Of a DNA stretch of 33,626 bases, positions 1 to 33,626 are shown piece after piece (the first letter of the stretch is position 1; the number at the start of each line of letters is the position of its first letter). The position numbers and the translations under genes were made by a program. The notes under the pieces are model-generated. The model searched no databases. It was not told the origin of the DNA and saw nothing but the letters and a program-made list of their open reading frames with translations. Origin of the DNA: a virus. The stretch spans positions 1 through 33,626 of IMG/VR virus record IMGVR_UViG_3300036766_000374, one strand, 5' to 3'.

Positions 1-300
1 TTAGAAGTTAAATTTTACGATGAATACCAATGTGGGGTAATTCCAACAAGGTTTAATTATAGGATAGATGATTTTGATTCAGATATGAATTTTATTATAA
101 GTAGTTCTATTGTGACAACAGCTGATAAATATAACATCTTGATTCCATGGCAGTATAATATAATACTGGATTCACATCGGGAGTTTGAATATCGTATTGT
201 TACTCTCGAATGGTATTATGGTACTCCAGAAAAAAAGTCAACTGAGCAATATACCTATAAGGTTAAGAACTTATTTAAGATTGCTGGTTATCATATATAA
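1..300 (+). CDS. C-terminal part of a hypothetical phage protein
   Basis: The frame is open from the first base of the window, so this is the 3' end of a gene whose start lies upstream; the first internal ATG is at 85. The 99 visible residues are rich in aromatic residues and beta-type alternation (Y, W, I, V), with no motif I recognise. It ends in TAA, and the next gene starts 14 bases later behind its own AAGGGAGA site, so both are probably on one transcript. A virion protein is plausible from context only. Confidence 0.6.
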   Translation, partial: LEVKFYDEYQCGVIPTRFNYRIDDFDSDMNFIISSSIVTTADKYNILIPWQYNIILDSHREFEYRIVTLEWYYGTPEKKSTEQYTYKVKNLFKIAGYHI

Positions 301-313
301 GGGAGATAGTTAA

Positions 314-892
314 ATGGATAAGTATTATTTAGAAAAACTGTTAGAAGGTAAACAAGCTCTTGACTTATTTGAGGATAGTTCTTTCTTTAGTATTCTTTTT
401 GATAAAGTTGAGAATCTGTTACAAGCACTTAATAATGAATTTAAGCAGATAAGGCAATCAAGGCTAAATACTGATAATTCTCAAATTAAGCAAATTATGA
501 ATTTACATAATCGTGTTATAATTGATTTTAAAAATTCTCTTCCGATAATTACAAATTTAAAACGTATAGCTAGACTGCCTTATGATTACGAATTCTCACA
601 GATTTCTGTACCCCCAGAGCTTATAAAACCAGAAGAAAACCCCATCATTAAAAAACCTATAACAATTATATGGGATAACAAATATTATACCAAAGCATGT
701 TCTATAGTAACAGGTATTAAATCCAATCTCCAAGATTTGAAAGAAAAGCTGATAAAAGGTGGGCATGATCTGGTACTTAGCACAGTGGAACAGCTTATAA
801 AATTTATAATAGATGCAGAAGGTACTCTAAATTCCCTTTCTCATTTAAAACCTATTATTGGTGGTACATCTCAAAGTATTCACTTTGCTTAA
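314..892 (+). CDS. Hypothetical protein with capsid-targeting-like leader
   Basis: A 192-residue protein starting at ATG 314 behind the site AAGGGAGATA. It looks mainly helical, with many Leu, Ile and Lys, and no recognised domain. Its first 12 residues (MDKYYLEKLLEG) resemble those of the gene at 1939 (MKNYKLLRKVLEG) and the gene at 7676. Each is a short amphipathic leader ending in hydrophobic-X-Glu. In T4-type phages such leaders target internal proteins to the prohead and are cut after (L/I)-X-E. An internal head protein is therefore a reasonable guess, not a demonstrated function. Confidence 0.7.
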   Translation: MDKYYLEKLLEGKQALDLFEDSSFFSILFDKVENLLQALNNEFKQIRQSRLNTDNSQIKQIMNLHNRVIIDFKNSLPIITNLKRIARLPYDYEFSQISVPPELIKPEENPIIKKPITIIWDNKYYTKACSIVTGIKSNLQDLKEKLIKGGHDLVLSTVEQLIKFIIDAEGTLNSLSHLKPIIGGTSQSIHFA

Positions 893-900
893 GGAGAATC

Positions 901-1224
901 TTTCTCAACACGTTTTCACGTTTTGAGGTTGCAAATCCGTCAGATGTTGTAAATGTATTTAGTCTTTTATATGCTAAGATTGACACATCAGAAAAATTCT
1001 AACAATTTACATCAAATATCAAAGTGAAGACATTTGCTAATAACTGTATAGATTGGATGAAAAAGTTATAGCAGTTATGTGTTATCCTTGTAACGCAACT
1101 TAATGTTGCAGTATCAAATACATGATCATTTACTGCAGGTGAAACTAAGAATTATTTTGCCAATTAGGAAAGATTTTTTGATCAAAACGGTTGTTATTTG
1201 GAAGTAGCTGAAAGGTTAGCCTAA
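901..1224 (+). pseudogene. Decayed gene with four in-frame stops
   Basis: This 345-base gap between intact genes is not featureless. In one frame it reads as a protein-like sequence of 107 codons. The frame is broken only by TAA at 1000, TAG at 1069, TGA at 1123 and TAG at 1165, and ends with TAA at 1222. The segments between stops look normal (for example FEVANPSDVVNVFSLLY and VILVTQLNVAVSNT). An AAGGAGA ribosome site (891-897) precedes it, but no ATG, GTG or TTG follows in frame at the right distance. All three stop types occur, so a simple code change cannot rescue it. The best reading is a recently inactivated gene; the original product is unknown. Confidence 0.5.
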
Positions 1225-1237
1225 AAGGAGACAAGAA

Positions 1238-1837
1238 ATGTTGTTGGAAAGCGGTCAAATAGTCAAGAAGAAAATAACTCTGTACAAAAGTGACAACGAC
1301 TTCATGAATGGTTACATTAAAACGCTCAAGAAACCCGTTGCAGAGTTCATCTCAGACTTAATCCAGTCTGAGGGATATAGGATCGATATTGAAGATGTTT
1401 ATCCTGAAAGGGTTGAAAAGGTTGTAATAAGGACGGAGGAAGTTGATTTAAGATCGTTCTATAAGCTGGAATACACGATGGATCACGCTCTCAATGTGTT
1501 TACCCCGATGGAAAGAGTAATTGCGAAACTTATAAAAGGACTTCAGCATATGACCTATGATTCACTGACCTATCTTATTTCGAATTTTGAGAATGAACTG
1601 AAGAATCTTGATAACTTCGTGGGTACGTTTTTGGATGCTGATATCAAAGAGGATCTTATAAAGATCGCCAGACGTGTGAGAGCTAGAGTTGTTGAGTACC
1701 AGAAATTCAAGGTGTTGATAATGAAAAAATATGGTGTCAAGGAGATAGTCTTGGCAGAAAAGATTCCAGATGGGACCCTTGAGACCAATTTGATAGACTT
1801 CTCTGCTTACAGGATATTATTAAACCCTAGACCCTAA
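1238..1837 (+). CDS. Hypothetical protein, codon use unlike its neighbours
   Basis: A 199-residue protein with a strong ribosome site (AAAAGGAG at 1223-1230) eight bases before the ATG. It is charged and probably helical in its second half (around residues 90-170), with no domain I recognise. C-ending codons such as AAC, TTC, ATC and TAC are clearly more frequent than in the genes on either side. That could mean high expression or recent acquisition. It lies directly after the decayed gene at 901-1224, and its last codons and stop are part of a perfect hairpin. Confidence 0.75.
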   Translation: MLLESGQIVKKKITLYKSDNDFMNGYIKTLKKPVAEFISDLIQSEGYRIDIEDVYPERVEKVVIRTEEVDLRSFYKLEYTMDHALNVFTPMERVIAKLIKGLQHMTYDSLTYLISNFENELKNLDNFVGTFLDADIKEDLIKIARRVRARVVEYQKFKVLIMKKYGVKEIVLAEKIPDGTLETNLIDFSAYRILLNPRP

Positions 1838-1849
1838 AGAGGGTCTAGG
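1826..1849 (+). terminator. Perfect 10-bp hairpin over the stop codon
   Basis: Arms 1826-1835 (CCTAGACCCT) and 1840-1849 (AGGGTCTAGG) pair perfectly around an AAAG loop. The loop includes part of the TAA stop of the preceding gene. There is no immediate run of T; a CTTTTTATT stretch follows about 20 bases later. It is either an imperfect intrinsic terminator or an RNA-stabilising 3' end that separates this gene from the next one at 1939. Confidence 0.5.
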
Positions 1850-1938
1850 TTCCTCATTGAACTTCCTTTTTATTATTATTGAATTCTCTATTACCTTATC
1901 TTATTCTAGAAAAATTTTTTATAATTAAGGAGCTTCAA

Positions 1939-2394
1939 ATGAAAAACTATAAATTATTGAGAAAAGTTCTTGAGGGAACTGATGTAAGTACTATTTTTGA
2001 GGTAACTGAGGATAATTGGATTGCTCCTGTGTTAACTTATCTTAATAGACTTGAAAAGGAGTTATCTCCAGAAGAGAAAAATGTTATTGCTGAAAAAATA
2101 ACATTTGCTAAAAAAATAGCACAAGAGTTATTCTACGTTGGTATTAATTCAAGAATACTTGGTGATACTACTGGAAGAGAAATAACCGTGAACATGATCT
2201 ATGGTACAAACCCTACCGATCCTTTAGTTACCTTACCAATTCTTTCGATAAGAATAAAGAAAGGCTTGCATATAGTTTTAGATAGGTTAAAACAGGCTGG
2301 TGTAGGTGGTCAACTGATAAGGAACGTTGATACATTAAAGCAGTATATTGGTATGTTGTACCATCAATTAATCTCACCACCTGAAGGTGCTTAA
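1939..2394 (+). CDS. Hypothetical protein with capsid-targeting-like leader
   Basis: I choose ATG 1939 (151 residues) because the site AAGGAG lies seven bases before it; the open frame extends 20 codons upstream without a ribosome site. The N-terminus reads MKNYKLLRKVLEG, then DVSTIFE, a pattern shared with the genes at 314 and 7676 and reminiscent of T4 internal-protein leaders. The remainder looks alpha/beta and is not recognised. Its stop overlaps the start of the glycosyltransferase gene (TAATGA), which implies coupled translation. Confidence 0.75.
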   Translation: MKNYKLLRKVLEGTDVSTIFEVTEDNWIAPVLTYLNRLEKELSPEEKNVIAEKITFAKKIAQELFYVGINSRILGDTTGREITVNMIYGTNPTDPLVTLPILSIRIKKGLHIVLDRLKQAGVGGQLIRNVDTLKQYIGMLYHQLISPPEGA

Positions 2395-4109
2395 TGAACA
2401 GAAGAAAAGTCTTACATTTGTCTAAGACAGCAGTTGCGGGTGCAGCTGGCCTTGCTTCTAGGGTAATTGATAAATACTCCCATTGGGAGAGTGATGTTTA
2501 TGTGGAAAAGAAAATCATGACTGTTGGTGATTTTTCTTGTGATTACGAAAATCTAGTGTTATCAGAAGATCTTCAAACCTACATTGACAATGCTGACATA
2601 ATACATTTTCATAACTGGGGGCCGGAAGATTTTCCTCAACTTAAGTTTGAAAATAAGAAATTTATTATCCAGTTGCATTCTGAACCACAAGCCAAGCAAA
2701 TTCTATACAAGAATCATTACAAGGATTGTGTAACTCTAGCACAAAAACATACTTTGTTGTACAAAACTCTTCCTGCCCTACCTAATCTTATTCCTCTATA
2801 CGAGGAAGTTTACACTCCAAGTTTTAATTTGGACAATATTGTAAGGGTAGTTTATAGTCCAACGTCTAAAGTCTCCTTTCCCAACTATGTAAATACTTGT
2901 GCAGGGAAAGGTTATAATGAAACTATAAAGATACTTGACAGAATAAAGAGTATATTCAAAGATAGGATTGAGATCAATATTCTCAGTGGGATCCCAAAGT
3001 GTGAAGTGCTTGCTATAAAGAGAAAAGCTGACATTGTTATTGATGAGTGTGTGACTGGTGGTTATCATTTAAGTTCTCTTGAGGCATTATCTATGGGTTG
3101 TGTTACCATAGCAAATCTTAAACAGGATATGTTGGAGGTGATAAGTCAGCTTACCTCTTCCCCTATTAAGGAAATTCCTTGGGTGAACTGTTCCATTCCA
3201 TCCTTAGAGATAGCTATTATTGAATATATAAATTTAAGGCTTTTTCATAAGGAGAGATTCCTTGATCTTAGAAGAAAGATTAGAGAATGGATGGAGAAGT
3301 ATTGGAGTCCATCAATTATGGCGAAGAAATTTACTGATTTGTATGAAGAAAAACTGGGTATTAAAGATGATCCATGGAGAGGTTTATCATTTTCCTCAGA
3401 TATATTTAAGGTTCGTAGTATACGCTCAGTGATTTATAATGGTTATACTGTTAAAGAAAAGGATAAAGAGGTTTTTATTGAGACCTTCCATAATATTTAT
3501 AAAGGGCGACCAATACTTATAATGGGTAATGGGCCATCAGCAGTTAAGTTTAATACTAACAAATTTGTGAAGAAGTATAATCCTATACTTTTTAACTGCA
3601 ATTTTTACTTTAAGGGATTTAAGAAAAAACCACATTATTGGTTTTGTATTGATTCTACTTGTCTTAAGGAAGCAATTATTGATGTACCTAAAGATATTAA
3701 CATATTCATAAATACTCCAACACAGTTTATTGAAATGTCAAACCCAAGAACTTTTATTTCAAATGCGAGACATGTTATTAATGAATCATTTAAATTTGCA
3801 CCTTACGAGATTGAAAGGCCTTATACTGTTGCTCTTTTAATGACTTTGCTTTCACTTTACATGGGTGGAAGCCCAATATTTATTATCGGTGTTGATTTAC
3901 CAACTGAGAAAGGTGCTAACAATTATTTATATTCCGAGAAGTTTCCTGAGCATAATAGTAAATTTAGGGATTTTTCGAATAACTTTTTCCATATTAGAAG
4001 AGAGTTTAAGTTACTTAAACAAGAGGCTGAGATTAGAGGTATTAAAATATACAATTTGGATCCTAAGTCTGAAAACTTGGATATGTTTGAGGTATTTTCA
4101 TTAATATGA
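2394..4109 (+). CDS. Two-domain glycosyltransferase: GT-B fold plus GNGPS-motif domain
   Basis: This 571-residue protein appears to join two sugar-transferase-like domains. Residues about 1-325 look like a GT4-type GT-B enzyme: an ADIIHFHNW segment near residue 69 and, near 227, SLEALSMG, the usual nucleotide-sugar-binding region. Residues about 345-571 carry ILIMGNGPSA near 376, FNCNFYF shortly after and FIIGVDL near 497. This pattern is typical of the Rossmann domains of GT42 sialyltransferases and of DUF115/Maf-type flagellin glycosyltransferases. The next gene has the same second type of domain. Likely targets are a virion protein or a host surface glycan; the sequence does not decide. 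Family assignment is by motif only. Confidence 0.75.
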   Translation: MNRRKVLHLSKTAVAGAAGLASRVIDKYSHWESDVYVEKKIMTVGDFSCDYENLVLSEDLQTYIDNADIIHFHNWGPEDFPQLKFENKKFIIQLHSEPQAKQILYKNHYKDCVTLAQKHTLLYKTLPALPNLIPLYEEVYTPSFNLDNIVRVVYSPTSKVSFPNYVNTCAGKGYNETIKILDRIKSIFKDRIEINILSGIPKCEVLAIKRKADIVIDECVTGGYHLSSLEALSMGCVTIANLKQDMLEVISQLTSSPIKEIPWVNCSIPSLEIAIIEYINLRLFHKERFLDLRRKIREWMEKYWSPSIMAKKFTDLYEEKLGIKDDPWRGLSFSSDIFKVRSIRSVIYNGYTVKEKDKEVFIETFHNIYKGRPILIMGNGPSAVKFNTNKFVKKYNPILFNCNFYFKGFKKKPHYWFCIDSTCLKEAIIDVPKDINIFINTPTQFIEMSNPRTFISNARHVINESFKFAPYEIERPYTVALLMTLLSLYMGGSPIFIIGVDLPTEKGANNYLYSEKFPEHNSKFRDFSNNFFHIRREFKLLKQEAEIRGIKIYNLDPKSENLDMFEVFSLI

Positions 4110-4741
4110 ATCCAGCTTTTTTGTTAGGTAATGGCAAGTCTAGAGAGACCCTCAACGTTTGTTTTTTCAAAAAATATGGAATGGTCTACGGATGTAATGC
4201 AATTTATAGAGAGCACTTTGTCGATGTCCTTTTTGCAGGTGATACTCCTATGATTATTGAAATTCTTAACAAAAAGTATAAGGGTGAATTTATTTATAGA
4301 GTTCCTGATCAGCATCTTTTTAGATCTGTTGAAGGAAAGTTGTATAGTGATTATGGTTACGCAACTGGGCCAACTGCCCTTAAAATATTATGCTACAGGT
4401 TGGCAAACACTATTACTGATGTTTTTCTCATTGGATTTGATTTATATGGATTACCTGATGGAAAGGTAAACAATATATATGCAGGGACAGAAAATTATGC
4501 AAGTCGTAGTTCCCAGGCTATCCCTCATAGTAATTGGACTAATCAACTTTGGAATATCTTTTGTGAGTATGATAATATAACTTTCCATCGAGTTGGTAAT
4601 ACAAAAGATACTATGCCTGAAAAATGGAAAAAGTTACAAAATATAAAATTTATATCAGTTGAAGATATGGGAGATATGTTAACAAATTGTCTTATTATAA
4701 GGGAAGAGTATAAAGATGAAGGATTTACCAAGCCTTGGTAA
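4106..4741 (+). CDS. GNG-motif Rossmann protein, sialyltransferase/DUF115-like
   Basis: A 211-residue protein overlapping the previous gene (ATATGA). It has FLLGNGKSRE at residues 5-14, VYGCNAIY at 27-34, FAGDTP at 43-48, ATGPTALK at 86-93 and VFLIGFDLYG at 106-115. The order matches the C-terminal domain of the preceding protein: a GNG(P/K)S loop, G/N-C-N strand end and IG(V/F)DL strand. This looks like a separate copy of that domain type. In known families these proteins move sialic or related nonulosonic acids, or carry a pterin-kinase-like fold. The exact donor and acceptor cannot be read from the sequence. Confidence 0.65.
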   Translation: MNPAFLLGNGKSRETLNVCFFKKYGMVYGCNAIYREHFVDVLFAGDTPMIIEILNKKYKGEFIYRVPDQHLFRSVEGKLYSDYGYATGPTALKILCYRLANTITDVFLIGFDLYGLPDGKVNNIYAGTENYASRSSQAIPHSNWTNQLWNIFCEYDNITFHRVGNTKDTMPEKWKKLQNIKFISVEDMGDMLTNCLIIREEYKDEGFTKPW

Positions 4742-5717
4742 TGGTAATTATTTTATTATAGAAGAAGAAAAAGAAAATTACTTTCTGGTTGAGAAAGAAC
4801 TTTTTAGGAAGGGTGACTGTATAGACTTCCCTCTTTATTTAAAGGATAAAACTGGAATTAACCAAGTCTTTGATTTTTGTGATATTTGTATTGTTGAAAA
4901 GAATGTTTCTTGGTTCCATGATGAAATTGTTATTCGGATATCTAATTTACCATTATATGAAGAATTTATTAAAGGTAAGAAAGAAAAATACCCTCATTTA
5001 ATAGCAAAAGAGCATCTTAGACTTGCTATAAGGAGAATGTTCTTTAATTACGAATGCTTTAATTATCTTGATTCTCTTCAGATAACAACTAAGGAAATGG
5101 TTGATATAATATTAAATGATACTGCAGCATTTTCACATTTACTCTCTAGAAACAAATTTGATTACTGTACATATAATCACTGTGTTGAGGTTGCGATATT
5201 CTCAGTTTTTATTGCCATAAGTGTTGGTATAGATAATCCTGATGAGCTGAGTGATATATGCCTTGGTGGTGTTCTTCATGATCTTGGTAAGATATTTATT
5301 CAACAAAGTATTCTAAACAAACCAGGTAAGGTTACTAATGAGGAATTTCAGGAGATAAAGAAGCACACAACTTATGGAGAAGTTTTACTTTCTTCTTATG
5401 GACTCCCTAATAAGATTGTTAAATTTGCCTTTGAACATCATGAGAGAATTGATGGTAATGGTTATCCAAATAATCTGTGTAAAGAAGAACTTTTTGTCAA
5501 TAGTAGAATAATAGCGATAGCCGACGTATTCGACGCTTTAACTACTCATCGTCCGTACAGAAATAATTTATCTGTAACCGAATCTCTTGAGATAATGAAT
5601 ATTGATAGAGGTCATTTTGATTCATGTTTATTCAAGAGTTTTATCAAGCATTTGTTTGAAGTGATAAGTGTTCAGAACAAGTTAAAAGAAAATGAATTAC
5701 TATGTTGTGATAACTAA
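4716..5717 (+). CDS. HD-GYP cyclic di-GMP phosphodiesterase
   Basis: A 333-residue protein starting inside the end of the previous gene (26-base overlap) behind a GGGAAG site. The HD-GYP domain spans about residues 145-320 and looks complete: H155, the HD pair in LHDLGK (187-192), the LNKPGK segment, KHTTYG (H217), HHERIDGNGYP (241-251) and ADVFDALTTHRPYR (269-282). These are the metal ligands and GYP signature of enzymes that hydrolyse cyclic di-GMP. Residues 1-100 resemble the poorly conserved N-terminal domain of many stand-alone HD-GYP proteins. No signal peptide or membrane segment is seen, so a cytosolic enzyme lowering host cyclic di-GMP is expected. It is followed by a weak terminator. 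Confidence 0.92.
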   Translation: MKDLPSLGNGNYFIIEEEKENYFLVEKELFRKGDCIDFPLYLKDKTGINQVFDFCDICIVEKNVSWFHDEIVIRISNLPLYEEFIKGKKEKYPHLIAKEHLRLAIRRMFFNYECFNYLDSLQITTKEMVDIILNDTAAFSHLLSRNKFDYCTYNHCVEVAIFSVFIAISVGIDNPDELSDICLGGVLHDLGKIFIQQSILNKPGKVTNEEFQEIKKHTTYGEVLLSSYGLPNKIVKFAFEHHERIDGNGYPNNLCKEELFVNSRIIAIADVFDALTTHRPYRNNLSVTESLEIMNIDRGHFDSCLFKSFIKHLFEVISVQNKLKENELLCCDN

Positions 5718-5750
5718 ATAAGACTAATTCTCAGTTTTATTTAACTTTTT
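5716..5750 (+). terminator. Weak intrinsic terminator after the HD-GYP gene
   Basis: AAATAAGACT (5716-5725) pairs with AGTTTTATTT (5733-5742), with one G-U pair and a seven-base loop. AACTTTTT follows. The stem is almost all A-T, so strength is doubtful, but position and the T run fit the end of the 2394-5717 block. Confidence 0.4.
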
Positions 5751-5752
5751 GG

Positions 5753-5782
5753 TTGACAAGTCACTTGTCACCATATGAGTAT
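5753..5782 (+). promoter_or_regulatory. Possible promoter with overlapping inverted repeat
   Basis: A perfect -35-like TTGACA lies at 5753-5758. The best -10-like hexamers (TATGAG at 5774, GAGTAT at 5777) are poor. Bases 5754-5770 form an inverted repeat, TGACAAG-TCA-CTTGTCA, that covers the -35 element and could be an operator or a small hairpin. It sits between a terminator-like hairpin and the strong ribosome site of the gene at 5815, which is where a new transcript would be expected to start. Confidence 0.35.
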
Positions 5783-5814
5783 CTTATGGTATCTACTAAA
5801 TTAATGGAGGGTAT

Positions 5815-6144
5815 ATGTTTATTTATAAGATGAAGGATGGGAAACAAGGTCAGATTGAAGGGAGGATTGTTATTCCTGTTGATGGGTTCAGATCTCCTGA
5901 TGCAGTTCTTTTTCTTGAAAAGTACGTTGATGCAGGTATCTTATGCAAGACAGTTGTAGTTGCACCTGTTTCAAAACCTATTCCAGTAGTTGAAACGTCA
6001 AAACCAGCTCTTGTGGTCGAGACTCTTAAAGTGGAAGTACCAGTAGTTGAAACTATTAAGGAAGTTGTAGCAGAGACTCCTAAAGAAATTTTTAGGGGAA
6101 GAAGACAAAAACAAGAAGATATAGAATCGCTTAACCATACGTAA
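5815..6144 (+). CDS. Hypothetical protein with VVET repeats
   Basis: A 109-residue protein with a strong site, GGAGGG (5806-5811), before ATG 5815. Residues 1-48 look folded (beta strands then a helix). Residues 49-95 are a Pro/Val/Glu linker with about four VVET-like repeats, and a basic stretch RGRRQK follows. Such linkers join a folded head to another domain. The downstream frame (6135-6926) continues across the stop in protein-like sequence, so this could be the N-terminal part of one longer protein broken by an indel. No function recognised. Confidence 0.6.
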   Translation: MFIYKMKDGKQGQIEGRIVIPVDGFRSPDAVLFLEKYVDAGILCKTVVVAPVSKPIPVVETSKPALVVETLKVEVPVVETIKEVVAETPKEIFRGRRQKQEDIESLNHT

Positions 6145-6149
6145 AAGAT

Positions 6150-6174
6150 CATGAATATCATGAATATCATGAAT
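6150..6174 (+). repeat. Short tandem repeat CATGAATAT, 2.8 copies
   Basis: The 9-base unit CATGAATAT occurs at 6150, 6159 and 6168 (last copy truncated). It lies exactly where the reading frame changes between the genes at 5815 and 6225. A 9-base unit keeps frame, so copy-number change alone does not explain the frame change. Confidence 0.8.
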
Positions 6175-6224
6175 TAGGATGGTATAGAACAATTAATAAA
6201 GCGAAATTTATAATAGAACAGTCG

Positions 6225-6926
6225 TTGCTGTTTCTTGGGCATCCAATTTTTGAATCAGAATTGAATGTCAAGGATATTTATGACTGTGAAACTAAAAAAT
6301 CTGGTGTTTATTTGAGGGGTGCAATGCTTGAGTATTATAAGCAAGCACCTTATCAAGTTAGAGATGTTACTGGATTTAATGCTGTTGGTACTAACTACAT
6401 ACAAGTTAAGAATTGGGTAGATAATATTGCGGGTATGGCATCGTTAGATAATACTGATGACATTTTCTTCATTGGTGTTTTGAACATGCAGTTTGAAGAA
6501 CTAGATGAGATTAATGTTCTTCTTGGTGTTAATCAATTTTTGATAAACTCTGTTTCAACTGAGACATATTTCGATATGCTTCAGAGAAGAACAATGTTTG
6601 ACTTATTTTCTGGTGATCCATATTATGAAATTGATTCTGTTCTTGGTATTGTAAGAATCTCAGCTGGTATGGCTGGTACCATGACAACAACGTTAGGGTT
6701 TGGATTTCTTATCCCTGATTTTATCCCTGAAACTCATCTTGGCCTAGTTTCAAAGATGGTTGCACTGAAGTTTTGTGAAGCCGTCCTTGCCGAGAGAACT
6801 ACTGGTAATATTGGTGGGGATGTTCGACTTGAGTCTGACTATATTAACACAAGGATAACTGACTTAAGAGAAGAGGTTAATAAAGCTCTGAATGATATTC
6901 AGCCGACAATTTTTATGTGGGGATAG
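6225..6926 (+). CDS. Probable virion structural protein, start uncertain
   Basis: The frame is open from 6135 and reads convincingly as protein well before the first usable start. There is no ATG, GTG or TTG until TTG 6225, which has no ribosome site; ATG 6324 has GAGGGG before it. From 6225 the product is 233 residues, with well-mixed hydrophobic and charged residues and a Gly/Thr-rich hydrophobic segment (MAGTMTTTLGFGF) about two thirds along. The family is not recognised. Since the upstream portion (with HEYHEY from the tandem repeat) looks coding, the true protein may begin in the gene at 5815. It ends two bases before the TusA-like gene. Confidence 0.65.
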   Translation: MLFLGHPIFESELNVKDIYDCETKKSGVYLRGAMLEYYKQAPYQVRDVTGFNAVGTNYIQVKNWVDNIAGMASLDNTDDIFFIGVLNMQFEELDEINVLLGVNQFLINSVSTETYFDMLQRRTMFDLFSGDPYYEIDSVLGIVRISAGMAGTMTTTLGFGFLIPDFIPETHLGLVSKMVALKFCEAVLAERTTGNIGGDVRLESDYINTRITDLREEVNKALNDIQPTIFMWG

Positions 6927-6927
6927 T

Positions 6928-7155
6928 ATGGAATTAATAACTTTAGATGTGCGTGGTCTACGATGTACAGGGCCAACAGGTACAATACTAAAAGAGATTC
7001 AAAGTAAGAATTTACAACCAGGGACAAAATTGAGGGTGATCGCTGACTGTCCTATGTTTCCTATGAATGTCGAAAAATGGTGTAAAGTGACCAAGAGAGA
7101 TATCTTATGGGAAAGTAAAGATGAGAAGGATAAAATCTGTATAATTTCAATATAG
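6928..7155 (+). CDS. TusA/SirA-like sulfur-carrier protein
   Basis: ATG 6928 is chosen because GGGGAT lies just before it; the frame extends 12 codons further into the previous gene. The 75-residue product has the TusA layout: LDVRGLRC (residues 6-13) with the predicted sulfur-accepting Cys13, then PGTKLRVIADCP (31-42) and VEKWC (48-52). Family members carry a persulfide on this cysteine and hand sulfur to tRNA thiolation, cofactor or sulfur-oxidation enzymes. The usual CPxP is altered to C-T-G-P, so activity is not certain, but the cysteine is kept. No partner such as a cysteine desulfurase is visible nearby. Confidence 0.75.
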   Translation: MELITLDVRGLRCTGPTGTILKEIQSKNLQPGTKLRVIADCPMFPMNVEKWCKVTKRDILWESKDEKDKICIISI

Positions 7156-7168
7156 GAGATAATTTACG

Positions 7169-7387
7169 ATGAAAGGCCAACTTGGGAAGTTAATTGAGGA
7201 TGCTGAAAATAACAGCGTAGAGAGAGTAGGCAATATTTCAAAAATATTAAGCAAGCATTTTCCACAGATGAATAATAGTACTAACAATCAGTTAAGTGAA
7301 GTATTGCTCTCAGTACTCAATTTTGATCAAGGTCTTGCAAAACTTGAGAAGTCCTTAGGAGATATTAAAGCCTACTTAAAGGAGTAG
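7169..7387 (+). CDS. Small helical hypothetical protein
   Basis: A 72-residue protein with the site GGAGAT before ATG 7169. It is probably all helical (KLIEDAENN, LLSVLNFDQGLAKLEKSL) and may form a coiled coil. No family recognised. It lies two bases before the next start, so the genes at 6928, 7169, 7390 and 7676 form a run of small translationally linked genes. Confidence 0.65.
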   Translation: MKGQLGKLIEDAENNSVERVGNISKILSKHFPQMNNSTNNQLSEVLLSVLNFDQGLAKLEKSLGDIKAYLKE

Positions 7388-7389
7388 GG

Positions 7390-7710
7390 ATGAGTGAAGA
7401 CATTATCAATAAAATTGGCAAAGTTTTAGCTAAGTTGTATAGTGGTGAGTTTGATAAAGAAATATACCTGGAATTAACTGGATTAGTCAATACTCTTAAT
7501 ATTGAAAAATCTAAAGATCTCGAGGATGTTGTAAATCACATTAAGGGGATTCTACTGGGGATACGAAAATTTGGGTTTGAACAGGGTACCAATATAAAAG
7601 AGCAGCTTCAGCTGATCTGTAGGTATCTCATAAAGTATAGTTCCGTTACTTTATCTTTAAGGAGACAAAAGGAAGATGAGCAGATTTCTAAAACACATAC
7701 TGGAAAATGA
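7390..7710 (+). CDS. Small hypothetical protein
   Basis: A 106-residue protein; AAGGAG overlaps the previous stop and lies six bases before ATG 7390. It looks helical, with a basic C-terminus. Its last 35 bases overlap the start of the gene at 7676 in another frame. No domain recognised. Confidence 0.65.
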   Translation: MSEDIINKIGKVLAKLYSGEFDKEIYLELTGLVNTLNIEKSKDLEDVVNHIKGILLGIRKFGFEQGTNIKEQLQLICRYLIKYSSVTLSLRRQKEDEQISKTHTGK

Positions 7711-8218
7711 TGTTAGTGCTATCTTTGGTGAGGGTAACCAGAGTTGTAAGTGGGCTGCTATACAGAAAAATATTGCAAAGAAAAAGAAAAAGAAACTAAA
7801 GAAGAAGACTGAAGATAGTGTTGAGACTTTATCAGAGTCTGATATTTGTGAAAACTATAAGAATATGCTTTGTATTATTGGTTGCACAAGTAGTAACTTC
7901 CAAGTAAGTAAAAATGATACTTGTCCTTATCATGGTAAACCTGTTCGACAGAGGAACGGTAGTGTAATCAAAGGTAAAGATGTTTGCTCCTGTTATGTTG
8001 GTGGTATGACTCCTAAGAAAGAGTTTACTAATTCAGCTGGAGTGGGTAATGGTGGTATTAATACTGACACCTCTTCAGGTCTTTCTGATATAATGAGCAA
8101 TCAAGGAACCAGGATTACCAACATGGAAAGAATAAGGAAGTGTCCTGAGAAAGGTTGTGGGGCTGTAATAAAACCCTGGGAAACGAGATGTGGGAAGTGT
8201 AAGAGGATGATGGGTTAG
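7676..8218 (+). CDS. Cys-rich zinc-binding protein with leader and Lys tract
   Basis: A 180-residue protein with AAGGA just before ATG 7676. Three parts can be seen. Residues 1-18 (MSRFLKHILENDVSAIFG) match the leader pattern of the genes at 314 and 1939. Residues 31-44 are a lysine tract, suggesting nucleic-acid contact. Two cysteine clusters follow: C66, C70, C83, H86, C104 and C106, and a C-terminal zinc ribbon with C156, C161, C172 and C175. An internal, DNA-associated head protein would fit all three, but this is inference; a small transcription or packaging accessory factor is also possible. Confidence 0.7.
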   Translation: MSRFLKHILENDVSAIFGEGNQSCKWAAIQKNIAKKKKKKLKKKTEDSVETLSESDICENYKNMLCIIGCTSSNFQVSKNDTCPYHGKPVRQRNGSVIKGKDVCSCYVGGMTPKKEFTNSAGVGNGGINTDTSSGLSDIMSNQGTRITNMERIRKCPEKGCGAVIKPWETRCGKCKRMMG

Positions 8219-8379
8219 TGAATGCCCTCTTCAATAAGCTGAAGAAGTTTTTCCCTAAGCTCCCTGAAGATGTTCTTAGGAGAAGATTTAAAAAGGTATT
8301 GGCTGTATGTCTTTCTGATAAGCTGGATGGTGAATTACTTATTAAGAATATAATTGGTATGATGCGAGGTAATATTTAG
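8218..8379 (+). CDS. Small basic hypothetical protein, GTG start
   Basis: A 53-residue frame starting with GTG that shares its G with the TAG stop of the preceding gene (taGTG), a usual arrangement for coupled translation. The product (begins VNALFNKLKKFFPKLP, ends NIIGMMRGNI) is basic and helical. It fills the only gap between the genes at 7676 and 8382, and the next ATG follows three bases after its TAG. No family recognised. Confidence 0.6.
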   Translation: MNALFNKLKKFFPKLPEDVLRRRFKKVLAVCLSDKLDGELLIKNIIGMMRGNI

Positions 8380-8381
8380 CA

Positions 8382-8888
8382 ATGAATATTTTTGAAGTTC
8401 TTAATAATACAACCTTAGGTGGGTTCAAATTTGTTGAAGGTGAATATATTATAGTTTACAAGGAAAATGATAACTCACCTGATGTTGCTATTCTTTTTGA
8501 ACATTATCCTGAAATCGTTATATCTGAGGAGGAGTTTGTTGACAGATTTCTTTCCTCAGATGTATTTGAAGAGATAGAAGAGAAGGAGTTCTTACTTGCT
8601 CTTGAAATTGATTATGAGGAGATAGTTAATAGACCCACTGTTGAACAACTTCTTGATGGTGTTAACTGGAAGTTAGCTGTTACTGAAGCAATTAACAGAA
8701 TGCAATATAGAAAACTTATTTTAGCTCGCAAGAGAAGAGCAAGGAAAGTCTATAAGATTTCTGCAGCAAGAAGAATAACGTTAGGAAGAAACCTTATGAA
8801 GGCCAGAAAGAAATTTAGAAGTTCAATCTTTTCCAGAAGAAAAGCTAAATTAACTAAAAAATATCGACATAGACAGGGGTGGTATTAA
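8382..8888 (+). CDS. Hypothetical protein, acidic N-terminus and very basic C-terminus
   Basis: A 168-residue protein. Residues 1-95 are acidic (EEIEEKEF near residue 63). Residues 105-168 are crowded with Arg and Lys (ARKRRARK, RRKAKLTKKYRHR). This charge split is seen in some phage core or internal proteins that touch DNA or assemble by charge, but no family is recognised. It ends four bases before the SWIM-type gene. Confidence 0.7.
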   Translation: MNIFEVLNNTTLGGFKFVEGEYIIVYKENDNSPDVAILFEHYPEIVISEEEFVDRFLSSDVFEEIEEKEFLLALEIDYEEIVNRPTVEQLLDGVNWKLAVTEAINRMQYRKLILARKRRARKVYKISAARRITLGRNLMKARKKFRSSIFSRRKAKLTKKYRHRQGWY

Positions 8889-8892
8889 TATT

Positions 8893-9333
8893 ATGGCCAT
8901 AAAATTACGACAGTTAATCGAGAACACTCGTAGAGTATTTCCAAATACTTACAGGGATGCTGATATTTTGGCTAATAAGGTAAGACTCTCTAGGGCTGAT
9001 TATTTTGTTGGTACTAAAACTATGTTTTATAGTGGTGCTGTAATAAGTTCTGAAGGAGTTGGTGCATACACTATTCAGATAAGATTTAGTCCTGTCGAAG
9101 ATCAGAACATGGTTGAGTCTGGAGCAGTTAATGCCAGAGTAAGATGTTCCTGTCCTGCATTTCAATTTTATATCCAATATCCACTGCATTCAAATCAATG
9201 CTTAGAAGGCAATCCTGGTCGATATGCAAGTGTCCCAGCTAAGATAAAAAACCCAAGTAATATACCAGGGTTGTGCAAGCATTTATTAGGTGCAATGCTC
9301 CTATTACATAGGGGTGGCCGGTTGCATGTTTAA
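8893..9333 (+). CDS. SWIM-type zinc-finger protein
   Basis: A 146-residue protein with the SWIM signature CxCx(n)CxH: C85 and C87 in RCSCPAF, then C128 and H130 in GLCKHLLGAM; C103 lies between. SWIM fingers bind zinc and mediate DNA or protein contacts, and similar small proteins are found among phage head/neck genes. The N-terminal half looks like a compact alpha/beta region. The stop overlaps the next start (TAATG). Role in the particle is inferred from position only. Confidence 0.75.
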   Translation: MAIKLRQLIENTRRVFPNTYRDADILANKVRLSRADYFVGTKTMFYSGAVISSEGVGAYTIQIRFSPVEDQNMVESGAVNARVRCSCPAFQFYIQYPLHSNQCLEGNPGRYASVPAKIKNPSNIPGLCKHLLGAMLLLHRGGRLHV

Positions 9334-9806
9334 TGATTGATATCTATAGAGTTCTTAAAGATATTAGTGTTATCCACTATAATATATTAATTCTTAATCA
9401 TGGTATTGATATGTTATTGAAACGAGAAGTTGATAAGGATAACTTTTACATGGATAACCAAATTTTTGCTGAGCCTATCGCGATAAAAGGTCTTATAGTT
9501 TGGGAAGACAAATTTCTTGATATTACAACTGCTGGTGAAATAATGCAAACTTATACACCAGCTATCACTATTATTATTGGTACTTCCTACATTGTTCCAA
9601 AAACTGGTGATTTTGTGGAGATATCTTTCCATGTAGCTGCGGGTGAAGATAAGTTGATTTATCAATATGGTGTTAACAGTCCTCAGATAAAGAGATGGGG
9701 CGATGGTCAGTTCATTACTAAATTTACTGCAACTCCTACTACAAGTAGAAGTACTGGTAAGCTTATTAGAGGAGCTAATCTACTACCTATCACTGTCTGT
9801 GAATAA
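9333..9806 (+). CDS. Hypothetical protein, probable neck or tail-completion protein
   Basis: A 157-residue protein starting within the previous stop. The first 35 residues look helical, then mostly beta strands (KGLIVWEDKFLDI, TIIIGTSYIV, GDFVEISFHVAAG). Size, fold type and place a short distance before the sheath gene fit a head-completion or connector protein. No family signature is certain. Confidence 0.65.
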   Translation: MIDIYRVLKDISVIHYNILILNHGIDMLLKREVDKDNFYMDNQIFAEPIAIKGLIVWEDKFLDITTAGEIMQTYTPAITIIIGTSYIVPKTGDFVEISFHVAAGEDKLIYQYGVNSPQIKRWGDGQFITKFTATPTTSRSTGKLIRGANLLPITVCE

Positions 9807-9807
9807 T

Positions 9808-10170
9808 ATGAAAGATGAGATTACAATAAGTGGTAAAAAAAGTTGGAATAAATCCAAGTTTGAGGCATTACTTAAAAAGAAAATTGCAGAGGGTATTAAA
9901 AAAATTGAAAGAAAGATGGAAACATCTATAATTGAGAAAAATCTTGATTTTCTTAAGGATAAATATATTGCTCCTATGGTAGAGGAAGTTGTTAAAAAGT
10001 TCCCCCACTCCAAACAGATATTTGAGGATCTTAGTATTGAAAAGAATGGTAAAGCCAGTATCGTTATAAAGCCAGTAAATGTAGCAGAAGCTAAAAGAAG
10101 AGAATTCGGTAGCATCACTAAGAAACCAATTCCTGTATTTAAATCGATAAGGAGCAAGTTCGAAAAATAA
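9808..10170 (+). CDS. Lys-rich hypothetical protein of the neck region
   Basis: ATG 9808, just after the stop of the previous gene, gives 120 residues; the open frame runs further upstream, but only inside that gene. The protein is very lysine-rich, with a long predicted helix (about residues 10-65) and a C-terminal part with strands (KASIVIKPVNV). No family recognised. Its position suggests a tail-completion role. Confidence 0.65.
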   Translation: MKDEITISGKKSWNKSKFEALLKKKIAEGIKKIERKMETSIIEKNLDFLKDKYIAPMVEEVVKKFPHSKQIFEDLSIEKNGKASIVIKPVNVAEAKRREFGSITKKPIPVFKSIRSKFEK

Positions 10171-10171
10171 C

Positions 10172-10837
10172 ATGTCAGAACATCTACTACTAAGTGAAAC
10201 TGATTTTATTAAGGGTTATGATCAGGCAGTTACTAAATATGCCCAGGAGTTATTTACTGATTGTGAAGTAATATTTGTTCCGCAGACTCGTACAATTCAG
10301 TTTGCGTTTACTAAGGCTCTGCAGAGTGTTAATCCTAGTGTAGAGAAAACTGATTATGTGTTTGTGCAAAGGCTAAATTACATGGAATTTGATGCTTCGA
10401 GAAGAATACGTGGGGTTGGAAAATATAGTTACAGAACGTGGTGTTATCCTAACCAGGATACTATGGATGAAGTTATTTCGACTGAACCATATCTCCCTGT
10501 AAATATAATGTATCAGATAGACGTATTTATAGAAAATGGTAATATGAGTAAAATTAATAATTACATGTATCGTTCGTATATTTCAAAACCTTCTGGTGAT
10601 TATGTGTACCTCACAATTTTATTTGAAGATACTCTTCATCCTGGTCTTAGTCGTGTAGCCTTTAAATTTGATGGAATTACTCAAGGTGAAGTTTATGAAA
10701 CTGACCCGGAGGCCTTTCGTACTAAGATTAGATATACTGAATCGTTAACTGCACAGGCGTGGTTACCAAGAAAATCAGTTAAGAATCCAACCTTCAAGCA
10801 ATTTGTTGAGCTTGATGATGTAACAACTTTAAAATAG
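10172..10837 (+). CDS. Probable tail terminator/sheath-stabiliser-like protein
   Basis: A 221-residue protein directly upstream of the sheath gene. The segment LPVNIMYQIDVFIENG (about residues 108-123) matches the style of phage tail-completion proteins, where a strand reading P-x-x-I-x-Y-Q-(I/L)-D follows a variable loop. The place (last gene before sheath and tube) also fits a T4 gp15- or terminator-like role. This is based on layout and a weak motif. Confidence 0.5.
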   Translation: MSEHLLLSETDFIKGYDQAVTKYAQELFTDCEVIFVPQTRTIQFAFTKALQSVNPSVEKTDYVFVQRLNYMEFDASRRIRGVGKYSYRTWCYPNQDTMDEVISTEPYLPVNIMYQIDVFIENGNMSKINNYMYRSYISKPSGDYVYLTILFEDTLHPGLSRVAFKFDGITQGEVYETDPEAFRTKIRYTESLTAQAWLPRKSVKNPTFKQFVELDDVTTLK

Positions 10838-10849
10838 AAGGAGGATGTT

Positions 10850-12337
10850 ATGCCATCCCCAAAGATAATAGTAAGAGAGTTTGACTTTAGTCAATACCTT
10901 CAACCACTGGTGGACTTTTCTATTGGTGTTGTTGGTGTTGCTTCTAGAGGGCCAATCAATAAGAAAACCTTGATAACATCAATTGATCAGTTAATTCAAT
11001 TCTTTGGTCCTCCAAGTGTTCCTGATCAGTATCCCGCAATACTTGGTCTTTACCAGTACTTAAAACTAGGAAGGCTTGTGTGGTTTGTGCGTGTTGCTGG
11101 CATTACAGCTGCAACTGCAACTGTTTCTGTACCTGCTTCCGATTCATCTGTTTCAATGACAATTTCTGGTATTGAAGTTGGTACATACTTTAATCAGTAT
11201 AGAGTTGATATTACTGATGCTGGTTCAGGCAAGTATAATTTGTATATTATTAATACAACTACCCATAAGATAATGGAATCTTGGAAGGGTGTTGATAATA
11301 CCATTGTGGTAAGTACTATTAATAACAACAGCAAGTACATTTCTATTGAGCTTGGTACAGCAATCCCTGTATTTGGTTCTTATAGATTATCTGGTGGTAA
11401 TGACGGGTTAACTAACCCAGATTACATTGGTGAAACTCTTGATGGTGTGAGAACTGGTCTCCAGATTTTTAGACCTGCAGAAGAAACTGACATATGGGCA
11501 CTTTGTGTTCCTGGTAACATAGCTGAGGAAGTTCAAACTGAGCTTATTGACATTGTTTCAACTAGAAAAGATTGTGTAACTTTCCTTGATACCCCCTATG
11601 GTATTGGTGTTCAGAATGCTGTCGACTTCGCTAATGGTGAAGGTGATTATGTTGGTAGAGTAATTCTCCAGTCCTCTTATGCAACTGCTGAGTTTGGTTG
11701 GTCACGTGTTTATAATCCCTACACTGATAAAAGCGAATATATTCCTCCTTGTATTGGTAGATTATATGCTGCTACTATGACTGTGCAAGATTACCAGATT
11801 TGGTTTGCTATGGCAGGTGCTCGCCGTGGTAGGCTTGATTGGTCAATGGGTGTTGAATACAATGCTGATGAGGGTGAAAGAGATTACATGTATGCAGTTG
11901 GTTCAAACGCTATTAATCCAACTATTGACTATCCTGGTTATGGTACAATGATATTTGGTCAGAAGACTCTTGCAAGAAGTGTCTCTCATCTTGATGAGTT
12001 GAACGTTAGATTTCTTCTTATCTATATAAGAAGGGGTATGAAGAAACTTGCTATTCCGTTATTGATGGAGCCTAATGATGAATTCCTTTGGAATGAATTT
12101 CTCTATATTGTTAGGCCATTCCTTGTGAATGTTCAGAATCGTCAGGGATTAAATGACTTCTTGGCAGTTTGTGATAAATCAACTAATCCTGATCAAAATA
12201 CAACTATGTATGCTAAACTTCTCCTTAAACCTACTTCTGCAGCTGAAGTTATTGTTATTGATATGAATATTCTTAGAAATGATGCGAATTTCAATGAGTA
12301 TGTTGGTACTGGTGCTGAGATAGAGCAATTTAGCTAA
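10850..12337 (+). CDS. Contractile tail sheath protein
   Basis: A 495-residue protein behind a strong GGAGGAT site, as expected for an abundant virion protein. The N-terminus has the sheath pattern: a phage-sheath-like strand, GVVGVASRGPINKKTLITS and FFGPP. The C-terminus (YIRRGMKKLAIPLLMEPN through PFLVNVQNRQGLNDF) matches the conserved sheath core where subunits swap strands. The middle (about residues 90-210) is a more variable beta-rich insert. It polymerises around the tail tube and contracts on infection. The tube gene follows after a hairpin. Confidence 0.92.
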   Translation: MPSPKIIVREFDFSQYLQPLVDFSIGVVGVASRGPINKKTLITSIDQLIQFFGPPSVPDQYPAILGLYQYLKLGRLVWFVRVAGITAATATVSVPASDSSVSMTISGIEVGTYFNQYRVDITDAGSGKYNLYIINTTTHKIMESWKGVDNTIVVSTINNNSKYISIELGTAIPVFGSYRLSGGNDGLTNPDYIGETLDGVRTGLQIFRPAEETDIWALCVPGNIAEEVQTELIDIVSTRKDCVTFLDTPYGIGVQNAVDFANGEGDYVGRVILQSSYATAEFGWSRVYNPYTDKSEYIPPCIGRLYAATMTVQDYQIWFAMAGARRGRLDWSMGVEYNADEGERDYMYAVGSNAINPTIDYPGYGTMIFGQKTLARSVSHLDELNVRFLLIYIRRGMKKLAIPLLMEPNDEFLWNEFLYIVRPFLVNVQNRQGLNDFLAVCDKSTNPDQNTTMYAKLLLKPTSAAEVIVIDMNILRNDANFNEYVGTGAEIEQFS

Positions 12338-12353
12338 CAAATATAATAATAAT

Positions 12354-12382
12354 ACTCTGCTGGCTAATGTCACCAGCAGAGT
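12354..12382 (+). promoter_or_regulatory. Strong hairpin between sheath and tube genes
   Basis: ACTCTGCTGG (12354-12363) pairs perfectly with CCAGCAGAGT (12373-12382) around a nine-base loop. The tube gene's ribosome site (CGGAGGG) begins at the next base. There is no T run, so a terminator is unlikely. It may be an RNA-processing or stability element that separates sheath and tube messages. Confidence 0.6.
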
Positions 12383-12393
12383 CGGAGGGCGTT

Positions 12394-12906
12394 ATGGCAA
12401 ATAGCAAATGGCTTACAAGTAGATCAATGATTAACTGGGAAGTTAATAGGCAGAACATGGGGTACATGGGTATTACTGGTATAAGTGCTGATGAAAATTT
12501 CTCCCACTCTGTCCAAAGTTTTTCTTTACCCAACATAACTAATGATATCATTGAAATTCCTTATGGTAATGACAAAGTACATATCTCTGGTAGAGTTACG
12601 TTTGAACCACTCGCTATAGTAATGATTGATTTTATTGATCACCCTACTGCTAGAATATTGAAAGATTGGAAAGATAAAGTTTATGGATTTAAGAATGCAA
12701 GTCTTGGTAGACCTAATGATTACAAATGTGCTGGTTATTTAGTTCAAGTTGACCCTAAAACTGGCGAAGATCTTAGAAAATGGGATTTTTTTGGTGCATG
12801 GCCTTCAGCTCTTCAATTTGGTAACATAGATCAGACTGGTGGTGAAAAAATAACTATATCTCTAACTCTTTCTGTTGACTTTATAGAACCAGTTTTTTTT
12901 AAATAA
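12394..12906 (+). CDS. Tail tube protein
   Basis: ATG 12394 is chosen for the GGAGGG site (12384-12389), giving 170 residues; nine upstream codons overlap the hairpin. Size, position right after the sheath, and the beta-rich pattern with a helix (DHPTARILKDWKDKVYG, about residues 83-99) and a last strand ITISLTLSVDFIEPVF fit phage tube proteins of the T4 gp19/XkdM type. Hexameric rings of it form the inner tube through which DNA passes. Confidence 0.85.
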   Translation: MANSKWLTSRSMINWEVNRQNMGYMGITGISADENFSHSVQSFSLPNITNDIIEIPYGNDKVHISGRVTFEPLAIVMIDFIDHPTARILKDWKDKVYGFKNASLGRPNDYKCAGYLVQVDPKTGEDLRKWDFFGAWPSALQFGNIDQTGGEKITISLTLSVDFIEPVFFK

Positions 12907-13011
12907 AACTAGAATAAAATAGTTATGAATATTATACTATGCATTAAAATACTGTGAATTCCTGTGGAATTAACACCTTTAGAGAGAATGAAAGAATGTA
13001 AGAAATAAACA

Positions 13012-13032
13012 TTAGCTTATTTTATAAGCTAA
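13012..13032 (+). terminator. A-T-rich hairpin in the gap after the tube gene
   Basis: TTAGCTTA (13012-13019) and TAAGCTAA (13025-13032) pair perfectly; AATAAGTTTTG follows. This lies in the 156-base gap between the tube gene and the gene at 13063, where a partial stop of transcription would separate abundant shaft proteins from later tail genes. The T run is short. The rest of the gap shows nothing clear. Confidence 0.35.
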
Positions 13033-13062
13033 ATAAGTTTTGTAAGATGGAGTTAAACTAAC

Positions 13063-13476
13063 ATGGACAAGAAACGTGAGGTGGTGTATCATTTGTTTGT
13101 AGGAACTCCTTTAACAAAAGATGGTAGAAAAATTCAATCTCTCCTCTATTATATTTTTGATGTTGGTCGCCTAGGATTTGGATCTGATATGAAAGAAGAG
13201 AGTTTTGTTAAGTGTTTCAAAAATGAAGTATCCCATATTATGAGGGACCTCATTTCGAAATATGTTAATACTGACGTTATTGAAGGAACTGATCAAGATA
13301 TTGACAATGTAGCTCTTATGTTAATGATTAAGGAAGCTCTAATAAAAAGAATTCACGAGTTAGTCACATATATTTTTACTGAAGAAGAAAAGAGAATGTA
13401 TATATTGAAACGTATTGAAGAGTATACAAATAGTTTGGTTTCTCTTGTGAGAAACAACGAAATTGTAGTTAAATAG
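13063..13476 (+). CDS. Hypothetical protein between tail tube and chaperone
   Basis: A 137-residue, mostly helical protein (long helices around residues 40-60 and 85-130). Its site between the tube gene and the gp26-like gene is where tail phages often place assembly factors, but no motif links it to a family. Its TAG stop lies inside a hairpin arm. Confidence 0.65.
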   Translation: MDKKREVVYHLFVGTPLTKDGRKIQSLLYYIFDVGRLGFGSDMKEESFVKCFKNEVSHIMRDLISKYVNTDVIEGTDQDIDNVALMLMIKEALIKRIHELVTYIFTEEEKRMYILKRIEEYTNSLVSLVRNNEIVVK

Positions 13477-13494
13477 TAGATAAAAGTCTACTAT
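13473..13494 (+). promoter_or_regulatory. Hairpin over the stop, before the chaperone ribosome site
   Basis: ATAGTAGA (13473-13480) pairs with TCTACTAT (13487-13494) around TAAAAG. The GAGGAG site of the next gene begins six bases after it. It resembles the sheath-tube hairpin in placement, though it is weaker. Confidence 0.45.
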
Positions 13495-13512
13495 TAGTGA
13501 GGAGAGAAAGCA

Positions 13513-14430
13513 ATGGATTCGAAGAAGATAGAAGGAACTGTTGAGAAGGTGGGTGGTCATAGGGGAAGAGGTGCTTCTGATACCTCTACAACCCCTCCAA
13601 CTGAAATCGAACTTACTCCAGCTGAGATAGTGGATAGTATCGAGGGTCTAGGTAATAGTCTCAAAACGTCTTTAAAAAGTGAGTTTATAATAGAAGTTAA
13701 ATTACCGACTCTAGGAAAGGCACATACTTTTGGGGACACTATAAATCTCCGGCCAATGAAGACTACAGAAGAGAAGTATTTCTCAACTATGGCTGGTAAA
13801 GCCAATGCACATAAGATTATATCCCAGCTTATAAAATCATGTTCTGATATCCCCATTGATCCAATAGATCTAATTATAGATGATAGATTATATATACTAT
13901 TTAAATTACGTTCTATAACTTATGGTAACATCTACAATATTGATATTGCTTGTAGTGCATGTGAGACAAAGTACACCTATAATTACAATATTGACTCATC
14001 TGAAATTAGATATCTAACAGGTGATCTTAATTTTGAGGCAAATCTCCCAGTAAGTGGTGATAAACTCCTTTTAAGAAGAATTACTGGTAGGGATGAGCTT
14101 GCTGTAATGAACTATGAAAAACAAGTTGGGAAAACAAAAAGAGAGATCAAAAGAGGTCCTGACAGTAATGATACTATTGAAGGTGATGATAGCTATATTT
14201 ACAGACTTGCACTTCAAATTTATAGTGTAAATGGTATAGAGATAAAGGGCAAGGAAAGATTGTCCTATGTCGAAAACTTGTATGGGAAAGATTCTCTTAT
14301 GATAAGACAATCTATTGACGATAACTCTCTTGGATTAGAATTAAGATTTATTGCAGAATGCCCAAATTGTGGTGCTGACAATGAAACTCTTATGCCTATG
14401 ACTCCTGAGTTTTTTCGTCCACGGGTATGA
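13513..14430 (+). CDS. gp26-like baseplate hub/tail assembly chaperone
   Basis: A 305-residue protein behind GAGGAG. After a disordered start (residues 1-35), residues 55-300 resemble the T4 gp26-type family. YGNIYNIDIACSACETKY (138-155) has the usual YGN-x-Y strand and a CxxC pair (C147, C150); a second pair, C283/C286 (AECPNCGAD), probably completes a zinc site. These proteins help build the baseplate hub and initiate the tail. The gene stands directly before the tape measure, and its end overlaps another frame that looks like the usual C-terminal partner (gp51-like), reached by a likely +1 slip at TTT TTT C near codon 301. Confidence 0.7.
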   Translation: MDSKKIEGTVEKVGGHRGRGASDTSTTPPTEIELTPAEIVDSIEGLGNSLKTSLKSEFIIEVKLPTLGKAHTFGDTINLRPMKTTEEKYFSTMAGKANAHKIISQLIKSCSDIPIDPIDLIIDDRLYILFKLRSITYGNIYNIDIACSACETKYTYNYNIDSSEIRYLTGDLNFEANLPVSGDKLLLRRITGRDELAVMNYEKQVGKTKREIKRGPDSNDTIEGDDSYIYRLALQIYSVNGIEIKGKERLSYVENLYGKDSLMIRQSIDDNSLGLELRFIAECPNCGADNETLMPMTPEFFRPRV

Positions 14431-14644
14431 GTCTTACCTCGAAGATGTTGTTGACGGAATTCTCCTATCTCCCGGACAAGTTGAAGACCTTGATAAAAAG
14501 ATTTTTCAACTTGTTTATTATGGGAGATTTTCATTTTCAGACATCCTGGCTATGTACCCTTTAGAAAGAGAATATTACTATAAAATGTTAAGTGACGCAA
14601 AAAGGGAAGAGGAGATGGAAGTTAAGAGGGCTAATAAGAAATAA
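14402..14644 (+). CDS. gp51-like frame extension of the chaperone, probably by +1 frameshift
   Basis: This frame is open from 14402 to the TAA at 14642-14644, which overlaps the tape-measure ATG. It has no ATG until 14552. Read from 14417 it gives 75 residues, including KIFQLVYYGRFSFSDIL and YPLEREYYYKML, then a charged tail. This is the pattern of small baseplate hub assembly proteins of the T4 gp51 type, where a helix is followed by P-x-x-(E/R)-x-x-Y-Y. Joined after Phe301 of the upstream gene it gives a 376-residue fusion. The absence of a start, the fit of the join and the place before the tape measure favour programmed frameshifting, as in many tail chaperones. Confidence 0.65.
   Translation, partial: LLSFFVHGYESYLEDVVDGILLSPGQVEDLDKKIFQLVYYGRFSFSDILAMYPLEREYYYKMLSDAKREEEMEVKRANKK
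14407..14430 (+). other. Candidate +1 frameshift site
   Basis: The 0-frame reads GAG TTT TTT CGT and stops at TGA 14428. Shifting +1 at the second TTT re-pairs tRNA-Phe on TTC, its preferred codon, and continues as GTC CAC GGG TAT GAG. The six-T run followed by C is a plausible slippery site; a -2 slip would give the same frame. Confidence 0.5.
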
Positions 14645-17600
14645 TGGCAATTTTTGATAGTTTATCATACGGCTCTGGGAATAATTCTGCAGATGCAGCT
14701 TTATCGCTTATCTTGAGTCTTATTCCAGAGGTTAATAAAGTCCAAGGTCAGGCAGCTGTGTCTGATGTTCAGGGATATTTGTCAAAAATACAAAAGGGTG
14801 TTTCGTCCTCTTTTAAAACTATGGGGGATGAATCTGATCAACTTGTTTCACGTGTTCTTGGAGCTGTTGGTGCAGGAGGATTGCTTCAGCAGTTATGGAA
14901 TGGTTCAGGCTCAACTATTTCTAAATGGGGAGTTGTTGCTCTCCCTGCTTTCTTAGCTGGAATTTACTCGCCTTACAAAGAAATGATTGACAAGATGGTA
15001 TTTGATAATTCTCGTTTCAAAGATAATTATGATGATATGTCTAGTTATATTTTGAAAAAGGGAATTAGGTTTGATACACATGAAATCAATAGTGCTATGA
15101 AAATTATTATGAAATCTGGTGCTCCTTCCTTGAATGTTGTTAGACAGTTAACTACTCAAGCTCTTGATCTTACTAAACAATTAGGGTTATCTGCTGAGAG
15201 TGCTGCTGGTCTTGTTGGTGAAATGTCTCAGATATGGGGGTTTGATAAAGGTCAAATTGATCATATTGCTACTGCCATCTCTGTTGTTTCTGCAAATAGT
15301 ACAATGTCTGCTGAAGAAGTTGCGAAATTAAATATGGAATTGTTGAAGACTACAGCTGGTTACAGAGGATTTACTCACTCTACTAAAGAGGCAGCTAAGG
15401 CACAAGAAGAAGCACAAGTACAGTTACTTGCAGTTTCTGGTGCGCTGAGTAAACAATTTATAGATTTCAATGTTATAAACAAAGGTCTTAAAGATATCAA
15501 TGAATCATATAGCTCTGCTGGTATTTCAATGAAGGCATTTGTTAAAACTCAAATGAATCTCTCAGAAAAAGAACTAACTCAATTATTCTGGGATCCTACA
15601 AAAGCAGCAGAGGCATCTATGACAGTTGCTACAGCTATGCAGAAACAATTAAGCGATGGTATAGATCAGACAATGAATCATACAAAGGAAGAGCAAAATG
15701 AGATAAATCGAAATAATGCTGATAGCATACATATGAATATGATACAACTGGAATCAATGACTGGTATTCATATGGAGTTTGCTGAGGCTATGAGATTGTC
15801 AAAGATGAATGCGAAAGAAGCTGAACGAGAAATAAGCAAAATGATGTTAGCTGCTAAAGATACAAAAAGGCTTCAAGATATTCAAAATAAAGCCATGAAT
15901 GACCTTAAACAATTTATAGATGTTTTAAAGCAAATTGGTTTATCAATTTTTGCTGTTATAGGTGCTAAGATCACTCAGATATTAATGCCAGTACTTAATA
16001 TATTTGTTTGGGTTATTACAAAATTGGCAGATCTTTTTGGTGGTGTTGATGATGAGATGGAAAATATTGATAATAAGACAAGAGGAATTCAAATGGTCTT
16101 TGGTGCTATTGGCAGCGCTATCACAACAGTAGTCTCCTATGCAATATTATTAGGTAGTGCTATGGCGTTTGTTAGTCTTGTTTCAGGAACAGTTCTTAAA
16201 AATTTTATAGCTTCAGGTAAGGCTATTTTAGAAAATATAAGGAATGTTGGTCTTTTACAAGCTATTAAAGGTAAGGTTATTGGAGTTGGACAAGTAGGTG
16301 GAGAAATATTACAAACTGGAATTGATAAGGTTATGGGGAAAAGTAAATCCCCTGAAGTCACTGTACTTGAAAGAATAGAAAAGGTTTTAATAGACTTAAG
16401 GCATCTTTCAGGTGGTGGTAAAAGTAGTATGTTCCAGAAGACTGATGAACATTTTGTAAAAGGGGAAATGGATAAATATAGTAAGTTTAATACTCCTCCT
16501 TCTGGTGGTGTTATGGGTGGTATTGTAACCCCAAAAGTTGAGCAGACTGCACATAGATTTGGTGCTATTGGTAGTGTTGTAAGTAATGGTATTGCAATTC
16601 CAAAAGTTGAGCAGACTGCACATAGGTTTGGTGCTATTGGTGGACACGTTGGGGGAATTGGTGTTGATGAAAAGTCTCTTAGTAAAATGAAAGATGCCAC
16701 AAAAATGATGAAAATTCATGGTCAGGAAGTAAAGGAGTCTTTTTGGGCAGCTGGTTTTGCAGCTCAAAGAGGTGGGAAAACTATTGATGGTGTATTTCAT
16801 TCAAATACAAAAGCTGCTTCACATTCATTTAAAGTTTTAGGTACTGGTCTTAAAGATACAGGGAATAATTTTAAGAAAACTGCTGGTATATTCGGGGAAG
16901 GTCTTATTGGTCAGAAAGGTATGACATCCCTTAATAAAAGCGTTGATGTGATTGGCACTGGGTTTACAAAGATTGGTAATACAGCAAAAACAGGTGCAAA
17001 AACTGCTGGTGATGCACTGATAAAACTTGGCCCTAAATTTAAAGACATTGGTGGGAAAGTAAAGGAAGGAGCAAGTACGATATCCAAAGCCTTTAATCTT
17101 GACCCAGTATGGAAGAAAGTATCTGGTAGTTTTGATAAATTTATGAATACTGGTATGGTAAAATCTGTTGGTAAAGGAGTTAGTTCAGCAATAAAGACTA
17201 TTGGTGCAGCTATGCCTGGTGTAACAGGTGCAATAACTAAATTTGCTGGTGCAGCCACAGAATCAGTTGCTGGTGTAGTTAACACTGCTATGAGTGGTAT
17301 TGGTGAAGCTATGGTTGGTAATGTAAGTTTTATAGAAGCTCTTGTCCCAGCGTTGTTTAGTCCTGTTGGTCTAGCCATTGGTGCTGCTATGTTACTTGGT
17401 GCTGCTGGAGTGATGAACAACAAAGATGCGTGGATGAAATCCTGGAATGAAGGTGATATAGCTGGAGCTATAGGTGGAGTGATTAAGGGGTTCTTCAAAG
17501 GGCTGACCGTTGATCTTTTTGGTTATGCTGTTGCAGCTATGGAATTTATTGTCAAAGCTATTTTTGGTGGTGATAGCGATACTTATAAAGCATTTAAGCA

Positions 17601-19071
17601 ATTTACTGACACTATGATGAGGGTGTTTAATTCAGTTTTTAATATTATATGGAAAGTTATAAAATTAGCATTTGTTCCTTTAAGGATTGCAATAGCAATC
17701 CTCGCTGTGCCACTTCAAGCTATCTTCTGGTTATTTGGGAAAGTGTTTGAAGGGATTGCATGGGTATTTGACAAGATAGGTGGTTTTATTGATTCTGTTG
17801 TAAAAGCAATAGATGGTTTTATTAGTTTCTTTACTGATGGTATCCAATTACTTGTAGATTTAGTAAAGAGTATATTTACTGGAAACTTCTCAGAAGTTCT
17901 TGGTAAAATAGGGGAGCATATTTGGAAAGGCATAAAGGCATTTGGTGGACTCATACTTGATGTTATACTATGGCCTTGGAAAATGGCACTGAAATATATA
18001 CAACTTGTATTCAGAGTAGATAAATGGATTCTTGGAATGCTTTGGTCAGGTGTTAAATCAATTTTTAGTCTCCTTATGTGGCCATTTAAAATGTGGTGGG
18101 CAGCAATGAAACTTATTTTCAGAGTAGATAAATGGATTCTTGGAATGCTTTGGTCAGGTGTTAAATCAATTTGGGCTGTTTTAACATGGCCTTTCCGAAA
18201 GGCATGGGAATGGATAACAAGTTTATTTAGTGGTGATAAAAGTATTGGGTTATTGATTCTTGATGGGTTAAAAGCAATTAGTGGTTTTATTATTGATGTT
18301 CTATTATGGCCATTTAAAAAGATATGGAACTTTATAGGATCATTGTTTGGTGCTGATAATCTTGGTTCAATGATTGTTGATGGACTTAAGGCTATAGGTG
18401 GATTTATTATTGATGTCTTGACTTGGCCTTTCAGGAAGGTATGGGGTTGGATATCTGGTTTATTTGGCAGTGGAGAAGGTAAGGGTATTGGGTTATTGAT
18501 TCTTGATGGGTTAAAATCAATAGGTAGTTATTTATTTGATGTAATAACAGCACCATTTAAAAAAGCATGGGAATGGATTAAAGGTTTATTTGGTGGTAAA
18601 GGTATTGGGTCATTAATTCTTAGTGGATTAGAAAGTGTTGTTGAGGCAGTTGGATCGGTAATTGGTTCTGTTGTAGGTGGATTAGGGACAGCTGTTAGTG
18701 CAGTCGGAAATGTTGTTGGATCTATCACTGGGGGTGTTACAGATATTATTGGTTCAGCAGTTTCTGGTGTTTCAAATATGATTAGTAGTGATAAAGAAAA
18801 AATAACAAATTCAACTGATCTTACTAACTCAGGTAAGTCTGCTGCAACTGATCTTACTAATACTAGACAAATCAACCCAAAGGAAAATTTAGCTTCTACA
18901 GCAGAAAGTCAAGGCATTACAGGTACTACTGAAACTAAAAGATCTAAAGAACCTCTTGTTGATATTGATCCTATAGTTAAAGCACTTTACGAGTTGATCA
19001 ATATAGTAAGAGGTGGGCAGATTAAGTCAAGACTTAGTAACAATGATATGATAACGGATGGATATTTATAA
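14644..19071 (+). CDS. Tail tape measure protein
   Basis: The longest gene here, 1475 residues, in the normal place between the chaperone and the baseplate genes. Residues 1-430 are mostly helical with coiled-coil character. Residues 430-540 include hydrophobic segments. A Gly/Lys-rich middle has a duplicated PKVEQTAHRFGAIG. Residues about 895-1080 include several strongly hydrophobic stretches. Residues about 1120-1320 are W-rich repeats of the type WPFKKxW. The last 100 residues are Ser/Thr-rich. At about 1.5 angstrom per residue, a rule known for these proteins, the tail would be near 220 nm. It sets tail length and is probably ejected, with its hydrophobic parts meeting the host membrane. 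Confidence 0.9.
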   Translation: MAIFDSLSYGSGNNSADAALSLILSLIPEVNKVQGQAAVSDVQGYLSKIQKGVSSSFKTMGDESDQLVSRVLGAVGAGGLLQQLWNGSGSTISKWGVVALPAFLAGIYSPYKEMIDKMVFDNSRFKDNYDDMSSYILKKGIRFDTHEINSAMKIIMKSGAPSLNVVRQLTTQALDLTKQLGLSAESAAGLVGEMSQIWGFDKGQIDHIATAISVVSANSTMSAEEVAKLNMELLKTTAGYRGFTHSTKEAAKAQEEAQVQLLAVSGALSKQFIDFNVINKGLKDINESYSSAGISMKAFVKTQMNLSEKELTQLFWDPTKAAEASMTVATAMQKQLSDGIDQTMNHTKEEQNEINRNNADSIHMNMIQLESMTGIHMEFAEAMRLSKMNAKEAEREISKMMLAAKDTKRLQDIQNKAMNDLKQFIDVLKQIGLSIFAVIGAKITQILMPVLNIFVWVITKLADLFGGVDDEMENIDNKTRGIQMVFGAIGSAITTVVSYAILLGSAMAFVSLVSGTVLKNFIASGKAILENIRNVGLLQAIKGKVIGVGQVGGEILQTGIDKVMGKSKSPEVTVLERIEKVLIDLRHLSGGGKSSMFQKTDEHFVKGEMDKYSKFNTPPSGGVMGGIVTPKVEQTAHRFGAIGSVVSNGIAIPKVEQTAHRFGAIGGHVGGIGVDEKSLSKMKDATKMMKIHGQEVKESFWAAGFAAQRGGKTIDGVFHSNTKAASHSFKVLGTGLKDTGNNFKKTAGIFGEGLIGQKGMTSLNKSVDVIGTGFTKIGNTAKTGAKTAGDALIKLGPKFKDIGGKVKEGASTISKAFNLDPVWKKVSGSFDKFMNTGMVKSVGKGVSSAIKTIGAAMPGVTGAITKFAGAATESVAGVVNTAMSGIGEAMVGNVSFIEALVPALFSPVGLAIGAAMLLGAAGVMNNKDAWMKSWNEGDIAGAIGGVIKGFFKGLTVDLFGYAVAAMEFIVKAIFGGDSDTYKAFKQFTDTMMRVFNSVFNIIWKVIKLAFVPLRIAIAILAVPLQAIFWLFGKVFEGIAWVFDKIGGFIDSVVKAIDGFISFFTDGIQLLVDLVKSIFTGNFSEVLGKIGEHIWKGIKAFGGLILDVILWPWKMALKYIQLVFRVDKWILGMLWSGVKSIFSLLMWPFKMWWAAMKLIFRVDKWILGMLWSGVKSIWAVLTWPFRKAWEWITSLFSGDKSIGLLILDGLKAISGFIIDVLLWPFKKIWNFIGSLFGADNLGSMIVDGLKAIGGFIIDVLTWPFRKVWGWISGLFGSGEGKGIGLLILDGLKSIGSYLFDVITAPFKKAWEWIKGLFGGKGIGSLILSGLESVVEAVGSVIGSVVGGLGTAVSAVGNVVGSITGGVTDIIGSAVSGVSNMISSDKEKITNSTDLTNSGKSAATDLTNTRQINPKENLASTAESQGITGTTETKRSKEPLVDIDPIVKALYELINIVRGGQIKSRLSNNDMITDGYL
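16531..16641 (+). repeat. 69-base duplication in the tape-measure gene
   Basis: A segment of about 42 bases starting CCAAAAGTTGAGCAGACTGC at 16531 recurs at 16600, nearly identical, 69 bases (23 codons) apart. It encodes PKVEQTAHRFGAIG twice. Confidence 0.85.
18010..18172 (+). repeat. 108-base duplication in the tape-measure gene
   Basis: Bases 18010-18064 recur at 18118-18172, essentially identical over 55 bases, 108 bases (36 codons) apart. Both encode FRVDKWILGMLWSGVKSI. Diverged units of about 40 codons (WPFKKxW, SLFG, IGLLILDGLKAI) continue to about 18640, so the region looks grown by repeated duplication in frame. Confidence 0.85.
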
Positions 19072-19610
19072 TGGGAGCTTCAAGTTTTTCTAGTAGACAA
19101 AACTCAGGTATGGGGATGATCTTAGATGTTGATAGCCCAAGTACCCCTGGTATTTATATAAATGTAGAAAACGATAGTATAACAGATTCAAAAGATGCAA
19201 CCTGGTCACCTACTACTCCAATGTCACGTTCAGCTCCATTGTTAGGTTATGATCATTCTGGGTCAAGAAATGTTGGTTTCTCTTGCGTTATTGCTGCACA
19301 CGATGGTGATGCTATAAAGGTAAAGAAAAATATTCAATTTCTAAAATCGTTTGTTTACCCAGATTACAGTGGTGAATTTATTCGCCCACCTCATAGGATA
19401 TACTTTTCTTATGGACCAAGTGTAAGCATAATCGGGGTTGTCCCAAGTGTAAATGTTACATGGCACACTATGAAGGATAATAGTGGTTATTGTATTGTTG
19501 CAAAAGTTTCTATGTCAATTACAGAAATTAGAGATACTAATATATTAGATTATCTTGATGCAAGAATTGATGACGGAAACTATAGTATAAAAGGATTTGT
19601 AAATTATTAG
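19071..19610 (+). CDS. Baseplate/tail adaptor-like protein
   Basis: A 179-residue protein starting within the tape-measure stop (TAATG). The region from about residue 85 to 155 (SFVYPDYSGEFIRPPHRIYF, IIGVVPSVNVTWHT, VAKVSMSITEI) has the form seen in tail-tube-to-baseplate adaptors of the XkdP or gpU kind: a short P-P-R/H strand, a glycine turn, then V-x-S-V and a final E-I strand. Its position before the gp53-like gene agrees. Family assignment is by pattern. Confidence 0.55.
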   Translation: MGASSFSSRQNSGMGMILDVDSPSTPGIYINVENDSITDSKDATWSPTTPMSRSAPLLGYDHSGSRNVGFSCVIAAHDGDAIKVKKNIQFLKSFVYPDYSGEFIRPPHRIYFSYGPSVSIIGVVPSVNVTWHTMKDNSGYCIVAKVSMSITEIRDTNILDYLDARIDDGNYSIKGFVNY

Positions 19611-19619
19611 GGGGTAAGT

Positions 19620-19964
19620 ATGAGTATAACCAGAATAACTAATGATTTTGCTACACAATTATTTGATGAAACAAATAGATCGTCTTGTACAAATATTTAT
19701 AGAGATGATTCTGGAACAGTATTTTTAGGCTTTGCTGAATATCCTGAAATTACTCAAGATTCCATGCAGGAATATATTACTAGACCTGTAGACTATTTAA
19801 GGTTCGATCTAATATCAGACTTATACTTCAATAACCCATATTTATGGTGGTTTATTTTACACTATAATAATATTACAAACCCATATGATATTGAAGATTT
19901 TGCAGCTTTGGAAATCCCAACTCAAACAGTTTACAATGCATTCATAAAATTAGGATCACATTAA
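19620..19964 (+). CDS. gp53-like baseplate wedge protein
   Basis: A 114-residue protein behind AGGGGGT. YLRFDLISDLYFNNPYLWWFI, followed by HYNNITNPYD and ALEIPT, is the LysM-like pattern of the gp53 wedge family (a D-x-I strand/turn, W-W-x-I, N-x-I-x-(N/D)-P, then L-x-I-P). Such a protein joins baseplate wedges around the hub. Its stop overlaps the hub start. Confidence 0.7.
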   Translation: MSITRITNDFATQLFDETNRSSCTNIYRDDSGTVFLGFAEYPEITQDSMQEYITRPVDYLRFDLISDLYFNNPYLWWFILHYNNITNPYDIEDFAALEIPTQTVYNAFIKLGSH

Positions 19965-22264
19965 TGAGTCTGTTTAATAAAGGTAGCTCATATGTTCCGC
20001 AACCTTATTTAGCATTTGTTAAATTTAAACTAGATGGTGTAGAACACCCATCAATTCCCCCAGATAATATCTTAAGTTTTTCTTGTGAAACAAAACAAAA
20101 CGCTCTGGGAAAAATGACACTAAGCTTATTTGATAGAAAATTTATACCTTTGGAATCTCAAATAAGGCAGTCTGGTAAAAATGGTTTTAGTGTACAATGG
20201 GGTTATGTTCAAGGAGTTGAGAGTGCTTGGTTTGATTGTGGTATCTCAGAAATAGTTCCAACATATACTTCCGGTGGAGTTACATTAGAAATACAAGGTA
20301 CAGGTAAGGAAGCAATAAATTCCCACGATAGATTCTTCCCTGGAACAACAAGTGTGGAAACTCATGGAAAGACTATTGGAGAAATTGTCAAAGCTATTGC
20401 TGATTTTAATGGTTGGAAATTGGATATTGAACCTCCGAAATCTGTTATGCAACATGACAGTAATAAGGATACCCATGAAACTCCTATTACTTTTCTAAAG
20501 AAAAATAATCAAACAGATTGGCAATTTCTTTTGGAATTAGCAGACTATGCAAGAGCTGAAAGAGGATCTGCTGGTTATGTTGTTTTTGTTGATCAAAATA
20601 CTAAACCCTACACCCTACATTTTCATCCCCCAAAAACGCGTAATACTATTAAGAGATCGTTTCAGATTAACTGTGATAAGAATACAGAAGTTCTCTCTAT
20701 TAGCCCTCAAGTAAAGCTAATGATGGGATTGAAGATGGGGCAGGCAGGATCAAATATAGTTGGGCTTGATCCTGTAACGAAAGAGGAATTTGATGTATTA
20801 AAGAATCATTACAATACTCCTGAAAAGGAAATAAGTGGTGACGGGGCATTAGCAACTGACCCTGCAACATCTGCTCGAAGAAGAGAAGTACAAGTTGTTC
20901 ATTCTAGAGCTTTAGCAACAACTATAGCTAACCAAGAGTATTATACCCAATCAAAATCGACTTTTGTAATAGATATGGATATTCAAGGAGACCCTTCCTT
21001 GAATGTTGGTGACCGTGTTGATGTGTATTTCTATTCTATGGCATTTAAGGATGCCAATGATAATTACCAGAATGCATACTTAGCAGCTTCAGGTTCATAT
21101 ACCATAATATCTGTTAGTCATAATATTTCTGGTGGTACATATATAACCAAACTTAATCTTAATTCCAGAGAAGTATTTAGAGGTCCCAAAAAGCCTAACA
21201 CTATCATAAATGTCTCTGCAGCTGCAAGCTGGTGCACAAGACGTTCAAGAACGACAATAATGACCTCTGGTTCAAGTTATTATACACCAAGTGGTTCTGC
21301 TTCAGCTGGTGCAATGTATACGGCAAGTGGTTGTAGTGCCGCTTACTCATCTGTTTATTCATCCCCTGCTCGCTCTGGCTTCGGTGGTGGATTTGCAGTA
21401 TCTCTAGGAGGGGGTTCTGGAGGCTATAATTTTGGCCTCCCCCTTGGAGCTTCCACGACTTCTGCTTCCACTTCGTCTGAAACTTACTTTAGTACAGGTG
21501 GTTCTTCTTATAGTAGTTCATCAGTATCAACCACTGAGTCAGGTGGCACTTCTTTTGCTGCATCTATTTCTGGTGGGTATAAGGGATTATCAGGTTCTCT
21601 TTCCTTTGGTTCTGATGGTTCTATGGTGACCTCTACTTCCGCACTCTCATTCCAAGCAATTGGTGGAGGATCTGGTATAACTTTTGAGGGTTCATATGGT
21701 GATGCAGCACAGGTTACTGCAATAATGGGACCTAAACTATCTGATATTTCGGTTGACATTGGTGCTTCTATTGCTGGTGCAAATCTCTCATTAGGTGCAT
21801 CTTTAGGAATTGGTGTAAGTGGAAATTTTGGTGGTATATCTGGTGGTTATTCTTCTGGTTCTCTTGCTCTCTCAGGGTTTGGTATGTCTCTTGGTATTGG
21901 TAGCTCAGGGTTTTCTTTTGCTGGTTCTTTTGGTAGAAGCTCTGTAAACATCTCTCTTGGTGGGACTTCCTTTTCTTCAATGTCAAGCAATACTTATTCT
22001 TCTTACTATTCAAGTTCCTCATACTCTTCTTATTCATCTAGTTCTTCAAGTACTATAACATCTTCAGAAATGTACACTTCCGAATCTTTTACTTCCAGTT
22101 ATTCTAATACGTTTGCCTTTAGTAGTTCATACTATGGTCCAAGTGGTGGTGGAACATATTCTATGGCAGCAGTAACAGCAGGTAGGGATGCTCATGTTTA
22201 TGCACATTCATCCTCTTATATTAGACGAGATGGTTCGTATGCTATCGTACGAGCAAGGATCTAA
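19964..22264 (+). CDS. Baseplate hub protein with a long Ser/Gly-rich C-terminus
   Basis: A 766-residue protein starting in the previous stop (TAATGAG), with AGGA upstream. Residues 1-410 look like a gpD/gp27-type hub: an N-terminal strand domain with PPDNILSFSCETK, a central TIGEIVKAIADFNGWKLDI then WQFLLELADYARAERG, and a last barrel (LNVGDRVDVYF, SYTIISVSHNISGGTYITKL). Residues about 412-766 are low complexity, mostly Ser, Gly, Ala, Thr and Tyr with alternating G-x-S-x patterns and runs such as YSSSSSSTITSS; only the last 25 residues look ordinary. The hub forms the ring at the end of the tube. The long tail is unusual and may be a beta-solenoid or glycine-rich adhesin-like extension. Confidence 0.8.
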   Translation: MSLFNKGSSYVPQPYLAFVKFKLDGVEHPSIPPDNILSFSCETKQNALGKMTLSLFDRKFIPLESQIRQSGKNGFSVQWGYVQGVESAWFDCGISEIVPTYTSGGVTLEIQGTGKEAINSHDRFFPGTTSVETHGKTIGEIVKAIADFNGWKLDIEPPKSVMQHDSNKDTHETPITFLKKNNQTDWQFLLELADYARAERGSAGYVVFVDQNTKPYTLHFHPPKTRNTIKRSFQINCDKNTEVLSISPQVKLMMGLKMGQAGSNIVGLDPVTKEEFDVLKNHYNTPEKEISGDGALATDPATSARRREVQVVHSRALATTIANQEYYTQSKSTFVIDMDIQGDPSLNVGDRVDVYFYSMAFKDANDNYQNAYLAASGSYTIISVSHNISGGTYITKLNLNSREVFRGPKKPNTIINVSAAASWCTRRSRTTIMTSGSSYYTPSGSASAGAMYTASGCSAAYSSVYSSPARSGFGGGFAVSLGGGSGGYNFGLPLGASTTSASTSSETYFSTGGSSYSSSSVSTTESGGTSFAASISGGYKGLSGSLSFGSDGSMVTSTSALSFQAIGGGSGITFEGSYGDAAQVTAIMGPKLSDISVDIGASIAGANLSLGASLGIGVSGNFGGISGGYSSGSLALSGFGMSLGIGSSGFSFAGSFGRSSVNISLGGTSFSSMSSNTYSSYYSSSSYSSYSSSSSSTITSSEMYTSESFTSSYSNTFAFSSSYYGPSGGGTYSMAAVTAGRDAHVYAHSSSYIRRDGSYAIVRARI

Positions 22265-22270
22265 AATTAA

Positions 22271-23128
22271 ATGAAAAATTCAGATATATTAAAAGAACAA
22301 GATAAGTATTTTTCTAATCGTAAACTTTATGGTCACTACAGGGGTATTGTTGAATCAGTTACCGATCCTCTTATGTTGGGTAGAGTAAAGGTACGGGTCT
22401 CAGTAGTTTATGGCACCCCGAATGAGATAGATACTGATCATTTACCCTGGGCTTATGTCTTACAAAATAATTATGGCGGTTCTTATGAAAAGGGTTCGTT
22501 CATTGTTCCTGCTATTGGTTCTGGTGTTGTTCTTGTTTTTGAAGATGGTAATTTGAAGTATCCAATGGTTGTAGGATCTTACTATTCTATGCCTATTGAA
22601 GTCAGAGGGGAGGTTATGGAAGTTCAAGGCCATGTGCTCATAACGAGATTCCCGTTAAAGAGGTCTGAAGCCCCGATAGAAGCTATGACTATGATAAATG
22701 ATAAACCATCAGTGTTGGTTAAATTTAAGTCCGACTTCACAACTTCTTGGGAAGAAGTAAAGGGTAAATTCTTCAATGATGTGAATGCTAATGTTCCAAA
22801 TGATTTTGGAACTGTATTTAGAGATAGATATGGAGTGTTTAAAGATTTTCAAATTGGTAGAATAAATACAGATGACAGAAGAATTAGAATGAGCTTAGGA
22901 AAAGTGTTTGCAGGTTTCCAATTAAAATGGGAGGATTTGAAGAACCATATGGAAATATCTGAAGATGATGATGAAATCAGGATTTCTATTCTAGGGACAC
23001 CTATTTGTGGGTTGAGAATACAAAGAGATTCTGGTGAACTTGTTCTCACTTTCTCTAGAATTGATGTGTTTGGTGATGTTAATGTAATTGGTGATCTTAA
23101 AGTTACTGGAAAGATGGTGGGAGGTTAA
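22271..23128 (+). CDS. OB-fold baseplate spike protein (gp5/gpV-like)
   Basis: A 285-residue protein. Residues 19-110 match the OB domain of the gp5/gpV family: YGHYRGIVESVTDPLMLGRV, LPWAYV, NNYGGSYEKGSF, VPAIGSGVVLVFEDG and PMVVGSYY. No lysozyme domain is present. The last 35 residues have short V-x-G-D repeats (IDVFGDVNVIGDLKVTG), the style of a trimeric beta-helix needle. It should cap the hub and pierce the outer membrane. Confidence 0.85.
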   Translation: MKNSDILKEQDKYFSNRKLYGHYRGIVESVTDPLMLGRVKVRVSVVYGTPNEIDTDHLPWAYVLQNNYGGSYEKGSFIVPAIGSGVVLVFEDGNLKYPMVVGSYYSMPIEVRGEVMEVQGHVLITRFPLKRSEAPIEAMTMINDKPSVLVKFKSDFTTSWEEVKGKFFNDVNANVPNDFGTVFRDRYGVFKDFQIGRINTDDRRIRMSLGKVFAGFQLKWEDLKNHMEISEDDDEIRISILGTPICGLRIQRDSGELVLTFSRIDVFGDVNVIGDLKVTGKMVGG

Positions 23129-23129
23129 G

Positions 23130-24401
23130 ATGACTGATAACAATGAACTATGTGGTTGTACTGAGTCAATAGGGGAGTTTAGTGTTTTATATGCCTATGC
23201 AAACAATATTGAAGATTGTGGAAATACAAGTATTGTTTGTGTAGATATATATGATAATCAGTTATATGTTCTCTTGAATTATGGTTCAGTTTATCCTAAA
23301 TCAAGAGTAAGAGTTTTTGACTTAATTGGAAATTTAGTTAATGATTCTCTTATTGAATCCTCGATAACTTTCACAGGGATGTCCTGTTCTGGGTCAATTA
23401 CATTAAGCTCTGCAGAGTTAAATAGCAACAATAAATACATAAGCAAAATTTATGACTATAATGTAAATGGGATTTTCCTTACTGTTAATGAAATTGATCT
23501 TCTAGAAAACATTATAATAAGTTCTCTGAATGATAACCTTGCAATAGTAAGAAATTTTAATTTATATGGTAAAGGTTCAATCTATTCATCTAGCTCTATG
23601 ACAAAATTATTTGATGTCAATTTGTACCCTTATGGGGTTGCTTACTTCAATAATTGTTATTATGTTTCAGGTGTTATATCAGGAGATCCGGATACATATA
23701 TAATACAGAAGTATGATGGTGGTACCTATAAGTATTTAAGTGATGTATCTAAAAGTGATTTCTCTGACCTAAGAGGACTTGTTGTTGTAGATGACAAACT
23801 ACTTATTTGTAACTCAGCAAGAATAGATGTTTTGAATGAGCTTGAAGATATAGTTTGCTACCTAAGTCACGATAATTCATTCTTTACTTTTGCTCGATAC
23901 GATGGGTATGGTGTGTTATACTTTTGTGACAATAGTAATTGTTCAATAAAGATGTTCACATGTCCAAATTTTAGTCCAACTTCAAACAATTATAATAATC
24001 TCTCTTCATCTTACTCTTTTACACTAACAGAATTTGGTAGTTCCTCAGTTGGTTCCCTTAATATTACAGCTATACAAGAGGTAACGATTAACACAGTAGC
24101 TATAATAAGAGGGAGTAGTGACTTTTCTTTTTTTGATACGTTACCAATAAGTGTGTCAACTGGTGGAACTATTGGGTTGCAGATAACATTTATTCCTTCT
24201 AAAATTGGTGTTCGAAATGGTGTTGCTCTTGTTAATTTTAACGAGTTTCCTCTCAGAGGTATCGCTTTAGACCCTAATGATACAAGTACACTTGGTAATC
24301 CTAATATGCCAGCTGAAGATTCAGATACATTGAATATATTAACAGCTGTTTCAAGCAGTTTTGAAAATATGGAAAGAAACATTCCTGAGGACTGGATTTG
24401 A
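23130..24401 (+). CDS. Propeller-like protein with ASH/HYDIN-type domain
   Basis: ATG 23130 is used because GGGAGG lies just before it (423 residues); the frame also extends into the previous gene. Residues about 15-290 show repeated blade-like strands (LYVLLNYGS, LRGLVVVDDKLLICNS, ARYDGYGVLYFCD), suggesting a beta-propeller. Residues about 300-385 read like an ASH/choice-of-anchor-D immunoglobulin fold: FFDTLPISVSTGGTIGLQIT, FIPSKIGVRNG, then FPLRGIAL. A glycan- or receptor-contacting baseplate accessory is plausible. The stop overlaps the next start (TGATGG). Confidence 0.6.
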   Translation: MTDNNELCGCTESIGEFSVLYAYANNIEDCGNTSIVCVDIYDNQLYVLLNYGSVYPKSRVRVFDLIGNLVNDSLIESSITFTGMSCSGSITLSSAELNSNNKYISKIYDYNVNGIFLTVNEIDLLENIIISSLNDNLAIVRNFNLYGKGSIYSSSSMTKLFDVNLYPYGVAYFNNCYYVSGVISGDPDTYIIQKYDGGTYKYLSDVSKSDFSDLRGLVVVDDKLLICNSARIDVLNELEDIVCYLSHDNSFFTFARYDGYGVLYFCDNSNCSIKMFTCPNFSPTSNNYNNLSSSYSFTLTEFGSSSVGSLNITAIQEVTINTVAIIRGSSDFSFFDTLPISVSTGGTIGLQITFIPSKIGVRNGVALVNFNEFPLRGIALDPNDTSTLGNPNMPAEDSDTLNILTAVSSSFENMERNIPEDWI

Positions 24402-26932
24402 TGGTAGTAATAGATTTACAAGGTTATATAAATCTTCACCTATTTGCCGACCGCCCTATCTTCTCTATAAAGGCTGTCGATTTTGAAGGTGATCAGGCTA
24501 TACTTCCAGAAGGGAAACATCTTCGTCTCATTAATTGTAAGGTTAAAACTTTGATAATTAATGGTGGTAAATCTGCAGTAGTTCTCCAGAAAACTACTGT
24601 TGATAATCTGATTGTAAATCCTGGCACTTTGTTGGAATGTACTAGTGACTGTACATTTCAGAAAGTATCTATCCAGGGGTCAAGAATAAACATGTCGTTT
24701 AAATCTGCTAATGAAATACTTGTAGCACAAACAACAGGGTTTATTTATGATTGTCCCTCAATTAATAAGTTTACTATCAATGATAGTAGTGTATTGGATT
24801 TTGTCAATGTTGAAAAGATTAAAACATTAACTGTTTCAGCTTCCACACTAAGATCGACAGATATAAAAATAACTGATATTAAAGACATTAAAAATTCAGA
24901 CATTACTATTACAGGAATGGAGGTTGAAACAATTCATAATGTTGCTAATAGTAGGTTAAAACTCTATAATACTCTAATTAATAATTTTATTGGTATCATA
25001 TCAAATAGTATCATCAGATTTCAAGATAGTGAAATAGAAAAATTTGATGGAAGCATCACAAAGGATTCTGAAATAACTTCGAAGAATAATTCATATTTAA
25101 AGGGTATTGGTACTACTATTACAGATTCAACTTTCTATTCAAATAAGGATGAGATAAAGTTATCAATATCTGTCTCTTCAATTGATAATTCAAAGATTCT
25201 CTTCAAGAATGGAAAATTCTCAGCATCAAGTACTTTTGCTTCTTCATTAAAAGATTCAACACTTGATATTAGGGATATGGACGATTTTTCGTCCTCAGCT
25301 GTTTTTATAGATTCTTGTGATGCAAGTTTAGTGTCAATTGAAAATTTAGATTTTTCAGGATTGTCAGAATCTTTCTGTGCAACAATTACGAGTTCAAGAT
25401 TAACTTTCGATATTGTTTCCAACATAAATACAAGTGGAAGTTTTATATTAAGTGCCTCCAATGGCACTATGGTAAGGTTTATTAATTGTGAAAACTTTGC
25501 TCCAATTAATTCAATAATTGATACAGTATCAGATTCTGATATTACTTTTAATAAAGTTACCAATGTTGAACCAGGTAACACTATGATTGGTAGTTTGTTT
25601 AACAGCACTTTTGTTGCCACTATGTTAAAGAATTGTCAGCCAACAAACTTTTTTAATACTACAAGTAATTGTGACATACATATTACTGATAGTGATGTTA
25701 AGTGCACTGGTTTAACTATTACCTCTTCAGCCATTGAATTATTGTTTTCCTCTTTAGAAGTTACAAATTTGTCTTTGGGTCCAACTGTCACTGGAAAGAT
25801 AATAAATTCCAAGGTTAAGGGGATTAATTGCACATTTGAAAACTCTTCAATAATTATAGAAAGAAGTGTCCTTGATTATACCAATCATAGCTATATTGAT
25901 GGTTCAGCTATTAGATATGACTCTGCTGATAACATAAATTGTACTAGTCTCACTATAAGTGACTCCTATTTTAGGTATGTCGGTGGCGTTTTTACAGTTA
26001 CAGGTAATTCAACAATTGAAGGATCAAATATTGAAGGTATAAAACTGAATCTTAAAGGCACAGTTTCTGTAGATGATGCTTCCATTATTGCCTCAGGTTC
26101 CTCTGTAGATGCAAGTAATCTTACTGTGAAAAAAACTTTGTTAAAGTGTCCTTCAATACAAGGAACAACTGCAACCCTTGAAAGGGTTAATGTAATTGGA
26201 ACACTAAAGAGTAGCACTTTGACAGCTAAGTTTACAAATGGTCAGGAATTGCAACTTACAGGGGTTAGTACTTTAGACTATATTAGTTTCCACAAAATAA
26301 TTGCTGAGGATACTCTAAAAGTCTATTATGGGTTTATTGGAGGTATTGATGGTTCTGATGTTTCAACTGTTTGCTCTAATATTGGGGTATGTAAAGCATC
26401 AGATCATGGAGTTGTTCAAAGAAGTTTTATTGGATACCTTGAAGGGAAACCTGATACAGCTGAAAGTGTGATTTGTAATACCAATATTACATCCGGAACT
26501 GCTCAAAATATTATTGTTTGTAAAGGTGCTGGATTAGATAATGTCGCTAATAGTATAATTCTTGGAACTAACATTACTGGGGGAGCTACTGGTTGTGTGT
26601 TAGCTAATTGTTCTGTATCCCAGTCAAGCTACTCTTTGATTGTTTACCCTAATAGTGGAGTTGGAACTTATAATGGTTGTTTTTCTGTAGGTGTTCCAGA
26701 TCCAAGTGGAGATTACACTCGTAGTGTAATACATTGCTCTGATAGTTATTCTGGTACTTATGCAAATTGTGCTTCTTTATGTAGTATTCCTATCCAACCA
26801 ACTGTTGCTGGTATAATAAATTTAATAGAAACAAGTATTGGTGCTAAAGATGGTATTAATTTTTACTCTGTAGGTGAACAAGTTCATTATGCTCATGTGA
26901 CGCCTGCAATGTCATGTAGCTGTTGCATATAG
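24401..26932 (+). CDS. Giant beta-solenoid protein with Cys-rich end
   Basis: Start ATG 24401 overlaps the previous stop; 843 residues. The body (about residues 10-680) repeats short strand-turn units rich in Ser, Asn, Asp, Thr and Ile (LINCKVKTLIING, SIDNSKILFKNGKFS, SDITFNKVTNV) with a period near 20, as in right-handed beta-helices. From residue about 665 the sequence changes to Gly/Cys-rich (NIGVC, VICNTNI, GCVLANCSVS, VIHCSDS), ending in MSCSCCI. Between spike and gp25-like genes, it may be a baseplate-borne receptor-binding or enzymatic solenoid. No catalytic motif is recognised. Confidence 0.7.
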   Translation: MVVIDLQGYINLHLFADRPIFSIKAVDFEGDQAILPEGKHLRLINCKVKTLIINGGKSAVVLQKTTVDNLIVNPGTLLECTSDCTFQKVSIQGSRINMSFKSANEILVAQTTGFIYDCPSINKFTINDSSVLDFVNVEKIKTLTVSASTLRSTDIKITDIKDIKNSDITITGMEVETIHNVANSRLKLYNTLINNFIGIISNSIIRFQDSEIEKFDGSITKDSEITSKNNSYLKGIGTTITDSTFYSNKDEIKLSISVSSIDNSKILFKNGKFSASSTFASSLKDSTLDIRDMDDFSSSAVFIDSCDASLVSIENLDFSGLSESFCATITSSRLTFDIVSNINTSGSFILSASNGTMVRFINCENFAPINSIIDTVSDSDITFNKVTNVEPGNTMIGSLFNSTFVATMLKNCQPTNFFNTTSNCDIHITDSDVKCTGLTITSSAIELLFSSLEVTNLSLGPTVTGKIINSKVKGINCTFENSSIIIERSVLDYTNHSYIDGSAIRYDSADNINCTSLTISDSYFRYVGGVFTVTGNSTIEGSNIEGIKLNLKGTVSVDDASIIASGSSVDASNLTVKKTLLKCPSIQGTTATLERVNVIGTLKSSTLTAKFTNGQELQLTGVSTLDYISFHKIIAEDTLKVYYGFIGGIDGSDVSTVCSNIGVCKASDHGVVQRSFIGYLEGKPDTAESVICNTNITSGTAQNIIVCKGAGLDNVANSIILGTNITGGATGCVLANCSVSQSSYSLIVYPNSGVGTYNGCFSVGVPDPSGDYTRSVIHCSDSYSGTYANCASLCSIPIQPTVAGIINLIETSIGAKDGINFYSVGEQVHYAHVTPAMSCSCCI

Positions 26933-26940
26933 GAGATTAA

Positions 26941-27348
26941 ATGAGTACAAATAAGTTTATTGAAAAGTTGATTGGTACCGGATGGGTAGACCCTATAGAT
27001 ATTTCAGTAGGGAGCTATGAATCCCAACGAGGTATTCATGTTCTAGCAGATTCGATAAAGAGAGTTCTAACTACCAAGATTGGTGAAAGAGTTATGAGAC
27101 CAAAATTTGGGAGTGATCTGTGGAAAATACTTTTTAGTCCTTTAAATGATATGATTATTGTTCAGTTAAAACTTGCTACTATAAGTGCTTTACAGCAGTG
27201 GGAACCAAGAGTCGAACTATTGGCTTTTGAGATAGAGGAAATGCAACAAGCAAAGCAACTTAATATGATATTGAATTATAAAATAGTTGGAACAGGGACA
27301 GTCTATAAACTAATTTATCCGATAATGTTAGACAAATATTTTACATAA
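26941..27348 (+). CDS. gp25-like baseplate wedge protein
   Basis: A 135-residue protein behind AGGAGAT. It has the gp25/GpW core: SQRGIHVLADSIKRVLTTKIGERVMRP (about residues 28-54), then FGSDLWKILFSPLND and a helix ending ALQQWEPRVEL. The E-R-x-M-R-P-x-F-G-(S/C) run is the conserved EPR-type core region of sheath-initiating wedge proteins. It sits directly before the gp6/J-like gene, as usual. Confidence 0.9.
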   Translation: MSTNKFIEKLIGTGWVDPIDISVGSYESQRGIHVLADSIKRVLTTKIGERVMRPKFGSDLWKILFSPLNDMIIVQLKLATISALQQWEPRVELLAFEIEEMQQAKQLNMILNYKIVGTGTVYKLIYPIMLDKYFT

Positions 27349-27358
27349 AGGGACGATG

Positions 27359-28786
27359 ATGAATCCTATAATGATACAACCAATAAATTATTCAAACAGA
27401 TCCTGGAATGATATTGTAACAGACTCGGTAGCTAAATTACAAATTCTAAATCCGGAATGGACCAATACAGCAATTACTGATTTAGGTATAACACTTATTG
27501 AGTTAGTTGCTTACATAGCTGATATAAATAATTTCTATATTGATAAGATGGTTAATGAGTCTTATGTTGGAACAGCACTCCAAAGAAGATCCCTGTTACG
27601 GTTAGCTGAGCTTGTATGTTGGATTCCACCCAATTCAGAGCCTTCAACAACTGTTATTACCTTTCGATCTTCAACTCCATTAGCAGGATCAGTTGCAATA
27701 CCTGCAGGGACTGATGTCTCAACTCAAAATCAAAACACTAACTTAAATTTCTACACAACCGATGATGTTCTTCTTGGGCCAAGTGGTGGTAGTGTTTCAG
27801 TCCCTATTATTCAAGGTTCTCGATTTATGTATAGGGTTACAGCAACAGGGTTTAGGGAATACCCAATACCTGATGTAAATGTAAGTTCAAACATTGACAA
27901 TATTTCAGTAACCGTTGATGATGTAGAGTGGACGTTTGTTAAGTCTTTTAATGAATCAACAAATACTGACTTACATTACACAGTTAGAGTTAATGAAGAT
28001 TATAATGTTATAATTGTCTTCGGTGATGGATACTATGGTCGTAAGCCAATACATTCAACAATATTGATATACTATAATACTAACAATGGATTATCAGGAA
28101 ATGTTTCTCCAAACATTATCAACTCTGTTGTGTTTGGTCTTCAAGACCAATTTGGTAATAATGTAAATCTTGTTGCAGCTAACCAAGAGGCTGCTGTTGG
28201 TGGAAATGATCCATTATCAGTCGACGCACTGAGATACGTTATAAAGACTCTTTATACGATGCAAGATAGGGCAGTGTACAAAGAGGACATTGAAGGTATT
28301 ATGATGTCAAGTGGATTTGTTCGTCAGGTCAGATGTTATGATGTTCGTGATGATAGAACTATTGGTTACTATATGGTTGAAGTTTATGTCTTGGTTGATG
28401 GTGGCTTGAATGCATCACTTTACAATTCTTTAGCAGCTCTAATTGAAAAATACAAATACATGACTCTTTGGTATAAAATCTATGATGTCACTGCAGTTCT
28501 TATTCAGATAGATTGTGCAGTAAAAGTTCTCCCGAATTTCTCATTCTCAAGTGTCAATTCTGGTATTGTTGGTACTATGAGTAAATACTTCTCCCCAGAA
28601 TCTTTTAAGTCGGGAGAAGGACTCTTGATTAACCAAGATATTAACTACTCCGAAATAGTTGGCTTGATCAATCAAGTTCTTGGGGTTGACTATATAAATG
28701 TCAAACTGAATAGTGACATACAAAATGTCACTATAGGTACTGGCCAAATTGCTATTTTAAATGTTCTAAACATTACTCAACTCTAA
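27359..28786 (+). CDS. gp6/J-like baseplate wedge protein
   Basis: Two ATGs stand side by side; 27359 is five bases from AAAGGGA and gives 475 residues (27356 is the alternative). Conserved traits of baseplate J are seen: WTNTAITDLGITLIELVAYIAD (about 36-57), IDKMVNESYVGTALQRRSLLRLAEL, PAGTDVSTQ, FGDGYYGRKP and, near residue 285, GGNDPLSVDALRYVIK, ending in a domain with DINYSEIVGLINQVLGV. It forms the ring of wedges around the hub. Confidence 0.9.
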   Translation: MNPIMIQPINYSNRSWNDIVTDSVAKLQILNPEWTNTAITDLGITLIELVAYIADINNFYIDKMVNESYVGTALQRRSLLRLAELVCWIPPNSEPSTTVITFRSSTPLAGSVAIPAGTDVSTQNQNTNLNFYTTDDVLLGPSGGSVSVPIIQGSRFMYRVTATGFREYPIPDVNVSSNIDNISVTVDDVEWTFVKSFNESTNTDLHYTVRVNEDYNVIIVFGDGYYGRKPIHSTILIYYNTNNGLSGNVSPNIINSVVFGLQDQFGNNVNLVAANQEAAVGGNDPLSVDALRYVIKTLYTMQDRAVYKEDIEGIMMSSGFVRQVRCYDVRDDRTIGYYMVEVYVLVDGGLNASLYNSLAALIEKYKYMTLWYKIYDVTAVLIQIDCAVKVLPNFSFSSVNSGIVGTMSKYFSPESFKSGEGLLINQDINYSEIVGLINQVLGVDYINVKLNSDIQNVTIGTGQIAILNVLNITQL

Positions 28787-28791
28787 TTCTA

Positions 28792-29049
28792 ATGTTTATT
28801 ATTTATAACCCATTTGTAATGGCTTACCAAGAACTAAATCTTGAACTATTTAGGGAACTGGAGTTGGAACTTGAAGAAGTTAAAGCAAAATTTATAAATA
28901 AATACAATCTTAAGAGAGAATCGTCAAAAGTAAAGATGAGAAATGTAACTACGATAAGGAGGAAATTTAAGGATGTTACTCTAGGTGAAGTGTTAATATT
29001 AGAAAAAACCATAAATAATGCAAAGGTGAAATCCCCAGAGTTATTTTAA
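28792..29049 (+). CDS. Small two-repeat protein, copy A
   Basis: An 85-residue protein starting six bases after the baseplate J stop, without a clear ribosome site; coupling is likely. It has two units of about 40 residues. The first begins YNPFVMAYQE, the second RRKFKDVTLGEVLILEK and ends KSPELF. Both match the two units of the next gene (NPFxxAFQE, then L-x-D-A-x-x-L-E). The start is kept because it aligns with the neighbour's N-terminus. Function unknown. Confidence 0.65.
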   Translation: MFIIYNPFVMAYQELNLELFRELELELEEVKAKFINKYNLKRESSKVKMRNVTTIRRKFKDVTLGEVLILEKTINNAKVKSPELF

Positions 29050-29062
29050 TAGGAGGTACATG

Positions 29063-29317
29063 ATGGTAGTTGTATATAACCCATTCAAGAAGGCATTTCA
29101 AGAAGTAGCTGTAGCTGATGCAGTGGCACTTGAGAATTCTCTCAGTGAAGGTAAATCAAAATATAATGCTATATTTTCTTCAGGTGTTCTAACTAATAAA
29201 CTTGTTCTTCGTAATCCGTTCAAGGCAGCATTTCAAGAAATTACTTTAGGTGATGCTCAATTGCTTGAGCAGTCAATAATCAAAGCAAAAACTCAGCATC
29301 CTGAGTTATTTAATTAA
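29063..29317 (+). CDS. Small two-repeat protein, copy B
   Basis: ATG 29063 is six bases after AGGAGG (29060 is the alternative); 84 residues. Two tandem units: VYNPFKKAFQEVAVADAVAL and RNPFKAAFQEITLGDAQLLE, the latter ending QHPELFN. The units are more alike than those in copy A, so copy A has diverged more. A small repeat protein between wedge and fibre genes could be a fibre-linking piece, but this is a guess. Confidence 0.75.
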   Translation: MVVVYNPFKKAFQEVAVADAVALENSLSEGKSKYNAIFSSGVLTNKLVLRNPFKAAFQEITLGDAQLLEQSIIKAKTQHPELFN

Positions 29318-29347
29318 TTATTTATACAATATAAGGAGAAAATTACA

Positions 29348-29848
29348 ATGTCATTCAATAAATGTGCTCAAGATGGTTCAAGGGAACATGCAGTATGGTC
29401 AATCCGTAAGTTTGCCAGTGAGGAAGCTCACAAGACTGGTGTATGTTATGAGGATAAGGTAATTGATGGTAATATTCTTCTTAACGAGGGTATTAACCAG
29501 CTTTGGACTATCTTATGTTCTTCAGGTGGTACAAAGTTTGATAACTCAAATGCATTCTTAGCAGTTGGTGATGATACAACTTCTGAAAATGCTTCTCAGA
29601 CTGGTCTTATTGGTACTAATAAATTCTACAAGGCTGTTGATGTTGGTTACCCTACATTTGGTACAAGTCAAAAAGCAACTTGGGTTTGTACTTATATTGG
29701 TACTGAAGCCAATTTTGGATGGCAGGAGTTTTCAGTAGCTAATGGTAACTCAAACTCTGCTACAAATCTCAATCGTAAAGTATCCAATCAAGGAACTAAA
29801 ACTAGTGGTCAGGTATGGGAATTAACACTTGAGATAACTTTATCATAA
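29348..29848 (+). CDS. Phage structural protein, tail-region type
   Basis: A 166-residue protein behind AAGGAGA. The pattern, GNILLNEGINQLWTIL, FDNSNAFLAVGDDTT, YPTFGTSQKATWVCTY, then EANFGWQEFSVAN, LNRKVSNQGTKTSGQVW, is one I associate with small beta-rich structural proteins found beside phage fibre genes. No exact family name is claimed. Confidence 0.65.
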   Translation: MSFNKCAQDGSREHAVWSIRKFASEEAHKTGVCYEDKVIDGNILLNEGINQLWTILCSSGGTKFDNSNAFLAVGDDTTSENASQTGLIGTNKFYKAVDVGYPTFGTSQKATWVCTYIGTEANFGWQEFSVANGNSNSATNLNRKVSNQGTKTSGQVWELTLEITLS

Positions 29849-29871
29849 ATATATTACATGAGGATTACGTA

Positions 29872-30336
29872 ATGAAAAGTAGATTAAGTGAGAGATTAAA
29901 CATGAGCAACTATGGTACTGATTACATCAGGCTTATGAGATATTACAATCAGATGGAAACTTCTATTTCTGATAAGAAAGTGAGAGTTTATAGATTTAAG
30001 TCTGTCGAAGACAGAAAAGTATTCAAAGAACTTATTAACAGACTCTTTAATGAGAATGGTGGAACAGAGTCGAGAGGTTCCAAGTTAATTCCTATTATAA
30101 GAAACGAGTTTAAGATTGGATCTTTCACTTGTGATATAATTGAAACTCTTTGTATCGAGAAAACTTCTAAGGATGTCCCTTTTGGTTATGCTGATATAAG
30201 GATCAACCCGATGGAATTAACTGGTGAAGAACTTAAATCAAGATATAAGTCCAGAGTTATGTTCTCAGAAGCTGGAATAGCACCACTATTGAGAGCTTCT
30301 AATCTAAGAAGTTATTTATCAAATAAAGTCAAGTAA
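29872..30336 (+). CDS. Hypothetical protein
   Basis: A 154-residue, charged alpha/beta protein after GAGGA. The first 30 residues are basic and helical (SRLSERLNMS); KVRVYRFKSVEDRKVFKELI (about 36-55) follows. No family recognised. A C-terminal stretch (RVMFSEAGIAPLLRASNLR) looks conserved in type but is unassigned. Confidence 0.65.
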   Translation: MKSRLSERLNMSNYGTDYIRLMRYYNQMETSISDKKVRVYRFKSVEDRKVFKELINRLFNENGGTESRGSKLIPIIRNEFKIGSFTCDIIETLCIEKTSKDVPFGYADIRINPMELTGEELKSRYKSRVMFSEAGIAPLLRASNLRSYLSNKVK

Positions 30337-30341
30337 AAATT

Positions 30342-30686
30342 ATGGGAGAGTCAAGTACTGTATCATATTTTCCAGGTGTATTGTTTACTTCAGGGGATAT
30401 TATTGCCGCTGATCTGTTTAAAGATGGAACACATCTTGGACTATTTAACATAGAAAGAGATACAATTAAAATTGAGCTTCCCCCAGAGGAAGTTGGAAGT
30501 TTTAATCTTGCTATCTGTATGTTTGCGTGTTCTTCTGATTTTAAAGACTGTATTGGTATAAATATTCTCAAGTTCCTTAAAATGACAGGGAAAAGTGGTC
30601 CTGTTACGTTAAATATCTTTGACACAGTTCAGCGGGTATCAATGTTTAAAGAGATACTTGATAAGTCAGATTTAGAAAGGAATTGA
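30342..30686 (+). CDS. Hypothetical protein
   Basis: A 114-residue protein starting five bases after the previous stop, probably translated by coupling. Beta-rich first half (VSYFPGVLFTSGDIIAADLF), then a helical end. No family recognised. It is followed by a 98-base gap that holds only the possible micro-gene at 30725. Confidence 0.6.
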   Translation: MGESSTVSYFPGVLFTSGDIIAADLFKDGTHLGLFNIERDTIKIELPPEEVGSFNLAICMFACSSDFKDCIGINILKFLKMTGKSGPVTLNIFDTVQRVSMFKEILDKSDLERN

Positions 30687-30724
30687 GGTATTTATAGTTT
30701 ATTGTTATTAATAAGGAAGATTTA

Positions 30725-30781
30725 GTGAACTCAAACGGTTCTATTAGTAAGTTGAAAAGACGAAAATTCTGGGAGGTTTGA
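30725..30781 (+). CDS. Possible 18-residue basic peptide
   Basis: GTG 30725 follows AAGGA (30713-30717) at a good distance and opens an 18-codon frame (NSNGSISKLKRRKFWEV after the start), ending in TGA at 30779. The GGGAGG site of the next gene lies inside its last codons, so it may act as a leader for coupling. Too short to trust without expression data. Confidence 0.25.
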   Translation: MNSNGSISKLKRRKFWEV

Positions 30782-30784
30782 AAA

Positions 30785-31078
30785 GTGGTTGTTCATAAAG
30801 TACCTTTAATGATGAACGATCCTCAGCTTTATAAAGAGGGTAAAACTAAAGCTATTGAGCAGGTTAGAGATGCATTACTTGCCAATTTTCCTAGATTAGC
30901 ACTTAAATTAATAAGTGCCATAGAAACTGGTGTAATAGCTAATTTCGAGATACTTGAAGCTCCTGATTCCAGAGCAATTTGTAGTCTTGTTGCTGATACA
31001 GATTTTAAGGATATAAGAATACTTGCAGACTTGAATACTCAAAAGTGGTATGTTTGGTCTACACGGCTGGGTTATTGA
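30785..31078 (+). CDS. Hypothetical protein, GTG start
   Basis: GTG 30785 is seven bases after GGGAGGT (30771-30777); 97 residues. It looks like a small alpha/beta protein: helix YKEGKTKAIEQVRDALLANF, then strands NFEILEAPDSRAICSLV and DIRILADLNTQKWYVW. No family recognised. Confidence 0.65.
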   Translation: MVVHKVPLMMNDPQLYKEGKTKAIEQVRDALLANFPRLALKLISAIETGVIANFEILEAPDSRAICSLVADTDFKDIRILADLNTQKWYVWSTRLGY

Positions 31079-31082
31079 CCAG

Positions 31083-31433
31083 ATGCATTTTCCAAGGACT
31101 AATTTTGTTTCTTCTTATGATAATGATGAATACACCGTCAATTTCCTTTGCCTTAGAGGAAAGGTCGAAGGTGGAAGACCTGTTTGTTATGAACTCCATG
31201 AGAAAGAGACTTTAATACCTCTTGATGTTATTGAGGTTATAAATAAACTTATAAGCAAAAATATGGCATTCATTGATGAAATTGATATGTCATTGAAGAA
31301 TACAAAGAAAACTGTGCTGAATTCCATGATTCAAGTAAGAACTAATTGGAAGACTAAGTTTGCTGAAGGTAATACTGTTAAGAAGTTTACGCTTCCGAAG
31401 CAATTTATTAGATTATTGGCACTAGGGGAATGA
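31083..31433 (+). CDS. Hypothetical protein
   Basis: ATG 31083, four bases after the previous stop, gives 116 residues; the frame extends to ATG 31050 inside the previous gene. Early strands (EYTVNFLCLRGKV) are followed by helices (IPLDVIEVINKLISK, DEIDMSLKNTKKTVLNSM) and a basic end. No family recognised. The gene is followed by the unusual non-coding segment at 31434. Confidence 0.6.
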   Translation: MHFPRTNFVSSYDNDEYTVNFLCLRGKVEGGRPVCYELHEKETLIPLDVIEVINKLISKNMAFIDEIDMSLKNTKKTVLNSMIQVRTNWKTKFAEGNTVKKFTLPKQFIRLLALGE

Positions 31434-31641
31434 ACAACCCCAAAGTTTAATATAAGTAACCCCCTTCCTTGTTAGGATTCCTACAGTAAGTTCCAGAAGA
31501 TCAAAGTGAGGCAAAGGGGGCCAGACCACTTTCAAAACTCCGTGTTGACTCCCACAGAGCGTAGAAGTAATGCTTTTGCAACCAGCCTTTAACCCATGTA
31601 GTTTAAGAGATGAATATATAATTTTAAATGGAGGCTTAAAG
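31434..31641 (+). ncRNA. Possible structured RNA or leader
   Basis: This 208-base gap is visibly richer in G+C than the rest of the window and holds no convincing + strand gene. Candidate pairings are CCCCCTT (31460-31466) with AAGGGGG (31514-31520), and AAAGTG (31503-31508) with CACTTT (31527-31532), which interleave as a pseudoknot. CTCCGTG (31538-31544) with CACAGAG (31553-31559), with one mismatch, is a further hairpin. It ends in the GGAGG site of the gene at 31642. I recognise no known riboswitch, tRNA or intron core. Confidence 0.3.
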
Positions 31642-31983
31642 ATGTCAGATTTAGAACAGATACTTGTTGGGCAAACTATCCAATCATTATATAAGAAAGA
31701 TAAAGACATATCTGAAGAGGCATTGCTTGTAGTTGAAGATTTTAAGACTGAACTAGCTCAGAATTTGGCTGCTGGTGGAAAGGCATTATTACAGGTACTC
31801 ACTAAAAACCCTGAAGCCCTTAATGCCATTCCAGACTTGATAGTGTTTTTTAATCAAGCTAAACAAAGTGCTCGTAACAAGGATTTTGCATTAATAGCTC
31901 TTGGAAAACCAACAAAAATTAGTTCTGCCAAAGGGAAAAACTTTCCACAAGGTCCATCTGCAACAGCTCCAGTGACAAATTAA
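31642..31983 (+). CDS. Hypothetical helical protein
   Basis: ATG 31642 is chosen for its GGAGG site (31630-31634), giving 113 residues; the frame extends 24 codons upstream into the non-coding segment. Residues 1-85 are helical (QILVGQTIQSLYKKDKDI, LAQNLAAGGKALLQVLTKNP), followed by a Pro/Ala/Lys tail. It precedes a membrane-protein gene. No family recognised. Confidence 0.65.
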   Translation: MSDLEQILVGQTIQSLYKKDKDISEEALLVVEDFKTELAQNLAAGGKALLQVLTKNPEALNAIPDLIVFFNQAKQSARNKDFALIALGKPTKISSAKGKNFPQGPSATAPVTN

Positions 31984-32001
31984 TAGCATATTCAAGAAGA
32001 T

Positions 32002-32349
32002 ATGTGTCAATTAACATTAGTCAAGTTGTTCACTCTTTTAATCAAAGGGCGATCTCTGAAAAAAGCATATTTGAAAATATCGAGAAAGATACTTACAGAT
32101 AGTTTGAAAGATTGGTGGAATGGTGATAAATCTCTGGATTCATTATTTTACTATCTTTGTAAAGCATCTGTTGAGAATGAGATTTTTAGTGAAAATTGGA
32201 TAGAAGATATGAAAATTAATCATAAAAAATTATATAAAGAGTCTCTTGAAATTTCAAGAGACCTCATGACAGGTAAGTTTCTACTAGAAGTCCTTATTAT
32301 TTTAATTCTATTAACTCTTGTTATAGAATATGTGTGGAAATTCATCTAG
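32002..32349 (+). CDS. Small protein with one C-terminal membrane segment
   Basis: A 115-residue protein with AAGAAG before ATG 32002. Residues 1-90 are charged and helical; residues 93-112 (FLLEVLIILILLTLVIEYVW) form one clear membrane helix at the extreme C-terminus. A tail-anchored topology fits an inner-membrane lysis accessory or injection-related protein. Canonical holins usually have the membrane part nearer the N-terminus, so holin is only one option. The fibre gene starts at the next base after its TAG. Confidence 0.6.
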   Translation: MCQLTLVKLFTLLIKGRSLKKAYLKISRKILTDSLKDWWNGDKSLDSLFYYLCKASVENEIFSENWIEDMKINHKKLYKESLEISRDLMTGKFLLEVLIILILLTLVIEYVWKFI

Positions 32350-33626
32350 ATGGCGTGGTTGGGAACATGGAGTAAGCGTGCAAGTATTACTATAGATCAT
32401 ACCAAGATATCCTCAGATCTCGCCAACTTTCCTCTAACACTAAACCTAAATTCATCCTGTGGTATTAACACATTCAATATGTCACAGGTATTCTCTGAAC
32501 TTAATATGTCTTCCTACAATGATGATTTTACTGGTACAAACGGTAATGCACCAAGTTCACTGTGGACAGTAACTACTTCTACACATTGTACTCCACAAAT
32601 TCAGAGTAATACATTAAGTTTTGTTCCAAGTGCAGGTGTTGCTTCAGCAGAATATCCAACGGTCACAAGCAATTTTGTCTTTAGAAGTGATTTTGATATT
32701 CAATTTGATTTTTCTGGGTTAACTACAAGTACATCTGCTAATGATGGAATATGGTTAAAAATAACTGATGGTTCTTTAACACAAGGTCTTGTTAATCAAA
32801 ATTATTTTTATATCCTTGCAGGTTATAATACTGCTGCTAGATTTATTACAAATTATTATACAGATGGTGTATCTGGTACACAAACTAATGCTGCGAGAAC
32901 AAATAATTATGGTTCACTTAGACTTACAAGAGTTGGTACTACTATTACGATGTATTCTAAAGATGGTGTTGAAAGTTGGGTTTCTCAAAATACTCAAACT
33001 TGGGCACCAACTGAAGATTTATATGTTACTATTTTTCTTGCAGCAACTACTTCGACAACATCATGTAGTATTGATAACTTCACAATAAACTCAGGCACTG
33101 TCACTGATTTTGTCAATAGGAAAAAAGTAGCAATAACTACTTCAGACGGTACTACTCAGTGTTATGGTGAGATTGAGTCATGGGGTAATAATGCTGCTGT
33201 TATTCATACTAAGATTCCAACAATATCTTCATCAATAAATACATTACTTTACTTATACTATGATCATCTTCAGTCTGATAACCTTACATACATAGGTGAT
33301 AAAAGTACTGTAGTTGGACAAAATGTTTGGGATAGTAACTTCAAGACAGTATATCATATGGCAGAGTATCCATTCCCACTTGGTGCTAGAATATTAGATA
33401 GTACCTCAAATGCTAAAATAGGAACAACAGAAGGATTTACAACTAATACTGTTCTTGGATCTGGAAAGTTTGGAAGAGCTATTGACTTTGACGGATCTGA
33501 TGATGATGTAACATTAGGATTAAACACTATCAATACTCTGATAAATGGTGCATCAAGTATAACTATATCTGGGTTGGTAAAACCAGACACATTACCAGCT
33601 TCTGCACAAACAAGAGATATATTTGG
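32350..33626 (+). CDS. Large tail fibre/adhesin, 5' part (DUF2341 and LamG-like)
   Basis: ATG 32350 follows the previous TAG directly and the frame stays open for 425 codons to the window end, so the gene is truncated by the edge. The N-terminus, WLGTWSKRASITIDHTKISS then FPLTLNL, is the DUF2341 signature common in secreted and fibre proteins. DDFTGTNGNAPSSLWTV (about residues 58-74) opens a concanavalin-like domain. KFGRAIDFDGSDDDVTLG then ITISGLVKPD near the edge begins a LamG-type lectin fold. A host-glycan-binding tail fibre is the likely role. Confidence 0.8.
   Translation, partial: MAWLGTWSKRASITIDHTKISSDLANFPLTLNLNSSCGINTFNMSQVFSELNMSSYNDDFTGTNGNAPSSLWTVTTSTHCTPQIQSNTLSFVPSAGVASAEYPTVTSNFVFRSDFDIQFDFSGLTTSTSANDGIWLKITDGSLTQGLVNQNYFYILAGYNTAARFITNYYTDGVSGTQTNAARTNNYGSLRLTRVGTTITMYSKDGVESWVSQNTQTWAPTEDLYVTIFLAATTSTTSCSIDNFTINSGTVTDFVNRKKVAITTSDGTTQCYGEIESWGNNAAVIHTKIPTISSSINTLLYLYYDHLQSDNLTYIGDKSTVVGQNVWDSNFKTVYHMAEYPFPLGARILDSTSNAKIGTTEGFTTNTVLGSGKFGRAIDFDGSDDDVTLGLNTINTLINGASSITISGLVKPDTLPASAQTRDIF

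Follow-up and report, generated by a model that had tools for sequence, protein, structure and literature searches.

A phage genome fragment encodes an HD-GYP phosphodiesterase domain packed behind glycosyltransferase-like genes

An apparently intact gene for an HD-GYP phosphodiesterase is carried by a contractile-tailed phage, known from an IMG/VR virus fragment (33,626 bases) that was analysed over its whole length and is referred to here as the window. The HD-GYP class is already known in phages; the copy in the window adds a member without a close relative, in a somewhat unusual context. We put at about even the chance that the protein is an active two-metal enzyme that hydrolyses c-di-GMP in the infected host and, together with the glycosyltransferases encoded beside it, alters the cell surface.

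The HD-GYP identity of the open reading frame was confirmed by profile and sequence searches. In Pfam it matched HD_5 (E = 5e-28) and HD (1e-16), and a phmmer search of the PDB returned PmGH from Persephonella marina (4mcw, 1e-31), followed by V-cGAP3 (5z7c, 4.5e-26); matches of this strength place the assignment far past chance. The top NCBIfam match, under cut-off, was the NosR c-di-GMP phosphodiesterase family. The catalytic domain spans residues ~146-325, and the motifs quoted in the original prediction were all found within it (HDLGK at 188-192, HHERIDGNGYP at 241-251 and ADVFDALTTHRPYR at 269-282). No PHROG family matched the protein, nothing in BFVD scored below E 1e-3, with Gp79 of phage G coming closest, and a single-protein scan of IMG/VR revealed no close relative. 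Two matches from rumen genomes (38%; one labelled Riflebacteria) were rejected as kin, since the tree does not place them with the window's protein.

Alignment to PmGH, using the residue numbering of PMC4159591, showed that the phage protein retains the seven ligands that the two HD-GYP groups share (H155, H188, D189, H217, H241, H242 and D270), as well as the catalytic-site residues D149 and K192, together with D273. The GYP triplet follows the HH pair at 249-251, and an RPYR motif contributes R279 and R282. From PmGH to the phage protein, D183 corresponds to D149, H189 to H155, H221/D222 to H188/D189, K225 to K192, H250 to H217, H276/H277 to H241/H242, G284-Y285-P286 to 249-251, D305 to D270, D308 to D273 and R314 to R279, with K317 replaced by R282. 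In an alignment with 52 relatives, drawn from viral and genomic contigs, the invariant positions included H155, H188, D189, K192, H241, the GYP triplet and R279. The catalytic site is thus complete, as predicted, with its seven core ligands, D149, K192, GYP and RPYR. The claim that all metal-binding motifs are present held for the seven ligands that all HD-GYPs have in common; the exception is the eighth, PmGH E185, whose position is occupied by Cys151.

HD-GYPs are split by the residue at the E185 position; the group without a carboxylate there, in which Tyr or Phe is usual, is expected to bind two metals (PMC4159591). The carboxylate that marks the three-metal E/D-T-G subfamily is absent from the phage protein, and the position is Tyr in 31 of the 52 relatives. 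With Cys151 in place of E185, the phage protein falls in the predicted two-metal group, to which, judged by sequence, it probably belongs. Two-metal HD-GYPs cut once only, converting c-di-GMP to pGpG (PMC8177086). As for specificity towards 3',3'-cGAMP, the glutamine reported to be important in PmxA is not kept by the Vibrio enzymes (PMC8177086).

Structure prediction agreed with the sequence assignment. An AlphaFold2 model built from the 52-relative alignment has the HD-GYP fold, with block-mean pLDDT of ~90 or more over residues 151-310 and low confidence over residues 1-91, and its top Foldseek matches were c-di-GMP HD-GYP structures: 4mcw (PmGH), 9rbz (DvhD, c-di-GMP-bound) and 4r8z (PA4781). 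PmGH is therefore the top PDB match by both sequence and fold, sharing seven of eight ligands, GYP and RPYR/RPYK; it differs in having E185 and three irons where the phage protein has Cys151, and in an N-terminal region that was unrelated in the searches made. The N-terminal ~145 residues of the phage protein had no match in Pfam, in the PDB or among the HD-GYP loci collected; a resemblance to an N-terminal region of deltaproteobacterial HD-GYPs is conceivable.

Bd1817-like HD-GYPs are inactive, a precedent that counts against catalysis, and the phage protein might likewise bind substrate or regulate via protein contacts, with no useful catalysis. Cys151 in a ligand position would fit such a role, as would an N-terminal region without relatives, which could be an interaction module. 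We nevertheless regard this as unlikely: Bd1817 is without two residues that are retained here along with the rest of the core site, namely the Tyr of GYP and the final Asp, and the E185 position is usually Tyr or Phe in the other HD-GYP group (PMC4159591), as it is in most of the relatives.

The phage origin of the record was supported by the surrounding genes, all of which lie on one strand (Table 1). The tail and baseplate genes, which include those for a gpV-like spike and wedge proteins, follow the same order as in two other phages, the Bacillus phage SP-15 (222 kb) and the Listeria phage LIS04 (182 kb), with identities of 22-46%. The sheath-tube-hub-baseplate order is that of SP-15-like phages (Thornevirus relatives), the best-conserved proteins being 30-46% identical, and by sequence the window phage is a distant relative only of this group. 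Its genome is inferred to be large from the SP-15 kinship, the 33,626-base window being too short to give its size. The SP-15 and LIS04 records had no match to the HD-GYP protein, and a search for kin by the sheath and the phrog_23653 protein returned SP-15 and, beyond it, distant fragments only, with an HD-GYP at none of those loci. The phrog_23653 protein, 44-46% identical with its SP-15 and LIS04 counterparts, has a weaker match in Rhodococcus phages, whose copy carries the annotation minor tail protein.

Table 1. Positions of the HD-GYP gene and other features in the window
Feature	Position	Strand	Remarks
171-aa ORF, no function assigned, first of run	1879-2394	+	start codon uncertain
571-aa protein, N-terminal half glycosyltransferase-like, C-terminal half MptE/DUF115-like	2394-4109	+	
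GT42 sialyltransferase-like protein (phrog_30607)	4106-4741	+	PHROG 1e-26
HD-GYP phosphodiesterase gene	4716-5717	+	ATG to TAA, 333 aa
A+T-rich 11-bp hairpin, then T-rich stretch	5715-5743	+	after HD-GYP stop
Near-perfect inverted repeat TTGACAAGTCACTTGTCA	5753-5771		between HD-GYP gene and next gene
Small protein matching TusA sulfurtransferase	6892-7155	+	PF01206, E 7e-12, over cut-off
Neck/tail module	8893-29848	+	syntenic with Bacillus phage SP-15
Sheath	10850-12337	+	
Tube	12367-12906	+	
Baseplate hub	13513-14430	+	
Tape measure	14644-19071	+	
Baseplate genes	22271-28786	+	
phrog_23653 protein	29348-29848		

HD-GYPs are common in bacteria, and some records labelled as phage HD-GYPs are plainly bacterial (in MaAM05, nusG, rplK and rplA adjoin the gene), so that a mis-assembled contig, or a passenger host gene with no phage role, has to be weighed. 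We consider it very improbable here: the overlapping upstream gene is phage-typical, an SP-15-like tail module lies downstream on the same strand, and, among the genes tested, the HD-GYP gene (G+C 30%) comes closest to the rest of the window in synonymous codon use.

The HD-GYP gene is the fourth of a tightly packed run. The 171-aa ORF that opens the run, for which Pfam and PHROGs gave no family match, ends on the first base of the gene for the 571-aa protein. The latter matches phrog_2170 glycosyltransferase (5.6e-5) and, under the Pfam cut-off, an MptE-like family (1.3e-6), and has a relative in the huge phage LR756508. The third gene overlaps the start of the HD-GYP gene by 26 nt. Its AlphaFold2 model (pLDDT 84) had CstII and a Pasteurella sialyltransferase as its only significant PDB folds; together with Pfam CST-I matches in 14 of 55 family members, the model suggests a GT42 sialyltransferase-like fold for the phrog_30607 family. 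This is a very widespread phage family with no assigned function (loci L174-L253 and the window's own copy), with relatives on at least 578 IMG/VR viral stretches. Because the four genes overlap or abut, they are probably co-transcribed, with the HD-GYP gene last. The hairpin after its stop codon (whole-region z -1.6), not called by a G+C-based terminator scan, is a possible, weakly indicated end of that transcript. The inverted repeat beyond it, of which the window holds no further copy, is a possible operator or promoter. The claim that the HD-GYP gene is embedded in a structural-gene region was broadly upheld: the sheath gene lies ~5.1 kb downstream, but the immediate partners are glycosyltransferase-like and SP-15 synteny begins only at 8893. 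Further along, the TusA match marks a possible phage-carried sulfur-relay gene and perhaps hints at a sulfur-metabolising host.

HD-GYPs were also found in other viral contigs. A scan with two degenerate motifs built from a seven-sequence alignment, whose counts are lower bounds, detected ~98 HD-GYP stretches in IMG/VR viral contigs (78 distinct loci retained), at least 20 of them on contigs with a terminase gene. Among 50 HD-GYP records searched, window included, Terminase_6N exceeded the Pfam cut-off in 21 and phrog_2 matched in 31, mostly at the same places; among the contigs with a terminase are ones of 110, 156, 179, 234, 293, 315 and 545 kb. HD-GYP neighbours in viral records match phage primases, helicases, major head protein and integrases, while some HD-GYP contigs that lack phage genes could be plasmids or flanking host DNA. 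Many of these proteins carry REC, GAF-like or PAS-like N-termini, as judged by reading the sequences, and identities to the window protein reach at most 43% over partial alignments; the differing N-termini and low identities suggest that phages acquired HD-GYPs repeatedly. In the tree, the window protein sits on a long branch (1.22). It falls in a supported group of seven, L015 and L014/L028 among them, within which its immediate sister is uncertain (92/51). L015, on a 110 kb IMG/VR contig, resembles the window in its one-strand genes; its HD-GYP lies 0.75 kb after the major head protein and is followed by two helicases, and the record holds a terminase. It differs in its 35% identity, its unlike N-terminal region and the lack of a CST-I match in the record. 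No CST-I gene over cut-off was seen in 16 other long HD-GYP viral records, so that no general association of HD-GYP with CST-I genes emerged; this is a weak test since the profile also misses the window's divergent copy.

Phage HD-GYPs had been called rarely described. This holds for annotated reference phages, for which PHROGs gave no match and BFVD none below 1e-3; the reports from jumbo phages (PMC7824862) and the ~98 viral stretches speak against it. A tblastn search of annotated phage records (E 1e-3) gave no convincing phage HD-GYP. Faecal 'Bacteriophage sp.' matches, from unannotated and unverified records, were left out of the evidence. 'Microcystis phage MaAM05' (L002, MW495066.1 26664-43038) was rejected as well; with nusG, rplK, rplA, secE, ilvD and secretin genes present, the record looks like a bacterial chromosome labelled phage.

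What the enzyme might do was considered from the observed sequence, predicted fold, metal-site residues, phage context and gene packing, from which we infer activity, substrate, timing and role. c-di-GMP is the signal that chiefly governs whether bacteria live attached or swim. In the proposed mechanism, the HD-GYP would linearise 3',3'-linked cyclic dinucleotides in the infected cell, most likely c-di-GMP to pGpG; the resulting drop in host c-di-GMP would turn off c-di-GMP-dependent surface polysaccharide or adhesion, and the enzyme and the two glycosyltransferase-like proteins of the run would remodel the host surface, leading to superinfection exclusion or to release from aggregates. We counted in support of this mechanism, with c-di-GMP as the most likely substrate, the homology, the residues, the fold near PmGH and DvhD, the NosR match, residence in a phage and packing with glycosyltransferase genes; against it, some HD-GYPs favour 3',3'-cGAMP or pGpG (PMC8177086). 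There is a precedent in phage N4, whose receptor is the c-di-GMP-dependent NGR glycan and from which the phosphodiesterase PdeL shields E. coli by lowering c-di-GMP (PMC8669472). By analogy, a phage with glycosyltransferases and a phosphodiesterase could alter receptors or matrix. A fuller version, in which the genes form a dedicated surface-remodelling cassette that stops c-di-GMP-dependent receptor or matrix polysaccharide and redecorates the cell, while a new N-terminal domain directs the enzyme to its target or controls it, is speculative and we hold it to be rather improbable.

The main and serious rival is counter-defence, in which the enzyme would degrade CBASS-type alarm dinucleotides (3',3'-cGAMP, c-di-GMP) and thereby keep the cell from starting its abortive response. 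HD-GYPs across jumbo phages were predicted to be counter-nucleotide enzymes, an explicit proposal of this kind (Iyer et al. 2021; PMC7824862). The jumbo-phage proteins (e.g. QDB70412.1, compared by description only) are likewise HD-GYPs of large phages with a proposed attack on cyclic nucleotides; they are not close in sequence, to judge by the tblastn result, and they differ in context, the tail genes of the window being preceded by a glycosyltransferase cassette that holds the HD-GYP copy. The recurrence of phage-type HD-GYPs behind N-terminal domains unrelated to one another also favours counter-defence, as does the second rank among PDB matches of the 3',3'-cGAMP-specific V-cGAP3, which shares the HD-GYP core but has a second, weaker matching stretch, against a single HD-GYP domain in the phage protein. 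On the other side, the gene has glycosyltransferases and late structural genes beside it, not early or anti-defence ones, PADLOC shows no defence-related neighbour apart from generic HD similarity, and substrate specificity is unreadable from sequence. We see counter-defence as a tenable but less probable role than c-di-GMP hydrolysis with surface alteration.

No report of measured activity for any phage HD-GYP was found in the literature searched, which was mostly without subscription journals. If active, the enzyme described here would give a phage a direct means to shift host c-di-GMP, or to erase a defence signal, and would be a compact, assayable case of an idea so far proposed only from jumbo-phage genomes.
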